DNA of 64,000 nt from Sphingopyxis terrae subsp. terrae NBRC 15098 (GTDB lineage Bacteria > Pseudomonadota > Alphaproteobacteria > Sphingomonadales > Sphingomonadaceae): NCBI RefSeq assembly GCF_001598815.1, contig NZ_BCZQ01000019.1, positions 1-64,000 of the forward strand. Direction: 5' to 3'. The notes under the pieces were generated by a model, which saw only the letters and a list, made by a program, of their open reading frames with translations, made no database searches and was not told where the DNA came from. The position numbers and the translations under genes were made by a program. This document shows, piece by piece, positions 1-64,000 of the stretch. Numbering within the stretch: the first letter of the stretch is position 1; each line of letters begins with the position of its first letter.

Positions 1-103
1 CCCCTACGATCGCAATGCTCCCGGCAAACTTCTGCGTCCGCAGCATGATCGCCGCCTGCGCACCCCCGTGGCCACCGCCAACTATCAATACGTCGAAGTT
101 CAT
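1..103 (-). CDS. FAD-dependent ferredoxin/rubredoxin reductase, N-terminal fragment cut by window edge
   Basis: Reading leftward from the ATG at 103 gives MNFDVLIVGGGHGGAQAAIM and then runs off the window. The GGGHGGAQAA stretch is the FAD-binding dinucleotide fold of the reductase family that feeds electrons through a ferredoxin to Rieske oxygenases or P450s. It starts 8 bp after the stop of the MFS gene on the same strand, so it probably belongs to that transcript. Its natural partner could be either Rieske oxygenase in this window. Only about 34 residues are visible, so the assignment rests on this signature alone. Confidence 0.7.
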   Translation of the reverse strand, partial: MNFDVLIVGGGHGGAQAAIMLRTQKFAGSIAIVG

Positions 104-110
104 GGCGGCC

Positions 111-1440
111 TTAGCGCGGCATCGTCGCCACGCGTTCCCGGAACTGGCGGCGACCATAAGCGATCAGCGCAGCGGTGATCGGCGCCACGACGAGCGCGGT
201 GATCGCGATCGACACGTTGAGCTGGCTTTCGTCGCGGATCAGATAATCGCTCATGAAAGCGGGCACGATCGGTCCGAGCGCGGTGCCCAAAATGCCGGTG
301 GTCAGGAGAAACACCGCACCCAGTTGCGCGCGCAGATTGTGCGGCGCGATCATCTGGATCGCCGCCGGGATCAGCACCGGGTTGAAGCCGCCGAGGAACT
401 TGATCGGCCATACCATTACCGCCATCCACGTCGCATTCGGCATGATCGGCATCAAGGCGCCGAAGACACCGAGCCCGATCGCGCCGATCATTGCGAGGAA
501 AAGACAGGCATCGGCGCGGCCCTGCTTGATCAGCCTGCTGGTGTACCAGCCCGCGAATATCATACCCGCCGGGCCGGCGGTCAGCGACGCGAGCCCGTTG
601 ACCCGGCCCGCTTCGTCCGGGTGCCAGCCGTACATGCGGATGAACAGTTCGGGATACCAGGCATCGAGATAGCTGAGGATCGAGAGGAAACCGGCGCCGA
701 TGAACAGCGCCAGCGACATACGCGGCCATTCGCCGAAGAACCGGGCGATCGCGGAAAGCGAAAAAGACGCCTTTTCCTCGGCCTCGGCTGGCCGCTTGCG
801 AACGGGCTCCTTGAGCGTCGCGACCCACAGTGCGACCACGATGCCCGGAGGTCCGACGACCAGGAATACCGCGTGCCACGAGCGGAATGTGCCGAGCAGC
901 GGCACCTCGACATAGGGGGTGACGGCGAGCGCGCTGACGACCATGCCGCCGATGATCAGCGCAAGGCCCGCGCCGATGAAGATGCCGAGCGAGTAGATGC
1001 TCATCGCGCGCGGCAGGCGCGAATCATCGAAGCGGTCGCGCAGCATCGAATAGGCCGACGGCGAGAGCGTCGCCTCCCCCACCCCGACCATGATGCGCGT
1101 CGCCATGAGCTGGGGAAAGGTGCGTGCGAAGGCGCAGGCACCCGTGGCCATCGTCCACACCGCGATTCCCGAGGCGATGACCCATTTGCGCGGATAGCGA
1201 TCCGCCGCCCAGCCCATCGGCAACGCCATCACGGTATAGAAGAGCGCGAAGGCCCCCCCCGGTCAGCATGGCAAACTGCGTGTCGGTGATGCCGAGGTCG
1301 GCCTTGATCGGCCCAACCATCAGCGTCAGGATCTGACGATCCAGAAAGGACAGCGTGTAGGCGACCATCAGGACGATGGCGGTATACCAACCATATCGAT
1401 AGTCGCCGTCAGCGGGCGCTTGATCCTCGGCCTTCATCAT
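111..1440 (-). pseudogene. MFS transporter (spinster-like) split by a +1 frameshift in a run of eight C
   Basis: The N-terminal part (from ATG at 1440, YGWYTAIVLMVAYTLSFLDRQ to QFAMLTGG) and the C-terminal part (AFALFYTVMALPMGWAADRYPRKW to the stop at 111) lie in different frames. They join at eight consecutive C at 1253-1260. With seven C the protein reads through as MLTGGAFALFYTVMALPMG, a normal MFS TM2 and loop, giving about 442 residues and 12 predicted TM segments. A GTG at 1476 is an alternative start. It resembles the intact MFS protein at 47605-48900. Its place in front of the gabD and hpaE genes suggests uptake of an aromatic acid. The break may be genuine or an assembly error in a homopolymer. 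Confidence 0.8.
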
Positions 1441-1485
1441 TCCACTCCCGCTAAAAATCCGTTGTTCTGAATTCACCCGCCACGA

Positions 1486-2928
1486 TCATGGTGTCCCGAG
1501 ATCGAGGCAGACATATTTGAGTTCGACATAATCCTCGATCCCGTGGCGCGACCCTTCGCGCCCCAAGCCCGATGCCTTGACCCCGCCAAAAGGCGCAAGC
1601 TCTGTGGAAATCAAGCCGGTATTGACGCCGACGATTCCCGCCTCGATCCGCTCCGCGATGCGCCAGGCGCGGCCGAGGTCGCGCGTATAGAGATAGGAGG
1701 CGAGCCCATATTCGGACCGGTTCGCGAGCGCGACGACTTCGTCTTCGGTCGCAAAGCGGACGACGGGCGCGAGCGGTCCGAACGCCTCCTCCTCCAGCGC
1801 GAGCATCCCGTCACGCATGCCGGCAAGGACGGTGGGCCGGAAGAAGCGCCCGCCGCGCGCGTCGCGCGTTCCGCCCGCGGCAATGCGCGCGCCTTTTGCG
1901 ACCGCGTCGGCGATCAGGCGCTCGATCTTGTCGACCGCCTTGTCTTCGATCAGCGGGCCGATCTCGACGTCTGGATCGCAGCCCGGGCCAACACGCAGCG
2001 CCGTGACAGCGGCGACGAAGCGGTCGAGAAAGGCATCGTGCACGGCGTCCTGAACATAGATGCGATTGGCGCAGACACAGGTCTGTCCTGCGTTGCGGAA
2101 CTTGCTGTCGATCGCGCCGCGAACCGCGGCGTCGATGTCGGCATCGTCCATCACGATGAAGGGTGCGTTGCCGCCAAGCTCGAGGCTCAGCTTCTTGATC
2201 GTCGGCGCCGACTGGGCATACAGCGCCGCGCCGACCGGCGTCGAGCCGGTGAAGCTGAGCTTGCGGACGACCGGGTTCGCGCATAGTTCGCCGCCGATCG
2301 CGACGGCATCCCGTCCCGTCACAACATTGAGCGCGCCAGCCGGAATCCCCGCCTCTTCGGCCAGCGCCGCAAGGGCAAGCGCCGTCAAGGGCGTCTGCTG
2401 CGCGGGCTTGACGACGACGGTGCAACCCACGGCAAGCGCCGGGCCGATCTTGCGCGTGATCATCGCGGCGGGAAAATTCCACGGGGTAATCGCGGCGACG
2501 ACACCGATCGGTTGGCGCAGCACCATGATGCGGCTGCCCGGTCGCGGGCCGTCGTTGACCTCGCCATAAACGCGCTTGGCCTCTTCGCCGAACCATTCGA
2601 TGAAGGCGGCGGCATAGGCGATCTCGCTTCGCGCCTCGGCGCGTGGCTTGCCCTGTTCGGCGGTCAACAGGTCGGCGAGCGCGTCGCGTTCATCCATGAT
2701 CGCGTCGTGAAAGCGGCGCAGCAGCGCGGCGCGATCTTTGCCGGTGCGCGCGGACCATGCCGGCAGCGCCGCCTCGGCCGCGGCGATCGCGCGGCGCGTT
2801 TCGGCAACGCAGAAATCGGGAACCTGTCCGATCACCGCACCGCTCGCGGGATCGCTGACCGGAAGCCACGCTTCGCCGGTCACCCATTCGCCGCCGATCG
2901 GACAGGCTTCGCGCCGCAACCGGTTCAT
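1486..2928 (-). CDS. gabD: NAD(P)-dependent succinate-semialdehyde dehydrogenase
   Basis: This 480-residue aldehyde dehydrogenase oxidises succinate semialdehyde to succinate. Visible motifs are TPWNFP (about residue 148), FTGSTPVG, the general base Glu250 in LSLELGG and the nucleophile Cys284 in NAGQTCVC, a context typical of GabD-type enzymes. Length matches the family. Its ATG overlaps the hpaE stop by one base (TAATG), so the two are translationally coupled. Succinate semialdehyde is the product of the HpaI aldolase encoded on the opposite strand, so this enzyme plausibly ends the homoprotocatechuate pathway. Other semialdehydes cannot be excluded. Confidence 0.85.
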   Translation of the reverse strand: MNRLRREACPIGGEWVTGEAWLPVSDPASGAVIGQVPDFCVAETRRAIAAAEAALPAWSARTGKDRAALLRRFHDAIMDERDALADLLTAEQGKPRAEARSEIAYAAAFIEWFGEEAKRVYGEVNDGPRPGSRIMVLRQPIGVVAAITPWNFPAAMITRKIGPALAVGCTVVVKPAQQTPLTALALAALAEEAGIPAGALNVVTGRDAVAIGGELCANPVVRKLSFTGSTPVGAALYAQSAPTIKKLSLELGGNAPFIVMDDADIDAAVRGAIDSKFRNAGQTCVCANRIYVQDAVHDAFLDRFVAAVTALRVGPGCDPDVEIGPLIEDKAVDKIERLIADAVAKGARIAAGGTRDARGGRFFRPTVLAGMRDGMLALEEEAFGPLAPVVRFATEDEVVALANRSEYGLASYLYTRDLGRAWRIAERIEAGIVGVNTGLISTELAPFGGVKASGLGREGSRHGIEDYVELKYVCLDLGTP

Positions 2929-4436
2929 TACTGCGCGACGCCGAGCCGCATGATCTTGTGATCACCCGTCGCGAGCGCGACATTCTTGGTTTCCATATAG
3001 AAATCGAAGCTCCAGTCGCCGCCATCGCGCCCGATGCCGCTGGCCTTCACGCCGCCGAACGGGGTCGGCAGGTGGCGGACATTTTCGCTGTTGACCCAGA
3101 TCATACCGGCTTCGAGACGGTCGGAGACGCGCAGCGCGCGGCCGAGGTCGCGCGTCCAGACATAGCCCGCAAGGCCATAGTCAACGGCATTGGCCTTGGC
3201 GATCGCATCCTCTTCGTCGTCGAAGACGATGGCAGTGAGCACCGGACCGAAAATCTCTTCCTGCGCGATCCGCATTGAGATGTCGGCGCCGGTGTAGAGG
3301 GTCGGCGCATAAAAATAGCCCTGCCCGCCAGCCGGCGCGCCGCCGACCGCGACGGTCGCGCCCTCGCCGCTGGCGACGGCGGCATAGCTCGAAACCTTCT
3401 CGAGATGGCGCTGGTGGATCAGCGGACCGACTTCGGTCGCGGCGTCGAAGGGATCACCGACCTTGAGCTGCTTCACGCGCTCGATCAGCTTCGCGATGAA
3501 GGTGTCGTGGATCGAGCGCTGGACAAGAACCCGCGACGACGAGGTGCAGCGCTGACCGTTGAGCGAATAGATCATGAAGACCACGGCATCGAGCGCGCGA
3601 TCGAGATCGGCGTCGTCGAAAACGATCACCGGGTTCTTGCCGCCGAGTTCGAAATGCACCCGCTTCAGCGTTTCCGAACCCTGGCGCATGATCGCGCTGC
3701 CGGTCTTGCTTTCGCCGACGAAGGCGACCGCCTTGATGTCGGGATGTTCAGTCAGCCGCCGCCCGGTCGTTTCGCCCAGCCCGTTGACCGCATTGAACAC
3801 CCCGGCGGGAAGCCCCGCCTCATGCGCGATTTCGACGAGCAGCCGTGCCGAGTAGGGTGACCATTCGGCGGGTTTGTGGACGACGGTGCAGCCCGCCGCG
3901 AGCGCCGGCGCGATCTTCCACGTCGAGAGCATGAAGGGCGTGTTCCACGGCGTGATGACGGCGACGGGACCGATCGGAGAGCGGGTCGTGTAGTTGAGAT
4001 GCCCCGCGGTCGGCAGCGCCTGCCCATCGGCTGCCCCCGGCGCGCGATCGGCAAAGAAGCGGAAATTTTCGGCACCGCGCAGCGCCGCCTTCGACATGAA
4101 GCGCCACGTCTGCCCCGCATCGAGACATTCAACGGCGGCGATTTCCTCAGCCCGCGCCTCAATCAGATCGGCGACCTTGTGGAGAAGGGCCTTGCGCTCG
4201 TTTCCCGGGGTGCGCGACCATTGATCGAACGCCGACGTTGCCGCGGCCACCGCCTGGTCGAGCTCCCCCTCGGTCGCGTCGCGTGCCTCGCCGAGCGATT
4301 CGCCGGTCGAGGGATCGAAGACGGGAAACAGGCTGCCCGTCCCGTCGACCGATTGCCCGTCGATATAGTGGCCAAGCGGGCGATCGCGGAACGGAGCGGT
4401 CGCCCCAAGGGCCAGTTCGCGGCGGGTCGAAGGCAT
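2928..4436 (-). CDS. hpaE: 5-carboxymethyl-2-hydroxymuconate semialdehyde dehydrogenase (HpaE)
   Basis: This 502-residue aldehyde dehydrogenase oxidises the ring-cleavage product of homoprotocatechuate to 5-carboxymethyl-2-hydroxymuconate. Catalytic Cys297 lies in NGQRCTSSSR, the arrangement of the HpaE/HpcC subfamily, and Glu263 in FELGGKNP. The ATG at 4436 begins MPSTRRELALG. The gene is divergent from the hpaG operon across 154 bp that holds two copies of a 16-bp operator-like repeat. It is the first gene of a leftward operon with gabD. HpaE identity is supported by the complete set of pathway genes next door. Confidence 0.88.
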   Translation of the reverse strand: MPSTRRELALGATAPFRDRPLGHYIDGQSVDGTGSLFPVFDPSTGESLGEARDATEGELDQAVAAATSAFDQWSRTPGNERKALLHKVADLIEARAEEIAAVECLDAGQTWRFMSKAALRGAENFRFFADRAPGAADGQALPTAGHLNYTTRSPIGPVAVITPWNTPFMLSTWKIAPALAAGCTVVHKPAEWSPYSARLLVEIAHEAGLPAGVFNAVNGLGETTGRRLTEHPDIKAVAFVGESKTGSAIMRQGSETLKRVHFELGGKNPVIVFDDADLDRALDAVVFMIYSLNGQRCTSSSRVLVQRSIHDTFIAKLIERVKQLKVGDPFDAATEVGPLIHQRHLEKVSSYAAVASGEGATVAVGGAPAGGQGYFYAPTLYTGADISMRIAQEEIFGPVLTAIVFDDEEDAIAKANAVDYGLAGYVWTRDLGRALRVSDRLEAGMIWVNSENVRHLPTPFGGVKASGIGRDGGDWSFDFYMETKNVALATGDHKIMRLGVAQ

Positions 4437-4457
4437 GAAATTCTCCAGCGAAATTGA

Positions 4458-4556
4458 TTATCGTGTTAAATATATAGCGCGATTGAAGCGCAGGTCAAAC
4501 GACTTGTTCGATCATCTTTTCGAGCTCGCCGGGTTGACATTTATCGTGTTAAGTAT
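4458..4556. promoter_or_regulatory. Pair of 16-bp direct repeats in the hpaE-hpaG divergent promoter
   Basis: TTATCGTGTTAAATAT at 4458-4473 and TTATCGTGTTAAGTAT at 4541-4556 differ at one base and are 83 bp apart. Closely related copies lie in the other divergent promoter of this region (13848-13954). A TTGACA hexamer at 4534-4539 just upstream of the second copy could be a -35 box for the hpaG operon, but no well-spaced -10 is evident. HpaR or the IclR protein encoded nearby are the likely ligand-responsive regulators. Confidence 0.6.
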
Positions 4557-4590
4557 CATCGGGGAGCCAGTCAAACACGGGAAGAATGGC

Positions 4591-5199
4591 ATGTTCGCAG
4601 GCACCGCCTATGGCACGGCGCTCAATGATCGCAGGCAGGTTGCGGCGCTCGATCCGGCGTTCCGCGCTGCGCCCTATAAAGCGCCGCCCCAGGCCCCCGT
4701 CCTTTACATCAAACCCGGCCATTGCGTCGTTGCCGGGGGCGCGGTCGTCGCCCTGCCTGCAGGCTGCGACGCGCTCGGCATTGCGGCGACGGTGGCGCTG
4801 CAATGGACGGTGACCGGTCCGACGGCGGTGCGGCTGGCGATCGACGTGTCGATCCCGCACGACAATTTCTATCGCCCCGCGGTCGCCGAACTGGCGCGCG
4901 ACGGCTTCCTTCCCGTCGGCGCGGCGATCCGCCGGCCCGCCGACCTCGACGCGCTGGAGATCGTGACCGAGATCGACGGTGAGACCGTGCATCGCTGGAG
5001 CTTGTCGAACCTGGTTCGCAACGTGCCCACGCTGATTGCCGACGTCGCCGCCTTCATGACGCCGATGCCGGGCGACATGCTGTTGGTCGGCACCGCCTTC
5101 GACCGTCCGACCGCCGGGGCGGGACGTCGCATCCGCGTTTCGGCACGGGGGTTTCCTGCGCTCGAAGCCCGCATCGCAGCTGCGGGAGACGGCGCATGA
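4591..5199 (+). CDS. hpaG1: HpaG N-terminal half: 5-oxopent-3-ene-1,2,5-tricarboxylate decarboxylase/HHDD isomerase subunit
   Basis: This 202-residue FAH-fold protein corresponds to one half of the bifunctional HpaG/HpcE enzyme, which decarboxylates the isomerised ring-cleavage acid and then isomerises it to 2-oxohept-3-ene-1,7-dioate. Conserved stretches are LYIKPGHCVV, DVSIPHDNFYRPAV and PMPGDMLLVGTA. The ATG at 4591 is chosen because homology begins at MFAGTAYGTALND and a GGGAAG ribosome site precedes it. An in-frame start at 4435 would place the operator repeats inside the coding region. The stop overlaps hpaG2 by four bases (ATGA). In enteric bacteria the two halves are fused; here they are separate genes. 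Confidence 0.85.
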   Translation: MFAGTAYGTALNDRRQVAALDPAFRAAPYKAPPQAPVLYIKPGHCVVAGGAVVALPAGCDALGIAATVALQWTVTGPTAVRLAIDVSIPHDNFYRPAVAELARDGFLPVGAAIRRPADLDALEIVTEIDGETVHRWSLSNLVRNVPTLIADVAAFMTPMPGDMLLVGTAFDRPTAGAGRRIRVSARGFPALEARIAAAGDGA

Positions 5200-5948
5200 A
5201 ACATGTCCGTCTGGTCCATGCCGGCCGCGAGCAATGGGGCGTGTTGAGCGCCGACGGCGCTTCGGTGCGCCTCGCGTCGGGGCATGATGTCGCGTTCGAC
5301 GAGGCTGTGTTGTTGCCGCCGGTGACGCCCGGCGCGCGAATTTTTGCTCTGGGCCTGAATTACGCCGATCATTCGGCCGAGCTGGGCTTCAAGGCGCCCG
5401 ACAAGCCGCTCGTCTTCCTGAAAGGGCCGAACAGCCTTGTTGCGCACGGCGGGACGGCGTGGCGTCCGCGCGATGCCGAACAGATGCATCCCGAATGCGA
5501 ACTGGTGGCGGTGATCGGGCAGACCGCGCGCAATGTCGCCGAGGACGACGCGCTGGCGCATGTCGGCGGCTATACGGTCGCCTGCGACTATGCGGTGCGC
5601 GAATATCTGGAGAATTATTACCGCCCCAATTTGCGCGTGAAGAATCGCGATGCGCTGACCCCGCTCGGGCCGTGGGTGGTCGATGCGGCAGACGTGGGTG
5701 ACCCGCAGGCGCTGCGTCTTTCGACCACCATCAACGGCGCCGAGGTCCAGTCGGGTTCGACCGCCGACATGGTGTTTCCGATCGCGCGGCTGATCGCCTA
5801 TCTGTCGGCGATCATGACGCTGGAGCCGGGCGACATGATCCTGACCGGCACCCCGCATGGTGTCGCCTTCGTCAACGATGGCGACGCCGTGGTGTGCGAA
5901 GTCGAGGGGGTCGGACGGCTCGCCCACCGGGTGGAGCTTGCGCCATGA
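5196..5948 (+). CDS. hpaG2: HpaG C-terminal half: FAH-family decarboxylase/isomerase subunit
   Basis: This 250-residue fumarylacetoacetate-hydrolase-fold enzyme is the catalytic partner of hpaG1. Landmarks are FALGLNYADHSAELG, VFLKGPNSL, the metal-binding HPECELVAVIG (about residues 98-107), VACDYAVREY and GDMILTGTPHGV near the C-terminus. The Glu-x-Glu/Asp metal site of the FAH fold appears intact. It overlaps its upstream neighbour by ATGA and its stop (TGA at 5946-5948) overlaps the next ATG at 5945 in the same way, so the genes are probably translated in stoichiometric amounts. Confidence 0.85.
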   Translation: MKHVRLVHAGREQWGVLSADGASVRLASGHDVAFDEAVLLPPVTPGARIFALGLNYADHSAELGFKAPDKPLVFLKGPNSLVAHGGTAWRPRDAEQMHPECELVAVIGQTARNVAEDDALAHVGGYTVACDYAVREYLENYYRPNLRVKNRDALTPLGPWVVDAADVGDPQALRLSTTINGAEVQSGSTADMVFPIARLIAYLSAIMTLEPGDMILTGTPHGVAFVNDGDAVVCEVEGVGRLAHRVELAP

Positions 5949-6271
5949 GCCTGTACCAGCTTTCCAAGCTCCTGTTCGAGCTAAACCGCGACACGGCGCT
6001 GCAGGCCGAATTCACCGCCGACGCGAAAGCCGTGACCACGCGCTACGATCTTAGCGACGAGGAACGCGGGGCGGTGATCGACGGCGATGTCGGCCTGCTC
6101 TACGTGCTCGGCGTCAACGGCCAGATCCTGATGCATTTCGCGGCCTTCCGGCAGATCGCCTGGGCCGATTACCTCCAGCGCATGCGCGACGGCGTGCGCA
6201 TCCACGGCCCCGTGCGCGCGGGCATTTATGCGATGACCACGGGCCTCGACGAAAAGGTGGCGGGCGTATGA
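5945..6271 (+). CDS. LigA-type alpha (small) subunit of an extradiol dioxygenase
   Basis: From the ATG at 5945 this encodes 108 residues beginning MSLYQLSKLLFELNRD. The pattern LLYVLGVNGQILMHFAAF matches the all-helical LigA domain that caps the active site of protocatechuate 4,5-dioxygenase-like enzymes. It overlaps the LigB-type gene by four bases, the usual alpha-beta order. It follows hpaG2 and precedes hpaF, so the pair most likely opens homoprotocatechuate between C2 and C3. Substrate specificity is inferred from context. Confidence 0.85.
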   Translation: MSLYQLSKLLFELNRDTALQAEFTADAKAVTTRYDLSDEERGAVIDGDVGLLYVLGVNGQILMHFAAFRQIAWADYLQRMRDGVRIHGPVRAGIYAMTTGLDEKVAGV

Positions 6272-7086
6272 CGCTGGTCTTTACCGGAATCTGCAGCCAC
6301 GGCCCCGGCATCACCGGACGCGCCGACCTCGCCCCGCCCGAGCTGCGCGACCCCTTCTTCGCCGCCTATCGCGCGATGCGCGACGCGCTGCATGCGGCGC
6401 GTCCCGACGCGGTAATCATCGTCGCGGCCGAACATTTCGCCAATTTCTTCATGAACAATATGCCGAGCTTCGCGATCGGCATGGCCGACGGCTATGAAGG
6501 ACCGATCGAGGATCCCGACTGGCTGCGCATCCCGCACCGCCGCGTCCGCGGCGATGCCGCACTGTCGCAGGCGATCATCGCCGAGGTGCAGCAGAGCGTC
6601 GACGTCGCCTATGCCGAGGAATGGAAATTCGACCATGGGATCATGGTGCCGCTGAGTTTCCTCGATCCCGACAACAAGCTGACGGTGATTCCGGCCAACA
6701 TCAATTGTCAGGGACCGCCGCTGGCGCCGCTCCACCGTGCCTGGGCCTTCGGCGAAGCGCTGCGCCGCGCCGCGGACGCCGTGCCGCAGCGGATCGCGCT
6801 GATCGCGACGGGGGGCATCTCGCACTGGCCCGCGACCCCCGACAGCGGCCGGATCAACGAAGAATGGGACCGCGAATTCCTGCGCCGCTGGGCGGCAGGC
6901 GACAAGGCGGCGCTGCTCGATTACACCGATGCCGGCACCTATGCCGAAGCCGGCCAGGGCGGGTTCGAGATCCGCACGCTGATTGCCGCCGCCGCCGCAG
7001 CGCGCGGCCCCGGCACGGTGCATTTCTTTACCCCAATCCCGATCTTCAGCACCGGCTGCTTCGTCGCGACGGCAGAGATCGCCTGA
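6268..7086 (+). CDS. LigB-type extradiol ring-cleavage dioxygenase, catalytic subunit (likely homoprotocatechuate 2,3-dioxygenase)
   Basis: This 272-residue class III extradiol dioxygenase has the expected Fe(II) ligands: His11 (GICSHGPG), His56 (AAEHFANFF) and Glu234 (GGFEIRT). The second-sphere acid/base His123 lies in FDHG and His186 in TGGISHW. With the LigA-like subunit it should cleave the ring of homoprotocatechuate to give the substrate of HpaE. Most described homoprotocatechuate dioxygenases are HpaD or vicinal-oxygen-chelate proteins without a LigA partner, so the two-subunit form is notable. The stop overlaps the next ATG (TGATG). Confidence 0.85.
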
Positions 7087-7481
7087 TGGCGCACGCGACC
7101 ATCGAGTGGACCGCCAACCTGCAGGGCGAATTCGATCTGCCCGCCTTGCTGGCGCTGATCGCGGCGGAAATGCGCGAGCGGTCGGGCGGCGTCTTTCCCG
7201 TCGGCGGTATTCGCGTCCGCGCACGACGGGTCGACGATTATGTGATCGCCGACGGCACCAATCCGGCCGATGCCTTCATCAATATCGACGTCAAAATGGG
7301 TGCGGGACGCGACGCGGCCTTTGTGCAGCGCTTTTTCACCCAGATGTTCGACGCCGTAAAGACGCATCTCGGCGACCTCTTCGATCGCCGCCCGCTCGCG
7401 CTGTCGCTCTATATCGACGAAGCCGAGGGGTGGAAGCACAACAGCATCCATCGGCGGCTAGCCGCCAACAACCGGAACTGA
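7086..7481 (+). CDS. hpaF: 5-carboxymethyl-2-hydroxymuconate delta-isomerase (HpaF-like) with Ala in place of catalytic Pro1
   Basis: The 131-residue tautomerase-fold protein aligns along its length with Hpa[17 protein letters not shown], a VIADG motif, [12 protein letters not shown] and [21 protein letters not shown]. The family normally begins Met-Pro-His and uses the N-terminal proline as general base. Here the codons read Met-Ala-His (GCG at 7089-7091). Either the isomerase uses another base or relies on spontaneous isomerisation. The ATG at 7086 overlaps the dioxygenase stop by one base, and no alternative start gives a Pro terminus. Confidence 0.82.
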
Positions 7482-7483
7482 TC

Positions 7484-8290
7484 ATGCCTCTCGACACCCC
7501 TCAGATCGCGGCGCTCGCCGCCGAACTCGACCGCGCAGAACGCGACCGGACGCAATTGTCCCAGCTTTCGATCCGCCACCCCGACATGACGATCGAGGAC
7601 GCCTACGCCGTCCAGCGGGCGTGGACCGCGCGCAAGATCGCCGACGGCCGCAAGCCGATCGGCCACAAGATCGGCCTGACCAGCCGCGCTATGCAGCGGT
7701 CGTCGAACATCGATGAGCCCGACTATGGCTTGCTGCTCGACGACATGCTGTTTCCCGACGGGCGCGACATTCCGGTCGAACGCTTCATCGTTCCGCGCGT
7801 CGAGGTCGAACTGGCCTTTCGGCTCAAGCATCGTTTGTCTGGCCCCGACTGCACGCTTTTCGACGTGCTCGACGCCACCGATTATATCGTTCCGGCGATC
7901 GAGATCATCGACGCACGGATCGAACAGGTCGACAAGGCGACCGGAACGACGCGCAAGGTGTTCGATACGATTTCGGACAATGCCGCCAACGCTGGCCTTG
8001 TTCTTGGCGGGCGCCCGGTGCGTCCGATGGACGTCGATCTGCGCTGGGTATCGGCGCTGATCTTTCGCAACGGGGCGATCGAGGATTCGGGCGTTGCCGC
8101 CGCGGTGCTCGGCCATCCGGCGCACGGTCCCGCGTGGCTCGCCAACAAGCTGCATCCTTATGGCGAGACGCTGGAGCCCGGCGAGATCATCCTCGGCGGC
8201 AGCTTCACCGCCCCCGTCCCGGCGCGTGCGGGCGACAGCTTCCACGTCGACTTCGGCCCGCTGGGCACCATTTCGGTGCGCTTCGCATGA
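7484..8290 (+). CDS. hpaH: 2-oxohept-3-ene-1,7-dioate hydratase
   Basis: This 268-residue hydratase/decarboxylase-family protein adds water to 2-oxohept-3-ene-1,7-dioate before aldol cleavage. Recognisable stretches are [23 protein letters not shown] (about residues 64-75), PRVEVELAF with the Mg-binding Glu residues, [13 protein letters not shown] and [15 protein letters not shown]. Length matches HpaH. The ATG at 7484 lies two bases after the hpaF stop, and the stop overlaps the hpaI start as ATGA. Confidence 0.9.
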
Positions 8291-9057
8291 GCGACTTCAC
8301 GCAATGGATCGCCGCGCGCGACGCACAGGGCGGCCGCGCGATGCTGGGCCTGTGGCAAGCGCTCGCGACGCCTTACACCGCCGAGATTTGTGCGCGTGCC
8401 GGTTTCGACTGGCTGCTGTTCGACGGCGAACATGCGCCGAACACCGCGCAGACGATGCTCGCGCAGTTACAGGCGGTCGCACCCTTCCCTGTCCACCCCA
8501 TCGCGCGCGTCCCTGTCGGCGATCCGGTCCAGATCAAACAATATCTCGATCTCGGCTTTCCGACCCTGCTCGTGCCGATGGTCGACAGCGCCGAACAGGC
8601 GCGCGCAGTCGTCGCCGCGTCGCGCTTCCCGCCGGTCGGCGTCCGCGGCGTCGCGAGCGCGACGAGCCGCGCGTCGGGCTTCGGCGCCGATGCCGACTAT
8701 CTGAAGCGCGCGGGCGACCGTGTCGGCATCATCGCGCAGATCGAAAGCGCGGCAGCGCTCGAACAGGTCGATGCGATCGCCGCCGTGGAGGGCATCGACG
8801 GGCTTTTCGTCGGCCCGGCCGACCTTGCCGCCTCGCTCGGCCATCTCGGCAACCCGCGCCACCCCGACGTGCAGGCGGCGATCGAAACCGCACGGCAAGC
8901 GATCGCTCGCGCCGGCAAGCCCGCAGGCATCTTCGCGCTCGATGCCGAGGATGCGCGCGCGCGCGCCAAACAGGGTTTCGCTTTCATATCGATCGGGACC
9001 GACATCGGCCTGATAGCGCGCGGCGCTTCGGCTTTGCTCGCCAGTTGCGCCGACTGA
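8287..9057 (+). CDS. hpaI: 4-hydroxy-2-oxoheptane-1,7-dioate aldolase
   Basis: This 256-residue class II pyruvate aldolase of the HpcH/HpaI family cleaves its substrate to pyruvate and succinate semialdehyde. Motifs are [13 protein letters not shown] (catalytic His-containing loop, about residue 48), ARVPVGDP with the pyruvate-binding Arg, the metal ligand Glu in [12 protein letters not shown], and [12 protein letters not shown] with the Asp ligand. The product links directly to the gabD-type dehydrogenase at 1486-2928. The start at 8287 overlaps hpaH by four bases. Confidence 0.92.
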
Positions 9058-9085
9058 CCTTCACGGATTTTCAGGAATCATCGAC

Positions 9086-10498
9086 ATGCCCGACCAGCCC
9101 TTTCATCTTCTTATCAACGGCCGCGCGGTGGAAGCCGCCACCAGCTTCGGCGTGATCGATCCCGCGACGGGCAGCCAATTCGCCGCCTGTCCGCTCGCAT
9201 CGATCGAACAGCTCGACGCCGCTGTCGCCGCCGCGCGCGCAGCCTTCGCGGGCTGGGCGGCGACCCCGGTCGATGACCGCGCGGAGCGGCTTCTCGCGAT
9301 CGCCGACGCAATCGAAGCCGAACAGAACGACCTCGCCGCACTGCTGTCGCGCGAACAGGGCAAGCCGCTCAAATCGGCGCTCGGGGAAATCGGGGGTGCG
9401 CTCTACTGGATCCGCGCCACCGCGGCGCTGCGCCCGCCTGTCGAGCGAATCGACAAGGGCGACGGTCCGATCGTCGAAATTCGTCGCCGCCCGCTGGGCG
9501 TCGTCGGATCGATCACGCCGTGGAATTTCCCCGTCATGATCGCGATCTGGCACATTATCCCGGCGCTGCTCGCGGGCAACAGCGTGGTCATCAAGCCATC
9601 GCCGAACACGCCGCTGACCACGCTGCGCCTGGCGGAGATCGCGAGCGCGCATCTGCCCGCGGGCGTGTTCAATGCGGTGACCGGCGATGTCGAAATCGGC
9701 AGCGCGATGGCGCGCCATCCGGGGATCGACAAGATCGTCTTCACCGGATCGACGCCGACGGGCCGCGCCATCATGCGCGACGGCGCGGCGAACCTGAAGC
9801 GGCTGACGCTGGAGCTCGGCGGCAACGACGCCGCGATCGTGCTGGCCGATGCCGATGTCGACGCCGTGGCGCCGCGCATCTTCAGCGCCGCTTTCGGCAA
9901 TTCGGGGCAGATCTGCGCGGCGATCAAGCGGCTTTATGTGCATGAGGATATCCACGACGCGCTCGCAGCCAAGCTGGCCGAAATGGCCGCGGCGGGCGTG
10001 GTCGGGCCGGGATCCGATCCCGCGAGCCAATATGGCCCGCTGCAGAATCGCAGGCAGTTCGACTATGTAAGCGCGCTCGCCGACGACGCCCGCGCCGCCG
10101 GTGGCCGCTTTCTGGCTGGCGGCGAGGCATCGGGCGGTGACGGCTATTTCTTTCCGCTGTCGATCGTCGTCGACGTCAGCGACGGGACGCGGATCGTTGA
10201 CGAGGAACAATTCGGTCCGATCCTGCCGATCATCCGCTTCGACGACGCGGAGGATGCGATCGCGCGCGCCAATGCCAGCGAAAACGGGCTCGGCGGATCG
10301 GTCTGGTCGTCCGATGTGGCGCAAGCCGCCCGCCTGGTCCAGCGGCTCGAATGCGGCAACGTCTGGGTGAACGACCATTCGACGATTTCGCCCGACATAC
10401 CCTTCGGCGGCGCAAAGCAGTCGGGGATCGGGGTCGAGTTCGGCCAGCACGGGCTCGACGAATATAGTCAGCTGCAGACGGTGCGCATCCCGCGCTGA
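9086..10498 (+). CDS. NAD-dependent aldehyde dehydrogenase, possibly (4-hydroxy)phenylacetaldehyde dehydrogenase
   Basis: This 470-residue aldehyde dehydrogenase has Glu243 (LTLELGGND), Cys277 (NSGQICAAIKR) and the TPWNFPVM and FTGSTPTG cofactor motifs. It is the third ALDH of the cluster and differs from both GabD-like and HpaE-like neighbours, so it is not a simple duplication. It follows hpaI by 28 bp and precedes the aromatic aminotransferase. Oxidation of 4-hydroxyphenylacetaldehyde to 4-hydroxyphenylacetate would fit the neighbours, including the 2-oxoacid-decarboxylase-like TPP enzyme, but this substrate is inferred. Confidence 0.8.
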   Translation: MPDQPFHLLINGRAVEAATSFGVIDPATGSQFAACPLASIEQLDAAVAAARAAFAGWAATPVDDRAERLLAIADAIEAEQNDLAALLSREQGKPLKSALGEIGGALYWIRATAALRPPVERIDKGDGPIVEIRRRPLGVVGSITPWNFPVMIAIWHIIPALLAGNSVVIKPSPNTPLTTLRLAEIASAHLPAGVFNAVTGDVEIGSAMARHPGIDKIVFTGSTPTGRAIMRDGAANLKRLTLELGGNDAAIVLADADVDAVAPRIFSAAFGNSGQICAAIKRLYVHEDIHDALAAKLAEMAAAGVVGPGSDPASQYGPLQNRRQFDYVSALADDARAAGGRFLAGGEASGGDGYFFPLSIVVDVSDGTRIVDEEQFGPILPIIRFDDAEDAIARANASENGLGGSVWSSDVAQAARLVQRLECGNVWVNDHSTISPDIPFGGAKQSGIGVEFGQHGLDEYSQLQTVRIPR

Positions 10499-10566
10499 TC
10501 ACCGGAAAGAATGGTGCCGGCCACCCGCAGGTCGGGCACGGCCGCGCCTTGCCAAAATCAAATTTG

Positions 10567-10602
10567 TTACGTATAACGTAATGGCGTCTCATATTATGAG
10601 AC
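10567..10602. promoter_or_regulatory. Two adjacent palindromes in front of the aminotransferase gene
   Basis: TTACGT-ATA-ACGTAA (10567-10581) has 6-bp arms and GTCTCAT-ATT-ATGAGAC (10586-10602) has 7-bp perfect arms, each with a 3-bp spacer. They end five bases before an AGGAGG ribosome-binding site (10607-10612) for the ATG at 10616. The local A+T richness after a 68-bp gap suggests a separate promoter for the aminotransferase-IclR pair, with these as operators, possibly for the IclR protein itself. Confidence 0.55.
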
Positions 10603-10615
10603 AATAGGAGGAACG

Positions 10616-11803
10616 ATGTTTGCCGACCTGAAGGACGCCCCCGCCGATCCGATCCTGGGCATGGCCCAATTGTTCGCAGCCGACCCCGATCCGCGGAAGG
10701 TCGATCTGGGCATCGGCGTGTACAAGGATGCGGCGGGCGACGTGATCGTCCTCGACACGGTGAAACAGGCCGAACAATGGCTGGTCGAAACGCAGGCGTC
10801 GAAGGGCTACATCTCCTCCGCGGGCAATCCGGTCTATAATGACGCGATCCGTGCGCTGATCTTCCGCGAGGGCAGCGACGCCCATGGCCGGGCGCGCACG
10901 GTCCAGACCCCCGGCGGCACGGGCGCGCTGCGCGTCGCGGGCGATTTCATCCATCGGCTGCGCCCCCGCGGTCGCATCTTTCTGCCCGATCCGACTTGGG
11001 CCAACCATCCGGCGCTGTTCACCGCGGCAGGAATCGGGATCGTCACCTATCCCTATTATGACGTCGCGACGGGGCAGCTCCGCTTCGATGCCATGATGGC
11101 CGCGCTGGAGGCATTGACCGCCGACGACACGCTGCTCGTCCACGGCTGTTGCCACAATCCTTCGGGAACCGACCCCGATGCGGCGCAATGGGCCGCGATC
11201 GGCGACCTGCTCGCGGCCAAGGGTGCGACGCCGCTCGTCGACCTTGCCTATCTCGGCTTCGGCCAGGGACTCGAAGAGGATCGCGCGGGCATCGCTATCC
11301 TGGCGGGCAAGGTACGCGAAATGATCGTCGCGAGTTCCTGTTCCAAGAATTTTGCGCTCTATCGCGAGCGAACGGGCGCGCTGACGCTGGTTGCGGGCAC
11401 GCCGGCGCAGGCCGACGCGGCGAAGGGCCATCTGCTGCCTGTCATTCGCGCCAACTACTCGATGCCGCCCGATCATGGCGCGGCGGTCGTCGCGCATATT
11501 CTGGGCGATGCCGGGTTGCGTGCCCGCTGGGAAAGCGAGCTCACAGGAATGCGAACTCGCATTCAGGATGTCCGTCGGCGGCTGGTGGCGCAGCTCGACG
11601 GACGCGGAGGCCGCGACTTTTCCTATCTCGCCGAGCAGAACGGCATGTTCGCCCTGCTCGGCCTGTCGCGCGATCAGGTCCAGAAGCTGCGGAACGACTG
11701 GCACATCTATGCCACCGATTCGGGCCGCGCGAACCTCGCGGGACTTACCGCCGGCAACGTCGATTATGTCGCGGAAGCTTTTGCGGCGGTCAGCCACGGC
11801 TGA
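10616..11803 (+). CDS. tyrB: Aromatic amino acid (tyrosine) aminotransferase, class I PLP enzyme
   Basis: This 395-residue aminotransferase of the AspC/TyrB subgroup begins FADLKDAPADPILGMAQLF, a family hallmark. The PLP lysine is Lys244 in SSCSKNFALYRERTG, the CCHNPSGTD loop binds the cofactor, and a C-terminal RANLAGL supplies the substrate-carboxylate arginine. A strong AGGAGG ribosome site precedes the ATG. In this cluster it would convert tyrosine or phenylalanine to the arylpyruvate that the TPP enzyme at 14018 could decarboxylate. An aspartate aminotransferase role is possible from sequence alone. Confidence 0.82.
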   Translation: MFADLKDAPADPILGMAQLFAADPDPRKVDLGIGVYKDAAGDVIVLDTVKQAEQWLVETQASKGYISSAGNPVYNDAIRALIFREGSDAHGRARTVQTPGGTGALRVAGDFIHRLRPRGRIFLPDPTWANHPALFTAAGIGIVTYPYYDVATGQLRFDAMMAALEALTADDTLLVHGCCHNPSGTDPDAAQWAAIGDLLAAKGATPLVDLAYLGFGQGLEEDRAGIAILAGKVREMIVASSCSKNFALYRERTGALTLVAGTPAQADAAKGHLLPVIRANYSMPPDHGAAVVAHILGDAGLRARWESELTGMRTRIQDVRRRLVAQLDGRGGRDFSYLAEQNGMFALLGLSRDQVQKLRNDWHIYATDSGRANLAGLTAGNVDYVAEAFAAVSHG

Positions 11804-11871
11804 AGGCTTGCCATCGGCGTGCCAGTCGCGCCATGCTGCACGCGGGGCAACAGACGGGAAGATGGATACGG

Positions 11872-12621
11872 ATGAGGGCGAAGAGCGACGATCAACCCGG
11901 GTCCGTCAAAAGCGTGGAGGTCGCGGTCCAGATTCTCGATGCGTTGACCGACGCGACGGGTCCGGTTCGCGTTACCGATCTGGCGCGCGATCTCGACATG
12001 ACCAAGGCCCGCGTGTCGCGGCATTTGCAGACATTGTCGATGCTGGGTCTGGTCGACAAGGCGCCGACCGGAAGCGGCTATGTCTTTGGCCGCAAGCTGA
12101 TGAAATACGGGCGCGCCGCGGTCTATCGCAGCAATATCGTCGAAGTGGCGCACCCCTTCCTGCGCCGTTTGCGCGACGTAACGGGGCATACCGCCGTGCA
12201 GACATTGCCGACGCGCGAGGGTTCGCTCGTCGTTGCTGCGATGCCCAACGAGTTCGAGCCGGGCGTCGCGATACAGCTCGGCACCCTGCTCGCCTTTCCG
12301 AAATCGCCTTCGGCACGGCTTGGCCGCTATTTCGAGGGCGGGCGCTTCGATTTTGGCCGGCTCGAGGAGAATCTCGCGCGCTTCGGCATGGATTACGAGG
12401 TCGATGTGCATGGCAACGGTCTAGGCGGTATTGCGGCACCGATCTTCGAAGCCGACGGCAGCCTCGCCTCGACGATCGGGCTCGTGCTTTCGACGACGCT
12501 GGTCGACCCCGAACCCTCACCCGAGCTGGTCGAGCATGTCAGCCGCGCCGCGGCGCAGGTGCAGGCGCGCTATGCAGAGGGCGCCACATCACCGCGCATG
12601 CCCGCAGTGTCCGCGGCCTAG
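11872..12621 (+). CDS. IclR-family transcriptional regulator
   Basis: The 249-residue protein has an N-terminal winged helix (VEVAVQILDALTDATG to TKARVSRHLQTLSMLGLVDK, residues about 17-68) and a C-terminal IclR effector domain ending GGIAAPIFEADGSLASTIGL. The ATG at 11872 follows a GGGAAG sequence; an in-frame ATG at 11833 is an alternative. It lies 68 bp after the aminotransferase and ends convergently with the Rieske gene, overlapping by four bases. It likely senses a pathway intermediate and controls the hpa-type operons. Confidence 0.85.
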   Translation: MRAKSDDQPGSVKSVEVAVQILDALTDATGPVRVTDLARDLDMTKARVSRHLQTLSMLGLVDKAPTGSGYVFGRKLMKYGRAAVYRSNIVEVAHPFLRRLRDVTGHTAVQTLPTREGSLVVAAMPNEFEPGVAIQLGTLLAFPKSPSARLGRYFEGGRFDFGRLEENLARFGMDYEVDVHGNGLGGIAAPIFEADGSLASTIGLVLSTTLVDPEPSPELVEHVSRAAAQVQARYAEGATSPRMPAVSAA

Positions 12622-13784
12622 CTCGCCAGCTCGAAATTTCCCGACTGCGAGGCGATCCATTCTTCGCCCGGCGTCTGCGTCCAGCCCACCGGATCGCCCC
12701 CTTCGGCGACCAGCCTGACCTGACGCGCCAGCAATCGGCGCAACATCGCGATTCCCGCATCGCTGCTCGCCAGATGCTCCTCCGAATGAAAGGCGATCGC
12801 GCCCTGACTGGTCTGTGCTTCCCAATCGCCGGGGAAGCGTTGGCGTTCGGCATCGCTCATGTCGCGCCAGTCCTTACCGCCGGGCTTCGACCGGATCGCA
12901 CCCAGGTCGGTCCCTGGGGCAGCGCGCGCGACATTATAGACAAGATAATGGGTCGAATCGATCGGCACGACAAAGCCGATCCCCTCGGTTCTTCCCATCG
13001 CGAGGCGCGGGCTGGGGACGACGCGGACATTGGGCAACAGCGCCTCGGTCACGCGGCGCAGCGTTCGTCCGTCGCCAAGGTCGCGGAGTTGTTCGGACCG
13101 GACGCCCTGATCGAAGGATTCGAAGCGGACATCGGGTTTGACCCCCATTTCGGCGACGAACTGGATGCCGCTGAAGGACTGGTGCAGCACCGGCACGTGA
13201 AAGGGATCGACGACATTGTCGAAATGCTGGAGCCAGTTGCACGGCGCGATGCCATAGCCGCCCGACCCCAGATTGCTGTCGTCGGTGACGATCACCTCGC
13301 CCTCGGCCAGATTTTCGAGCAGTTCGTACCGCGGCAGCAGCGGCTTTTTGTCGGGGGGGCCCATATAGGCGAAGATCAGGCCGTAGCGTTCCTCGACCGG
13401 ATACCAGGGCTGGCGAATGCGTCCGCGCACCTTGCAGCCATTGTCGGGCTCCATCGGCATGTCGAGGCATCGCCCTTCGACGTCGAACAACCAGCCATGA
13501 TAGCAGCAGCGGATGCCCTCGGCCTCGCCGCGGCCGAAGAAAAGGTCGGCGCCGCGATGCATGCAGCGCGCGTGGACGAGCCCGGGCCGGCCTTCCCCGT
13601 CGCGAAACAGGATCAGATCTTCCGACAGGATGCGCACGCGTCGTGGCGTGGCCGTCGCGTCGTCCGTCAGTCCGACCGGATGCAAGAAACGGCGCAGATA
13701 TTCGCCCATCGGCGTGCCGCGTTCGACGAGCGTCAGCTCTTCCCGGAAATGCGGTTTGCGTCCGCTGTAGCTGTAGCCGTCCAC
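12618..13784 (-). CDS. Rieske-type aromatic ring-hydroxylating oxygenase, alpha subunit
   Basis: The 388-residue oxygenase has a Rieske [2Fe-2S] site at Cys74-x-His76 (ARCMHRGADL) and Cys93-x-x-His96 (CCYHGW), and a mononuclear iron region NWLQHFDNVVDPFHVPVLH (about 183-201). It is of the single-subunit type (vanillate demethylase or phthalate-like), with no beta subunit nearby. It needs an external reductase, for which the partial gene at 1-103 is a candidate. Its position between the IclR gene and the TPP enzyme suggests hydroxylation or O-demethylation of a hydroxyphenyl compound feeding homoprotocatechuate. Confidence 0.85.
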   Translation of the reverse strand: MDGYSYSGRKPHFREELTLVERGTPMGEYLRRFLHPVGLTDDATATPRRVRILSEDLILFRDGEGRPGLVHARCMHRGADLFFGRGEAEGIRCCYHGWLFDVEGRCLDMPMEPDNGCKVRGRIRQPWYPVEERYGLIFAYMGPPDKKPLLPRYELLENLAEGEVIVTDDSNLGSGGYGIAPCNWLQHFDNVVDPFHVPVLHQSFSGIQFVAEMGVKPDVRFESFDQGVRSEQLRDLGDGRTLRRVTEALLPNVRVVPSPRLAMGRTEGIGFVVPIDSTHYLVYNVARAAPGTDLGAIRSKPGGKDWRDMSDAERQRFPGDWEAQTSQGAIAFHSEEHLASSDAGIAMLRRLLARQVRLVAEGGDPVGWTQTPGEEWIASQSGNFELAS

Positions 13785-13847
13785 GCGTCTTTCTCCACTT
13801 CGATCCTGCCTTGCGATTCACCCGGAGGCCTCGCAAGCATTAAAAAT

Positions 13848-13954
13848 ATATCATGTTAAATTATTACCGACTGTCAATGCCTCTTTCTGCGCAAGCGGCG
13901 ATATTGCCGCTTGAAACCCATGCCCTGCCCCCATATAGATAACGTGTTAAATTT
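13848..13954. promoter_or_regulatory. Two further copies of the GTGTTAAAT operator-like repeat, Rieske-TPP divergent promoter
   Basis: ATATCATGTTAAATTA at 13848-13863 and ATAACGTGTTAAATTT at 13939-13954 match the two repeats in the hpaE-hpaG promoter at the core TC/AC-RTGTTAAAT. The spacing between copies is 91 bp, close to the 83 bp seen there. The region 13785-14017 is otherwise A+T rich. Sharing of the motif by both divergent promoters argues for control by one regulator (HpaR or IclR). Confidence 0.55.
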
Positions 13955-14017
13955 ATTCGGAAGGTGCAATTGCCGCGCCTCCGCCCCCGATATTCGCCTT
14001 TCGATGGAGAAGATGAC

Positions 14018-15691
14018 GTGAGCCAATATACCCCCCAGGAACGCACCGGCGGCGAAGCGCTGGTTGCCCAGCTCCTCGAAGAAGGGGTCCGCGATATCTT
14101 CGGCATTCCGGGTATCCAGCTCGACTGGGCAGTCGAGGCTATCCGGCAACAGCAGGGCAAGCTGCGGCTGATCGTCCCGCGCCACGAACAGGCGACATCC
14201 TATATGGCCGACGGCTATGCGCGCACGACGGGCCGCGAAGGCGTGTGCATGGTCGTTCCCGGTCCCGGCATGCTCAACGCGCTGTCGGGCATCGCCACCG
14301 CCTATGCCTGCAACGCCCCCGTTCTCTTTCTGGTCGGGCATATCCCGTCGGATACGATCGGCAAGCGTTACGGCATGCTGCACGAATTGCCCGACCAGTC
14401 GGGGATCGTCCAGCGGCTGACCAAGTGGCACGGCATCGCCCACAAGCCCGAGGATATTCCGGGGCTGGTCAATGAGGCCTTCCGCCAGCTCCGCTCAGGC
14501 CGCCCGCAACCGGTCGCGATCGAATTGCCGACCGACATGCTGCAGGCAAAGGGCCTGTGCGCACTGCTGCCCGCCGCGCCGAAAGCGCCGACGGTTCCCG
14601 ACGACAGCGCAATCCGCGAAGCCGCCGATCTGCTTGCCAACGCACGCTTCCCGGCGATCCATCTCGGCGGCGGCGCCGTCGCCGCCAATGCCGGCGATGC
14701 GGCGCGCGCGCTCGCCGAAAAGCTGCAGGCGCCGGCGGTCATGAGCGAGAACGGACGCGGGGCGCTCGACGATCGTCACCCGCTGGCACTCACCGCGCTC
14801 GGCGGCCGGGCGGTCTATCCGCATGCCGACGTCATCCTGGTCGCGGGCAGCCGCTTCCTGGATGGTCATGCCCACCCGATCCACGCCAATGCCGACACGC
14901 GCTACATCTATCTGAATGTCGAGCCCAGCGATGCCGGCGCGCCGCGCAACGACGGCCTGTTCATCGCGGGCGATGCGCGGCTGGGGCTCGAGGCCATCCT
15001 CGCCGCGCTGCCCGCCGACATGGTGCGCGCGTCGGCGGCCGATCGCATCGCGCTCGTCAAGGCATGGAGCCAGCAGCAGACCGGCGCAATCCAGCCGCAG
15101 ACCGACTATGTCGAGGCGCTGCGTTCGACGATGGCGGACGATGATATTCTGGTCAGCGAGCTGACCCAGGTCGGCTATTTTTCGAACATCGGATTCCCCG
15201 TCCACGCGGCGCGCAGCTTCATCACCCCCGGCTATCAGGGCACGCTGGGCTATGGGTTCAACACCGCGCTGGGGGCCGCCCACGGCAACCCCGACCGCCG
15301 CGTCGTATCGCTGAACGGCGACGGCGGCTTCGGCTGGGGCCTTCAGGAGCTGGCGACCGCGGCACGCGATCAGGTGAACCTGTCGATCGTCGTCTTCGTC
15401 GACGGCTATTTCGGCAATGTCCGCCGCATCCAGAACCGCGTCTTCGGCCATGAGATCGGCGTCCAGCTGACCAATCCGGACTTCGAGCATCTGGGCAAGG
15501 CCTATGGCCTACCGACGCATAGCGTCGATTCGCCCGCGGGGCTCAAAGAGGCGCTCGCCGCCGCAAAGACGCGCGGCGGACCGGCGCTGATTCAGGTGTC
15601 GGTGGGACAGATGCCGAGCCCGTGGGCGCTGATCCACCCGTTCGTCCCCTCGCCCACTCCGGTACCAGCCAACCCGCTCGGCGAACCCTGA
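14018..15691 (+). CDS. Thiamine diphosphate-dependent enzyme, possible arylpyruvate decarboxylase
   Basis: This 557-residue protein has the three-domain architecture of acetolactate synthase/2-oxoacid decarboxylases: an N-terminal pyrimidine domain with the catalytic Glu in PRHEQATSYMADGYA (about residue 53), a central nucleotide-like domain, and the C-terminal ThDP motif NGDGGFGWGLQEL to DGYFGN. GTG at 14018 is preferred because GGAGA precedes it and homology starts shortly after; an upstream GTG at 13964 would overlap the promoter. Next to an aromatic aminotransferase and an ALDH, decarboxylation of 4-hydroxyphenylpyruvate is an attractive inference, but carboligation is equally allowed by the fold. 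Confidence 0.72.
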   Translation: MSQYTPQERTGGEALVAQLLEEGVRDIFGIPGIQLDWAVEAIRQQQGKLRLIVPRHEQATSYMADGYARTTGREGVCMVVPGPGMLNALSGIATAYACNAPVLFLVGHIPSDTIGKRYGMLHELPDQSGIVQRLTKWHGIAHKPEDIPGLVNEAFRQLRSGRPQPVAIELPTDMLQAKGLCALLPAAPKAPTVPDDSAIREAADLLANARFPAIHLGGGAVAANAGDAARALAEKLQAPAVMSENGRGALDDRHPLALTALGGRAVYPHADVILVAGSRFLDGHAHPIHANADTRYIYLNVEPSDAGAPRNDGLFIAGDARLGLEAILAALPADMVRASAADRIALVKAWSQQQTGAIQPQTDYVEALRSTMADDDILVSELTQVGYFSNIGFPVHAARSFITPGYQGTLGYGFNTALGAAHGNPDRRVVSLNGDGGFGWGLQELATAARDQVNLSIVVFVDGYFGNVRRIQNRVFGHEIGVQLTNPDFEHLGKAYGLPTHSVDSPAGLKEALAAAKTRGGPALIQVSVGQMPSPWALIHPFVPSPTPVPANPLGEP

Positions 15692-15705
15692 CGCCGGAGC
15701 GCGAC

Positions 15706-15735
15706 CGCCCCCGGGGCTATTCGGCTTCGGGGGCG
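15706..15735. terminator. GC hairpin between convergent TPP enzyme and hpaR
   Basis: CGCCCCCG (15706-15713) and CGGGGGCG (15728-15735) can pair around a 14-base loop. The structure lies just past the TPP-enzyme stop and overlaps the end of hpaR. No clear U-tract follows, so it is only a possible bidirectional terminator. Confidence 0.3.
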
Positions 15736-16178
15736 AAGGGCGCCAATGTTTCCTGGAAGGCCGCGAGTTCGTCGAGCAGCGCGGTGAGCCGCTCGCGCCC
15801 GAAAGCTTCGACATAGCGATTGATCAGCAGCACCGTATGCGCCGCGGTTTCGTCGATCGCCTCGCGTCCCGCGGGCGTGATATCGACGATCGAGCGGCGC
15901 CGGTCGGCCTTGTCGAGTTCGCGCGCGGTCAAGCCGCGATCACCCAGTTCCTTGAGAATCCGCGTTACGCTGGGGCCGTGCAGCATCGCGCGTTCGGCGA
16001 GCGACGCCACGTCGAGCGGCCCGCCGTCGGAAAGCACGCGAAGGACGCGCCATTGCTGTTCGGTGAAGTTGGCCGCGCGAAGCAGCGGCCGGATCGGCGC
16101 CATCGTCGCCTCGCGCGCGGCGAGAAGCGAACCGGCTATTGAGTGACGATAGGGCGGTAAGTTTTTGACTGCGCTCAT
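15717..16178 (-). CDS. hpaR: MarR-family regulator HpaR of homoprotocatechuate degradation
   Basis: The 153-residue MarR protein starts SIAGSLLAAREATMAPIRPLL and has TEQQWRVLRVLSDGGPLD followed by a winged helix (AERAMLHGPSVTRILKELGDRGL) and a basic wing (DKADRRRS). The LLxAREA start and TEQQWRxxR are characteristic of HpaR, which in other bacteria represses the meta-cleavage operon until 4-hydroxyphenylacetate or its derivative binds. It is transcribed leftward, 94 bp from the next gene, so it probably has its own promoter in 16179-16272. The GTGTTAAAT repeats at both divergent promoters are candidate targets. Confidence 0.85.
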   Translation of the reverse strand: MSAVKNLPPYRHSIAGSLLAAREATMAPIRPLLRAANFTEQQWRVLRVLSDGGPLDVASLAERAMLHGPSVTRILKELGDRGLTARELDKADRRRSIVDITPAGREAIDETAAHTVLLINRYVEAFGRERLTALLDELAAFQETLAPFAPEAE

Positions 16179-16272
16179 CGCTGATAGCTATAAATCGAAA
16201 ACGCTGCCGACAGCAACGCGCCAAGCCAAAAATTTCACCTGATAAGCGAATGATATCTGGCGCGGCCCGCAA

Positions 16273-17247
16273 TCACGCGGGCGCGACCAGTTTGTTGCGC
16301 AGGACGCCGATGCCTTCGACCTCCAGTTCGACGACATCGCCATCGGACAGGAAGGTGAGGCTTTCGTAGCCGCAGCCGTCGGCGACGGTTCCCATCGCGA
16401 TCAGGTCGCCGGGATGCAGCGTCTCGTCGCGCGAGATATAGGCGATGGTTGCAGCGATCGAATGCTGGCCGCCGCCCGAGACGGTGCGCACCTTTTCCTC
16501 GCCATTGACCCGCGCGATCATCGTCAGCGCTTCGGGGTCGTGGACCTCGTCGGCGGTCAGGATGCACGGTCCGATCGCGTTGCCGGTATCAAAGTCCTTG
16601 CCCTTCGCGGGGCCGAAGCGGAACTGCGTCTCGCGCGACTGGATGTCGCGGGCGCTGAAATCGTTGAAGATGGTATATCCGAATACCGCATCGAGCGCGT
16701 TTTCGGGGCTCAGATCCTTGGCAGGACCGCCGATGACGACCGCGAGTTCGAGTTCATAGTCCATCAGCTTTGCCGAGCGCGGGCGCACCACTTCGGCATC
16801 GGGGCCGACGACGGTCATCGGGTTGCCCTTGTAATAGAGCGGCTGTTCGAACCACACCGGCGGAATTTCGAACAGGCCGGCCGCGCGGAATTTTTCGAGC
16901 GTGGCGGCGGGATCGGGTGTCGCGCTGGCGCGCAATTGCATCGCCGCCGCAATCGCCTGCGCGACATGGCGTTCGTAATTGCCGCAGTCGCGGATCTGGG
17001 TCGGGCGCGGCAGCGGCGCGAGCAGGCGCACGTCAGCCAAGGCGCGGAAATCGGCATGGTCCGCCGTCTCCATCAGCCGGGCGATACGCGCGAGGCCGGC
17101 TTTGCCCGCCGCGATCACCGCCAGCATGTCGGGCAAGGGCGCACCATCGCGGGCGGTCGCGGCGGCGATATCGAACAGCCGGTCGTCGGCGAGCAGCACG
17201 GCGGGCCGCGCGGGGCCCTGCGCCTCGATGAATGTCACCAGCTTCAT
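16273..17247 (-). CDS. Fumarylacetoacetate hydrolase family protein
   Basis: This 324-residue FAH-fold enzyme has an N-terminal cap and a C-terminal catalytic domain with MDYELELAVVIGG (metal-binding Glu-x-Glu), YTIFNDFSARDIQ and GPCILTADEV. It would hydrolyse or isomerise a ring-cleavage product of the LigB-type dioxygenase encoded two genes upstream. The start at 17247 overlaps the stop of the FAD monooxygenase as ATGA. It is last in an apparent five-gene leftward operon. The exact reaction is not readable from sequence. Confidence 0.8.
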   Translation of the reverse strand: MKLVTFIEAQGPARPAVLLADDRLFDIAAATARDGAPLPDMLAVIAAGKAGLARIARLMETADHADFRALADVRLLAPLPRPTQIRDCGNYERHVAQAIAAAMQLRASATPDPAATLEKFRAAGLFEIPPVWFEQPLYYKGNPMTVVGPDAEVVRPRSAKLMDYELELAVVIGGPAKDLSPENALDAVFGYTIFNDFSARDIQSRETQFRFGPAKGKDFDTGNAIGPCILTADEVHDPEALTMIARVNGEEKVRTVSGGGQHSIAATIAYISRDETLHPGDLIAMGTVADGCGYESLTFLSDGDVVELEVEGIGVLRNKLVAPA

Positions 17248-18893
17248 TGGACGTCCTCCGCTCCGCGTACGCGTTCGAAAAGGGCTGCCGTGTCGGCGGG
17301 CGGCGTGTCGCCGCGCCAGGCGACATGGAGATCGGGCCGTGAGAGCAGCAGCGCATGGCGATAGACCTGCGTGCGTTCGTCGGGTGCGATGTCGAGCAGC
17401 TTCACCGGAACCCCCACCGCTTGCGCCGCGGCCAGCATCGGCGAGACGTTGATCGCGGGATCGAAACGCAGAAGCGTATAATCGGAGCCGAAATCGTCAT
17501 AGACCGATCGGCCGCTGCGCCGCCAGAAATGCGGCGTCCGGCAACCGGGAACCGTCGATTGTTCGAAACCCGCCATCGAATAGCCCGGCTGCGCCTCGCC
17601 ATCATAGGCGATGACCGGCGAGGCGGGATAGAAATAGCCGAAATTCAGACCGCCGCAGCAATATTGCTGGACGTTGAGCGCATGGACCTTTTCCCCGAAC
17701 GCGCTGCGCGCGGCGTCGCCCGCGGCGCCATCGGCCTCGATGTCCGAAGGTACCTCCCGGCGATGGGCGATGGCGCCCAGCGCATGGTTCATCGCATAAT
17801 GCGACACTTGTTCGGTGATCGGCAGTCGTTCGGCCTCATAGGCATCGAGCAGCCCTTGCCCACCCCACCCGTTCAACGTCGCGGCGAGCAACCAGGAGAG
17901 GTTCATCGCATCGGCGATCCCGGCATTCATGCCATAGCCGGCATAGGGCACCCACAGATGCGCGCTGTCGCCGCATATGAACAGGCGCCGGTCGCGGAAC
18001 TTGTCGGCGATCAACCGGCGGCCGATCCAGTCTTCGTTGGCGATGACCTCATAGTCGAAGTCGGGACCGACGCCCAGGATGGTGCGGATCGCGGCGTCGC
18101 GATCGATCGCGTCGAAATCCTCCTCATGCTCGTACAGATAGCAATGGATCAGCCATTTTTCCTTGCCGTCGATGGCGACGGTATTGCCCGAACGGCGCGG
18201 GTTGAGCGACAGGTTCATCCAGCCGGGACGGCCGTGCATCATGGCGAGAAGCCCGGGTGCGCGAATATAGGTCGACTGGACGCGCTGGACGACGGGATCG
18301 CCCGAAAGCGTCGCGCCGATCGTCTTGCGCACCAGCGAGCGCCCGCCGTCGCAGCCGATCAGATAGGCCGCGCGCGCGCGCTCTTCGCTACCGCTGTCGA
18401 GATCGCGATAGACTGCGGTGACGCCATCGGCATCCTGCTGCGCCTCGACCAGCTCGTGACGGTTGAGAATGGTAATGAGCGGATGGGCCGCCGCGTGCGC
18501 GAACAGGATCGGTTCGAGATAGATCTGGTTGATCCGGTGCGGCGGCTCCGCCGTCGGCCACCAGGTATCGGCGCCTTCGAAGTCGGTCCAGCGTTCGGCG
18601 CGGGCCGGAATCGCGATACGCGTGATCTCGTGCCCCTGCGTCACCGTGGTCCGGTAGACGCAGTCGTTCGGATAGTCGGCGGGCAAGCCGCCGGCGCGAA
18701 CATCGTCGGCGATGCCGAGACGGCGGAACGCCTCCATCGTGCGCGCCGCGACATGGTTGCACTTGACGCTCGGCGGTTCGCCCGCGCTGCGGCGCTCGAC
18801 GATCGTCGAGCGGATCCCGCGCCGCGCGAGGTCGAGCGCCAGCACCATGCCGACCGGGCCGGCACCCGAAATGAAAACCCGATTTTCGTTCAT
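17244..18893 (-). CDS. FAD-dependent aromatic monooxygenase (PHBH/MhpA type)
   Basis: The 549-residue class A flavoprotein hydroxylase shows the FAD fold GAGPVGMVLALDLARRGI near the N-terminus, the DG motif in LIGCDGGRSLVRKTIG (about residue 185) and the GD motif in LFICGDSAHLWVPYAGYGMN (about residue 305). A C-terminal thioredoxin-like domain, as in MhpA, ends the protein. The ATG at 18893 is chosen because it overlaps the dioxygenase stop as ATGA; an in-frame ATG at 18899 is also possible. It probably ortho-hydroxylates a phenol to the catechol cleaved by its LigB-type neighbour. Confidence 0.83.
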   Translation of the reverse strand: MNENRVFISGAGPVGMVLALDLARRGIRSTIVERRSAGEPPSVKCNHVAARTMEAFRRLGIADDVRAGGLPADYPNDCVYRTTVTQGHEITRIAIPARAERWTDFEGADTWWPTAEPPHRINQIYLEPILFAHAAAHPLITILNRHELVEAQQDADGVTAVYRDLDSGSEERARAAYLIGCDGGRSLVRKTIGATLSGDPVVQRVQSTYIRAPGLLAMMHGRPGWMNLSLNPRRSGNTVAIDGKEKWLIHCYLYEHEEDFDAIDRDAAIRTILGVGPDFDYEVIANEDWIGRRLIADKFRDRRLFICGDSAHLWVPYAGYGMNAGIADAMNLSWLLAATLNGWGGQGLLDAYEAERLPITEQVSHYAMNHALGAIAHRREVPSDIEADGAAGDAARSAFGEKVHALNVQQYCCGGLNFGYFYPASPVIAYDGEAQPGYSMAGFEQSTVPGCRTPHFWRRSGRSVYDDFGSDYTLLRFDPAINVSPMLAAAQAVGVPVKLLDIAPDERTQVYRHALLLSRPDLHVAWRGDTPPADTAALFERVRGAEDVQ

Positions 18894-19912
18894 TGCCATT
18901 CCACAAAGGCGCAGGAAGACCCCGTCCCCCCCTCGGTCCGATAAAGCGGCTGATATCCGACCACCGACATGCGTAGCCCCGCCTCGCGCATCGCCGCCGA
19001 CGTCGCGATCCAGCTCTTGCACTCCGACGTGCCCGCCATCAGTTCGGCCTGCGGAATACCGCACAGCGCCTCGCGATCGTCGCGCGCCAGCGCATCGAGA
19101 AACCAGCGGTCCCATTCTTCGTCGACCACGAAGTGCGTGAGCCCGCCCGTCGTCAGGATAGCAACGCGGGCATCGCTGTCCCACGCGGCGATCGCGCGGG
19201 CGACCGCGGCGCCGAAATCATAGCAGCGCGCCGCCGGAGGGCTGTTGTCATAATACCAGCAGTTCACGTCGACGGGGACGTTCGGCTTCACCCGGTCGCG
19301 CAGCAGATTCTTGTACAGGAAGCCATAGGCGTGCGGCAGGCCGTAGAGCAGCGACTTATCGTTCCGCACCGTCGGCTTTTCATGACACAGCGTCACGTCG
19401 AAGCCTTCCTTGCCCACCACATGCCGGGCGATATGCTGGCCCAGCGTGCGGTGGCCGGGAAAATTGACCTGATCCTCGGGCAGATGCCCGTGATCGGAGA
19501 TTTCGATCCCGACCGGCAGCCGCGCATTCTGCTCGGCAGTGCGCGGCAGATTGGGCAGTTCATCGGCGGCCACGACCGCAAAGGCGGGGACGATCTCGGA
19601 GAAGAATTCGTTCTGATCGTTGCCGATCATCACGACGACATCGGGATCCACTTCGGCAAAACGCGCATGCAGGCGGTCGATCGCATCGAAACTCGCTTCG
19701 AGGGCGGCGCGGCGGGTGGCGAGATCGAGCCTGTCGGCGAGCCTTTCGGGCGCGCGTTCGGCCTCGAGCTCCGCATATTTGAGCTTGCGCCCGCGGAACC
19801 AGAGGGGGATGCCGTCCGCGCGGTCGCGCGCGGCCCGGATATCCCAATCCTCTGCCATCGTATGAAGCTGCGGCGTATGCGCGCAGCCGATTCCCAGCAC
19901 GATCTCGGCCAA
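18890..19912 (-). CDS. LigB-type extradiol dioxygenase, single-subunit, with Gln at the usual second iron His
   Basis: The 340-residue protein starts MAEIVLGIGCAHTPQLH, matching the first iron ligand (His12). SDHGHL supplies the acid/base His and TSECKSW the expected Glu ligand. At the second ligand position, where LigB has Asn-Asp-His, this protein reads GNDQNEFF (Gln100). No LigA-like gene is adjacent. It sits between a FAD monooxygenase and an FAH-type enzyme, so ring cleavage is the natural role. The substitution may mark a subfamily with altered metal binding rather than inactivation. Confidence 0.8.
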   Translation of the reverse strand: MAEIVLGIGCAHTPQLHTMAEDWDIRAARDRADGIPLWFRGRKLKYAELEAERAPERLADRLDLATRRAALEASFDAIDRLHARFAEVDPDVVVMIGNDQNEFFSEIVPAFAVVAADELPNLPRTAEQNARLPVGIEISDHGHLPEDQVNFPGHRTLGQHIARHVVGKEGFDVTLCHEKPTVRNDKSLLYGLPHAYGFLYKNLLRDRVKPNVPVDVNCWYYDNSPPAARCYDFGAAVARAIAAWDSDARVAILTTGGLTHFVVDEEWDRWFLDALARDDREALCGIPQAELMAGTSECKSWIATSAAMREAGLRMSVVGYQPLYRTEGGTGSSCAFVEWQ

Positions 19913-19949
19913 GCCGTCCTCCCGTCGCGTCCCTGAAGCCCGAGTTCGA

Positions 19950-20915
19950 TCAGGCGATGATCTTGATGCGGTTCGACAAGCGGCCCAATCCCTCGACTTC
20001 CACGTCGGTCAGCTTGCCGTCGTAGAGATTGAGATAGGTGCCGATGTTGCCGCGCGGATGCTTTTCGGTGCCCTTCGACGCGGTACCCGTGTGCAGGCAG
20101 TCGCCGACCTCCATCGTGAACCATTTGCTCGCTTCGGAGATCACGCGTTCGACCGGGAAGAAATAATTGGCGGTGCTGTCGTCGGCATAGCATTCGCCGT
20201 CGATGTAACCGCGGACACGCAGCACATTCGGATCGGGTATTTCATCCTTGGTGGTCAGCCACGGCCCCATGGCGGCGAAAGTGTCGGCGCCCTTCGACTT
20301 GCTGTGATAGATGAACAGCAGATAGGTGTCCTCGTCGCCTTCGAACTTCGGGCGCCAAGCGAGGTGATGCGGCTTGATGACTTCGGGCCGCTGCTTGAGC
20401 GCGATCGAATCCTGCGAAAATTTGACTCCGCTGGCGGTGACGTCGTTGGTCAGCGTGTAGCCGAAGACATAGTCGAGCGCCTTTTCGGGCGGCACATTCT
20501 TCGCCGTCTTGCCGAACACGACCACGGGTTCGGGTTCGGGGATCGACTGGCCATGATCCTTGAGCAGTTCGATCGGCTTGTTATGCCCGGTCAGCGCCGA
20601 ACGCCCCTTGGTGAAAAACATCGGGGCGGTCATCGGCTTGACGGCATATTGGTTGAGATTGTTGTTGTTCACCGCACAGCCAAGGATCTTCGAGGCTTTG
20701 GGGCTCGGCGCCATCCAGTCGGCGTCGGCCAGATCGATCACCGGCAACCGCCCGGCTTTCGCCGCCTCGATCGCCGCTGCAGCGGCATCGAGCCCCGCGT
20801 TTTCGGCTTCGATCAGATCTTCCATCCACGCATAGTCCAGCGCGACGGCGCGGTCGTCGGCGACGCGCGCGATGACGGTCGGCTTGCCGTTCAGCCTTAT
20901 CATTCCCAGTTTCAT
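19950..20915 (-). CDS. Fumarylacetoacetate hydrolase family protein (second of the operon)
   Basis: This 321-residue FAH-fold enzyme differs clearly from its neighbour at 16273. Landmarks are MAPSPKASKILGCAVNN, a catalytic core EPEPVVVFGKTAKNV with FGYTLTNDVTA, and a C-terminal GDCLHTGTASKGT. Two FAH-type enzymes in one operon suggest one hydrolyses and the other isomerises or decarboxylates the cleavage product, as in HpaG-type systems. It lies 37 bp before the dioxygenase and 43 bp after the Rieske gene. Confidence 0.78.
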   Translation of the reverse strand: MKLGMIRLNGKPTVIARVADDRAVALDYAWMEDLIEAENAGLDAAAAAIEAAKAGRLPVIDLADADWMAPSPKASKILGCAVNNNNLNQYAVKPMTAPMFFTKGRSALTGHNKPIELLKDHGQSIPEPEPVVVFGKTAKNVPPEKALDYVFGYTLTNDVTASGVKFSQDSIALKQRPEVIKPHHLAWRPKFEGDEDTYLLFIYHSKSKGADTFAAMGPWLTTKDEIPDPNVLRVRGYIDGECYADDSTANYFFPVERVISEASKWFTMEVGDCLHTGTASKGTEKHPRGNIGTYLNLYDGKLTDVEVEGLGRLSNRIKIIA

Positions 20916-20958
20916 AAACAGTCCTCCTCCGGCGGCCGTCGGGCGCGCGCTGTGGTTG

Positions 20959-22242
20959 TCAGATGGTTTCGGTGGCGTCCTCGGCGATCATGCCCATCGC
21001 GATCTGATATTCGCGCTTCACCGCTTCGGGCTGGCCGACCTGATGCTGATAGTCGGGGCGGTTCAGGCGATAGGCGAGCGAGTCCCCCAGCGCGCGGCTT
21101 TCCTCCAGCGTCATCGAGGTGGTGAACAGTTCGCGATGCTTGATCGGCATTTCGATGCAGCGGTTGGCCTCGGGATCACGGATCAACCCCTTCGGCTCGC
21201 GCCCTTCGGCGACCGCCTTGATATTGTCGTCGAAACAGCGGCGCATCATCACGATCCCGCGATCGCTCTGCCCCAGATGCTCCTCGGTCCGGTCGGCGAT
21301 GCGGCCCTGCCCCGCCCAGGCGACGATGTCCTGGTTGAGCACATGGCTGGTAATCCAGTTGCCCTGCGCATCCTTGACCGGCCCCGTCCAATAGGGAACC
21401 CGCTTCTGCACATAGGGTTCGCGATCGACGGGGACGCGGTGAAACATCCAGGTGATGCTCAGCGTATTCTCGTCATCGACCGGAATGCGCCATTCGATAT
21501 GGTCGCCCAGGAAAAAGGCGTTCGGCCACAGCGCGGTCGCGCCAACCGTCCAATGCTGGTTGCTCTTGTCGGTATCTTCGCGAACGCGGCGATAGATGTG
21601 GCCATAGTCGAATTCGTCGAACTGCAGCTCGAGATGCTTCGGCCCATAGCTGCCGTCGCCGAACAGCCGCGACGACCAGTTGCGGTGCATCCATTCGAAA
21701 TGAACGGGGTCGAGGCTGTTTTCCTGGCACTGGAACCAGTTGCACGGCACATCGGCATAGACGATCTGGCGAAAGCCGTTGGCCCAGGTGAAAGGCTCCC
21801 AATTGGGTACCAGCGGCGCGGGATCGGGGCCCATATAGGCCCAGAGCATTCCCGCCTTTTCTTCGACCGGATAGGCTTTGGTGCGAATCTTGTCGCGGAA
21901 GTTGGCCTTGGGATTCGCGACATCCTCATAGGGTTGTTCGAGGCACTTGCCCGATGCGCCAAAGCACCAGCCGTGATAGCTGCAGCGCAGTCCGTCCTCT
22001 TCGATGATCCCGTGCAGCATATCGGCGCGGCGATGCGGGCACTGGCGGTCGATCAGCCCGTAGCTGCCGTCGCCGGCGCGGAAAGCGACGAGCGACTCCC
22101 CGAGCAAGGTCACCGGCTTGATCCCCAGATCGTCAAGCTCGGCTGCCGCGACGAAAGGGTGCCAATACCGCCGGAGCAATTCGCCCATCGGGGTTCCCGG
22201 ACCCACGCGGGTCAATCGTTCATTCTGCGCCGGACTTGCCAT
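20959..22242 (-). CDS. Rieske-type aromatic oxygenase, alpha subunit (phthalate/vanillate class)
   Basis: The 427-residue oxygenase has Cys68-x-His70 (DRQCPHRRADM) and Cys87-x-x-His90 (CSYHGW) for the Rieske cluster. ENSLDPVHFEWMH (about 180-192) provides iron ligands, and Asp/Glu residues follow in the catalytic domain. It is longer than the Rieske protein at 12618 and only distantly similar. It is the first gene of the leftward operon and divergent from an IclR regulator, with a strong inverted repeat between them. It likely performs the first hydroxylation or O-demethylation step. Confidence 0.85.
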   Translation of the reverse strand: MASPAQNERLTRVGPGTPMGELLRRYWHPFVAAAELDDLGIKPVTLLGESLVAFRAGDGSYGLIDRQCPHRRADMLHGIIEEDGLRCSYHGWCFGASGKCLEQPYEDVANPKANFRDKIRTKAYPVEEKAGMLWAYMGPDPAPLVPNWEPFTWANGFRQIVYADVPCNWFQCQENSLDPVHFEWMHRNWSSRLFGDGSYGPKHLELQFDEFDYGHIYRRVREDTDKSNQHWTVGATALWPNAFFLGDHIEWRIPVDDENTLSITWMFHRVPVDREPYVQKRVPYWTGPVKDAQGNWITSHVLNQDIVAWAGQGRIADRTEEHLGQSDRGIVMMRRCFDDNIKAVAEGREPKGLIRDPEANRCIEMPIKHRELFTTSMTLEESRALGDSLAYRLNRPDYQHQVGQPEAVKREYQIAMGMIAEDATETI

Positions 22243-22294
22243 TGCCGCCCTCTCGTCTCCCTCGTTTTGCTGCCCTCACCTATCCATGATGTAT

Positions 22295-22334
22295 CGACAT
22301 ACGCAACATATTGGTCTAATAGTTGCGTATGTCG
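22295..22334. promoter_or_regulatory. 13-bp perfect inverted repeat between Rieske operon and IclR gene
   Basis: CGACATACGCAAC (22295-22307) and GTTGCGTATGTCG (22322-22334) are perfect inverted repeats separated by 14 bp. The right arm contains the presumed ATG of the IclR gene and also forms GTTGCG-TATGT-CGCAAC (22322-22338). Placement in the 86-bp divergent spacer makes it a likely autoregulatory IclR operator that also controls the Rieske operon. Confidence 0.7.
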
Positions 22335-23174
22335 CAACAAATTCCATCCCCCATCAGCGAACGCGACCTGCGCCGGCAGTCGCCGACCGAGGGGCTGGGC
22401 AAGATCGAGGCGGTTGCGACGGCGACGGCGATCATCGACCTGCTCGCCGAACGCGGCGGCAAGGTCAGCGTGCAGGACGTCGCCACGATGCTGGGCCTGA
22501 CCAAGTCGCGCGCCTCGCGCCACCTGTCCAATCTCGAGCAATTGGGTCTGGTCCAATTGCAGGGCAGCCGCGGTTATGAACTGGGCTGGCGCCTGATGCG
22601 CTGGGGCCATATCGCCGCGAGCCGCTTCGACCTGGGCGCGCTGCTCGACGACTATCTCGTCGCGCTGGGCAATACGCTGCAGCTTACGGTCCTGCTGGCA
22701 ACCGCAGCGGGCGGCGACGCGGTCGTGATGCGGTCGATCCCGGCGCCGCAGGCGATCCACATCGACGTCAAGCCCGGCTTGGTGTTGAGCCTGCCGCATT
22801 CGCCGACGGCCCGCATCGTCTTTGCCTTTCAATCGCGCGAGCGGCGCGAGGAACTGCTCGACCATCTGTGTGCGCGCGAACCCGATTTCCGGGTCGCCGA
22901 CCGCGCCGTCTTCATGAAGCAGATCGCCGATATTCAGCGCCACTATGTCTGCTGGACGCGCGACAAGTTCAACCTGGGTCATGGCGCGGTGGCAGCGCCC
23001 ATATTCGATGCCGACCACCGGCTGTGCGCGGTGATCACCGTCATGCTGCCCAGTGCCATGCTGGGCGAGGACGGCCCGCCGATCCACGTCATCCGGGCGT
23101 TGATCGATTGCTGCCGCCAGTCGTCGAGGCGCCTGAATTCGCGCTTTCACTTTCCCGACTATCCGGCGCGTTGA
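22329..23174 (+). CDS. IclR-family transcriptional regulator
   Basis: This 281-residue protein has a winged helix (KIEAVATATAIIDLLAERGG to TKSRASRHLSNLEQLGLV, about 25-75) and an IclR effector domain ending GAVAAPIFDADHRLCAVITV. It is paralogous in design to the IclR protein at 11872 but not closely similar. The ATG at 22329 lies within one arm of the operator-like repeat and lacks a clear ribosome site, so the transcript may be leaderless or the start slightly different. It is divergent from the five-gene Rieske-FAH-LigB operon it probably regulates. Confidence 0.83.
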   Translation: MSQQIPSPISERDLRRQSPTEGLGKIEAVATATAIIDLLAERGGKVSVQDVATMLGLTKSRASRHLSNLEQLGLVQLQGSRGYELGWRLMRWGHIAASRFDLGALLDDYLVALGNTLQLTVLLATAAGGDAVVMRSIPAPQAIHIDVKPGLVLSLPHSPTARIVFAFQSRERREELLDHLCAREPDFRVADRAVFMKQIADIQRHYVCWTRDKFNLGHGAVAAPIFDADHRLCAVITVMLPSAMLGEDGPPIHVIRALIDCCRQSSRRLNSRFHFPDYPAR

Positions 23175-23206
23175 TCGCCCGCGGCCTGATCATTCCATAA
23201 AAATTC

Positions 23207-23233
23207 GGCCCCGAACGCAAAGCGTCCGGGGCC
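23207..23233 (-). terminator. Rho-independent terminator of the TonB receptor gene
   Basis: GGCCCCGAACGC (23207-23218) pairs with GCGTCCGGGGCC (23222-23233) with one mismatch and a 3-base loop. Read on the minus strand the stem is followed by GAATTTTTATGG, a short T-tract. It lies about 40 bp past the receptor stop and could also act on the convergent IclR gene. Confidence 0.7.
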
Positions 23234-23272
23234 AGGGAGTGCATATCTGGTCCGGCCCGGCGGCCGCGACCC

Positions 23273-25537
23273 TCAATATTTAACGCTGAATTCGACACCG
23301 ATCGTACGCGGCGTCGCATAGAGCGCGCTGTACGGCGTCACGCTGTCGGCGGTCAGGTTGAACAGCGCGCGCTTGTCGAAGAGATTGTCGACGAACAGCT
23401 TGGTCGACCAGGTGTCGCCTTTCGACAGCGTCGCCGACACATCGACCAGCGTATAGGCGCCCGGCGTGTGGAGATTATATTGCGGGCGATAATCCGAATA
23501 GGCGATGCGGCCCGAATTCTGGACGTTTGCCGCGAGCGCCATGTCGAAGTCGCCGCCGAGGTTCCAGTGATAATTGGCATAGGCGCTGAACGTGTGGCGC
23601 GGCGTATCGGTGAATTGCGTTCCGGCGAGCGGGCTGCCGTTCATCGCCGGCTGATCCTTCAGCCATTTCGCCTTGAACAGCGTGCCGCTGAACCCGATGT
23701 CCAGCCCGCGTACCGGCCGCGCGCTGATATCGACCTCGATCCCCTGCGACCGGGCGCACAGCCCTTCGCAGTTGAGGATGCCTTCGAACGCACCGTTGTA
23801 GAACTCGCCCGAGATCTGCGTGTCGTACCAGTTGATGTGGTAGAGGGCGATGTTGGCGGTCAGATGGTTGTTGAACCACTGGGTCTTCGCGCCGGCCTCG
23901 AAGTTCCACGTATAGTCGGGGCCATAGGCATCGGGAAGTTCGGGAACGACCTTCAGCACCGTGCCGCCGACGCGATAGCCCTGCGACGCGGAGGCATAGA
24001 GCATGACATTGTCGGTCGGCTTGTAGTCGGCCTCGAACTTGAAGATCGCCTTGTTTTCCTTCGACGTCAGCGTATCGGGCGTGCCCGCCGTACCCAGACG
24101 CAGGAAGGGAACGATCGGCGTCAGCACGTCGCGGCGTTTCGCGGTGAAATAGCGGATGCCGCCGAGGACCGAGAAACGATCCGAGAATTTTACCGTCGCT
24201 TCACCGAAAGCCGCGAACTGGTCGAGCTTGAACCGCGCCGAGCGCTGGAACCAGATCGGGTTGGTGGCGCTGGCCGGAATGACGTCGCCCGACACCCGAT
24301 CGACGTCCTGCAGGATGTTTTCGATCTCGGTATCGCGGGTCTGATACATGACGCCGGCGACCAGATTGAACGGACCATCGAACTTCGTCGCGACGCGCGC
24401 TTCGGTGTTCCACAGCTCCAGCTTCTGATGCTGGATGAAGGCCAGATCGGTCGGCGTCGCGGTGTCGGGGAAGGCGTCGATGCTCTGGAGGAAGCGGAAG
24501 AAGTCCCCCATCCCCGAATTGTCCTTGATCGCGTCGTTCTTGCGATGCTGATAGGCCTGCGTCAGCGTGACGACCGCCGGCCCGAAATCATGTTCGAGGG
24601 TAAGGCCGCCCAAAACCGTCGTATCGTTGAACTGCCCCTTGGTCGGCAGCTTGCTCTGGAGCTCGCCGACCGCGGGATAGGCCACGCCGCCGATCGACGA
24701 CGCCCACGGCTGCGAAAAGCCCGCGCCCGCCGATTCGAGCCGCTGGACATAGAGCTGCGAGGTCAGCGTCGTGTCGGGGCCGAGCTCGACCTTGGTGTTG
24801 AGGCGGAAGCCCGTCTGGTCAGCCTGATTGAAATTCTTGATGCCATGCTGGACATCGTCGACGAAGCCGCCGGTATGGACCTGATAGCCGACTAGGCGAA
24901 CCGCCGCCTTGTCGCCGACCGGCAGGTTGAGCATGCCCTTCACCGACCAGCTCGGCGAGCCTTCCTTGATCGTCGCGGCGCTGAGGTCCATGCGGCCGGC
25001 GAAATCGGCCGGATCGGCTTCGTTCGAAATGATCCGCACGACGCCCGCGAGCGCCGAGGAGCCATAGAGCGTGCTCTGCGGTCCGCGCAGGACTTCAACG
25101 CGAGCGGCGTCCCACACCACGAGGTCGGTCTGGCGCCCCGACGTCAGCGCGGCGCTTTCGCCCGAACCCGAGGTCGGCAGATTGTCGTAATAGAGCCCGA
25201 CGGTCGATTCCCCCGCACCGACGAGGCCGCGGATCATGATCGTGTTGAGGCCGGGGCCTTCGTTGATGACGTTCAGACCCGCGACGTTGCGCGTGATGTC
25301 GTCGAAGTTCACGACATTCTTCGATTCAAGCTGATCCGCGGTCAGCACGCCGATGCTCGACGGCGTATTCTGGACCGTCTCGTTGCCGCGCTTGCTCGCG
25401 GTCACGATGATCGGTGCCTGCGCATTGTCGTCTGCCGTCGATGCGTCCTGCGCATAGGCGGGCGCAGCCCCGCAAAGAATCGCGGCGGTCGCCGCCGATG
25501 CCGCCCAGATCGTCCGCGATTTCAAAAATGCCGACAT
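23273..25537 (-). CDS. TonB-dependent outer-membrane receptor
   Basis: The 754-residue receptor has a signal peptide (residues 1-29, cleavage after AYAQ), a TonB-box/plug start (APIIVTASKRGNETVQNTP), a plug domain with VEVLRGPQSTLYGSSALAG (about 130-150) and a C-terminal beta-barrel ending in the aromatic FSVKY. Length and layout fit the sphingomonad receptor class that takes up aromatic or other organic substrates. A GGGAGGG ribosome site precedes the ATG. It lies beside the Rieske-FAH-LigB operon, which hints at import of that pathway's substrate. The ligand cannot be read from sequence. Confidence 0.9.
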   Translation of the reverse strand: MSAFLKSRTIWAASAATAAILCGAAPAYAQDASTADDNAQAPIIVTASKRGNETVQNTPSSIGVLTADQLESKNVVNFDDITRNVAGLNVINEGPGLNTIMIRGLVGAGESTVGLYYDNLPTSGSGESAALTSGRQTDLVVWDAARVEVLRGPQSTLYGSSALAGVVRIISNEADPADFAGRMDLSAATIKEGSPSWSVKGMLNLPVGDKAAVRLVGYQVHTGGFVDDVQHGIKNFNQADQTGFRLNTKVELGPDTTLTSQLYVQRLESAGAGFSQPWASSIGGVAYPAVGELQSKLPTKGQFNDTTVLGGLTLEHDFGPAVVTLTQAYQHRKNDAIKDNSGMGDFFRFLQSIDAFPDTATPTDLAFIQHQKLELWNTEARVATKFDGPFNLVAGVMYQTRDTEIENILQDVDRVSGDVIPASATNPIWFQRSARFKLDQFAAFGEATVKFSDRFSVLGGIRYFTAKRRDVLTPIVPFLRLGTAGTPDTLTSKENKAIFKFEADYKPTDNVMLYASASQGYRVGGTVLKVVPELPDAYGPDYTWNFEAGAKTQWFNNHLTANIALYHINWYDTQISGEFYNGAFEGILNCEGLCARSQGIEVDISARPVRGLDIGFSGTLFKAKWLKDQPAMNGSPLAGTQFTDTPRHTFSAYANYHWNLGGDFDMALAANVQNSGRIAYSDYRPQYNLHTPGAYTLVDVSATLSKGDTWSTKLFVDNLFDKRALFNLTADSVTPYSALYATPRTIGVEFSVKY

Positions 25538-25909
25538 AAAGTCCCTCCCCAGCCATCCGTTGTTTCAGACCGCCTCACCAGAAGCGGTTTCCGTGATTTG
25601 TTTCACATGTTATATATTTCTGGATGACCGACAAGCGGATTTTGCAATTTGTTTCACAGAACGCAACATTGGATCACAGTGCGCGACACATAATCGCTGG
25701 TTTCACCGATACCGCGGGATGGTTCGTAGGGAGCCTATACGGGGCCGAGCGGTCCGGGCATATCCGTTCGATCAAGGGAATCGCGAAAAGGCGCCGGCAC
25801 GCGCGCGTCTCGCCGCCTTCGATGGCGCAGCGAACAGGATCGGGAAGGGCGTCGATCAAGCGACGCGGAATAGCGGCTTACCGGCGGCCCTGCTGCATGC
25901 GCTATGGCG
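25538..25909. promoter_or_regulatory. 372-bp intergenic region with CRP/FNR-like site and repeated half-site
   Basis: The stretch between the receptor start and the end of the convergent-side esterase has no convincing gene. GTGA-TTTGTT-TCAC at 25593-25606 fits the GTGA-N6-TCAC pattern of CRP/FNR-family regulators. The 12-mer ATTTGTTTCACA recurs at 25647-25658 (first copy 25596-25607). The first site lies 56 bp upstream of the receptor ATG. An A+T-rich ATGTTATATATTTC follows it. From 25700 to 25909 I see nothing beyond GC-rich spacer. Confidence 0.5.
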
Positions 25910-27514
25910 CTAGGGTATGAACCATTGCAGCCCGTCGGCACGCTGGCGCTGCATGCGGTCTTCGTGAAATTCGAAGCTGCCGGGAAAGGGATTGCGTTCG
26001 GGTCGCGGACGATCGGCGAAGCGCATGGCATATTCCTGGCCGCCGTAGGGACGCCAGCGGGCTGCCGACGGCGCGACCGGCTTTCCGGTCGCGGCAAAGC
26101 TGGTCCAGTAATCGATCATCTGCTCCGCGAGCCGCTCCTCGGCCGGTCCCTCCGCGTCCGGCCAGTTGCGCGACCCCGCGACCGGACGCCCGGCAATGCC
26201 GAAGACGAACGGCAGTTCGCTCGCATGAAAGGCGCAAAGATCGCGCGCGCGGGCCGCCGGGTAGCAATGATCGAAGACGTAAAGATAAGCCGGCGCTCCG
26301 GCCGCGGTCTGCGCGCGGACGAGACGTTCGGTCGCCCAGCCGTAGATGGTGTCGCGCGTCGCGGCGAGCATGCTCTCCGTCCCGCCCGACGCCGGATAGA
26401 GTTTGAGATAGGCGGCGGCGAGATCGCCGTAACGCTTCGCGGCCGCCGCCGCATAGTCCGCCGGGTCGCCCGGCATGGCCGGCACGAGCCGCCGCTGCGA
26501 TCGCACCTCGCCGCTGTTGAAGCCGGCGAGCAACGGCACCTTCATCTGCGCGCCGCGGTCGAGGATGTTGACGAGCTGGTCGGGGACGACCACGCCATCG
26601 ACGACCGGCTGCGCCGGGAAACGGGCGCGCACCGCCGCCGCCAGCAAAGCATCGGGATCGACGGCGCGCAGCGCGGCGATGTCGGCAGCGCCCAGCGCTT
26701 CGCCCAAAGCCTGCCCGCTCGCTTCGGCGGATGGCAGACCGAACGCCGCTTCGCGCAGGCGCGGCATCGCGCGCATATTGGTGCTCTGCACGATCGCCTT
26801 CGCGAACAAGCCGCGGGCTGGTGGGCTGGCGAGAAGATAGGAGACGCTGAGCGCCCCGGCCGATTCCCCCATCGCGGTCACATTGGCGGGATCGCCGCCG
26901 AAGGCCGCAATATTGCGCTGCACCCAGCGGAGCGCCGCCATCTGGTCGAGCAGGCCGTAGTTGCCCGAGACATTTTGCGGCGATTCGGCGCTCAGCCCCG
27001 GGTGTGCAAACCAGCCGAAGACGCCGAGGCGATAGTTGATCGACACGAAGACGATCCCGCGCCGGGCGAATTCGCGTCCATCGTACATCGGGCTCGCGCT
27101 GCCGCCGAATTGCAGCGATCCGCCGTGAATCCACACGATCACCGGCGCCTTCTTCGCCTCCGCCGGCGCCCAGATGTTGAGCGTCAGGCAATCCTCGCTC
27201 TGGGGGCGGGGCGCTTCGAAATAGACGCTGTCGGCGGGATAGGCGGGCTGGACGCAGTCGGGTCCGAACTCGGCCGCCTGTCGCAAGCCCGACCAGGATG
27301 GCGGCGCTTCGGGCGGCTGCCACCGCCGCTCGCCGACGGGCGGCGCAGCATAGGGCAAGCCGCGGAATATGCGCACATCGTCCTGCCATGTGCCGGCGAC
27401 GCGTCCTTCGCCGACGGTCGCCGTCGGCGCCTCGCGGGGGGCGGGTGCGGCCCCCGACAGACCAAGGACGGCGCACAGGCCGGTGACGATCTTTCCAAGC
27501 GGCGACAGGCCCAT
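25910..27514 (-). CDS. Secreted type-B carboxylesterase
   Basis: The 534-residue carboxylesterase/cholinesterase-type hydrolase has a hydrophobic N-terminal signal (about residues 8-24), IFRGLPYAAPPVGERRW, SEDCLTLNIWAP, oxyanion HGG in VIVWIHGGSLQFGG, the nucleophile in GESAGAL (about residue 216), an acidic residue near FNSGEVRS and the active-site His in FHASELPFVFG. The fold acts on carboxylic esters, here probably in the periplasm. A close paralogue lies at 35335. An 18-bp TetR-type operator copy sits 57 bp upstream in the divergent spacer, placing it in the same regulon. Confidence 0.88.
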   Translation of the reverse strand: MGLSPLGKIVTGLCAVLGLSGAAPAPREAPTATVGEGRVAGTWQDDVRIFRGLPYAAPPVGERRWQPPEAPPSWSGLRQAAEFGPDCVQPAYPADSVYFEAPRPQSEDCLTLNIWAPAEAKKAPVIVWIHGGSLQFGGSASPMYDGREFARRGIVFVSINYRLGVFGWFAHPGLSAESPQNVSGNYGLLDQMAALRWVQRNIAAFGGDPANVTAMGESAGALSVSYLLASPPARGLFAKAIVQSTNMRAMPRLREAAFGLPSAEASGQALGEALGAADIAALRAVDPDALLAAAVRARFPAQPVVDGVVVPDQLVNILDRGAQMKVPLLAGFNSGEVRSQRRLVPAMPGDPADYAAAAAKRYGDLAAAYLKLYPASGGTESMLAATRDTIYGWATERLVRAQTAAGAPAYLYVFDHCYPAARARDLCAFHASELPFVFGIAGRPVAGSRNWPDAEGPAEERLAEQMIDYWTSFAATGKPVAPSAARWRPYGGQEYAMRFADRPRPERNPFPGSFEFHEDRMQRQRADGLQWFIP

Positions 27515-27570
27515 CAGCGCATTTCCTCTTCCCGGCGGCGATGCTTGCCATCGTCCGGCGAAGAACTTAC

Positions 27571-27588
27571 GCTCACTTGTGAGTGAAT
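27571..27588. promoter_or_regulatory. TetR-type operator copy 1
   Basis: GCTCACTTGTGAGTGAAT contains the near-palindrome CTCAC-TT-GTGAG and matches two other promoters of this region (32971-32988 and 39389-39406) at 14 of 18 positions. It lies in the divergent spacer between the esterase and the M28-like gene. Confidence 0.7.
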
Positions 27589-27682
27589 ATCAAGCGGCCG
27601 ATCGTCATTGACGGGCGCCGGCCTCGCATCACATGGCAACGCGGCCAAGCAATGGCGGCGGAACAGCCGCAAGGGAGAGCCG

Positions 27683-28978
27683 ATGACCGATCCGACAAGG
27701 CGCCATTTCATCGCCGCCGCAACCGCCCTTCCCGTCGCCGCCGGCGCCGCGCACGCGGCTGCGGCGACGAGCGACACGATCGCGAGCGACCTCGCCGCCT
27801 ATATCGGTTTCGGCAACAAGCGCGCAGGCGGCGCCGGCGACAATGCGTGCGGCCACTGGCTCGCCGATCAGCTCGCGCGTGCGGGCTATACGGTCGAAAA
27901 GCCGGCCATCTCTGTTCCCCATTTCGGCGCCGGACCGTGCGACATCGTCGTCGGCGACATCCGCGCCGCGCTGATGCCGCAGCCGATCGTGACGCCGACC
28001 GCCGCCGGGGGCGTGACGGGGCCGCTGGTGCGCGTCGATGCGCAGGGCCGCGCCGACGCGCCGCTGGCAGGCGCGATCGCGCTCGTCGACCTGCCCTATG
28101 GCCGCTGGTCGTCGGCGCTCGCCAAACCGGTCCGCGCGCCCGTCGAGACCGCCTTCGCGGCGGGCGCCAAGGCGGCGGTGATCGTCACCAACGGACCGAC
28201 GGGCAAGATCATCGCGCTCAATGCCGATGGCCGCGCGCCGATGTTCGTGGGTCCGGTTGGTCTGCTCGCGCCTGCCGACGCCGCACCTTTTTGGGAGGCA
28301 GCGATGCGCCATGACGCGGCGACGGTGCGCCTGACCGGCGAGGGTAGGCGGCGGAGCGCCTTCAACGTCATCGGGCGACTCGACCGCGGCAAGGCGAAAT
28401 GGGTGGTGGTATCGACTCCGCGTTCGGGCTGGACCGACTGTGCGGGCGAGCGCGGCGGCGGCATTGCCGCATGGCTGGACCTGGTCCGCGCTATCCCGGC
28501 GCTGCTCCCCGACCACAACCTCGCTTTCCTGTGCAACAGCGGCCATGAATATGAAAATCTGGGCGCCGAGGAGGCGCTGAAGGCGGTGGCCCCCAAGCCC
28601 GACGCGACGCATTTCTGGCTCCACCTTGGCGCCAACCTCGCGGCGCGTGACTGGCACGAAGGCCTGTTCGGCCTCGCCCCGCTGGCTGGCACCGATTCGC
28701 AGCGCTATCTGGTCGTCAGCCCCCCGCTGCTTGCGACGGCGCGGCGCCTGTTCGCGGGCTTTGCCGGACTTGAAAGCCCTTACCCCAGCGACAAATTGTC
28801 GGCCGGCGAACTCACCGCGATCATCGCCGCAGGCTACACATCGGTCGCAGGCATTTTCGGCGTCCATCGTTTCCATCATGTCGAAGGAGACGATGCGCGC
28901 TGCGTCGATGCGGGTGCGGTCGCGGCGACGGCCGCCGCCTTCCGGAAGCTGCTCCTTGCCGCGGCCGCGCCGAGATAG
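27683..28978 (+). CDS. Tat-exported M28-like metallopeptidase fold with degenerate metal ligands
   Basis: The 431-residue protein has a Tat signal (RRHFIAAATALPVAAGAAHA), a protease-associated-like domain (about 130-210, with FAAGAKAAVIVTNGPTG) and a C-terminal M28-like region. Where active M28 enzymes have His-x-Asp and Asn-Asp-x-Ser-Gly, this one reads STPRSGW and CAGERGGGIAAW; the Glu-Glu pair appears as SGHEYENLGAEEA. Zinc binding is therefore doubtful. The ATG at 27683 follows AAGGGAGAG. It is divergent from an esterase and shares an operator-like site, so it belongs to the same regulon, perhaps as a non-peptidase hydrolase. Confidence 0.68.
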   Translation: MTDPTRRHFIAAATALPVAAGAAHAAAATSDTIASDLAAYIGFGNKRAGGAGDNACGHWLADQLARAGYTVEKPAISVPHFGAGPCDIVVGDIRAALMPQPIVTPTAAGGVTGPLVRVDAQGRADAPLAGAIALVDLPYGRWSSALAKPVRAPVETAFAAGAKAAVIVTNGPTGKIIALNADGRAPMFVGPVGLLAPADAAPFWEAAMRHDAATVRLTGEGRRRSAFNVIGRLDRGKAKWVVVSTPRSGWTDCAGERGGGIAAWLDLVRAIPALLPDHNLAFLCNSGHEYENLGAEEALKAVAPKPDATHFWLHLGANLAARDWHEGLFGLAPLAGTDSQRYLVVSPPLLATARRLFAGFAGLESPYPSDKLSAGELTAIIAAGYTSVAGIFGVHRFHHVEGDDARCVDAGAVAATAAAFRKLLLAAAAPR

Positions 28979-28987
28979 TGTAGGTTT

Positions 28988-30313
28988 CTAGATCCGGTTC
29001 GCGCGCGCGATCGCGCCGAAGTGATGCGCGCTGGGTCGCGGGGCGCGGACGAAAGTGTCGCGATCAACCGCGGCCAGCCCGAAGGGTACCGCATAGCCCG
29101 ACGTCCATTCGAAATTGTCGAGCAGCGACCAGTAGATATAGCTGTGGACGGCAATGCCTTCGTCGAGACAGGCGCGGACCCCGTCGAGCGCCGCGTCGAT
29201 GAAGGCGATGCGGCGCGCATCGTCGGCGACGGCGACCCCGCTTTCGGTGACATAGATGGGCTTGCCGATCGTCCGGTGCGCCCAGCGGATCGTATTCGCC
29301 AAGGCCTGCGGATAAAATTCATAACCCGACAGCGTCTTTTCGGCGTCCTTCGGGGGCGGCACCATGCCCTTTTCGTCGAAGACGAGCCGCGTGTAGCATT
29401 GCACCCCGAAGAAGTCGGCGTGGTCGCGGGCGACATCGATCCAGTTGCCGTAGAGCCGCCGCTCATAATCTGCGACGAGCGACGGTGCGCCGGCCGACTG
29501 GATATCCTGCGTCGTGAGCGTGATGCCGACCGGAAGTTCGGGCCGCGCCGCCTTGATCGCCGCATAGGCCTGACGATGCGCCTCCTGCATCAGCGGGGTC
29601 GTAACCGCAGGATCGGCGAAGGCGAGGCGCGAGAATTTGGGCGATCCGGTTGCGGCGACCGCGGCCGCCTGCGCCGCCCGTTGCAGCTCCGCACCGGCTT
29701 CCGACTGGGGGAACAGCGACACGAGCAGGCCGATATTGGCTTCGTTGAAGGTGGTGACGAGATGCATCAGCCCGCCGAGCCGCTCCGCGACCCTGGCGCA
29801 ATAGCGCGCGAAGAGCTGCGGCGCGTCGGCAACCTCGAACCCGCCACGCTTCGCGAACCACAGCGGCACGGTGAAGTGGCTCAGCGTCACGACGGGAGCC
29901 AGCCCCCGCGCGCGGCAGGCAGTCAGCACCCGGGCATAATGGGCGAGTTCGGCGTTCGAGAAATGCCCCTCGCTCGGCTCGATCCGCGCCCATTCGATGC
30001 CAAGCCGGTAGCAGTTCAACCCGAGTTGCTGCGCGAGCGCGAAATCCTGATCGTAGCGGTGATAGCTGTCGCACGCGTCGCCCGACCGCTCCTTGAACAG
30101 CGTCGGTTCGATATTCTCGGCAAGCCAGGCGTCGCTGTTGGTATTATTCCCTTCGCTCTGGTGCGCCGAGATGGCCGCGCCCCAGAGAAAGCCCTTCGGC
30201 GCGGGCTTGCGCCGCGCCGGCGCCGGGGCGTTGCCGAGCAGCACCGGCGCAGCGGCGGCGCCGACCGCCCCCTGGATCAGCGCGCGGCGCGCAATGGCAT
30301 CGCCGCCGCTCAT
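28988..30313 (-). CDS. Family 1 glycoside hydrolase (beta-glucosidase-like), Tat-exported
   Basis: This 441-residue protein has an N-terminal ARRALIQG twin-arginine signal (residues 8-30), the GH1 start KGFLWGAAISAHQSEGNN, the acid/base Glu in TTFNEANIG and the nucleophile Glu in YVTESGVAV. SLLDNFEWTSGY near the C-terminus forms the aglycone pocket edge. GH1 enzymes cleave beta-linked glycosides such as aryl glucosides. Its ATG overlaps the stop of the MHS transporter as ATGA. Export and operon partners suggest it frees an aglycone in the periplasm. It ends 9 bp from the convergent M28-like gene. Confidence 0.87.
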   Translation of the reverse strand: MSGGDAIARRALIQGAVGAAAAPVLLGNAPAPARRKPAPKGFLWGAAISAHQSEGNNTNSDAWLAENIEPTLFKERSGDACDSYHRYDQDFALAQQLGLNCYRLGIEWARIEPSEGHFSNAELAHYARVLTACRARGLAPVVTLSHFTVPLWFAKRGGFEVADAPQLFARYCARVAERLGGLMHLVTTFNEANIGLLVSLFPQSEAGAELQRAAQAAAVAATGSPKFSRLAFADPAVTTPLMQEAHRQAYAAIKAARPELPVGITLTTQDIQSAGAPSLVADYERRLYGNWIDVARDHADFFGVQCYTRLVFDEKGMVPPPKDAEKTLSGYEFYPQALANTIRWAHRTIGKPIYVTESGVAVADDARRIAFIDAALDGVRACLDEGIAVHSYIYWSLLDNFEWTSGYAVPFGLAAVDRDTFVRAPRPSAHHFGAIARANRI

Positions 30314-31974
30314 GCCTCGATGTCGCGCTTGTAGGTTTCGGGCAGGAACAGGATGCCGACGACCGCGGTCACCGCCGCAATGATGACCGCATACCACAGC
30401 CCCTGATAGATATTGCCGGTCGCCGCGACCATCGCGAAGCCGATCGTCGGCATGAAGCCGCCGATCCAGCCGTTTCCGATGTGATAGGGCAGCGACAGCG
30501 AACTGTAACGGATGCGCGCCGGGAACAGCTCGACGAGCAGCGCGGCGAGCGGGCCATAGACCATCGTCGCGAGCAGCCCGAAGACGCAGAGGATCAGAAT
30601 CACCTTGACCTTGTTGACCTGCGCCGGATCGGCTTTGTCGGGATAGCCCGCCGCATCGAGCGCCGTTTTCGCCTCGCGCCCGAAGGCGGCGACCACCGCC
30701 GCCCGAGCATCCTTGTCGAGCCCCACCGGGTCGGCGACGGCGATCACGCGGTCGCCGACGCGCACCGACGCGGCGCTTCCCGCCGGCGCATCGCGATTGG
30801 CATAGTTGATGCCGTTCTTTGCCAGATAGGATTTGGCGATGTCGCAACTCGAATGGTCAAAGCTGTTCTTGCCGATCGGGTCGAACTGGAACGAGCATTC
30901 GCCGGCATCGGCAATGACCGTGACCGGCGCGCGTTCGACCGCCGCGGCCATCGCGGGATTCGCGGCGACGACGAGCGCCTTGTAGAGCGGAAAATAGACG
31001 AACACCGCGATCACGCAGGCGGTCATCATGATCGGTTTGCGGCCGATACGGTCACTGAGCCAGCCGAAGAAGACGAAGCTTGGAATGATGATGAGGAGCG
31101 CCGTCGCGACGAGGAAATTGGCGGTCGCGCCGTCCACCCGCGCGATACGTTCGAGGTAGAAGAGCGGATAGAGGTGCGCGGCAAAGCCGATCACCGCTTG
31201 CCCCGCAACCGCCCCGAACAGCGCAATGAGCACGATCTTCAAATTGCGCCATTCGCCAAAGGCCTCCTTCAGCGGCGCCTTCGACGTCGCGCCGGCCGCC
31301 TTCATCCGTTGGAACACCGGGCTTTCCTCAAGCTGCAGGCGTATCCACAGCGCGACCGACAGCAGCACGATCGAAAAGATGAAGGGAAGCCGCCAGCCCC
31401 AGGCGTTGAAGGTATCGGCATCCATGAACAATCGCAGCGACACGACAAAGGTCGACGCCAGGATCAGCCCGATCATCGCCGTCGTCTGGATGAAGCTGGT
31501 GTAGAGGCCGCGTTTTCCGGGCGGGGCATGTTCGGCGATATAGACGGCGGCGCCGCCATATTCGCCGCCGATCGCCAGTCCCTGCAACAGACGCAGCAGC
31601 ATCAGGATGATCGGTGCCGCTACCCCGATCGTGTCATAGCCGGGCAGAAAGCCGACCGCGAAGGTCGACAGTCCCATGATCGCCATGGTGACGAGGAAGG
31701 TATTCTTGCGGCCGACGATGTCGCCGACGCGGCCGAAGACGAGCGCGCCGAACGGCCGCACCGCAAACCCCGCGGCAAACGCCATCAGCGCAAGGATGAA
31801 GCCCGTCGTTTCGTTCACCCCCGAAAAGAAGTGATGCGAAAGCGCCGTGGCGAGCAGGCCATAGAGATAGAAGTCATACCATTCGAACACTGTCCCCAGC
31901 GACGAAGCGGCGATCACCAGCTTCTCATTCTGCCCCTTGCCCGCTTCGGGCGCGGCCTGGCTGTCGGTCGTCAT
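30310..31974 (-). CDS. MHS-family MFS transporter with a ~115-residue hydrophilic insertion
   Basis: The 554-residue transporter belongs to the metabolite:H+ symporter branch (KgtP/ProP/ShiA type): GTVFEWYDFYLYG at TM1, RPFGALVFGRVGDIVGRK, LLRLLQGLAIGGEYGGAA and ESPVF. Between residues about 340 and 455 lies a hydrophilic stretch with two Cys (360 and 377) that ordinary members lack, probably an extracytoplasmic loop. The ATG at 31974 follows GAGAAGGAT. It sits between the SDR and the glycosidase genes and is likely the inner-membrane importer of the released acid or aglycone. Confidence 0.85.
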   Translation of the reverse strand: MTTDSQAAPEAGKGQNEKLVIAASSLGTVFEWYDFYLYGLLATALSHHFFSGVNETTGFILALMAFAAGFAVRPFGALVFGRVGDIVGRKNTFLVTMAIMGLSTFAVGFLPGYDTIGVAAPIILMLLRLLQGLAIGGEYGGAAVYIAEHAPPGKRGLYTSFIQTTAMIGLILASTFVVSLRLFMDADTFNAWGWRLPFIFSIVLLSVALWIRLQLEESPVFQRMKAAGATSKAPLKEAFGEWRNLKIVLIALFGAVAGQAVIGFAAHLYPLFYLERIARVDGATANFLVATALLIIIPSFVFFGWLSDRIGRKPIMMTACVIAVFVYFPLYKALVVAANPAMAAAVERAPVTVIADAGECSFQFDPIGKNSFDHSSCDIAKSYLAKNGINYANRDAPAGSAASVRVGDRVIAVADPVGLDKDARAAVVAAFGREAKTALDAAGYPDKADPAQVNKVKVILILCVFGLLATMVYGPLAALLVELFPARIRYSSLSLPYHIGNGWIGGFMPTIGFAMVAATGNIYQGLWYAVIIAAVTAVVGILFLPETYKRDIEA

Positions 31975-32044
31975 ATCCTTCTCCCTTCGTCCCGGCAGCG
32001 ACGGCGGGCTCTTGACCGGCCCGTCCGCCACGCCCCGGGGATTG

Positions 32045-32944
32045 TCAGCGTTGCACCGCCATCGTCGGCGCCGTGAAACCCGCATTCGCCAGTTCGCGCT
32101 CGGCCTGCGTGAAGCCATAGGCCGGCACGACCTCGCCGCGGCGATCGGTGATGCGGTCCCATTCCGAAACCACGCGCGCGGCCGCATCCTCGCCGCGGCC
32201 CACGAACAGCCCGTCGGTCAGCGTGACATGCGCGCTCGCGAAATGCCCGGCCCCCGCACAGAGGATGGCGCGCGTCGGCGCGGTATCGCCGACCAGCGCG
32301 AGCAGCCCGGGGCTCACCGCCTCGGGCGCCAGCCGCGCCAGCGCTTCGGGCGCGAGCACGCCGTCGGTCATCGCCGTCGCCGCGGTCGGCGCCAGACAAT
32401 TGACCCGGATATTGTGCCGCTCGCCTTCGAGCGCGAGCGTCTGCATCAGGCCGACGAGTGCCATCTTTGCAGCGCTGTAATTGGCTTGGCCAAAATTGCC
32501 GTAGAGCCCCGACGAAGAGGTCGTCATCACGATGCGTCCGAAGCGCCGCGCGCGCATCTGGTCCCACACCGCCTTCGAACAGATGGCGGCGCCCATCAGG
32601 TGGACGTCGACGACCAGACGGAAATCGTCGATGTCCATCTTCGCAAAGCTCTTGTCGCGCAGGATGCCGGCATTGTTGATCAATATGTCGATGCCGCCCC
32701 ATGCGGCGGTCGCATCATCGACCATCGCCGCGACCTCAGCGGTGTCGGTGACCGAAGCGGGCGCCGCGATCGCCTGCCCGCCCGATGCGACGATCTCGGC
32801 CGTCACGGCTTCGGCGGCGGCGGCGTCGCGATCGTTGACGACGACGCGCGCGCCGTGCCGCGCCAGCATCAGCGCGTGGGCGCGGCCCAGCCCGCCGCCC
32901 GCTCCGGTCACGATCGCCACCCGGTCCTGCAAGTCCCTCTTCAT
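32045..32944 (-). CDS. SDR oxidoreductase, (3R)-hydroxyacyl-CoA dehydrogenase-like
   Basis: This 299-residue classical SDR has TGAGGGLGRAHA (cofactor), NNAG, catalytic Ser in TTSSSGLYG and YSAAK. The segment RDLQDRVAIVTGAGGGLGR and the long C-terminus resemble the dehydrogenase domain of peroxisomal multifunctional enzyme 2, which acts on hydroxyacyl-CoAs. With the acyl-CoA ligase encoded at 33779 this suggests beta-oxidation-like side-chain processing. It is the first gene of the leftward SDR-MHS-GH1 unit, and operator copy 2 lies 27 bp upstream. Confidence 0.82.
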   Translation of the reverse strand: MKRDLQDRVAIVTGAGGGLGRAHALMLARHGARVVVNDRDAAAAEAVTAEIVASGGQAIAAPASVTDTAEVAAMVDDATAAWGGIDILINNAGILRDKSFAKMDIDDFRLVVDVHLMGAAICSKAVWDQMRARRFGRIVMTTSSSGLYGNFGQANYSAAKMALVGLMQTLALEGERHNIRVNCLAPTAATAMTDGVLAPEALARLAPEAVSPGLLALVGDTAPTRAILCAGAGHFASAHVTLTDGLFVGRGEDAAARVVSEWDRITDRRGEVVPAYGFTQAERELANAGFTAPTMAVQR

Positions 32945-32970
32945 CGCCGCCCTCTCGCTTTCAAATCATA

Positions 32971-32988
32971 ACTCACTAGTGAGTGAAT
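32971..32988. promoter_or_regulatory. TetR-type operator copy 2
   Basis: ACTCACTAGTGAGTGAAT contains a perfect 14-bp palindrome (ACTCACTAGTGAGT, 32971-32984). It lies between the SDR start and the end of the TetR gene, in position to repress the SDR-MHS-GH1 operon. Confidence 0.75.
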
Positions 32989-33037
32989 TTATTTATGCGT
33001 ACCGCGAATCCCCATCGAACTGCGGCGTATCGGCCTG

Positions 33038-33736
33038 TCAGCCCCTATCCTGCTTTCGCTGCTCGCAAATTTCGCGGAAACCTGCCGCCATGAAGCGCGC
33101 CATCCGGTGCTTTACCGCTTCATAATCGTCCGACAGGCACAGGCCGTGCGACAATTTATCGATACGCCCGGTCCGCGCGAGCGTGAGCATCAGCGCGCCG
33201 GTGACGAAGTGATAGCCCCAGAAAATATCTTCCTCGGCCGCGTCGGGCAGCGCCTTTTTCAATATGTCGATCAGCCGCAAGACCACGGGATCGAAATATT
33301 TGTCCATGAATTCCGCGCCTTCGGGGCTGTTCGACGCCTGTGCGCCAAAGGCCCCGTAATTCTTCCACCCCTCGCCGCCCTGGATATAGAGGTCGAGGTC
33401 GGTGTCGAGAAAGGCGTGCAGCGCACCCTCGACTGTCGGCTTGCCCGCGGCTGCGCGCTCATAATCGTCGAGTGCCTGCATCCGCCGGTCGATCGTAACG
33501 ACGGCGCGGCGCGCGAAAACGGCATCGAACAGCGTCTGCTTGTCGTCGAAATAATAGTTCAGCAGCGTGTGGTGGACGCCGACCTGCTTTGCGACATCCT
33601 TCAGCGTGACGCCGTGAAAGCCATGCTTCGAAAACAGAAGTTCGGCGACGTCGAGAATCTGCTCCATCATTTCGGCGCGCTGCTCCGCCTTCGATGGCCG
33701 CTTTGCCGCAGTCTTTGCCTTCGACGCCAAATTCAC
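33038..33736 (-). CDS. TetR-family transcriptional regulator
   Basis: The 232-residue regulator has an N-terminal helix-turn-helix (ILDVAELLFSKHGFHGVTLKDVAKQVGVHHTLLNYYF in outline, residues about 26-62) and a C-terminal ligand domain. The frame begins with GTG at 33736 immediately after GGAAGGAA; a TTG at 33730 has better spacing and may be the true start. It is 42 bp downstream of the acyl-CoA ligase and probably the last gene of the TonB-esterase-ligase operon. The shared 18-bp sites at 27571, 32971 and 39389 are its likely operators. Confidence 0.85.
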   Translation of the reverse strand: MNLASKAKTAAKRPSKAEQRAEMMEQILDVAELLFSKHGFHGVTLKDVAKQVGVHHTLLNYYFDDKQTLFDAVFARRAVVTIDRRMQALDDYERAAAGKPTVEGALHAFLDTDLDLYIQGGEGWKNYGAFGAQASNSPEGAEFMDKYFDPVVLRLIDILKKALPDAAEEDIFWGYHFVTGALMLTLARTGRIDKLSHGLCLSDDYEAVKHRMARFMAAGFREICEQRKQDRG

Positions 33737-33778
33737 TTCCTTCCGGGGCTTCGTTCAATCGGGTGCGACCGCGTGGGC

Positions 33779-35338
33779 CTACACCTGTCCATATTCCGCC
33801 CGCAATTGCATTTTGTCGATCTTGCCCGTCGGCGCGAGCGGCATCGCGGCCAGACGCACGACGGCATCGGGAACCCACCAGGATGCGACGCGGCCATCGA
33901 GCGAACCCAGAAGATCGGCGTCGCTGATCGCATCGTCGCAGGTTTCGACGAGCAGGATCGGCCGCTCGCCCCATTTCGGATCGCTGCGCCCGATCACCGC
34001 GGCGAGCGACACTTGCGGCAGCCCCGCGACGATCGCCTCGATCTCGGCGGGATTAATCCACTCGCCGCCCGATTTGATCAGATCCTTGGCGCGCCCGGTG
34101 ATGGTCAGATTGCCCCCGGCGTCGATCCGCGCGAGGTCGCCGGTGTCGAACCAGCCATCGGCATCGGTCGCCGGCTCGCTCTGCCCGAAATAGCGTTCGA
34201 CGACCGAGCCGCCGCGCACGCGCAAATGCCCCTCGGCACCGCGCTGCTCGGCGAGCGCCCGCCCGTCGCCGTCGGTGAGCAGCAGGTCGATGCCCATCGC
34301 GGGGCGCCCCGACAGATCCGGCCGCCGCGCCGGGTCGCCCGGCAGCGCCGCCGTCCCGAGCGGCGACAACTCCGTCATGCCCCAGCTCGTCTGCACCTCG
34401 ACCCCCAGTCGCCGTTCGATCCGGTCCATCAGCGCCGGCGGCATCGACGACCCGCCGACCAGGATACGCTCGAGCGTCGGCACCTCGCCGCCCTCGGCCT
34501 CCAGATGCTCGACCAGCCCCAGCCACACCGTCGGCACGCCGACCGCCGCGGTAACGCATTCGGCCCGGATCAGCCGGGCAAGATGCGCGCCGTCGCTGTG
34601 CCGTCCGGGCAGCACCAGCTTGGCGCCGACAGCAGGCGCGGTGAAGGGAATTCCCCACGCATTGGCATGGAACATCGGCACGACGGGCATCACCGCATCG
34701 CGCGCGGTAATACCGAGGACGTCGGCCTGAAGCTGGCGCATCGTGTGAAGATAGCAACCACGATGCGTGTAGGTGACGCCCTTGGGCGCGCCCGTGCTGC
34801 CCGATGTAAAGCACAGCCCCGACGGGGTATTCTCGTCGAAATCGCCCCACGGCACATCGGCGGCCGCGCCGACGATATGCGGTTCGAGCGCATCCTCCCC
34901 TTCGGCTTCGTCGAGCAGCAGGATGCGCGGCGGCGCGCCGAGGCCGCGCGTCGCGTCGCGTGCCAGACCCAGAAGGTCGGCGCTCGCCAGCAGCACCGAC
35001 GCTTCCGACTGGCGCAGCATCGACCCGAGCTGCGCCGGGGTCAGGCGCGGGTTGAGCGTGTGACAGATCGCGCCCATCCCCATGATGCCGTACCACGCCT
35101 CGACATGGCCCTGCGTATTCCAGGCCAGCGTCGCGACCCGCGCGCCCTTTGCGATCCCGAGCGCCGCCAGCGCCGCTGAAACGCGCAGCGCCCGGTCGCG
35201 AAGCGCCGCATAGGCGATGCGCCGCACGCCGCCGTCCAGTCCCGCCGACACCACTTCGGCGCCGGGATGCCATTTCGCGGCATGGGAGAGGAATTTGTCG
35301 AGCGTCAGGGCATAGGACTGCATCGAACCGTCGATCAT
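33779..35338 (-). CDS. Acyl-CoA synthetase (AMP-forming), fatty-acyl/aryl-CoA ligase
   Basis: The 519-residue ANL-superfamily ligase has the P-loop FTSGSTGAPKGVTYTH (about 175), WGMTELSPLG, the hinge DLARIDAGGNLTITGRAKD, and the C-terminal catalytic Lys in PTGKIDK. It activates a carboxylic acid to its CoA thioester. The ATG at 35338 overlaps the esterase stop (ATGA). It closely resembles the ligase at 61980 in layout. In this operon it would activate an acid freed by the esterase, before the hydroxyacyl-CoA dehydrogenase-like SDR. Confidence 0.88.
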   Translation of the reverse strand: MIDGSMQSYALTLDKFLSHAAKWHPGAEVVSAGLDGGVRRIAYAALRDRALRVSAALAALGIAKGARVATLAWNTQGHVEAWYGIMGMGAICHTLNPRLTPAQLGSMLRQSEASVLLASADLLGLARDATRGLGAPPRILLLDEAEGEDALEPHIVGAAADVPWGDFDENTPSGLCFTSGSTGAPKGVTYTHRGCYLHTMRQLQADVLGITARDAVMPVVPMFHANAWGIPFTAPAVGAKLVLPGRHSDGAHLARLIRAECVTAAVGVPTVWLGLVEHLEAEGGEVPTLERILVGGSSMPPALMDRIERRLGVEVQTSWGMTELSPLGTAALPGDPARRPDLSGRPAMGIDLLLTDGDGRALAEQRGAEGHLRVRGGSVVERYFGQSEPATDADGWFDTGDLARIDAGGNLTITGRAKDLIKSGGEWINPAEIEAIVAGLPQVSLAAVIGRSDPKWGERPILLVETCDDAISDADLLGSLDGRVASWWVPDAVVRLAAMPLAPTGKIDKMQLRAEYGQV

Positions 35339-36981
35339 TGGCACCCCTCGGCCTTCGGAGGCAGCGACGGCGCGATGATGCCGACGTTCCAGTTCCACGC
35401 TATATCGCCTGCCGCGCGGCGGCGGCAGACCACCGCCTCGTGCAGCGCCGCGGTGCCGGGGAAGAGATTGTGGCCAGCGCGCGGTGTGTCCGCGAAATGC
35501 AGAAAGCCGCGATCGTCGGCATAGTCGGGCCAGTCCGGCCAACCCTTGGCCTGCGGCTTGCCCGTCGCGGCAAAGCTCGCCCAATAATCGCCCATTGCTT
35601 CGCTGAGCTTGCGCTCGGCCAGCGTGTCGGGAATTTTCGGCCACAACGGCGGTGTCCGCGACGCGGTGCCGAATACATAGGGCAGTTCGGACGCGTGAAA
35701 GGCGTGGAGATTCCACTCCTGGGTCGCGGGATAGCCATGATCGAAGAGATAGAAATAGGCGCCCTTGCCCGCCGCCGCCTGGTCTGAAACCAGCCGCTCG
35801 GCGGTCCAGCCGTACATCGCATCGCGCGTCGCCGCGAGCATGCTTTCGTCGATGTTCTTGGCCGGATAGCGCGCGAGGAACATGTCGGCGAACTCGCCAT
35901 AGCCAGCGCGAACCGCGGCCTCATAAGCAGCCGCATCGGCCGGCGGCTTCGGCAAGAGAAAGCGCAGCGACCGGATTTCGCCGCTGTTGAAACCCGCCAA
36001 TATCGGCACCGGCGCCTGTTCGCCGCGATCGAAGCTGTCGACGAGCTGGCGCGGCACGGTCTTGCCGTCGATCGCCGGAAAGGGGAAATAGCCCGTCGTC
36101 GGCACCTTGTCGGCGATCGTCTCGGCGGGCAGCGCCCGCAGCGCCGCAAGGTCGGTCGCCCCAAGCTTGGCGGCCAGATCACTCCCCTGCTCTTCGGCCG
36201 GAACCATGCCGTTGACCCGGTCGCGCAGTGCGGGTGCCGACACCATATAGGCGCTCTGTGCCACCGCCTTGGCGAACAGGCCGCGCGCAGCGGGTGCCGT
36301 CATCAGATACATCACGCTGAGCGCACCGGCCGATTCGCCCGCGACGGTGACATTTGCCGCATTGCCCCCGAAGGCGCCGATGTTGCGTTTCACCCATTGC
36401 AGCGCGGCGATCTGGTCGAGCAGGCCGTAATTGCCCGACACATGATCGGAGGCCTCGGCGCTGAGCGCCGGGTGCGCGAAATAGCCGAACATGCCGAGCC
36501 GATAGTTGATCGTCACCACGACAATCCCGCGCCGCGCCAGCGCGCTGCCGTCATAAAGCGGTTCGGCGCCCGATCCCGACATCAGCGATCCGCCGTGTAT
36601 CCACACGAACACCGGGGCATTTTTCGCATTTTCGGGCGCCCAGACGTTGAGCGACAGGCAATCCTCGCTCATCGCGGGCAAGCTTCCCGCATAGATATTC
36701 CCGGCGCGCGGCTTGGGCTGCATGCACGCGGCACCAAACTGACTCGCGTCGCGCACCCCGTCCCAGTCCGCCGCCGCCGCCGGGGGACGCCAGCGGCGCT
36801 CCCCGACGGGGGCCTGGGCATAGGGAATGCCCCGGAATATGCGGACGTCGCGTTCCGCAACGCCGCGCACGCTACCCGCGGGGGCCGCGACCACCGGATC
36901 GGCATCCGCCGCCGCCGCCGCCGCGATCGGGGCCGGGAGAAGAAGCGAGAGCGCGAGCGCGCAGATCCGCAAGCGGGGCAT
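35335..36981 (-). CDS. Secreted type-B carboxylesterase (paralogue of 25910-27514)
   Basis: The 548-residue esterase begins with a cleavable signal (residues 1-25) and has IFRGIPYAQAPVGERRW, HGG in VFVWIHGGSLM, the nucleophile in AGESAGALSV (about 217), FNSGEIRSLRF and the catalytic His in FHASELPYVFG. It is close to the esterase 8 kb away, so a duplication within the regulon is likely. It lies 23 bp downstream of the TonB receptor, an arrangement in which the outer-membrane receptor imports an ester cleaved in the periplasm. Confidence 0.88.
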   Translation of the reverse strand: MPRLRICALALSLLLPAPIAAAAAADADPVVAAPAGSVRGVAERDVRIFRGIPYAQAPVGERRWRPPAAAADWDGVRDASQFGAACMQPKPRAGNIYAGSLPAMSEDCLSLNVWAPENAKNAPVFVWIHGGSLMSGSGAEPLYDGSALARRGIVVVTINYRLGMFGYFAHPALSAEASDHVSGNYGLLDQIAALQWVKRNIGAFGGNAANVTVAGESAGALSVMYLMTAPAARGLFAKAVAQSAYMVSAPALRDRVNGMVPAEEQGSDLAAKLGATDLAALRALPAETIADKVPTTGYFPFPAIDGKTVPRQLVDSFDRGEQAPVPILAGFNSGEIRSLRFLLPKPPADAAAYEAAVRAGYGEFADMFLARYPAKNIDESMLAATRDAMYGWTAERLVSDQAAAGKGAYFYLFDHGYPATQEWNLHAFHASELPYVFGTASRTPPLWPKIPDTLAERKLSEAMGDYWASFAATGKPQAKGWPDWPDYADDRGFLHFADTPRAGHNLFPGTAALHEAVVCRRRAAGDIAWNWNVGIIAPSLPPKAEGCQ

Positions 36982-37004
36982 GATGTCTCTCCTTCTCGGG
37001 CCGA

Positions 37005-39305
37005 TCAGAAGCGATAGTCCGCGCGAACGCCGACGGTGCGCGGGCGCATCCGGGCGTAGCGACCGTCGAGGAAGGCTTCGGGGTGGACGTAGGTGATCGA
37101 ACTGTCGTTGAAGAGATTTTCGACATAGGCGGTCAGCCCGAGCGCGCCGAGCTTGACCCCCGCGTAAAGGTTCACGTTGGTCCAGGCCTCGGTATAATCG
37201 AAGGTCGGGCTGACCACATTGGGCTTGCCCGGCACGTTGGGGAACTGGTTGGGGAATGACCCCGCATGCGACACGTTCACCGCGCCGAAGCCGCTGTTGC
37301 TGCCGGCCATCCGGAAATCATAGCGCAGCGTTGCCGAACCCTGAAAATGGGGCGAGGCCAGCCGGGTGCCGACCTCGGCGCCCGAAATCGCCGCCTCGAC
37401 CGCCGTCAGCTTGGTCACCTTCGCCTCGTTGAACGATCCGTTGACCGCGAGGCTGAGGCCTTGGATGGGCCGCGCCATGATCTCGAACTCCAGGCCATAG
37501 CTTTCGGCGCCGCCGATATTGGTCGCGAACTGGATCGAATCCGACACGCGGTTCGCCTGAACCTGAATATTCTTCCAGTCGATATAATATGCGGCGATAT
37601 TGGCGGTCAGGTCGCCGCCGAGCCACCGGCCCTTCAGCCCGGCCTCATAGTTGGTCACGCTGTCCGAACGGGCGCCGCTGGGGATGACGATATCATTGGG
37701 ATCGATCGTGCTCACCAGCCCGGCGCGCGCATTGACCACCGGGGTACGAAAGCCGGTCGATACCGTGACATAGGTCGTCAGATCCTCGCTCGGCTTCCAC
37801 GACGCGCTCGCCTTCCACGACAGGCGGTCGTCCGAAACCTTCAGCCCCTCGGCATAGGGGATCGAGGTGATCGCGAGCGGCGGCACATAAAAGCCGCACG
37901 CCGCCGGGAAGGACAGGCAATAGGCGATGGTCAGGTAATTGCTGTTGTAGCCGCCGCCGCGGGTGAAGCTTTGCACCTGCGTATTACCGTAGCGCAGCCC
38001 GCCGGTGATCCAGAATTTGTCGCTGAACTTGTAGGTCAGCTCTCCGAAGCCCGCGACCTCGCTCTGGTCGGTATAGCTGTTGAAGCGCTGATAATATTCG
38101 TCGGGCAGCCCGACGATATTCTTCGCCGCCAGATATTCGGGGCTCGACCGATAGGCGAAATCGACGCTCCGGCGCTTGTCATAATAGAAGAAGCCCGCAA
38201 CCCACTGGAACGGCCCGTCGCCACGCGAGACGAGCCGCGTTTCCTGAACGAACAGATCGTCATAGCCATAGGCGTCGAGCGCGAAGGGAAAAGCCTGCGC
38301 ATAGGTGCCGGCCAGGTCGACATAGAAGGACGCATCATAGGTCGACAGCGTCGTCGAACTGATCAGCTCGGCGAAATCGAACTCGTAATTGACCGTGAGA
38401 TTATAGTTGGTGAGCTTGCCCTGAAACAGGTCGGGCCGGTCCGAATTGCGCACGAACTTGCCAAGCGTCGGATTGATCAGGCCCGAATCGGCGGGCTTGC
38501 TGTTCTCATAGGAAATGAGCAGCTTTACCTTCATCCGGTCGCTGGGCCGCATCAGCAGGATCGCGCGGCCGCCATAGGCTTCAAGGCTGTTCGAATCCTT
38601 GATCCCGGTGCCGATATTGTCGACCCAGCCGTCTTCGTTGCGATAATAGCCGGTGATGCGAAGACCCATTTCGTCCTGCATGATCGGCACGTTGACCATC
38701 GCATTATAGCGCTGGCGCAGCGAACTCGATCCCGTCAGCCCCAGATCGACGCTCGCCGATGCGGCAAACGCATTGAGGTCGGGGCTCTTGGTGATGATCC
38801 GCATCGCACCCGCGAGCGAGTTCGATCCGAACAGCGTCCCCTGCGGCCCGCGCAGAAACTCGACGCGCTCGACATCGTAGAGATTGGGATCGAGGATGGT
38901 CGAATTGCCGTTCGCCGAGATCGGCAGTTCGTCGACATAGATGGCAACCGCACTCTGCAGCCCCGCCGAATAGCCGTTGGTGTTGATGCCGCGAGCAGTG
39001 AAATTGTTGAAATTCTGCGTCGGCCGGTTGACGACGATGCCGGGCGTGTTCTGCGCAATGCCTTCATAGCCGACGATACCCAGATCATCGAGCTCGCGCT
39101 GGCCGAACGCCGTGACGCTGAGCGGCACGTCTTGCAGCCGTTCGCTACGGCGCGTCGCGGTGACGATGATATCTTCGCTGGGCCGCGCGCCGTCCCGTGC
39201 CGCCTCGTCGGCGGGCGGCGGCGCGTCGGACGACTGGGCCTGGGCAGCAACGGGTAGCGCAAACAGGGCGACCGCCGAAGCGGACACGAGCAACGGTGCC
39301 TTCAT
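37005..39305 (-). CDS. TonB-dependent outer-membrane receptor
   Basis: The 766-residue receptor has a signal peptide (cleavage near AAQAQ, residue 23), a TonB box region EDIIVTATRRSERLQDVP, a plug with VEFLRGPQGTLFGSNSLAG and a barrel ending VRADYRF. A GGAGGGAGAGG ribosome site precedes the ATG. It is the first gene of the operon TonB-esterase-CoA ligase-TetR. Operator copy 3 lies 84 bp upstream. It is clearly different from the receptors at 23273 and 51051. Ligand unknown; an esterified compound is suggested by its neighbours. Confidence 0.9.
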   Translation of the reverse strand: MKAPLLVSASAVALFALPVAAQAQSSDAPPPADEAARDGARPSEDIIVTATRRSERLQDVPLSVTAFGQRELDDLGIVGYEGIAQNTPGIVVNRPTQNFNNFTARGINTNGYSAGLQSAVAIYVDELPISANGNSTILDPNLYDVERVEFLRGPQGTLFGSNSLAGAMRIITKSPDLNAFAASASVDLGLTGSSSLRQRYNAMVNVPIMQDEMGLRITGYYRNEDGWVDNIGTGIKDSNSLEAYGGRAILLMRPSDRMKVKLLISYENSKPADSGLINPTLGKFVRNSDRPDLFQGKLTNYNLTVNYEFDFAELISSTTLSTYDASFYVDLAGTYAQAFPFALDAYGYDDLFVQETRLVSRGDGPFQWVAGFFYYDKRRSVDFAYRSSPEYLAAKNIVGLPDEYYQRFNSYTDQSEVAGFGELTYKFSDKFWITGGLRYGNTQVQSFTRGGGYNSNYLTIAYCLSFPAACGFYVPPLAITSIPYAEGLKVSDDRLSWKASASWKPSEDLTTYVTVSTGFRTPVVNARAGLVSTIDPNDIVIPSGARSDSVTNYEAGLKGRWLGGDLTANIAAYYIDWKNIQVQANRVSDSIQFATNIGGAESYGLEFEIMARPIQGLSLAVNGSFNEAKVTKLTAVEAAISGAEVGTRLASPHFQGSATLRYDFRMAGSNSGFGAVNVSHAGSFPNQFPNVPGKPNVVSPTFDYTEAWTNVNLYAGVKLGALGLTAYVENLFNDSSITYVHPEAFLDGRYARMRPRTVGVRADYRF

Positions 39306-39388
39306 GAAACCTCTCCCTCCTGGACGGCCTTATCGAAGCCGTCTCTGCCGCGGATTTATGACCGCGGCCCCCTGCGATGTCAACACTC

Positions 39389-39406
39389 ACTCACATGTGC
39401 GTGAAT
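39389..39406. promoter_or_regulatory. TetR-type operator copy 3
   Basis: ACTCACATGTGCGTGAAT is the least symmetric of the three copies (one arm reads GTGCG) but keeps the CTCAC-N2-GTG core and the GTGAAT tail. It lies upstream of the TonB-esterase-ligase-TetR operon and would give autoregulation. Confidence 0.65.
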
Positions 39407-39495
39407 AAATGAAATGCCGCAAGGGTGAAGCGGGCGAGCGCCGTTGCGATGCCTGGATATCTCGAACGGGGTGGGAAGCTGCCGCCCTCCATTTT

Positions 39496-39523
39496 CGTCA
39501 TCCCGGCGAAGGCCGGGATGACG
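39496..39523. repeat. REP-like hairpin (CGTCATCCCGGC family)
   Basis: CGTCATCCCGGC and GCCGGGATGACG pair perfectly around a GAAG loop. It shares the GTCATCCC end with the repeats at 56646 and 61889, a common interspersed repeat in sphingomonads. The rest of the 39306-39630 intergenic stretch holds only the receptor promoter and operator. Confidence 0.75.
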
Positions 39524-39630
39524 ATGGAAGAAAGGTCGGCCGATGGCCGCAATCGGCCGTTTCCAGTCGGAACGAAAATGTCGTAGCCGACCGCGAGCGG
39601 CAATGTCGCACCATAAAGAGCAACGGAAAA

Positions 39631-39707
39631 TGGTGCGCCCGGCAGGATTCGAACCTGCGACCACCCGCTTAGAAGGCGGGTGCTCTATCCAGCTGAGCTA
39701 CGGGCGC
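39631..39707 (-). tRNA. tRNA-Arg (anticodon TCT)
   Basis: Read on the minus strand the sequence folds as a standard tRNA: 7-bp acceptor (GCGCCCG with CGGGCGC), D arm TAGCTCAGCTGGATAGAGCA, anticodon stem CCCGC-CTTCTAA-GCGGG with anticodon TCT, and T arm GGTTCGAATCC. The discriminator is A at 39634 and the CCA end is encoded at 39631-39633. TCT reads AGA (and AGG by wobble) arginine codons, which are rare in this GC-rich genome. Confidence 0.97.
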
Positions 39708-39779
39708 GTGCACCAAGGCTGTGGATCGCGCGAATAGCGTGGTTTGCGGGGGCTGCAAAGCGGGTTAAGCAATGCGGCG

Positions 39780-40526
39780 ATGACCGAGTCTCCGCCGCCC
39801 GCCCATCCCGTGCACGTCCGCGCCGCCAGCGTGCACCAGTTCCGCTATTATGATCTGATGATGGCGGCGTTCGTCGCGATCCTGTTGCTCAGCAACATCA
39901 TCGGGGCATCGAAGCCGAGTTATGTCACCCTGCCGTGGGGCACCGAATGGGCGTTCGGCGCGGGCGTGCTCTTCTTTCCGATCAGCTATATCATCGGCGA
40001 CGTGCTGACCGAGGTTTATGGCTATGCGCGCGCGCGGCGGGTGATCTGGACCGGGTTCGCCGCGCTCGTCTTCATGGCGTTCATGGCGTGGGTCGTCGTC
40101 GCGCTGCCGCCGGCGCGCGACTGGCCGGGGCAAGCGGCCTATGAGTTCGTGTTCGGCAACAGCTGGCGCATCGTCATCGCTTCGATGACCGCCTTCTGGG
40201 TCGGCGAATTCGCCAACAGCTATGTCCTCGCGCGCATGAAGCTGTGGACCGAGGGCCGGCATCTGTGGATGCGCACCATCGGTTCGACGATCGTCGGCCA
40301 GGGGCTGGACAGCCTGATCTTCTACCCGCTCGCCTTTTACGGGCTCGCCGGCTGGCCGCCCGAGCAGCTTTATCAGGTCGTGCTGTCGCAATGGTTCATC
40401 AAGACCGCCTGGGAGGCGGCGCTGACCCCCGTCACCTATCTGGTGGTCGGCACGCTCAAGCGCCGCGAGGGCGTCGACGTCTTTGACGAGGGGACCGATT
40501 TCACCCCCTTCCGCGCCAAGGTCTGA
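39780..40526 (+). CDS. yhhQ: YhhQ-family queuosine precursor transporter (VUT family)
   Basis: The 248-residue integral membrane protein has about six TM segments. Family marks are LLLSNIIGASKP, FPISYIIGDVLTEVYGYARAR and GEFANSYVLARMK followed by RTIGSTIVGQGLDSLIF. YhhQ imports 7-cyano-7-deazaguanine for queuosine tRNA modification. The ATG at 39780 begins MTESPPPAHPV. It starts 73 bp after the divergently read tRNA-Arg. Assignment to the family is clear; substrate rests on family knowledge. Confidence 0.87.
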   Translation: MTESPPPAHPVHVRAASVHQFRYYDLMMAAFVAILLLSNIIGASKPSYVTLPWGTEWAFGAGVLFFPISYIIGDVLTEVYGYARARRVIWTGFAALVFMAFMAWVVVALPPARDWPGQAAYEFVFGNSWRIVIASMTAFWVGEFANSYVLARMKLWTEGRHLWMRTIGSTIVGQGLDSLIFYPLAFYGLAGWPPEQLYQVVLSQWFIKTAWEAALTPVTYLVVGTLKRREGVDVFDEGTDFTPFRAKV

Positions 40527-40531
40527 TCCGC

Positions 40532-40921
40532 GTGACGCTGACCCTGCTCGCCGCGCTGTTCGAGGAGCGCAAGCTGTCGATCGTCTCCTCGGTCGGGCTC
40601 GGCAAGGATGCGCTGCATATCTATTTCGGGCTGGCGCTGTTTCTGGCGGTGCGGCTGGTCTGGCGGCGGCGCGGTGGCGGACTGATCGCCTGGGGCGCGG
40701 TACTTGTCATGGCGTGCGGCGGCGAATGGCTCGACCTTCAGGCCGAGATCGGCCGCTCGGCGATCCAGCCCGACGCGGCGCACTGGCACGATATCTGGAA
40801 CACGATGTTCTGGCCGACGATGCTGCTGATCGTCGGCCGCTGGCTGGAGCCGCGCGCCGACGCGCCAGCGCAAGCGGTCATATCAGGCGAGAACGCCGAG
40901 CGCGGCTTCGAACAGGCGTAG
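40532..40921 (+). CDS. Small membrane protein of unknown function
   Basis: The frame starts at GTG 40532, five bases after the yhhQ stop, and encodes 129 residues. Three hydrophobic segments are visible (about 28-42, 51-65 and 92-103), with [17 protein letters not shown], a conserved-looking [12 protein letters not shown] and [16 protein letters not shown] do not recognise a family. The 3' end overlaps the convergent purQ gene by 39 bp. Close spacing suggests cotranscription with yhhQ. Confidence 0.6.
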
Positions 40922-41548
40922 CCCGTCGGTGCCGCCGTGCGCGCGGTCGATCGCGCGTTCGGGGTGCGGCATCATGCCGAGCACATTGCCCGCATCGTTG
41001 AGCACGCCGGCGATGGCGCGCGCCGAACCGTTGACGCTGTCGGCATAGCGAAAAGCCACGCGCCCCTCGCCCTCGATCCGGTCGAGCGTATCGGCGTCGG
41101 CGAAATAATTGCCGTCATGATGGGCGACCGGAATATGGATCGTCTCGTCCGCGCGATAGGCGGCGGTGAACAGCGACTGGCTGTTCGCGACCGTCAGCGG
41201 GACCGTGCGGCAGACGAAATTGAGGCCCGCGTTGCGCATCAGCGCGCCGGGCAGCAACTGTGCCTCGGTCAGCACCTGAAAGCCGTTGCACACGCCCAGC
41301 ACCGGCACGCCGCGCGCCGCGGCGTCGGCGACGGCGCGCAGGATCGGCGACCGCGCCGCCATCGCGCCCGAACGCAGATAATCGCCATAGGAAAAGCCGC
41401 CAGGCAGCGCGATGAAATCGGTGCCGTCCGGAAGCGCCGTCTCGCGGTGCCAAACCATCGCGGGCTTGACGCCGGTCACGGTTTCGAGCGCGACGGCCAT
41501 GTCGCGATCGCAGTTGGAGCCGGGAAAGACGATGACGGCGGTCTTCAT
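40883..41548 (-). CDS. purQ: Phosphoribosylformylglycinamidine synthase, glutaminase subunit
   Basis: The 221-residue class I glutamine amidotransferase supplies ammonia for step four of purine synthesis. The nucleophile Cys is in GVCNGFQVL (about residue 86), [11 protein letters not shown] is the oxyanion strand, and the His-Pro-Glu of the triad is in [10 protein letters not shown] near the C-terminus. The ATG at 41548 begins [16 protein letters not shown]. It lies 22 bp after purS on the same strand, the usual purS-purQ order. purL is not in the window. Confidence 0.95.
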
Positions 41549-41570
41549 GAGCAAGGCTCCTTCGCGGCGG

Positions 41571-41801
41571 TCAGGCGCGTTCGATGCGGTAGTTTTCGAT
41601 CACCGTGTTGGCGAGCAGCTTTGCGCACATCGCGTCGAGATCGGCATCGCTGGTGCCGTCGGCGACGTCGAGTTCGATGAAGCGTCCGGCGCGCACATCG
41701 GCCACGCCGCCGAAGCCCAGCCCTTCGAGCGCATGATGGATCGCCTTGCCCTGCGGGTCGAGCACCCCGGGCTTGAGCGTCACATAGACATTCACTTTCA
41801 T
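41571..41801 (-). CDS. purS: Phosphoribosylformylglycinamidine synthase, PurS subunit
   Basis: The 76-residue protein begins [20 protein letters not shown] and contains [11 protein letters not shown], both characteristic of PurS, the small structural subunit of the PurSLQ complex that couples PurQ to PurL. Length is typical. It is the first gene of a leftward purS-purQ pair. Confidence 0.95.
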
Positions 41802-41922
41802 GGGCGCGTACCTTCATGTTTCGGCCGGGCGGGTTTCGGGCCGGGGAGGATGGGCGCGCCTATGCCCGCGAATCGCCGCGCGGGCAAGGGGCCAGCGCGG
41901 CAAATCGGCCGCACCAGCGAAA

Positions 41923-41962
41923 TGCGAACCGCTCGCAACTTTCCTGTTGCGAATCCCTCGCA
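41923..41962. promoter_or_regulatory. Tandem TGCGA-N5-TCGCA boxes upstream of bfd (Fur/Irr-like)
   Basis: TGCGA-ACCGC-TCGCA (41923-41937) and TGCGA-ATCCC-TCGCA (41948-41962) have the same arms and spacer and lie 25 bp apart, upstream of the bfd ATG at 42000. The second extends to TTGCGAATCCCTCGCAC, resembling Fur-type boxes with TTGCGAAT left halves. Iron control of bfd-bfr is a common arrangement, so a Fur or Irr site is plausible. Confidence 0.6.
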
Positions 41963-41999
41963 CTATCCCTAGATCAGCCCTGTTGAGAAGGATTCGCAC

Positions 42000-42173
42000 A
42001 TGGTCGTCTGTGTCTGCAACGCAATAAGGGAACGCGATTTGCGCGACGTCGCAAAGGACGGGCAGTTGCGCTGCGCCAAGGCCGCCTATGCGCAATTGGG
42101 TCGCAAACCCAAATGCGGCCAATGCCTGCCTTTCGCTCGCAATATCATCAGCGACATTACGGCGACCGCCTGA
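42000..42173 (+). CDS. bfd: Bacterioferritin-associated ferredoxin
   Basis: This 57-residue protein, MVVCVCNAIRERDLRDVAKD to the stop at 42173, has the Bfd [2Fe-2S] ligands Cys4-x-Cys6 and Cys39-x-x-Cys42 (KCGQC). Bfd binds bacterioferritin and reduces stored Fe(III) to release iron. It precedes bfr by 99 bp on the same strand and carries the tandem boxes in its promoter. The ATG follows GAGAAGGATTCGCAC. Confidence 0.93.
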   Translation: MVVCVCNAIRERDLRDVAKDGQLRCAKAAYAQLGRKPKCGQCLPFARNIISDITATA

Positions 42174-42272
42174 ATTTTTCCAAGATTTCCGCCACTTTTC
42201 GGCTTGGCCTGAACGGGTCCGGGCGCCTATAATCCTGTCTTCTTACCCCACCCGACAAGGACAGGACGGACA

Positions 42273-42755
42273 ATGAAGGGCGACCCCAAGGTCATCGATT
42301 TTCTCAACGAAGCGCTCAAGAACGAGCTGACGGCGATCAACCAATATTGGCTGCACTATCGCATGCTCGACAATTGGGGCGTTGCGCGCCTTGCGCATTT
42401 CGAGCGCGAGGAATCGATCGACGAGATGAAGCACGCCGACAAGCTGGCCGACCGCATCCTGTTTCTGGGCGGCCTGCCCAATTTCCAGCTGCTCGGACGG
42501 CTGCGCGTCGGCGAAACGGTCGAGGAGATCCTCAAGGCCGACCTCGCGCTCGAGGAAGAAGCGATCCCGCTGCTCAAGGACGCGATCGCGCATAGCGAAA
42601 GCGTGCGCGACTATGTCAGCCGCGATCTGTTCGCCGACATTCTGGAAAGCGAAGAGCATCATGTCGACGAGCTGGAGAAGCAGTTCGAGATGATCGAGCG
42701 CATGGGAATGGAAAATTACGTCCAGCTCCAGTCGAAGCCCGCCGGCGACGACTGA
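42273..42755 (+). CDS. bfr: Bacterioferritin
   Basis: The 160-residue four-helix protein stores iron in a 24-mer shell. Ferroxidase ligands are visible: Glu18, Glu51 and His54 (IDEMKHADK), with further Glu and His in SEEHHVDE near residue 127-130. The haem-binding Met52 is present, so this is a haem-type Bfr. The ATG at 42273 is preceded by AGGACAGGACGG. A hairpin terminator follows the stop. Confidence 0.96.
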   Translation: MKGDPKVIDFLNEALKNELTAINQYWLHYRMLDNWGVARLAHFEREESIDEMKHADKLADRILFLGGLPNFQLLGRLRVGETVEEILKADLALEEEAIPLLKDAIAHSESVRDYVSRDLFADILESEEHHVDELEKQFEMIERMGMENYVQLQSKPAGDD

Positions 42756-42766
42756 CGCCGGACCGG

Positions 42767-42804
42767 CAAAAATCCACGGATTTTTGGGGGCGCCTGCGGG
42801 CGCC
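42767..42804 (+). terminator. Hairpins downstream of bfr
   Basis: CAAAAATCC and GGATTTTTG (42767-42786) form a tight hairpin. GGCGCC-TGCG-GGCGCC (42789-42804) follows and is succeeded by TCACTTTTCGCTTGTTTTT. The second stem with its T-rich tail is the better rho-independent terminator for bfr. Confidence 0.6.
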
Positions 42805-42919
42805 TCACTTTTCGCTTGTTTTTGCGACTGATTATCAATAGCACTGTTTACGCAGTCCCCTCCTGCCGGCTGCTGCGGCCCTGCGGCAGCCGGCATCTTT
42901 TTCGGAGGAACCGGGCTGC

Positions 42920-43390
42920 ATGCCGATGCGCCGCGGATTTGGGCCATCGATGGGAGGAATGATGGAAGCCAGCACGCTCGTCCGCCGCCTGACCGAACAG
43001 CCGTTCGTACGCGACCTGCCGGTCGATGCGGCGCAGGCGGTCCTCGCGCTGCGCTATTGCGTGCTGTGCCATCGCAGCGAGCGCGACCCGATGCCCGAAC
43101 TCGAACGGCGCTGGGGCAACATCCTCGCGGCGCGCCGCTACCGTCTCGTCGTGGCGGCGATCGGTCATTGCTGGCCCGACCCCTTCGCGGTCGCCCCGCC
43201 CTGCTGCCCGCGAGCCAGCTTCGACGAAGCGTTGCTCGCGGCGCTGGTCGGTGTCGCCGGTCGCGACGACCGCGCGGCGTTCGACTGGCTCAGCGCCGAA
43301 ATGCTGGGCGGCGACGCGCGCGAAATGCTGTTCGTGGCGCTCGGCAATTTCCTCCGCGCCAAGGCGCCGCGCCGCGCGCCGAATGATTAG
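42920..43390 (+). CDS. Conserved-looking cytoplasmic protein of unknown function
   Basis: The 156-residue protein has no signal or membrane segment. Features are a CxxC (YCVLCHRSERDPMPELERRWG), APPCCPRASFDEALL and a helical C-terminal part DWLSAEMLGGDAREMLFVAL. I do not recognise the family. ATG 42920 has GGAGG 11 bases upstream. The in-frame ATGs at 42959 and 42962 follow GGGAGGA very closely and are alternatives. It stands alone between bfr and the accessory island and ends convergently with the VOC gene. Confidence 0.55.
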   Translation: MPMRRGFGPSMGGMMEASTLVRRLTEQPFVRDLPVDAAQAVLALRYCVLCHRSERDPMPELERRWGNILAARRYRLVVAAIGHCWPDPFAVAPPCCPRASFDEALLAALVGVAGRDDRAAFDWLSAEMLGGDAREMLFVALGNFLRAKAPRRAPND

Positions 43391-43406
43391 CGCTCGGGCG
43401 CAAAAT

Positions 43407-43430
43407 GGGCCCGGCGCAGCGGCCGGGCCC
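43407..43430 (-). terminator. GC hairpin after the VOC gene
   Basis: GGGCCCGGC (43407-43415) and GCCGGGCCC (43422-43430) form a 9-bp stem with a 6-base loop. On the minus strand it is followed by ATTTTG. It lies between convergent genes and may serve both. Confidence 0.55.
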
Positions 43431-43453
43431 GAGGAGTGTTTCGCTATTTCGGC

Positions 43454-44047
43454 TTATTCGGCGGGAACCGGCTTGCGTGCGGTGATCATGCCTTCGACCT
43501 TCGTTCCGTCCGCACGGACCGGGTCGTGCGCGACGTCGCTGTCGTCGAACACCTTCGTCCAGGCCGCAAATTCGAGGCACACGCCGTCGGGGTCGAAGAA
43601 ATAGACCGAACGGACGAACACATCGTCGTTCATCTCGTCCGACGATTGCGTCGGCGAATTGTCGTGGTTCAGGATCTTGGTGACCTTGACGCCCTTTTCG
43701 ACGAGGCGGTCGTAATATTCATCGAAGCGCTCGGCGGGCACGTTGATCGCGATATGGTTCATCGATCCGTGCGCCGACATGAAATTGCCCTGCGTCGGCA
43801 GCGCTTCGGGCGCCGAAATTCCCGGCACCGCTTCGGGCGCACCGTCGAACCAGAAGAAGGCCAGGCTGTCGCCGTTGCCGATATCGAAGAAGAAATGCTG
43901 GCCGCGATTGCCCGGCAGGTCGATCGTCTTGGTCAGCGGCATGCCCAGGATGTCGCGGTAGAATTCGACCGTCCTGGCCATGTCCTTGCACACAAGCGCG
44001 AGGTGGTTGACCCCGCAAAATTCGAATTCCTTGTTTGCTTCTGCCAT
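43454..44047 (-). CDS. VOC-superfamily (glyoxalase/ring-cleavage fold) protein
   Basis: The 197-residue protein has two beta-alpha-beta-beta-beta modules. Metal-ligand positions are His in GVNHLALVCKD (residue about 15), His in SMNHIAINVP and Glu in GVCLEFAAWTKV. Members include extradiol dioxygenases, glyoxalase and methylmalonyl epimerases, and the residues do not decide among them. The ATG at 44047 is preferred to that at 44050 because AAGGAG lies seven bases upstream. It is the last gene of a leftward series containing GST, SMP-30 and others. Confidence 0.78.
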   Translation of the reverse strand: MAEANKEFEFCGVNHLALVCKDMARTVEFYRDILGMPLTKTIDLPGNRGQHFFFDIGNGDSLAFFWFDGAPEAVPGISAPEALPTQGNFMSAHGSMNHIAINVPAERFDEYYDRLVEKGVKVTKILNHDNSPTQSSDEMNDDVFVRSVYFFDPDGVCLEFAAWTKVFDDSDVAHDPVRADGTKVEGMITARKPVPAE

Positions 44048-44066
44048 CATCCGTCTCCTTTGCGTC

Positions 44067-44684
44067 TCAGTTCGAATTGGCGCCGGGCCGGGCCTTCATG
44101 CCCTGGTACCAGCGCAGGATATTCTTGTTTTCGGGGTCGAGCGGCTGACCGACACTTGCGCCGAAATCGAGGAAAGCGAAGAGCATGATGTCGGCGAGCG
44201 TCAGCCGGTCGCCGGCGAGGAACGCGCGATCGGCGATCAGCGGATCGAGCCATTTGAGCCCGTCCTGCGCCACCGCCTTCAGCCCCGCCGCGGCTTCGGG
44301 CAGACAGCGCATGCGCGGTTCGAACAGCGGCAGCCCCTCCGCAAAGCGAAAGCCGTTGGTCAGCGGTTCGCAAATCTTTAGGTCGACGCGCCGCGTCCAC
44401 ATCCGCGTCACCGCGCGCTCTTCGGCCGTCGTGCCGATCAGCGCCGGATCGGGGAAGCGTTCCTCCAGATATTCGCAGATCGCGGTAATCTCGGTCAGCA
44501 CCGTGCCGTCGTCGAGCTCGAGTGCGGGGGTCTGCCCCGCCGGGTTCACGCTGCTGTTATAGGGCGGCCGCCGGTTTTCACCGCCGCGCAGATCGACCTC
44601 GACCTCGGGCAGGCTGATCCCCTTTTCCGCCATGAACAGTTTCACGACACGGGGATTGGGGCCGACGCTATTGTAGAATTTCAT
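44067..44684 (-). CDS. Glutathione S-transferase
   Basis: The 205-residue GST has an N-terminal thioredoxin-like domain (KFYNSVGPNPRVVKLFMAEKG, with cis-Pro and Ser in NPAGQTPALELDDG and LTEITAICEYLEE) and a helical C-terminal domain with LTLADIMLFAFLDFG. GAGAGG is spaced correctly for ATG 44684; an ATG at 44690 directly abuts it. In catabolic islands such GSTs often open ethers or epoxides or isomerise maleyl-type intermediates. A palindrome lies just upstream. Confidence 0.85.
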   Translation of the reverse strand: MKFYNSVGPNPRVVKLFMAEKGISLPEVEVDLRGGENRRPPYNSSVNPAGQTPALELDDGTVLTEITAICEYLEERFPDPALIGTTAEERAVTRMWTRRVDLKICEPLTNGFRFAEGLPLFEPRMRCLPEAAAGLKAVAQDGLKWLDPLIADRAFLAGDRLTLADIMLFAFLDFGASVGQPLDPENKNILRWYQGMKARPGANSN

Positions 44685-44715
44685 GGCCATCCTCTCATGA
44701 TCCTTCTAGCAGCTT

Positions 44716-44752
44716 CCCGCATAACCGTCAACTTAATTGACGATTATGCGGG
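44716..44752. repeat. Extended inverted repeat with GTCAA-N5-TTGAC core
   Basis: Arms 44716-44731 and 44737-44752 pair over 16 bp with one mismatch around CTTAA. The core CCGTCAACTTAATTGAC closely matches CCGTCAATCTGATTGAC at 53346-53362, upstream of another gene set. The element overlaps the SMP-30 stop codon and lies 32 bp upstream of the GST start, so it could be an operator, a terminator or both. Confidence 0.55.
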
Positions 44753-45658
44753 AGCCAGTCCGGGGCGCGGCCAGCGGACGCGGTAGAGCGCCCCGGTGGT
44801 CGAGACGGTGATATAGGCGTCGCGCCGATCGGCCCCGCCAAACGCGATGTTGGTCACGCCGATATCGGGAAGCGGCAGAAACTCCGACCCGCCGCCATCG
44901 GGATCGAAGATGGTGATGCCGCCTTCGACCATTGTGCCGACGCAGATGCGGCCGCTTTCCTCGACCGCAAGGCTGTCGAGCAGGCGGAAGGCGGGCGGCG
45001 TGCCGACGAACCGCCCCGGCGCCCACGGCGGCGGCGGCGCGAGTTGGCCCGGTGCCACCACGTCCATCGCCCAGACGCGCGCGGTCATGGTCTCGCTGAC
45101 ATAGAGCGTCTTGCCGTCGGGGGAGAGGCCGATGCCGTTGGGACCGATCATCTCGGCGCGCTGGCGCGTGATCGAGGAGCCGTCGATGCTGGCATGATAG
45201 ATGGCGCCATGATCGCGCCCACTGCTGCGCACCTGACCATGGTCGGTGAACCAGAAACCGCCCTCGCGGTCGAAGACGATGTCGTTCGGCCCCTTCAGCC
45301 GCTCGCCCTCGAAACTGTCGTAGAGCGTCGTCACCGCCCCGCTGGCAAGGTCGACCCGCTGGATCGAGCCGCAGGCGGCGTCGTGCGCGGCATGACCGGG
45401 AAAGAGCAGCGGCCCCGCCCGGGTCCACTGGAACCCGCCATTGTTGCAGACATAGGCAGCACCATCGGGGCCGATCGCCACGCCATTGGGCCCGCCGCCA
45501 AGCTCGGCCACGACCGACAGGCTTCCGTCCGGGGCGACGCGGGTCAGCGTGCCGCGCGCAATCTCTACAAGCAGCACCGACCCGTCGGGCATCGGCACCG
45601 GCCCTTCGGGAAAGCGCAGGCCGGTGGCGACGACCTCGGGCGCGCCGAAGTCGCTCAT
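44744..45658 (-). CDS. SMP-30/gluconolactonase-family lactonase
   Basis: The 304-residue six-bladed beta-propeller has conserved divalent-metal positions: Glu in RFPEGPVPMPDGSV, Asn in KGPNDIVFDREGGFWFTD and Asp in LSPDGKTLYVSET. The family hydrolyses lactones such as gluconolactone, and catabolic members open enol- or sugar-type lactones. The ATG overlaps the upstream CMD-like stop as ATGA, so it is coupled to that gene. It probably acts in the cytoplasm (no signal). Confidence 0.83.
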   Translation of the reverse strand: MSDFGAPEVVATGLRFPEGPVPMPDGSVLLVEIARGTLTRVAPDGSLSVVAELGGGPNGVAIGPDGAAYVCNNGGFQWTRAGPLLFPGHAAHDAACGSIQRVDLASGAVTTLYDSFEGERLKGPNDIVFDREGGFWFTDHGQVRSSGRDHGAIYHASIDGSSITRQRAEMIGPNGIGLSPDGKTLYVSETMTARVWAMDVVAPGQLAPPPPWAPGRFVGTPPAFRLLDSLAVEESGRICVGTMVEGGITIFDPDGGGSEFLPLPDIGVTNIAFGGADRRDAYITVSTTGALYRVRWPRPGLAPA

Positions 45659-46302
45659 TCGGGTTTCGACCGCGGCGCGCTCAGGAAGTCGGCGGCATCG
45701 AAGCCTTCGGGGGCCGCGACCTCGACGATCGGATCTTCGCGCGCGTCGAACTCCATGCGCAGCGCGCGGGTGATGACCGCGTGCATGTCATAGAGGCAGG
45801 TGATGTAGGTGAATTCGAATATCTGCTCGTCGTTCCAGAAGGTCTTGAGCTTGTCGAACACCGCCGTCGGGACGCGGCCGTTCGCCTGGCTGAGGCAATC
45901 GGCATAGGCAAGGACGGCGCGTTCCTGATCGTTATAGCAGTCGGCGACCTGCCAATGGGCGATCGATGCGATCTTGTCCTCGCTGACCCCCAGACCGCGC
46001 AGCGACTTGCAATGCTGCGAAAAGACAAACTGGCTGCCCTTCACCCAGCCCGCGCGCGTCTGCCCAAGCTCGCGCAGCACCGGGTCGATCGAGCGCGCCG
46101 GATTGCGATAGACCGCGAAACCGTCGACCGCATGTTTGAAGATGTCGGGCGACAGCGCATAGACGGTCCACCAATCGCCCGGCGTGCCGGTCGCAGTGCC
46201 GGGTTCGGCCACCGGGTCGCGGTCGCCGAACAGGCGCTGATAATAAGCGAGAACGATCTCGTCGGTCACTTCGGACCGGGGTACCTGGCGCAAGACGGGC
46301 AT
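45655..46302 (-). CDS. Carboxymuconolactone decarboxylase/AhpD-like protein
   Basis: The 215-residue helical protein has the CMD-family segment FVFSQHCKSLRGLGVSEDKI (about 92-111) with one Cys and the His but not the full CxxC of AhpD. The flanks ARSIDPVLRELGQTRAGW and DQERAVLAYADCLSQ fit the same superfamily. It could decarboxylate a lactone or act in redox chemistry. It sits between an NTF2-like and an SMP-30 gene in one operon. Confidence 0.78.
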   Translation of the reverse strand: MPVLRQVPRSEVTDEIVLAYYQRLFGDRDPVAEPGTATGTPGDWWTVYALSPDIFKHAVDGFAVYRNPARSIDPVLRELGQTRAGWVKGSQFVFSQHCKSLRGLGVSEDKIASIAHWQVADCYNDQERAVLAYADCLSQANGRVPTAVFDKLKTFWNDEQIFEFTYITCLYDMHAVITRALRMEFDAREDPIVEVAAPEGFDAADFLSAPRSKPE

Positions 46303-46314
46303 GAAACGGACTCC

Positions 46315-46710
46315 TCAGGCGTTGGCAAATTTGCGGAATTCGGCGACGTGCGCGCTGTCGAAATATTCGTCGAGGCGCGTGATCCGGCCGTTTTCCACCT
46401 CGCAGATGATGGCGCACGGCAGGCGCACCGGGCCGTCGTCGTGAACGCGGCGCCCCTTCAGCACATGCTGCTGGACGAATCCCCCCGGAAAGGTAGTCAG
46501 GCGGCGGTCGGCATATTCGCGGTCCTTGATGCGCGCGACCATCCCGGTCAGCGTCTGCGCCGTCTGCGCCGGGGTCACGATCAGTTCGTCGGTATTGTGC
46601 CATATCTCGGCATCGGGCGTGAAACTGTTCTGCATCGTTTCGATATCGCCCTGCTCGATCGCGTCGAAGAAGCGCGTCGCCATGGCGCGAATGTCGTCCT
46701 GTTCGTTCAT
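46315..46710 (-). CDS. NTF2/SnoaL-like protein
   Basis: The 131-residue cone-fold protein (DIRAMATRFFDAIEQGDIET, PDAEIWHNTDELIV, VENGRITRLDEYFDSAH) resembles SnoaL-type hydratases, isomerases and dehydratases. Such small pockets often act on cyclic intermediates, but no catalytic set can be named. The ATG at 46710 is preceded by GGAGAGAC. It lies 10 bp after the SDR gene and 12 bp before the CMD-like gene. Confidence 0.75.
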   Translation of the reverse strand: MNEQDDIRAMATRFFDAIEQGDIETMQNSFTPDAEIWHNTDELIVTPAQTAQTLTGMVARIKDREYADRRLTTFPGGFVQQHVLKGRRVHDDGPVRLPCAIICEVENGRITRLDEYFDSAHVAEFRKFANA

Positions 46711-46720
46711 CAGTCTCTCC

Positions 46721-47608
46721 TCAAATCCGCGCGCCGAACATGCGGCCGCCATTGGCCGCAATCAGCCCGTCGATATCGTCGCCCTTGTAATCCGGATCGG
46801 CGGATTCGCCGAAGGCGGTCAGCATGTCGCGCGTCACCAGTTCGGCCATCGCCTTCCATTCGGGATGGGTGAAAATCCAATAGTCGCCATGCTCGATCGC
46901 CCGGACAACCCGCGCACCGATCTTTGCCGGGTCCATCCCGCCCGCGAGCACGCCCTGCATGGCTTGGCTGGTCGCCGCCGCGCGACCCACCTCGACCTGC
47001 GCCGGGCGCAGATCGCGCGTCGTTTCGACAATGCGCGTCGCCGACATCCCCGGCATCAGGACCGAAATATCGACGCAGGTGCCCGCAAGCTCGTTGCGCA
47101 GCGCCATCGCGATGCCGAGCGTGGCATATTTCGAACTGATGTAGGCGACCGAGATCGGCGGCGGCACGATCGCAACCATCGACGATGTGATGATAAGGTG
47201 GCTCGCCTCGCCCGATGCCTTCATCGCACCGAGGAAGGTGCGGCAGGCATAAAGATGCGCATGGGCGTTGACGGCATAGTTCCAGCGCCAGACGTCGGTG
47301 TCATAATCCTCGAACGGGCCCGAACCGCCGCCCACGCCGGCATTGCTGAACAGGATGCGCACCGGGCCGAAAGCCTGCGCGGCGGCACCGGCATCGGCCC
47401 AGCTTGCCTCGTCGGTCACATCGAGCTGCAACCCCATCGCCTCGGCCCCCGCGGCGCGCAGGCTTTCCGCCGCCGCTTCCGCGCCCGCTCCGTCGATATC
47501 GGCGAGGACCAGCCGCGCCCCCCTGTCCGCCAGCGCCCGCGCCGTCGCGAGGCCAAGCCCGCTGGCGCCGCCGGTGACGAACGCCGTCTTGCCTGAAACA
47601 TCGGTCAT
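46721..47608 (-). CDS. SDR-family oxidoreductase
   Basis: The 295-residue classical SDR has TGGASGLGLATA, NAGVGGG, the catalytic Ser in ITSSMVA and Tyr-x-x-x-Lys in YISSK. A 40-residue C-terminal extension (TRDMLTAFGESADPDYKGDD) follows the fold. It probably oxidises or reduces an alcohol or ketone with NAD(P). Its ATG overlaps the MFS stop as ATGA. Confidence 0.82.
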   Translation of the reverse strand: MTDVSGKTAFVTGGASGLGLATARALADRGARLVLADIDGAGAEAAAESLRAAGAEAMGLQLDVTDEASWADAGAAAQAFGPVRILFSNAGVGGGSGPFEDYDTDVWRWNYAVNAHAHLYACRTFLGAMKASGEASHLIITSSMVAIVPPPISVAYISSKYATLGIAMALRNELAGTCVDISVLMPGMSATRIVETTRDLRPAQVEVGRAAATSQAMQGVLAGGMDPAKIGARVVRAIEHGDYWIFTHPEWKAMAELVTRDMLTAFGESADPDYKGDDIDGLIAANGGRMFGARI

Positions 47609-48900
47609 TCGGCGAAATCCTGATCGAGGTGGCGCGTCATCGCGAACTGGGCCAGCCCTGCGGCGACGGCAAAGGGAAGGATGGCAAGCAAGGCCCAGCG
47701 CAGGCTTTCATCACCATAGACCGGTTTGAGATGATCGCTCACCACGCCGATGAACAGCGGACCGAGGCCGAGGCCGACGATATTGAACATCAGCATCAGC
47801 ACCGCGGCGGCCGTCGCGCGGCTGCGCGGCGGGGTCAGATTCTGCACCAGCGCCAGCGCCGGCGCGACATAGGCGGTGCAGGCCGCCATCGGGATCAGCA
47901 TCAACGCGAGCGACACTTGCCAGCTATCGACGAGGAGCGCCGCGGCGAAGCTGGGGATCAGGACGGCGGTGGCCAGCGCGGGAATCGATCCATAGGCACG
48001 CGGCGATCGCTTCGCGACGTGGCTGACCAGCCAGCCGCCGCCGAGGATGCCGATCCCGAAGGTGATGCCCGCGGCGGGCGCAAACCAGGTCGCCATCGCA
48101 TCGAGCGGCATGCCCTGCGTCCGCATCAGGAAGGCCGGGATCCAGTTGAGCATGCCATAGCTGACGAAGGCGGCAAGGCCGCTGCCGACCATCACCATGC
48201 GCAGCGACCGGCGGCGCACGAACATCGCAAGGCTCTGCCGAAAGGGTAGCGCCTCGTCGGCCGCCTGCTGCTTGTCCATGGCGCCGCGCGCGGGTTCGCG
48301 GACCAGCCAGATCAAGAGCGGCGCGACAAGGACGCCAACGACGCCGATGACCAGAAAGGCGTTGCGCCAGCCGATGTTGGCCGCCGCCCAGGCGCCGAAG
48401 GCGGCGCCGACGAACACGCCGAACGGACCGTTCAGCGTGAAGAGGCCGATCGCCAGCGGACGGCGATCTGGCGGGTAATAATCGGCGATCACCGACAGCG
48501 ACGGGGCGGTGCCCCCCGCCTCGCCCGCGCCGACGCCGAAGCGCATCAGCGCCAGTTGCCAGAAGTTCGACACCATGCCGCACGCGGCGGTGAAGCCGCT
48601 CCACACCACGCAGGCGATACCGATCAGCTTCACCCGGTTCCAGCGATCGGCGATCATCGCGACCGGGACGCCCATCGCCGCATAGAAGAGCGCGAAGGCA
48701 AGGCCGGTGAGCAAGCCGAACTGCGTATCGCTGAACTGCATATCGGCTCGGATCGGTTCGACGAGCACCGACAGCAGTTGACGGTCGACGAAGTTGATCG
48801 TGCCGACCAGGAACAGCATCGCGAGCGCAAAATTGCGGCGGACGGCGATCGAACGGTCGGCCGGCGCGGCGCCCGCATCAAGGGCGGTGGCTTGCGTCAT
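47605..48900 (-). CDS. MFS transporter (spinster-like), intact
   Basis: This 431-residue transporter has 12 predicted TM helices and the signatures NFVDRQLLSVLVEPI, GLAFALFYAAMGVPVAMIADR and RFGVGAGEAGGTAPSLSV. It shows the intact form of the frameshifted gene at 111-1440. It is the first gene of the leftward operon MFS-SDR-NTF2-CMD-SMP30 and sits opposite an SDR gene. The spacer between them carries a CTTAG-type operator element. It probably imports an organic acid. Confidence 0.87.
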   Translation of the reverse strand: MTQATALDAGAAPADRSIAVRRNFALAMLFLVGTINFVDRQLLSVLVEPIRADMQFSDTQFGLLTGLAFALFYAAMGVPVAMIADRWNRVKLIGIACVVWSGFTAACGMVSNFWQLALMRFGVGAGEAGGTAPSLSVIADYYPPDRRPLAIGLFTLNGPFGVFVGAAFGAWAAANIGWRNAFLVIGVVGVLVAPLLIWLVREPARGAMDKQQAADEALPFRQSLAMFVRRRSLRMVMVGSGLAAFVSYGMLNWIPAFLMRTQGMPLDAMATWFAPAAGITFGIGILGGGWLVSHVAKRSPRAYGSIPALATAVLIPSFAAALLVDSWQVSLALMLIPMAACTAYVAPALALVQNLTPPRSRATAAAVLMLMFNIVGLGLGPLFIGVVSDHLKPVYGDESLRWALLAILPFAVAAGLAQFAMTRHLDQDFAE

Positions 48901-48932
48901 GGCTCTCCCCAAACATGTGATTCTTGTCGGGT

Positions 48933-48953
48933 CAAAATACTTAGGTATTTAAG
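48933..48953. promoter_or_regulatory. CTTAG-type palindrome, MFS-SDR divergent promoter
   Basis: The near-palindrome AATACTTAGGTATT (48936-48949) shares CAAAATACTTAG with the reverse complement of the element at 63648-63667. It lies 36 bp from the MFS start and 56 bp from the SDR start. GTCAA also occurs at 48931 and 48961. Confidence 0.5.
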
Positions 48954-49004
48954 TTTATCTGTCAATGTGCTTTACGGTAAGGCGACATCGAACGGGAGAG
49001 AGCA

Positions 49005-49772
49005 ATGGATATCAAGGGTAAAACCGCCATCGTTACCGGGGCCGCAAGCGGCATCGGTCGCGCCACCGCCGTCGCGCTTGCCGAGCGCGGTGCCGCCGCG
49101 ATCGCACTTGTCGACGTCAACGATATCGACCTGCGCGAAACCGCGGGTCGCGTCGAGGCGGCGGGCGCGCGGGCGACGGTCCACCGCCTCGACCTGTCCG
49201 ACATCGCCGCGACCGAAGCCTGGTTCGCGGCGCATGGCGACGTCGACATTCTCCACAACAATGCCGGGGTCGTATCGGGACTGCCGCAATTTCCCGACGT
49301 CGACGCAGCGCGCATCCGCTGGATCATCGACGTCAATGTGACATCGCTGATCGCCGCGACGCAGATTGCCGTGCAGGCGATGCGCCGCCGCGGCGGCGGG
49401 GTGATCGTCAACACCGTGTCGACCGTCGCGCTCGGCACCGGATTCTACGATGCGATGTATGCGACGACCAAAGCGGCAGTGATGATGTTCACGCGCTGCT
49501 GCGCGCCGCTGAAGGCCGAATGCAACGTCCGCGTCGCGGGGATGCTGCCGGGCCTTGTCGATACACCGATCCTCGACACCACGGGCGCGGGCGGCAAATC
49601 GGAGTGGATGGAGCAGGTGCTCGCCAATAATGAAGCCTGCGAACCCAAGGATATCGCCGGCGGCGTCATCGCGCTGATCGAGGACGACGGCCTGGCCGGG
49701 GGCGACTGGCTCGCGGTGCGGCGGCTCGCCGGAAAGATCGAATATCAGTGGGGTCATGCCGATACGGTCTGA
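49005..49772 (+). CDS. SDR-family oxidoreductase
   Basis: The 255-residue classical SDR has TGAASGIGRATA (cofactor), NNAGVVSG, the catalytic Ser in NTVSTVALG and YATTK. A GGGAGAG ribosome site precedes the ATG. Length and layout are those of a 3-hydroxyacyl or alcohol dehydrogenase. It is divergent from the MFS operon, from which a common operator would coordinate it. It ends convergently with the second GST. Confidence 0.83.
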   Translation: MDIKGKTAIVTGAASGIGRATAVALAERGAAAIALVDVNDIDLRETAGRVEAAGARATVHRLDLSDIAATEAWFAAHGDVDILHNNAGVVSGLPQFPDVDAARIRWIIDVNVTSLIAATQIAVQAMRRRGGGVIVNTVSTVALGTGFYDAMYATTKAAVMMFTRCCAPLKAECNVRVAGMLPGLVDTPILDTTGAGGKSEWMEQVLANNEACEPKDIAGGVIALIEDDGLAGGDWLAVRRLAGKIEYQWGHADTV

Positions 49773-49780
49773 TCCACGCT

Positions 49781-49823
49781 CGTCATTGCGGGCGAAGCCG
49801 CGTCGCTTCGCTCTTCGCAATGG
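49781..49823. repeat. Decayed copy of the CGTCATTGCGAG-type repeat
   Basis: CGTCATTGCGGGCGAAGC at the left and TTCGCTCTTCGCAATGG at the right form an imperfect inverted repeat related to 57444-57528. It lies between the convergent SDR and GST genes. Confidence 0.5.
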
Positions 49824-49832
49824 CGCAGGAGG

Positions 49833-50543
49833 TCAGCGCGTCGGTGCGGCGAGCATATTCTTGCCGAACAGGTTCGACCATTGCTCCTCGGTCAGCACCG
49901 GCCGCGCGCTCGCAAGATTGGCGGCGTTTTTGACGTCGGTCCCGGCAATCACCGCCGGCCGCTCGCCCACGCGCGCGAACCAGTCGGCAACGGCGGGATA
50001 ATCGTCGAGCGTCAGCCCGATCAACTGCACCGCGCGCGCCCAGGGCCAGGCCGCCATGTCGGCGATGCTATATTCCTCCGCCAGATAGTCTGCCTCGGAC
50101 AGCCGTCCGTTCAGAACGTGCAGCAGGCGAACCGTCTCGTTCCGGTAGCGCTCGGTCGGGTAGGTCTGGCCTTCGGGTGCGTAGCGGATGAAATGATGCG
50201 CCTGCCCCTGCATCGGCCCGAAGCTGGCCATCTGCCACATCAGCCATTGCTGCGCCTGGCTGCGACGGCGCGGATTTTCGGGCAGGAACTTGCCGCTCTT
50301 TTCGGCAAGATAAAGCAGGATCGCGCCGCTTTCGAAGACAGGCAGCGGCGCCCCGCCGCCGATCGGTTCATGGTCGACGATCGCGGGCAGGCGTCCATTG
50401 GGGTTGATGCGCCGAAAGTCGGGGGTCAGATGATCGCCCGCGAGCACATCCATCTTGAGCAGGCGGTGCGGCAAGCCCGTCTCTTCGAGCATGATCGAAA
50501 CCTTGTGCCCGTTGGGCGTGGGGGTGAAATAAACCTCGATCAT
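49833..50543 (-). CDS. Glutathione S-transferase (YfcG/Ure2-like)
   Basis: The 236-residue GST has MIEVYFTPTPNGHKVSIML, a Thr/Asn glutathione-binding start as in Nu-class enzymes, then NPNGRLPAIVDHE and VFESGAILLYLAEK, and a C-terminal YSIADMAAWPWAR. Such proteins often have disulphide reductase rather than transferase activity. The ATG at 50543 overlaps the stop of the NTF2-like gene (ATGA). It is the last gene of the TonB-NTF2-GST unit. Confidence 0.85.
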   Translation of the reverse strand: MIEVYFTPTPNGHKVSIMLEETGLPHRLLKMDVLAGDHLTPDFRRINPNGRLPAIVDHEPIGGGAPLPVFESGAILLYLAEKSGKFLPENPRRRSQAQQWLMWQMASFGPMQGQAHHFIRYAPEGQTYPTERYRNETVRLLHVLNGRLSEADYLAEEYSIADMAAWPWARAVQLIGLTLDDYPAVADWFARVGERPAVIAGTDVKNAANLASARPVLTEEQWSNLFGKNMLAAPTR

Positions 50544-51037
50544 GCAATTCCTCTTTCGGCAAAACGGGCGCGGGCGGCGGCAAATGCGGCGTCGAAGGCA
50601 GGCTTCCCCGCCGGGTAACCCGCAACGGTGAGCGTGACACCCGCGATCCGCCATCGCCCGTCACGGATCAGATGGTGGGTGTAATGACCGACCAGGTCGC
50701 CCATCAGCGCGGCGCCATCGACGGCAATAAAGTGCGCGGCATCGACGATACCCGTCACCACGGCGCGATCGCCCTCGATCTCGGCCCGCAGATTGTGCAG
50801 CCGGTGCGCGGTCGCGTCGAAACCCTCGAGCGCGCGGCAGCGGCGCGTCCATTCATCGGCATCGATCGTCGCGACGATCGACCCGATCGCGCCATAGTCG
50901 ATCGCGATCCGGTCGGCGAACAGCGCGCGATACGCGCCCCAGTCGCGCGCATCGAGCGCGGCGGCATAAGCGGTCACGACCGCCACCGCCGCTTCCCGGT
51001 CAAGGAAAGCGTCGATAGCGGTCGCGTCCGTCGGCAT
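50540..51037 (-). CDS. NTF2/SnoaL-like protein
   Basis: The 165-residue protein (EAAVAVVTAYAAALDARDWGAYRALFADRI in outline, TAHRLHNLRAEIEGDRAVV, THHLIRDGRWRIAGVTLTVA) matches the SnoaL-like ring-hydroxylation-subunit/isomerase group with a cone fold. Catalytic residues are not identifiable with confidence. It lies between the TonB receptor (13 bp) and a GST (overlap), so it belongs to one operon. Confidence 0.78.
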   Translation of the reverse strand: MPTDATAIDAFLDREAAVAVVTAYAAALDARDWGAYRALFADRIAIDYGAIGSIVATIDADEWTRRCRALEGFDATAHRLHNLRAEIEGDRAVVTGIVDAAHFIAVDGAALMGDLVGHYTHHLIRDGRWRIAGVTLTVAGYPAGKPAFDAAFAAARARFAERGIA

Positions 51038-51050
51038 TCTAGTGGGACTG

Positions 51051-53294
51051 CTAGAATTTGAAGCCGGCTTCGATCGACAGGTTGCGCGGCGGTTCGAGGT
51101 AGAGAATCGCGCGCGGAACCGCGGTGATCGGCGCCGGCAGGTTGAACGCGCTGCCCGTCGTCAGCTCGTTGGTCAGATTCTTGCCGACGAAGGCCAGGAA
51201 CCAGCGCTCGTCCGCATCCGAAAGCTGCACGCGCAGGTCGAGCTTCACATAGCCCTTCTGAATGCCGAAAATCGGGCTCTGATTGTCCGAGTCGAAATAT
51301 TTCGAGCGGCCCGCGGCGACGCCCGTAATGTCGAGCTTCAGGTCGTCGCCCAGCGGCACGCGGCCGTGGGCCGAGACATTGCCGGTCCATTTCGAGGTGT
51401 AGGCAAGGCGATAGCCGGCGAGATTGTTGGTCGCCGGCGTGCAGGTGCTCGGCTGCGACGCAAGGCAGGCAGCCCCCGGATAATCGTCGTATTTGATGTC
51501 CTGATACGCACCCGATGCGGTGATATCGAGGTTGGGCGACAGATAGAGCGCAAGCGATCCTTCGATGCCCTTCGACGTCGCGCTCGCGGCGTTGCCGGTC
51601 AGATAGCTGGAGCTTGCCGGCTGATAGACCGAAACCTGCAGATTCTTGAACTGGGTGTCATAGACCGAGACGTTGGCGACGACCTTGCCGTCGAACAGCG
51701 TCGATTTGACGCCCGCTTCATAGTTGGTCGAGCGCTCGGGCTTGAATGCGAAGGTCGCGTCCGTTGTGCCCAAGGTATTCGACACAAAGCCGCCCGACTT
51801 CGAACCGCGGCCATAGGTCGCATAGAGCATGATGCGCGGCGCGACGTCGAACTGCACCGTGACCGACGGATCGACATTGCCTTCGCTGAGCGAACCGTCC
51901 GCGCTCGAGATCGGGCGGATCGCGAACGGGCCATAGACCAGCCGCGAAGCGAAATCGGCGTCCTTGCTCGTGTGGCTGTAGCGCAGGCTGCCGATCACGC
52001 GGAAGGTGTCGGCAAGGTTCAGCGTACCCTGTCCGAAGAGCGACCAGCTTTCCGAGGTCTGGTTGAAGCGGCTGTCGATGCGGCCGAAATAGGGCGAACC
52101 GAACAGGTCGGCGATATTGAAGCCCTGCAGCTGGTCGAGCCGGTATTTGCCATGGTCATAATAAGCGCCGACGATGAAGTCGAAGGTGCGGCCGGTCGGC
52201 GACAGCAGGCGGATTTCCTGCGAGAATTGCTCGAAGCGCTCGGGGAAGCTGTTGTAGACCGAATTGTTGGTAAACGCGCCGCCGCCGCCCGGGATCGTCT
52301 GATCGAAACCGTTGACGATATTGGCGTTGAACCAGCTGTAACCCGTCACCGACGTCAGCGTATAGTCGCCGATCGCGATGTTGCCGGTTCCCGATATCAT
52401 GACCGACTTGGTCTTCGTCCCTTCATCGCCGAGCGCCGACTTGTCGAGATAGCGCGTGAGGTGCGGATCCTGCGCGCTGGTCAGCGGGCTCGACACGGTG
52501 ATGCCGCCCACGACATCGCGGTTCGCATATTCGACCTTCGCGGTGTAATCGAAATTGGCCGACGGTTCCCATTTCATCGTCAGGCGGAGAAGCTGCTGCT
52601 TGATCTCCGGATCGTCATGATCGGTCGCGAGATTGCGGATATAACCCTGCTGGTTGAGCACCTTCATCGCAAGGCGCGCGCTCAGCGTGTCGGTCAGCGG
52701 CCCCGACAGATAGCCCGAGAAATCGGTGCCCTTGAAATCGAAGTTATAATTGGCGGTCAGCTTGCCTTCGAAGCGGTCGGTCGGCCCCGCCGACACGACG
52801 CTGACCGCGCCCGCGGCGGTGTTCTTGCCGAACAGGGCGCCCTGCGGACCACGCAGCACCTCGACGCGCGCGAGGTCGAAGAAGGGTGCCTGCGCCTGAC
52901 GCGACCGGCCGGCGTAGACGCCGTCGACATAGAGCGAGACCGACTGGTCGAACGCGAAGTTCGCCGGCGGCGAGCCGAAGCCGCGAATGTAGATCACGTC
53001 ATTGCCCGCGGTCGACTGGACGAAGACGTTCGGCGTGTAATTCATCACCGCCTTGATGTCGTTCGAGTTGAAATCGTCGAGTCGCTGGCCGCTGACGACT
53101 TCCATCGAGATCGGAACATCCTGGATGTTCTGGGCGCGCTTTTGCGCCGTCACGATGATTTCATTGCCGCTGCCGCTTGCCCCGGCGGCCGTTTCGGCGC
53201 CATCGTCGGCGGTTTGTGCCATCGCCGGCGCGGCGGTGGCCAGCATCGCAAGCGTCGCGACGCCGGCGAGCAGATTCGAATGTCGAGCCTTCAT
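51051..53294 (-). CDS. TonB-dependent outer-membrane receptor
   Basis: The 747-residue receptor has a signal peptide (residues 1-27, ending APAMAQ), NEIIVTAQKRAQNIQDVPIS (TonB box and plug start), VEVLRGPQGALFGKNTAAGA and a barrel ending IEAGFKF. ATG 53294 has GGAGGG at the right distance; a GTG at 53300 is less likely. It heads the leftward TonB-NTF2-GST unit and is divergent from the DUF3237 gene, with a palindromic operator between. Likely imports the compound degraded by this island. Confidence 0.9.
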   Translation of the reverse strand: MKARHSNLLAGVATLAMLATAAPAMAQTADDGAETAAGASGSGNEIIVTAQKRAQNIQDVPISMEVVSGQRLDDFNSNDIKAVMNYTPNVFVQSTAGNDVIYIRGFGSPPANFAFDQSVSLYVDGVYAGRSRQAQAPFFDLARVEVLRGPQGALFGKNTAAGAVSVVSAGPTDRFEGKLTANYNFDFKGTDFSGYLSGPLTDTLSARLAMKVLNQQGYIRNLATDHDDPEIKQQLLRLTMKWEPSANFDYTAKVEYANRDVVGGITVSSPLTSAQDPHLTRYLDKSALGDEGTKTKSVMISGTGNIAIGDYTLTSVTGYSWFNANIVNGFDQTIPGGGGAFTNNSVYNSFPERFEQFSQEIRLLSPTGRTFDFIVGAYYDHGKYRLDQLQGFNIADLFGSPYFGRIDSRFNQTSESWSLFGQGTLNLADTFRVIGSLRYSHTSKDADFASRLVYGPFAIRPISSADGSLSEGNVDPSVTVQFDVAPRIMLYATYGRGSKSGGFVSNTLGTTDATFAFKPERSTNYEAGVKSTLFDGKVVANVSVYDTQFKNLQVSVYQPASSSYLTGNAASATSKGIEGSLALYLSPNLDITASGAYQDIKYDDYPGAACLASQPSTCTPATNNLAGYRLAYTSKWTGNVSAHGRVPLGDDLKLDITGVAAGRSKYFDSDNQSPIFGIQKGYVKLDLRVQLSDADERWFLAFVGKNLTNELTTGSAFNLPAPITAVPRAILYLEPPRNLSIEAGFKF

Positions 53295-53345
53295 CTTCAC
53301 CCTCCCATAGAGCCTAGTGCAACGGTACCGGTTTCTTCGTCCGAT

Positions 53346-53376
53346 CCGTCAATCTGATTGACCCTTAGTATACTAA
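53346..53376. promoter_or_regulatory. GTCAA-N5-TTGAC and TTAGTATACTAA palindromes, TonB-DUF3237 divergent promoter
   Basis: GTCAA-TCTGA-TTGAC (53348-53362) resembles the core at 44727-44741, and TTAGTATACTAA (53365-53376) is a perfect 12-bp palindrome. The latter is the best copy of an element also seen at 55539, 63648 and, weakly, 48936. Two different regulators may meet here. Confidence 0.6.
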
Positions 53377-53419
53377 TTGTTTTATACTTGTCCAGAGTTT
53401 CAAGAGAGGATTCCCGATT

Positions 53420-53917
53420 ATGCCCGACGAAAATCGCCAGAGCGCGCTTGCGAGCCGCCCCTTGTGCACCGTGGAGTTCGAGGTGGGGGGCGGCCTGATC
53501 GGGATCGGCGCCTCGCCGTTCGGCGACCAGCGGCTCGGCTATATCACCGGCGGACGATTTTTCGGACCGCGAATCAACGGCATCGTTCTTCCGGGTGGCG
53601 GCAATTGGTCGCGCAGCGGGCGGCTGGGCGAGGCGGCGTCGGTCGGCACCTTCGACGCGCGCGCGGTGTGGCAGACCGACGACGGCGCGCTCATCTACCT
53701 CAGCTATACGGGGCGCAGCCTGATCCCCGACGACGTCCGCGCCGCCTTCGCCGACCCTGCCGCGCCCGATGTCGATCCCGCACTTTATTATCTGCGAATC
53801 GCGCCCGTGTTCGAGACCGCGAGTCCCCGATACGACTGGCTCAACGGCCTGCTCGCCGTCGGCGTGGGAGAGCGCACCGACTTCGGCGTGCGCCATGTGA
53901 TCCACGAAATATTGTAG
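53420..53917 (+). CDS. DUF3237 domain protein
   Basis: The 165-residue protein shows the DUF3237 pattern: RLGYITGGRFFGPRINGIVLPGGGNW, SVGTFDARAVWQTDDGALIYLSYTG and PALYYLRIAPVFETASPRYDWL. The family forms a small beta-barrel of unknown function frequently found in catabolic clusters. A GAGAGGA ribosome site precedes the ATG. It is divergent from the TonB receptor and convergent with a CoA ligase. Confidence 0.85.
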   Translation: MPDENRQSALASRPLCTVEFEVGGGLIGIGASPFGDQRLGYITGGRFFGPRINGIVLPGGGNWSRSGRLGEAASVGTFDARAVWQTDDGALIYLSYTGRSLIPDDVRAAFADPAAPDVDPALYYLRIAPVFETASPRYDWLNGLLAVGVGERTDFGVRHVIHEIL

Positions 53918-53938
53918 GGCGCCCCTAGAGTCGGGGCC

Positions 53939-55504
53939 CTAGCCCACAGCGCGGTCGCGGCCTTCCCAATAAGGCGCGCGCAGTTCGCGGCGCAGCACCT
54001 TGCCCGACGGGTTGCGCGGCAGCGCGTCGATCGTCTCGACGCTCTTCGGCGCCTTGTAGGCAGCGATGCGCTCGCGCGCCCATGCGATGACATCGGCGGG
54101 CTCGACCGTGGCGCCGGGCGCGGGGACGATCAGCGCCTTGACCGCCTCGCCCCATTTGTCGTCGGGCACGCCGATGACCGCGACATCGGCGACACCGGGG
54201 CAGCCCATGATCGCGCTTTCAACCTCGGCCGGATAGACATTCTCGCCGCCCGACACGATCATGTCCTTGATCCGGTCGTGGACGAAGTAAAAGCCGTCGG
54301 CGTCGCGATAGCCGACGTCGCCGGTGTGCAGCCAGCCGCCGATCACGGTTTCGGCGGTCGCCTCGGCGCGGTTCCAATATTCCTTCATCACAATGTCGCC
54401 GCGGATCGCGATCTCGCCGATCTCACCGTCGCCGAGCGGCCGCCCCTCGCCATCGAGGATCGCCATCTCGGTCTGCGGCCAGGGCTGACCGCACGAGGTA
54501 AGTTTGCCGGGCAGGTCGTGCGCGGCGGGCGAGAGGTAGGAGCCGCCGCCCGAGCTTTCGGTCATGCCATAGAATTGCACGAAATCGCAGCCGAAGGTCG
54601 TGCGCGCGCGGCGCAGCACATCCTCCGCGATCGGCGAGGCGCCATAGGCGATCGACCGCAACGCCGAATAGTCGCCTGTCGCTGCGGCGGGCTGTTGCAG
54701 CATCATCTGGATCATCGCGGGCGCGAGGAAGGCGTGCGCAACGCGTTCCTCGGTCAGCATCCGCACCGCATCGTCCGCGGCGAAATCCTTGACCAGCACC
54801 AGCCGCCCGCCCTGCGCCAGCCCCGAAAAGCTGACATTGGTCCCGGCAACATGGAACAGCGGCATCACGATCATCACCGTTTCGTCCTCGCTATAGGCGA
54901 AGCCGTCGACCTCGGTCGCCATTTCGAGGAAGCGGCGGTAATTCTTGTTGGCGAGCACCACACCCTTTGGCCGCCCGGTGGTGCCGCTCGTGTAAAGTTG
55001 CAGCACATCGTCGGCGAGTTGCGGCGCGTCGGCGGGCGGGGTCGCGGCCGCATCGTCGAGCCAGGCGTCGAAGCCTTCAAAGTCCGGGTGCGCGCCATAA
55101 AGCGCCACCAACCGCGGCTTGTCGGCGAGCCCGGCGACGGCAGCCAGCGCGGTGTCGAAGAAATCCTCGCCCACGAAGAGCAGCGTCGGGGCGGCGTCGC
55201 CCAAAATGAAACCAATCTCGCCCGCGGCGAGGCGGCAGTTGATCGGCGCGAGGCAGGCGCGCGCACGCGCGGTACCGAAGAAGAGCGGATACCAGGCGTC
55301 GTGGTTCTTGGTCAGAACCGAAACCCTGTCGCCGGGCGCGACCCCCGACGCCAGCAGCGCGTTCGCGACCCGGTTCGACTGCGCATCAAGCTCGGCAAAG
55401 CTCGTTTCGCGATCTCCATATTTGACCGCGACCGCCTGCCCACGCGCGCGCGCCTGCGCCGCCGGAATATCGGCCAGCGTCCGAATGGCCTCCAGATCGA
55501 TCAT
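53939..55504 (-). CDS. AMP-forming acyl-CoA ligase
   Basis: The 521-residue ANL-superfamily ligase has the P-loop YTSGTTGRPKGVVLANK, FYGMTESSGGGSY, the hinge DVGYRDADGFYFVHDRIKD and the C-terminal Lys in PSGKVLRRE. It would activate an aromatic or alkyl carboxylate. It is monocistronic and leftward, divergent from the MetE-like gene with a CTTAG-type element in the 85-bp spacer. It differs from the ligases at 33779 and 61980, which resemble each other more. Confidence 0.87.
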   Translation of the reverse strand: MIDLEAIRTLADIPAAQARARGQAVAVKYGDRETSFAELDAQSNRVANALLASGVAPGDRVSVLTKNHDAWYPLFFGTARARACLAPINCRLAAGEIGFILGDAAPTLLFVGEDFFDTALAAVAGLADKPRLVALYGAHPDFEGFDAWLDDAAATPPADAPQLADDVLQLYTSGTTGRPKGVVLANKNYRRFLEMATEVDGFAYSEDETVMIVMPLFHVAGTNVSFSGLAQGGRLVLVKDFAADDAVRMLTEERVAHAFLAPAMIQMMLQQPAAATGDYSALRSIAYGASPIAEDVLRRARTTFGCDFVQFYGMTESSGGGSYLSPAAHDLPGKLTSCGQPWPQTEMAILDGEGRPLGDGEIGEIAIRGDIVMKEYWNRAEATAETVIGGWLHTGDVGYRDADGFYFVHDRIKDMIVSGGENVYPAEVESAIMGCPGVADVAVIGVPDDKWGEAVKALIVPAPGATVEPADVIAWARERIAAYKAPKSVETIDALPRNPSGKVLRRELRAPYWEGRDRAVG

Positions 55505-55538
55505 TTCGCTCTCCCATCGTCACTTTGATCTTGAATTA

Positions 55539-55552
55539 GATAGAATACTAAG
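55539..55552. promoter_or_regulatory. CTTAG-type element, ligase-MetE-like divergent promoter
   Basis: GATAGAATACTAAG matches 11 of 14 positions of the consensus CTTAGTATACTAAG. AAATACTT follows at 55555-55562. The element lies 35 bp from the ligase ATG and 37 bp from the TTG start of the MetE-like gene. Confidence 0.5.
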
Positions 55553-55589
55553 CAAATACTTGGCCAGCAAAAAAGCGAGAGGATCCGCC

Positions 55590-56642
55590 TTGTTCGATCA
55601 CCCCATCCTGCCGACAACGATCGTCGGAAGCTACCCCCAACCCGATTGGCTGATCGACCGCGAACGATTGAAGGCCAGCCTGCCGCCGCGCGTGCGTGCC
55701 GAGACTTTGTGGCGCATCCCCGAACCCTGGCTGGCGGATGCGCAGGAAGCCGCGACCTTGATGGCAATCCGCGATCAGGAAGAGCTGGGCATCGACATCG
55801 TCGGCGATGGCGAAATGCGCCGCGAAAGCTATTCGAACCGGCTCGCGACCGCGCTGTCGGGGATCGACACCGAACAGCATGGCACCGCGATCGACCGCAC
55901 CGGCAACGCCAATCCGGTGCCGCTCGTCTCGGGCCCGATCCGCCGCGTGGCGCCGATCGAGGCGCAGGACGCCGCCTTTCTCCGTCGCCATTCGTCGAGG
56001 CCGGTCAAGCTAACCCTGCCCGGCCCCTTCACCATGACCCAACAGGCCGAGAACGCCTATTATCCCGACCTCAGATCGCTCGCGATGGATTATGCCGATG
56101 CGGTCAATGCCGAGGTGAAGGATCTGTTCGCCGCCGGCGTCGATGTCGTCCAGCTCGACGAACCCTATCTGCAGGCGCGCGCTGCCGAGGCGAACGCCTA
56201 TGCGATCGAGGCGATCAACCGCGCGCTCGACGGCGTCGGCGGCACGACCGCGCTGCATATCTGCTTCGGCTATGCGATGGTGCACCACAGCGCGGGGGCG
56301 ACGGGGCCGAAGCCGAAGGCCTATGACTTCCTCGCCGAACTCGAAGCGTCGGCGATCGACGTGATTTCGATCGAGGCGGCGCAGCCGGGGCTCGACCCCG
56401 CGATCCTCGCCGAACTGCCAACCAAGACGATCATGTACGGGGTGCTCGATCTATCGATCCCCGAGGTCGAAACCCCCGAAATCGTCGCGGGCCGCATCCG
56501 CGAGGCGCTGCGCTATGTCGACGCCGAACGGCTGTGGATCGCGCCTGATTGCGGGATGAAATATCACAGCCGCGACCATAGCCAGGCGAAGCTGAAGGCG
56601 ATGGTCGACGGGGCGGCGCTGGTACGGGCGGAGCTGAAGTAA
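55590..56642 (+). CDS. Cobalamin-independent methionine synthase C-terminal domain-like methyltransferase
   Basis: The 350-residue protein starts at TTG 55590 with GAGAGG seven bases upstream (MFDHPILPTTIVGSYPQPDW). It has the TIM-barrel of MetE's catalytic domain: GDGEMRRESY, VVQLDEPYLQ, zinc ligands His-x-Cys in ALHICFGYA, Glu in SIEAAQPGLD and Cys in IAPDCGMKY. The MetE N-terminal domain is absent, as in MetE-like paralogues that use other methyl or alkyl donors or lyse CoM-type thioethers. It is surrounded by catabolic genes, not methionine genes, so a thiol- or methyl-transfer step in degradation is possible. Confidence 0.8.
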   Translation: MFDHPILPTTIVGSYPQPDWLIDRERLKASLPPRVRAETLWRIPEPWLADAQEAATLMAIRDQEELGIDIVGDGEMRRESYSNRLATALSGIDTEQHGTAIDRTGNANPVPLVSGPIRRVAPIEAQDAAFLRRHSSRPVKLTLPGPFTMTQQAENAYYPDLRSLAMDYADAVNAEVKDLFAAGVDVVQLDEPYLQARAAEANAYAIEAINRALDGVGGTTALHICFGYAMVHHSAGATGPKPKAYDFLAELEASAIDVISIEAAQPGLDPAILAELPTKTIMYGVLDLSIPEVETPEIVAGRIREALRYVDAERLWIAPDCGMKYHSRDHSQAKLKAMVDGAALVRAELK

Positions 56643-56645
56643 TAT

Positions 56646-56726
56646 TGTCATCCCCGCGAAAGCGGGGACCCAGGGGGCTAGCTCAGTTGACGCACGCTCT
56701 GGGTCCCCGCTTTCGCGGGGATGACA
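56646..56726. repeat. 28-bp inverted repeats around a 25-bp spacer (GTCATCCCCGCG family)
   Basis: The left arm 56646-56673 starts TGTCATCCCCGCGAAAGC and the right arm 56699-56726 is its perfect reverse complement, ending GCGGGGATGACA. The spacer is GGGGCTAGCTCAGTTGACGC followed by ACGCT. It belongs to a common interspersed hairpin repeat of sphingomonads and separates convergent genes, so it may terminate both. Confidence 0.8.
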
Positions 56727-56731
56727 GGAAA

Positions 56732-57424
56732 TTATTGGTCGATGAAATCCGCCAACAACGGCACCACCAACTCCGGTGCCTCGACCATCGGCAGATGCCC
56801 TGCCCCCGCGATGACCTCGAGCTTCGCGCCCGGAATCGCGTCCAATATCTCGTCATGGTGCGCGCGGCTCGTGATGCCGTCCTTATCACCCCAGATCAGC
56901 AAGGTCGGCACCGCAATCTCGCCGAGGAGTGGGCGGCTGTCGATGCGCGCCATGATCGCGCGCTGCTGGGCGAGGAAGGTGTCGGCGCCGGTGTCTGCCG
57001 CCATCTTTCGCGCAATGCCGAGCAGGCGCGCGTCGCCGCGCTTTTCTTCGGGAAACAGGATCGGGATGCGCTCCTCGACCACCTGATCGAACTGCCCATT
57101 CTCGACGAGATCGATATAGCCCTGCCGCCGCGCCGTCTGCGCGGGGCCGTCGGCCGAGGCGAGCGTCGAGATCAGCGCCAGCTTCGCAACCCGCTCGGGC
57201 GCCCGGCGCATCACCTCGAAGGCGACGAAGCCGCCCATGGCGTGTGCGACCAGCGCGAATTTCGGGGGGCTATTGTCGAGCAGCCGCTGCGCGAAGCCCG
57301 CGATCGTATCGTCGCTGCGGTTGTCGGCGACAATCACCTCGCGGTCGGTCCAGGCATCAAGGAGTGGCTGCCACACGGCATCGGTCAACAGCTGGCCGGT
57401 GATGAGGACGATCGGAAGAGTCAT
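56732..57424 (-). CDS. Alpha/beta-hydrolase-fold protein lacking the nucleophilic serine
   Basis: The 230-residue protein has the alpha/beta-hydrolase layout with VLITGQLLTDAVW, a nucleophile elbow, Asp in IWGDKDGIT and His in IAGAGHLPMVEAPE. The elbow reads VAHAMGGFVAFE: Ala62 stands where the Gly-x-Ser-x-Gly serine should be (GCC at 57239-57241). Such substitution occurs in non-hydrolytic members and cofactor-free dioxygenases. It is flanked by repeats on both sides, so probably a single-gene unit. Confidence 0.8.
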   Translation of the reverse strand: MTLPIVLITGQLLTDAVWQPLLDAWTDREVIVADNRSDDTIAGFAQRLLDNSPPKFALVAHAMGGFVAFEVMRRAPERVAKLALISTLASADGPAQTARRQGYIDLVENGQFDQVVEERIPILFPEEKRGDARLLGIARKMAADTGADTFLAQQRAIMARIDSRPLLGEIAVPTLLIWGDKDGITSRAHHDEILDAIPGAKLEVIAGAGHLPMVEAPELVVPLLADFIDQ

Positions 57425-57443
57425 GGGGTCAATCCTAAAGCGT

Positions 57444-57528
57444 CGTCATTGCGAGGAGCCGAAGGCGACGCGGCAATCCAGAGCAGGCGTAAACCGCGCT
57501 GGATTGCTTCGCTTCGCTCGCAATGACG
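57444..57528. repeat. CGTCATTGCGAG inverted repeat
   Basis: CGTCATTGCGAG (57444-57455) and CTCGCAATGACG (57517-57528) are perfect 12-bp inverted ends. Inside, GGCAATCCAG and CTGGATTGC also pair. It is a second hairpin-repeat family; a decayed copy lies at 49781. It fills the gap between two leftward genes. Confidence 0.75.
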
Positions 57529-57535
57529 AAATATT

Positions 57536-58456
57536 TCATACCACCTGATGCAGCAGCGCTTCGCCCGCCCCCAGCCGGCGGCAATTCTCATGCGCCACCG
57601 TCAGGCTGCGCACGAGCGTCTCGGGGGTCAGCCAAGCGATATGCGGCGCGAGCACCGCATTGGGCAGGCCGAGCAGCGGATTCCCGCGCGGCAACGGCTC
57701 CTCCGCAAACACGTCGAGCCCCGCGCCGCGCAGATGGCCCGCGGTCAGGGCCGCGACCAGCCGCGCCTCATCGACCAGTTCGCCGCGCGCGGTGTTCACG
57801 AGTACCGCACCCTGCTTCATCGCGAACGGGTCGATGCTGGCGCGCGTCTCTTCGGTGAGCGGCATGTGCAGCGAGACGATATCGCTCTCCGCGAGCAACT
57901 GGCCAAGCTGCAGAAATTCATAAGGCCCGTCGCGCTCGCTCCGCGCCGTATAGACGACCCGCGCCCCCAGCGCGGCGAGCACGGGCGCGAGCAGCTGCGC
58001 CGAATTGCCGAACCCGACAAGCCCCACAGTGCGCCCGCCGACCTCCCCCACCGAATCGAGTTCGGACGGATCGGCGGTCCATCCTTCTCCCGCGCGCGTT
58101 CGCGCATCGAAGAAACAGGTGCGGCGCAGCACCGCCATCATCAGCGACAGCGCCATTTCGGCGACTGCCTGGCTGTTGGTGCCGGGCATGTTGCACACCG
58201 CGACGCCATGCTCGCGCGCCGCGTCGAGCGCAATCGTGTTGACCCCGACGCCGAGCTTCTGGATCAGCTTGAGCCTGGGCGCCGAGGCGATGAAGTCGGC
58301 CGTAACTGGCGTCAGAACGTGGAGCAGCACGGTGATTTCGCCGGCCACCGCGTCGAGCGGTGCGGCTTCGTCGACATGGGTAACAACGCCCGCGCCGAAG
58401 ACGGCATCGACCGCCGCGCGGAAGCCGGGGCTTGGGCGGGCGTGGAGAACGATCAT
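57536..58456 (-). CDS. NAD-dependent D-2-hydroxyacid dehydrogenase
   Basis: The 306-residue protein has the two-domain fold of D-isomer hydroxyacid dehydrogenases: TVGLVGFGNSAQLLAPVLAALG (cofactor), the catalytic Arg in NTARGELVDEA, the Glu around DVFAEEPLP and the His in APHIAWLTPE. It reduces a 2-oxoacid or oxidises a 2-hydroxyacid. The ATG at 58456 overlaps the enolase-like stop as ATGA, so it is coupled to that gene. It is the last gene of a four-gene leftward operon. Confidence 0.85.
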   Translation of the reverse strand: MIVLHARPSPGFRAAVDAVFGAGVVTHVDEAAPLDAVAGEITVLLHVLTPVTADFIASAPRLKLIQKLGVGVNTIALDAAREHGVAVCNMPGTNSQAVAEMALSLMMAVLRRTCFFDARTRAGEGWTADPSELDSVGEVGGRTVGLVGFGNSAQLLAPVLAALGARVVYTARSERDGPYEFLQLGQLLAESDIVSLHMPLTEETRASIDPFAMKQGAVLVNTARGELVDEARLVAALTAGHLRGAGLDVFAEEPLPRGNPLLGLPNAVLAPHIAWLTPETLVRSLTVAHENCRRLGAGEALLHQVV

Positions 58457-59751
58457 GCCGCGACCCGTCCGATCGACCCGGCAAAGGCCGAAAAGCCGGC
58501 AAATTCGGCATCGGCGCCCATCGCTTCCTCGATCCGCAGCATCTCGTTCCACTTCGCCATCCGTTCGGAGCGGGTAAAGCTGCCGACCTTCAATTGCCCC
58601 GCGTCCCAGCCGGTGGCGAGATGCGCGATCGTGACATCCTCGCTCTCGCCCGAGCGTGCCGAGACGATCGCGCCCCAGCCGCGCGCGACCGCGGCATCGA
58701 GCGCGGCCTTGGCTTCGGTGACGGTGCCGACCTGGTTCACCTTGATCAGCGCCGCATTGCACACCGCTGCATCGCCCGCGCGCTCGACGCGCGCCGCATT
58801 GGTGACGAGCACATCGTCGCCGATGATTTGCACCCGGTCGCCGATCGCGGCGGTCACGGCCGCCATCGCGGTCCAGTCATCCTGCCCCGCCGGGTCTTCG
58901 ATGGACAGGATCGGATAGCGCCCCGCCCATTCGATAATGCGCGCCGCCATCGCCTCGCTCGTCAACTGCCCCTCGTCGAGCGCGAGGCTGTAGCCCGAAG
59001 CATCGCCGAGCTCGTTCGCCGCAATGTCGAGCGAGATGAACACGTCTTCGCCGGCGCGGTGCCCGCTCGCCTCGATCGCCTTGGTCAGCGTATCGAGCGC
59101 ATCCTCGTTCGAGGCGAAATTCGGCCACCAGCCGCCTTCGTCGGCGACCCCCGACAGCGGCCCCTTGGCTTCCATCAGCCTACCCGCGGTGCGATACACA
59201 TCGTCGGTGATTTCGAGCGCGCGGCGAAAGCTGCCCGCCGCGGGGCACATGATCATGAAATCCTGCACGTCGGTGCGCCGCCCGGCGTGGGCGCCGCCGC
59301 CGAAAATCTGGATCTCGGGCAGTGGTATTCGCACTTTGCGTTCCCCGGCGAGGTAGCGCCACAGCGGCAGCCGCGCATCGGCGGCGGCCGCGTGAAGCAC
59401 CGCCATCGACACCGCAACGACGGCGTTCGCGCCCAGCCGCGCCTTGTTCGGGGTGCCGTCCAGAGCGCACAGCGCCTTGTCGACCGCCGCCTGATCGCCC
59501 GCATCCATGCCGATCAGCGCGGGCGCGATCTCGGCCCCGATCCCGGCAACCGCGCCATTGACGCCATAGCCGCCGAAGGCCGGGCCGCCGTCGCGCAGGT
59601 CGATCGCCTCATGCGCGCCGCGCGAGGCCCCGGCTGGCGCGATGGCGCGACCAACCGCGCCCGATTCGAGGGTAACTTCGGCCTCGACCGTGGGGCGGCC
59701 ACGCGAATCCCAAAGCTGGCGCCCGGTAACCGAAGCGATAGGCGACGTCAT
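58453..59751 (-). CDS. Enolase-like protein with His-to-Ala change at the active site
   Basis: The 432-residue protein aligns throughout with enolase: GRPTVEAEV, PAGASRGAHEA, GAHA (His155), ADEGGW (Glu205), LIKVNQVGT (Lys337), GQLKVGS (Lys388) and the metal ligands near IEDP and GDD. The loop where enolase has Ser-His-Arg-Ser reads SARSGESED; Ala365 replaces the proton-relay His (E. coli His370). N-terminal loops also deviate. A glycolytic role is doubtful. ATGA overlaps join it to the kinase before it and the dehydrogenase after it, so it likely works on a phosphorylated intermediate in this operon. Confidence 0.85.
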   Translation of the reverse strand: MTSPIASVTGRQLWDSRGRPTVEAEVTLESGAVGRAIAPAGASRGAHEAIDLRDGGPAFGGYGVNGAVAGIGAEIAPALIGMDAGDQAAVDKALCALDGTPNKARLGANAVVAVSMAVLHAAAADARLPLWRYLAGERKVRIPLPEIQIFGGGAHAGRRTDVQDFMIMCPAAGSFRRALEITDDVYRTAGRLMEAKGPLSGVADEGGWWPNFASNEDALDTLTKAIEASGHRAGEDVFISLDIAANELGDASGYSLALDEGQLTSEAMAARIIEWAGRYPILSIEDPAGQDDWTAMAAVTAAIGDRVQIIGDDVLVTNAARVERAGDAAVCNAALIKVNQVGTVTEAKAALDAAVARGWGAIVSARSGESEDVTIAHLATGWDAGQLKVGSFTRSERMAKWNEMLRIEEAMGADAEFAGFSAFAGSIGRVAA

Positions 59752-60728
59752 TCCTTGGTCCTTTTCCAGTTTGCGACGAGCGCATCGATGGGCGTCGGCG
59801 CGAGCAGCAACGCGCGCGCCTGATCACGCACGATTTGTTTGTGATGGGGGTCGGTCAGATAGGGCGCCGGGGATTTGCCCTCGACCCGCGCGAGCAGCAA
59901 CGCCGCGGTCAGTTTGCCGGCGCGCAGCGCCAGCGCGTCGGCGTCTTCCCAATCGATGCCGGCGCGATAGGCCTCGACCAGTGCCGCCGCGGCCTCGCCG
60001 AGCCGTTCGTTCCCCAGCCACACCGCCTTCAGCAGCAGATGCGTGGTGCAAAAGGCTAGGTCGAACGCCGGGTCGCCATAGACTGCACATTCGGCGTCGA
60101 GGAAAACCGGCCCGTCTGCACCGACGAGAATATTCTTGGGGCTGACGTCGCCGTGAACAAGCGCCACCTTGCGCGACGAGAGGTCGTCGGCGAGCGCGTA
60201 GAGCGCCGACGCAAGCTCGGCATCCTTTTGCGCAACGAACAGCAGAAAGGGATCGACGCGCAGCGCGCGGAACATCGCATCGGTCGGAAAGGCGTCGCGG
60301 TCGGCAGTGCTGTTCGCGGTCGCGGCGTGGACCGCCACGATGCCGCGACCGACAGCCGCCGCGAACGCCGGATCGACACGGCCCGCGATCAATTCATCCT
60401 TCCACACCGGACAATCCGGCAGGAAGCGCATCGCGAAGCCGTGGCCGGGCAATTCGGCCAGCACCTCGGGCACCAGATGCGGATCGACACCGCGCGCCCG
60501 GCGCAGCCAGCGCACTTCGCTCGCGCCGCGCTCAACCGGCGCGTGCCATTCGGCGGCGACACGCAATTGCTCGAGCGGCCGCTTGACCACGATCGGCCCC
60601 GCCGGGCCGTCGACCCGCCACACGTCGCAGGACACGCCGCCGGTCAATGGCTCGAGGACGACCTCCCCCTCGCCCGTCAGCCCGGCCGCGCGCAGTCCTG
60701 CAATGATATCGGCGGTCGCCGTGTCCAC
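59748..60728 (-). CDS. APH-fold small-molecule kinase
   Basis: The 326-residue kinase has the aminoglycoside-phosphotransferase/choline-kinase fold. The catalytic motif is HGD at 192-194 with Asn199 (VHGDVSPKNILV), and the metal-binding Asp211-x-Glu213 is in FLDAECAVYGDPAFDLA. A nucleotide-binding Lys is in PIVVKRP near residue 49. It starts at GTG 60728. Being coupled to an enolase-like protein, it probably phosphorylates a hydroxyl group of a catabolite rather than an antibiotic. Target unknown. Confidence 0.82.
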   Translation of the reverse strand: MDTATADIIAGLRAAGLTGEGEVVLEPLTGGVSCDVWRVDGPAGPIVVKRPLEQLRVAAEWHAPVERGASEVRWLRRARGVDPHLVPEVLAELPGHGFAMRFLPDCPVWKDELIAGRVDPAFAAAVGRGIVAVHAATANSTADRDAFPTDAMFRALRVDPFLLFVAQKDAELASALYALADDLSSRKVALVHGDVSPKNILVGADGPVFLDAECAVYGDPAFDLAFCTTHLLLKAVWLGNERLGEAAAALVEAYRAGIDWEDADALALRAGKLTAALLLARVEGKSPAPYLTDPHHKQIVRDQARALLLAPTPIDALVANWKRTKE

Positions 60729-61856
60729 TTACAGCTTCTCCCGGATCCAGCCGCTGACCAGATCGGCGGCATTTTGCCGTTCTTCGATCGAATCCTCGAA
60801 ATAATGCGCGCCGGGGATCAGTTCGAGCCTTTTGTCCGCGGTGCCGAGGAAGTCGAAAATCTTGCGCGCATCGCTGGGGAAAACGCCGGTGTCGGCGAGC
60901 CCCTGCACCACCAGCGCGGGGGTGTCGTGCTTGGCGAGGTGCGGCTGCCCCTGGCACGGCGATGTTTCGAGGCTCCACATGTTGAGCCAGGTCTTGATCG
61001 TATTGGCGCGGCCGATGCTGGGGGTGCGGTTGGCGATTGCCGGGTCGCCGCGATAGCACCAGTTGGGCTTGCGGTCCGACGGGTCGATCGCCGGATCGAC
61101 GCAGCGAATATCGCCCCAGCAGCGGAACATCGGAAAGATGCGGTCGGGGATTCCCGCCGCGTTTAGCCGCGCGAGTTCGGCCTTTGCCCAGTCGGTGATG
61201 CGCTGGTTGCGCGCGCGCTGGCCGGCGCGATATTTTTCGATGAAGGCGTCCGAATAGGGCGGGCCATTGTCGGGATTGAACGGGTCGAGCTCGGGATCGG
61301 TCAGCGTCGGATCATTCTCGTCGATCACCGACGCGTCCATCCAGTCGGTCAGCACTTCGGGACGTCCCTGGTGGGCGTTGAAGCTGATATAGAGATCGCC
61401 CTTGATGAGCTGCGCCAGCGCATCCTGGCCGATCGACGGCAGCCGGTCGGTCAAGGTCGGCGCGATTGCTTCCGCCTGATAGGCGCCCATCAGCGAGCCG
61501 CCGCCCGAATTGCCGAGGATCACAATCTGTTCGACCCCGGCCTCTTCTTTCAGCCACTTCATCCCGACCCCGATGTCGAGGATGGCATGTTCGAGCAGGA
61601 ACTGGTCCTCGAACCCGCGATAGCGCGTATTCCAGCCGAGAAAGCCGAAACCGGCGCGGGCAAAATAGGGCGCGATATAATGTTCGGAAAAATCGACATT
61701 ATAATGGGTGGCGATGATCGCGACCTTGGGCCGCTTGCCCGCCTCGGTCCAATAGATGCCCTGACAGGGATGGCCGCCCGCCTGAATCCGCGGCGCGGTC
61801 GGCGACGTGCGGCCGATGAATTGTGCGTCCAGTCCTGCAATCCCGTTCGGGTCCAT
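60729..61856 (-). CDS. Alpha/beta-hydrolase (esterase/lyase-like)
   Basis: The 375-residue hydrolase has the nucleophile elbow ILGNSGGGSLMGA (Ser about residue 117), an Asp in GLADTGVFPSD and a His in PGAHYFEDS. A long insertion with ADPAIDPSDRKPNWCYRGDP-like sequence (about 260-290) and several Cys separates the halves. It precedes the kinase by zero bases and is the first gene of the operon. A hairpin repeat lies just upstream. It may open a lactone or ester to the acid that the kinase then phosphorylates. Confidence 0.8.
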   Translation of the reverse strand: MDPNGIAGLDAQFIGRTSPTAPRIQAGGHPCQGIYWTEAGKRPKVAIIATHYNVDFSEHYIAPYFARAGFGFLGWNTRYRGFEDQFLLEHAILDIGVGMKWLKEEAGVEQIVILGNSGGGSLMGAYQAEAIAPTLTDRLPSIGQDALAQLIKGDLYISFNAHQGRPEVLTDWMDASVIDENDPTLTDPELDPFNPDNGPPYSDAFIEKYRAGQRARNQRITDWAKAELARLNAAGIPDRIFPMFRCWGDIRCVDPAIDPSDRKPNWCYRGDPAIANRTPSIGRANTIKTWLNMWSLETSPCQGQPHLAKHDTPALVVQGLADTGVFPSDARKIFDFLGTADKRLELIPGAHYFEDSIEERQNAADLVSGWIREKL

Positions 61857-61888
61857 CAGTCTCTCTCCTGCCTGTTATATCTCATAAT

Positions 61889-61964
61889 CGTCATCCCGGA
61901 CTTGATCCGGGATCCATTTAACCAGCGTCGCGAGAATGGATCCCGGATCAAGTCCGGGATGACG
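61889..61964. repeat. 29-bp inverted repeats around an 18-bp spacer
   Basis: The left arm 61889-61917 begins CGTCATCCCGGACTTG and the right arm 61936-61964 is its perfect reverse complement, ending GTCCGGGATGACG. It is a third member of the CGTCATCCC repeat group. It lies between the hydrolase start and the end of the CoA ligase, both leftward, and may attenuate read-through. Confidence 0.8.
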
Positions 61965-61979
61965 AGCGTGGGAAACATA

Positions 61980-63638
61980 TTAACGGCTCACCTCGAAGGG
62001 CAGTTCATACCCCTCCAGCCCGGCGCGGATCGCCTTCTTGTCGATCTTGCCCGTCGGGCCGAGCGGGATGGCGTCGACGAACACTATATCGTCGGGCATC
62101 CACCATTTGGCGATCTTGCCATCCAGATAGCTGCGAATATCGTCGGCGCGCGCCTGCGCGCCCGGCTTGAGCTCGCAGAGCAGGATCGGCCGTTCGTCCC
62201 ATTTGGGATGCGCGATGCCGACGACCGCGGCGATGGCAACCGCGGGATGGCCGGTCGCGATATTCTCTATCTCGATCGAACTGATCCACTCACCGCCCGA
62301 TTTGACCACATCCTTCGCGCGGTCGGTAATCTGCATATAGCCTTCGCCGTCGATCGTGCTGACATCGCCGGTATCGAAAAAGCCCTCATCGTCGAGCACA
62401 TCGCCGCCTTCCCCGCCGAAATAGCCGCGCGCGATCGTCGGCCCCTTGATCATCAGCCGCCCCGGCGTCTTGCCATCGTGCGGCAGGCGGTGGCCGGCAT
62501 CATCGACCAGCTTCATCTCCAGCCCGCACAGCAACCGCCCCTGCTTGAGCTTGTACGCCATCTGCGCGTCGTCCCCCTTCGCCGCGACCGAGGCATTGGG
62601 GACCGACACGGTGCCGAGCGGCGACGTTTCGGTCATCCCCCACCCCTGGATGACATCGACGCCATAATCGTCGCGGAAGGTGCGGATCAGCGATTCGGGG
62701 CACGCCGACCCGCCGATCGTGACGCGTTCCAGCGTCGTGAAGCGCTTGCCATTTTCCTGCATATATTGGAGCAGCATCTGCCACACCGTCGGCACCGCGG
62801 CCGAATAGGTCACGCCCTCCTCCTCGATCAGATTATAGATGGATTCGCCGTCCATCCGCTGTCCGGGCAGCACCAGCTTCGCACCGACCGCGGGCGCCGA
62901 ATAGACGACGCCCCACGCATTGGCATGATACATCGGCACGACGAGCAGCACCGTGTCGCGCGCCGACAAGGCCAGCGCATCGCGCTGCAGCGTCATCAGC
63001 ATGTGGATATAGTTGGAGCGATGCGAATAGAGCACGCCCTTGGGATTGCCCGTCGTCCCGCTGGTGTAGCACAGGCCGCAGGCGCTGTTTTCGTCGAACC
63101 CGCCCCAGTCATGGTCGGCGGGATAGCCCGCGATCCAGTCGTCGAACGCCAGCGCGGGATAGTGTGTTTGCGGCAGCGCAGCGCGATCGCAGAAAAAGAT
63201 CACCTGCTCGATCGACGGCACCTGCGCAAGCAATTCGCCGACCAGATCGGCCACCGCCGGATCGGCGATCAGCAACCGGTCGGCGGCATGATTGGCGATA
63301 TAGGCGATCTGCTCCATGAACAGCCGTGGATTGAGCGTGTGAAGCACCGCCCCGATCCCCGCCGCGCCATACCAGGCGGCGAGGTGCCGCGCGCCATTCC
63401 ACCCCATCGTCGCAACGCGGTCGCCCGGCTTGATCCCGGCGGCCACCAGCGCGTTCGATACCCGCTTCGCATCGGCGTGGATTGCGGCATAGGTCGATCG
63501 GGTGACGCGTCCTTCGGCGTCGCGCGACACGACTTCGCGCGCGCCGTGCCAGGCCGCCGCATGGTCGAAAATGCGGTCGACCGTCAGCGGGACATTCTGC
63601 ATCAATCCGTCCATCGGCGGCGTCTCTTCCTCGCTCAT
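61980..63638 (-). CDS. AMP-forming acyl-CoA ligase
   Basis: The 552-residue ligase shows YTSGTTGNPKGVLYSH, VPMYHANAWGVVYSAPAVG, GWGMTETSPLGT, the hinge DVSTIDGEGYMQITDRAKD and the catalytic Lys in PTGKIDKKA. It is close in design to the ligase at 33779. The ATG at 63638 lies next to an A+T-rich promoter with a CTTAG-type palindrome. It is 123 bp from the hydrolase-kinase-enolase operon, which it could feed with, or receive from, an activated acid. Confidence 0.87.
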   Translation of the reverse strand: MSEEETPPMDGLMQNVPLTVDRIFDHAAAWHGAREVVSRDAEGRVTRSTYAAIHADAKRVSNALVAAGIKPGDRVATMGWNGARHLAAWYGAAGIGAVLHTLNPRLFMEQIAYIANHAADRLLIADPAVADLVGELLAQVPSIEQVIFFCDRAALPQTHYPALAFDDWIAGYPADHDWGGFDENSACGLCYTSGTTGNPKGVLYSHRSNYIHMLMTLQRDALALSARDTVLLVVPMYHANAWGVVYSAPAVGAKLVLPGQRMDGESIYNLIEEEGVTYSAAVPTVWQMLLQYMQENGKRFTTLERVTIGGSACPESLIRTFRDDYGVDVIQGWGMTETSPLGTVSVPNASVAAKGDDAQMAYKLKQGRLLCGLEMKLVDDAGHRLPHDGKTPGRLMIKGPTIARGYFGGEGGDVLDDEGFFDTGDVSTIDGEGYMQITDRAKDVVKSGGEWISSIEIENIATGHPAVAIAAVVGIAHPKWDERPILLCELKPGAQARADDIRSYLDGKIAKWWMPDDIVFVDAIPLGPTGKIDKKAIRAGLEGYELPFEVSR

Positions 63639-63647
63639 CCCAAAAAC

Positions 63648-63667
63648 ATAGTATACTAAGTATTTTG
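63648..63667. promoter_or_regulatory. CTTAG-type palindrome upstream of the acyl-CoA ligase
   Basis: CATAGTATACTAAG (63647-63660) matches 13 of 14 positions of the consensus CTTAGTATACTAAG and continues TATTTTG. It lies 9 bp upstream of the ATG of the leftward ligase, so a bound regulator would block transcription or initiation. Confidence 0.55.
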
Positions 63668-63711
63668 TCTTTACACGCTCAACCCCGCCTTGCCTAGCCC
63701 CCGCGCTTCTT

Positions 63712-63981
63712 CTAGGGTCAGGACCCATTAATTCCGCGTTCGAGGTTTGAAGCGATTTTGCTCAGGGCGAGGAGAAAAGGCGAAGGAATATGTCGATATT
63801 TCGAGACTTTTCGACGACGCCATGGGCAAAATCGGTCAAATCCCGCAGGGACGCCGAAATGGCTTCGATCTCAGGCCCGCGCGGCCTTGCGAGTAGCGAT
63901 GCTACCCGCTGCACCCGCCCGAACCCGATATCTTCGCCATTTCGACGCCTCGATCGTGGAATTAATGGGTCCTGACCCTAG
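63712..63981. mobile_element. 270-bp MITE-like element with 24-bp perfect terminal inverted repeats
   Basis: The left end 63712-63735 begins CTAGGGTCAGGACCC and the right end 63958-63981, ending GGGTCCTGACCCTAG, is its exact reverse complement. The ends share TA or CTAG with the flanks, consistent with Tc1/IS630-type insertion at TA. No transposase is inside; a 61-codon open frame at 63790-63975 (MSIFRDFSTTPWAKSVK) overlaps the right end and has no recognisable domain. The element probably moves with a transposase encoded elsewhere. From 63639 to 63711 there is only promoter sequence. Confidence 0.75.
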
Positions 63982-64000
63982 CGTGCGCGCCATCGGCGTG

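Follow-up and report, generated by a model that had tools for sequence, protein, structure and literature searches.

Why should a bacterium that possesses an ordinary enolase also encode an altered one, given that few known enzymes are as conserved as enolase, and why should the altered enzyme sit in an operon with a kinase? The question arises from a stretch of 64,000 nucleotides of Sphingopyxis terrae subsp. terrae NBRC 15098 (hereafter the window), in which four minus-strand genes span positions 57536-61856 with junctions of 0 or 4 nt (Table 1). The original prediction had described these genes as joined by overlap or zero spacing, and so they are: the TAA stop of the ABH hydrolase gene runs directly into the GTG of the kinase gene, with 0 nt between, and 4-nt overlaps (ATGA) mark both the kinase/enolase and the enolase/dehydrogenase junctions. 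For the dehydrogenase we took the shorter form given in the table, the 408-aa open reading frame of the mechanical list being the product of a longer GTG start.

Table 1. Genes of the operon and its neighbours in the window.
Feature	Position	Strand	Remarks
ABH hydrolase (large alpha/beta-hydrolase)	61856-60729	-	375 aa; lineage-specific
APH-fold small-molecule kinase	60728-59748	-	326 aa, GTG start; regular partner of enolase-like protein
Enolase-like protein	59751-58453	-	432 aa; variant subfamily, Ala365 and Asp164
D-2-hydroxyacid dehydrogenase	58456-57536	-	306 aa, ATG start
Acyl-CoA ligase, lineage-specific neighbour	61980..63728	-	PF00501; NF004674 849.7 bits
Second alpha/beta-hydrolase, lineage-specific neighbour	56732..57424	-	230 aa; PF00561; one cluster, 30/81 loci
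Cobalamin-independent methionine synthase catalytic domain (MetE C-terminal type) protein, divergent neighbour	55581..56642 (putative start)	+	PF01717 137.8 bits; one cluster, 20/81 loci
Second acyl-CoA ligase, neighbour	53939..55504	-	PF00501; NF004837 524.5 bits, above cut-off

By most measures the enolase-like protein resembles an enolase (EC 4.2.1.11). It has the full-length fold and about 45% identity, matches Pfam Enolase_N (PF03952, 162.3 bits) and Enolase_C (PF00113, 284.5 bits), and at 474.6 bits clears the cut-off of 300 set for the NCBIfam enolase equivalog TIGR01060; its AlphaFold model (pLDDT 85.6) has the 2PG-bound enolase 7cll as top PDB match (TM 0.93), structure models being used throughout for fold comparison alone. 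K337, K388, E205, D242, E285, D312, H155, S43, R366 and S367 – metal ligands, both lysines, acid glutamate and phosphate site – are all kept. It differs from enolase in its place beside a kinase and catabolic genes, in having another enolase in the same genome, and in two active-site residues: where the VSHRSGE motif has its His (yeast His373) there is Ala365, and the QEF motif carries Asp164 in place of its catalytic Glu (yeast Glu168). The histidine replacement, along with retention of both lysines and the metal sites, had been predicted and is confirmed; the change to Asp164 was absent from that account.

These substitutions define a family. In every one of the 139 distinct family members read, the Glu168 position is Asp and the His373 position Ala, and neither change was seen in ordinary enolases (Glu168 in 20/20, His373 in 20/20). 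A nearby Ala to Trp change at position 209 is shared by 136 of the 139; residues 148, 151, 209 and 389 likewise differ across the family, 19 positions are family-specific by comparison with ordinary enolases, and in the tree a branch with 100/100 support parts the family from all nine ordinary enolases. Since both substitutions occur in 139/139 and the kinase-enolase junction recurs, the pattern is not a product of chance. The remainder of the active site is constrained: the metal ligands Asp246, Glu295 and Asp320 and the catalytic Lys345, Lys396 and Glu211 (yeast numbering) are present in 97 of 97 family proteins, as are His155, Arg366, Ser367 and Ser43, which bind the C2 phosphate, and its metal. 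Residues for the carboxylate, the phosphate, both metals and removal of the alpha proton are thus intact together with the acid Glu (97/97), which makes a degenerate or regulatory enolase unlikely. PMC4922564 lists E168, E211, K345 and K396 as catalytic in yeast enolase 7ENL, and in PMC10619443 a glutamate removes the C3 hydroxyl. Loss of Glu168 could signal another reaction.

Whether the genome has a separate true enolase was a check that the original prediction proposed, and one is present (G000:C28:6191-7456). All 18 Sphingomonadales genomes that bear the variant have a further enolase match, so that replacement of the glycolytic enolase by the variant is unlikely. Thirteen genomes with more than one enolase match were re-examined: in G122, G150, G167, G223 and G231 the second match carries the QEF motif of ordinary enolases; G113, a genome 62% complete, yields a fragment of 155 residues that ends short of the diagnostic positions; G213 and G248, both without the kinase, each have an ordinary enolase as second full-length match; and the remaining matches are fragments or weak.

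A critical issue is which genes of the operon belong together. We compared 81 loci (the window together with all of L049-L082 and L149-L188 and 6 of the 46 loci L003-L048, near-copies included; 80 of 182 candidates were kept in the related-locus set) and, separately, a set of 73 made non-redundant by a limit of 90% enolase identity, each with flanks of 3 kb or more. The kinase lies within 12 kb of the variant enolase in 68 of the 73, and the five loci without a linked kinase come from genomes that each have one elsewhere. An identical 4-nt kinase-enolase overlap is seen in 43 of the 81 loci, near-copies included. The dehydrogenase is linked in 45/73 non-redundant loci and an FAH-family hydrolase adjoins the pair in 18/73, with neither linked in 21/73; the ABH hydrolase forms one cluster in 22/81, although the gene calling behind the cluster counts misses genes, among them the kinase of L156, later seen to be adjacent. 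These counts rule out a single conserved four-gene operon, and with it the expectation that the four genes form one co-conserved unit: the constant core is the kinase-enolase pair. The pair itself is conserved as the predicted neighbourhood check would have it, across orders of Alpha- and Betaproteobacteria and once in a second phylum, on a plasmid from Bacteroidota (Persicobacter, H39).

The same association is evident at the level of genomes. Among 296 from Sphingomonadales, the one order tested, 18 have the variant; the kinase is present in all of these and in one further genome (G262, where no variant enolase was found), or 1 of 278 genomes without the variant (Fisher p 7e-28, uncorrected for kinship); residues were read in the fetched loci alone, and other genomes were called variant-free by score and identity. 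At E <=1e-130 – a threshold that misses the most divergent members, G223 for one – the variant occurs in 33 of the 385 genomes sampled from the window's class and, in another count, in 9 of 398, both counts including the window's genome; one of the 33 (G997) was left out of the fetched loci. From plasmids we took 11 of the first 19 matches (H2, H3, H4, H7, H10, H11, H14-H17 and H19, the first four from records without annotation) and seven lower matches chosen as ordinary-enolase controls, among which H39 proved to be a family member. Public plasmid records label the variant as ordinary enolase.

The partner kinase belongs to the APH fold (PF01636, 70.4 bits; cut-off 23.2). A catalytic Lys, HGDxSPKN and DAE, corresponding to the APH pattern of Lys, HGDxxxxN and DxE, are present in 74 of 74 kinases, and the model (pLDDT 93.9) is nearest in fold to 5-methylthioribose kinase, the best matches having TM 0.78-0.83 at 17-18% identity. 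The kinase shares with that enzyme and other APH-fold kinases the fold and these motifs, but falls far under the 5-methylthioribose kinase equivalog TIGR01767 (45.9 bits; cut-off 275). Nor does it fall into glycerate kinase classes I-III: at E 0.001 Pfam returns only APH and a fructosamine kinase match just below cut-off. PMC2063504 gives three known glycerate kinase classes – I, II (MOFRL) and one like phosphoribulokinase/uridine kinase – none of which is APH.

Both family domains (PF00389/PF02826) are found in the dehydrogenase, whose catalytic Arg, Glu and His are kept in 49, 49 and 48 of 49 proteins and whose top PDB match is 2cuk, a glycerate dehydrogenase/glyoxylate reductase. An Arg after the second strand (40/49) hints at NADP as cofactor. 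The original prediction named this enzyme last, an order in which reduction of the 2-oxo acid formed after loss of phosphate would follow the kinase and the enolase-type elimination. Gene order in the window, and likewise in many related loci, runs kinase, enolase, dehydrogenase. However, among six genomes in which kinase and enolase are unlinked or distant the dehydrogenase stands beside the kinase in four (L202, L204, L207 and L208), not being recognised there in L203 and L206, and in L067, L168 and L212 it precedes the kinase. Its place in the split genomes and its nearest solved relative make a step ahead of the kinase more likely for the dehydrogenase than one that follows the enolase; it probably reduces a 2-oxo acid to the compound that the kinase phosphorylates, and we consider the reverse order very unlikely. 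The first half of the predicted route, from kinase through enolase-type elimination to a phosphoenol acid, does fit the residues that are kept.

The reading we favour, at a probability of about 0.55, is a two-step module, its every reaction inferred, in which the kinase phosphorylates O2 of a 2,3-dihydroxy acid and the variant dehydrates the product to a phosphoenol acid. In the window the ABH hydrolase would probably cleave an ester to free the acid or a precursor of it, and the dehydrogenase would probably make the dihydroxy acid from a 2-oxo-3-hydroxy acid; the kinase would then use ATP to phosphorylate the 2-hydroxyl, and the enolase-like enzyme would take the alpha proton and the 3-hydroxyl to leave an enol phosphate, either PEP or a homologue of it. 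That the hydrolase may release an acid from an ester is suggested by weak similarity to monoacylglycerol lipases in the PDB (best E 0.0053); its Pfam match to Hydrolase_4 (22.9 bits) is below the cut-off of 27. The kinase product is probably something other than D-2-phosphoglycerate, for which a cell that has an ordinary enolase would need no dedicated one; in Sphingomonadales, moreover, the kinase is almost never found without the variant. Most likely it is a C3-substituted 2-phosphoglycerate and, less likely, the L enantiomer of 2-phosphoglycerate. The first is weakened by PEP carboxylase with intact-looking motifs and by glycerate-producing feeders, which would fit plain PEP, and the second by the D-specificity of the D-2-hydroxyacid dehydrogenase family.

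PEP carboxylase calls to mind a segment of the serine cycle, comprising hydroxypyruvate reductase, glycerate 2-kinase, enolase and PEP carboxylase. The operon could be a plain glycerate-to-PEP module of the same order – a hydroxypyruvate reductase, an APH-type glycerate 2-kinase and an enolase isozyme, with PEP carboxylase using the product in some species. The enzyme types correspond; PEP carboxylase lies beside the dehydrogenase and the kinase in four annotated Rhizobium plasmids and within the same extended cluster in L150, L204, L208/L082, L226 and L227, and looks intact by its motifs; the dehydrogenase is nearest to glycerate dehydrogenase, and the variant passes the enolase equivalog model. 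Yet in a genome that already has an enolase a glycerate kinase would need none of its own, which sits poorly with the near absence of this kinase from variant-free Sphingomonadales genomes, and every family member read has changes at two active-site positions, of which one is catalogued as catalytic. The kinase, moreover, is of the APH fold and not of a known glycerate kinase class, the three classes described in PMC2063504 being other families. We regard this module as unlikely.

A different role for phosphate has precedent in kinase-lyase pairs that act on hydroxy compounds: the kinase would activate the 3-hydroxyl, or else a more distant group, and elimination of phosphate by the enolase-like enzyme would give an unsaturated acid. 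The changed part of the variant is indeed the surroundings of the leaving group, and the kinase fold resembles that of other small-molecule kinases, including a 25-hydroxysteroid kinase lower in the list of fold matches. But the residues that bind the C2 phosphate and its metal are kept throughout the family, and two carboxylates remain in the pocket in question, disfavouring phosphate there; we think such a reaction decidedly unlikely. Epimerisation or tautomerisation of a 2-phospho acid, with no loss of water, would agree with a retained base Lys and both metal sites beside an altered leaving-group pocket, but the acid Glu205 is kept in 97/97 and Asp164 is still a carboxylate, and we give this reading very little credence. 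Sulfite as leaving group (from phosphosulfolactate) was also considered, and no sulfite-handling gene was recognised among the scanned neighbours, although Roseibium has a sulfatase-like gene some 5.7 kb away from its enolase.

For the favoured two-step module, recurring neighbours at related loci – the dehydrogenase, FAH hydrolase, a ketopantoate-reductase relative that overlaps the kinase in L153, and an aldehyde dehydrogenase near the pair in Persicobacter – are possible feeders of the 2,3-dihydroxy acid, and the PEP carboxylase of the four Rhizobium plasmids also counts in favour of this module. An FAH-family hydrolase and an SDR lie downstream of the pair in five loci (L152, L154, L185, L210 and L211), an arrangement like that of the 2,4-diketo-3-deoxy-L-rhamnonate (diketo-hydrolase) pathway. 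The one hydrolase tested, that of L154, has 2,4-diketo-3-deoxyrhamnonate hydrolase 8gsr as nearest solved relative, but falls below the curated cut-off (362 vs 500 bits), and the kinase-enolase pair is not known to belong to that pathway. The idea that the pair is an ATP-driven stand-in for a missing aldonate dehydratase in these hydrolase-SDR operons is weakened by an IlvD/EDD or mandelate-racemase-type gene within 10 kb of the variant in two of six genomes or records (G361 and G629, not the other four). Neighbours in Paraburkholderia and Rhizobium (HpaD-like dioxygenase, CMD and FAH) suggest an aromatic ring-cleavage substrate, which does not fit the Persicobacter neighbourhood. There, two genes that we take to encode a sugar isomerase and a PfkB kinase had no NCBIfam match at 1e-60, the putative isomerase also lacking matches in Pfam at 1e-6 and in the PDB at 0.01, and an aldolase is under its model cut-off (216 vs 343 bits).

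A search of the open literature, with subscription journals mostly outside it, found no description of the kinase-enolase pair or of such a pathway. Tentatively, and at somewhat less than even odds, we propose a widespread route in which small 2,3-dihydroxy acids are phosphorylated and then dehydrated, comprising a new class of APH-fold hydroxyacid 2-kinase and, as its regular partner, the first enolase-family enzyme specialised for a compound other than D-2-phosphoglycerate. Given two positions changed in every member read, the occurrence of the variant in 33/385 genomes and its annotation as ordinary enolase, the reaction is probably mislabelled in databases as phosphopyruvate hydratase. The kinase offers a direct handle, for once its target is found the substrate of the enolase follows, and the variant constitutes a natural experiment on the roles of Glu168 and His373 in enolase. 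If true, the route would add a branch to the bacterial breakdown of hydroxy acids derived from sugars and, possibly, from aromatic compounds.

Among 73 loci made non-redundant at 90% enolase identity, the APH-fold kinase lies within 12 kb of the variant enolase in 68, and in 59 it stands no more than 300 bp away on the same strand. The five loci without a linked kinase (L059, L066, L082, L158 and L163) all come from genomes that carry a kinase match elsewhere, at 50%, 60% and 52% identity in the genomes of L059, L066 and L082, 51% in G740 (the genome of L158) and 45% in G938 (that of L163). Across 296 Sphingomonadales genomes – with ambiguous second copies rechecked – 18 carry the variant and 19 the kinase (E at most 1e-40), namely those 18 and G262; the co-occurrence gives a Fisher p of 6.8e-28, uncorrected for kinship. 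All 18 variant-bearing genomes have a second enolase match, which in G113 is a fragment only. The association extends to a plasmid of the Bacteroidota member Persicobacter JZB09, where kinase and enolase overlap by 11 nt and both the Ala and Asp changes are present. The catalytic residues of the kinase are present in 74 of 74 sequences, and its fold is like that of 5-methylthioribose kinase.

G262 is the exception: it has a kinase ortholog (L201, 66%), but no variant enolase was found in it. Only a MarR-type regulator belonging to the cluster and one other cluster gene were recognised nearby, and this kinase is possibly a remnant.

The enolase-like protein of the window passes the curated enolase model TIGR01060 (474.6 bits against a cut-off of 300), and its predicted structure (pLDDT 85.6) has a TM score of 0.93 to 2-phosphoglycerate-bound enolase. 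Its closest named relatives among the matches listed are from Sphingopyxis species, at no more than 95% identity. An alignment of 159 distinct enolase proteins, all from fetched loci, divides cleanly: in 139, Ala stands where yeast has His373, and each of these also has Asp in place of Glu168, while the 20 that keep the His all keep the Glu. We assume the yeast numbering at these sites from motif equivalence, the alignment around both being ungapped. Seventeen further positions split the two groups, including Trp209, a neighbour of the acid Glu205, and, within the His155 loop, Gln148/Gly151. In an unrooted tree of 70 sequences, 61 variants and nine ordinary enolases fall on opposite sides of one branch (support 100/100), the Persicobacter variant forming a long row. 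The base and the acid Glu are retained in 97 of 97 variants, as are both metal sites and those that bind carboxylate and phosphate.

E168, E211, K345 and K396 are tabulated as catalytic for yeast enolase (PMC4922564); a study of another bacterial enolase reports alanine replacements of Ser42, Asp241, Glu163, Glu204 and Lys335, and attributes departure of the C3 hydroxyl to the glutamate (PMC10619443). Read against these residues, the variant has its surroundings of the leaving hydroxyl altered, with the other catalytic sites kept.

The operon is tightly packed, with one junction lacking any spacing and two that are 4-nt overlaps, and around it lie a pair of acyl-CoA ligases, another hydrolase and a MetE-type protein. 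The last recurs near the variant in 20 of 81 loci, including the kinase-unlinked L059 and L066. The neighbourhood has the look of a catabolic island, and the outer neighbours make it conceivable that the natural substrate may contain a lactone or ester. The genome itself is Sphingopyxis-like and comprises 4.08 Mb in 62 contigs. Three intergenic palindromes, which from their appearance we take to be REP-like, have arms of 28 and 31 nt (100% complementary) and, in one case, 12 nt (92%).

Features of the window and loci compared with it
Feature	Location	Strand	Remarks
alpha/beta-Hydrolase, APH-fold kinase, enolase-like protein, D-2-hydroxyacid dehydrogenase	61856-57536	minus	in that order
MetE C-terminal-type protein	55581-56642		divergent to operon
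Outer neighbours	43454-53917		DUF3237, TonB-dependent receptor, SnoaL-like, two GSTs, MFS transporter, SDR, CMD, SMP-30/gluconolactonase, VOC proteins
Intergenic palindromes	56646-56726, 57473-57507, 61888-61965
L185, same genus as the window	G267:C4:106754-120403		genome with three enolase matches
L201, kinase ortholog	G262:C45:118508-119482
L220, Cupriavidus pinatubonensis plasmid	NZ_CP080769.1 482390-485631		ordinary-type enolase, His and Glu kept

Beyond the pair itself the company varies: of the 73 loci, 45 have the dehydrogenase linked, 18 an FAH-family hydrolase and 21 neither. Four settings recur. Sphingomonads and Phenylobacterium have the dehydrogenase, hydrolases, acyl-CoA ligases and the MetE-type protein. 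Paraburkholderia, Cupriavidus, Rhizobium and Microvirga have the dehydrogenase, a cupin (except in the Microvirga locus, where none was called), an HpaD-like dioxygenase, CMD, a Zn-alcohol dehydrogenase and an FAH hydrolase, to which Rhizobium-type clusters add a branched-chain-type ABC transporter and a LacI regulator. On one Rhizobium plasmid a PEP carboxylase gene precedes the dehydrogenase-kinase pair on the same strand, ending 92 bp before it; three other Rhizobium plasmids are annotated with this order. The third setting – kinase, enolase, FAH hydrolase and SDR – is that of Roseibium and Paracoccus, which also have LacI and sugar transporters, and of a second copy in Sphingopyxis G267. 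The fourth, in Persicobacter, includes aldehyde dehydrogenase, class II aldolase and what we read as PfkB-like genes. Where kinase and enolase stand apart (six genomes), the dehydrogenase adjoins the kinase in four (L202, L204, L207 and L208) and was not recognised beside it in L203 and L206. Dehydrogenases of the Paraburkholderia loci share only 32-38% identity with that of the window and may be independent recruits.

Alongside an ordinary enolase, G267 encodes one of the window type (89%) and another variant (59%), the latter accompanied by a kinase, an FAH hydrolase and an SDR of its own; upstream lie genes for an MFS transporter and a PhoD-like phosphatase. The ordinary-type enolase of L220 is flanked by PEP carboxylase and 3-oxo-tetronate kinase, which may represent another catabolic role for the enzyme.

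The folds are already known; in the open-access literature searched we found no description of the residue pattern, the kinase pairing or the implied reaction. Were the kinase to make D-2-phosphoglycerate, the cell's ordinary enolase would serve, and the kinase should therefore often occur without the variant. It does so in one of 278 Sphingomonadales genomes, and because this is so rare the product is likely a different 2-phospho acid, either C3-substituted or of the opposite hand. The 2-hydroxyacid dehydrogenase family of the operon is D-specific; this and the altered leaving-group pocket favour C3 substitution, while PEP carboxylase and the glycerate-yielding feeders favour a three-carbon acid. 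A version of the idea in which the pair stands in for an aldonate dehydratase is weakened, since in two of six records a dehydratase-family gene of the ordinary kind lies no more than 10 kb away.

The most probable mode of action is as follows. The various feeders would share the capacity to give a 2,3-dihydroxy acid: a 2-oxo-3-hydroxy acid could be reduced, a diketo acid hydrolysed or a hydroxyaldehyde oxidised. The kinase would then add a phosphate at O2, and from the resulting 2-phospho acid the enolase variant would remove water to form an enol phosphate, which in some species could be used by PEP carboxylase.
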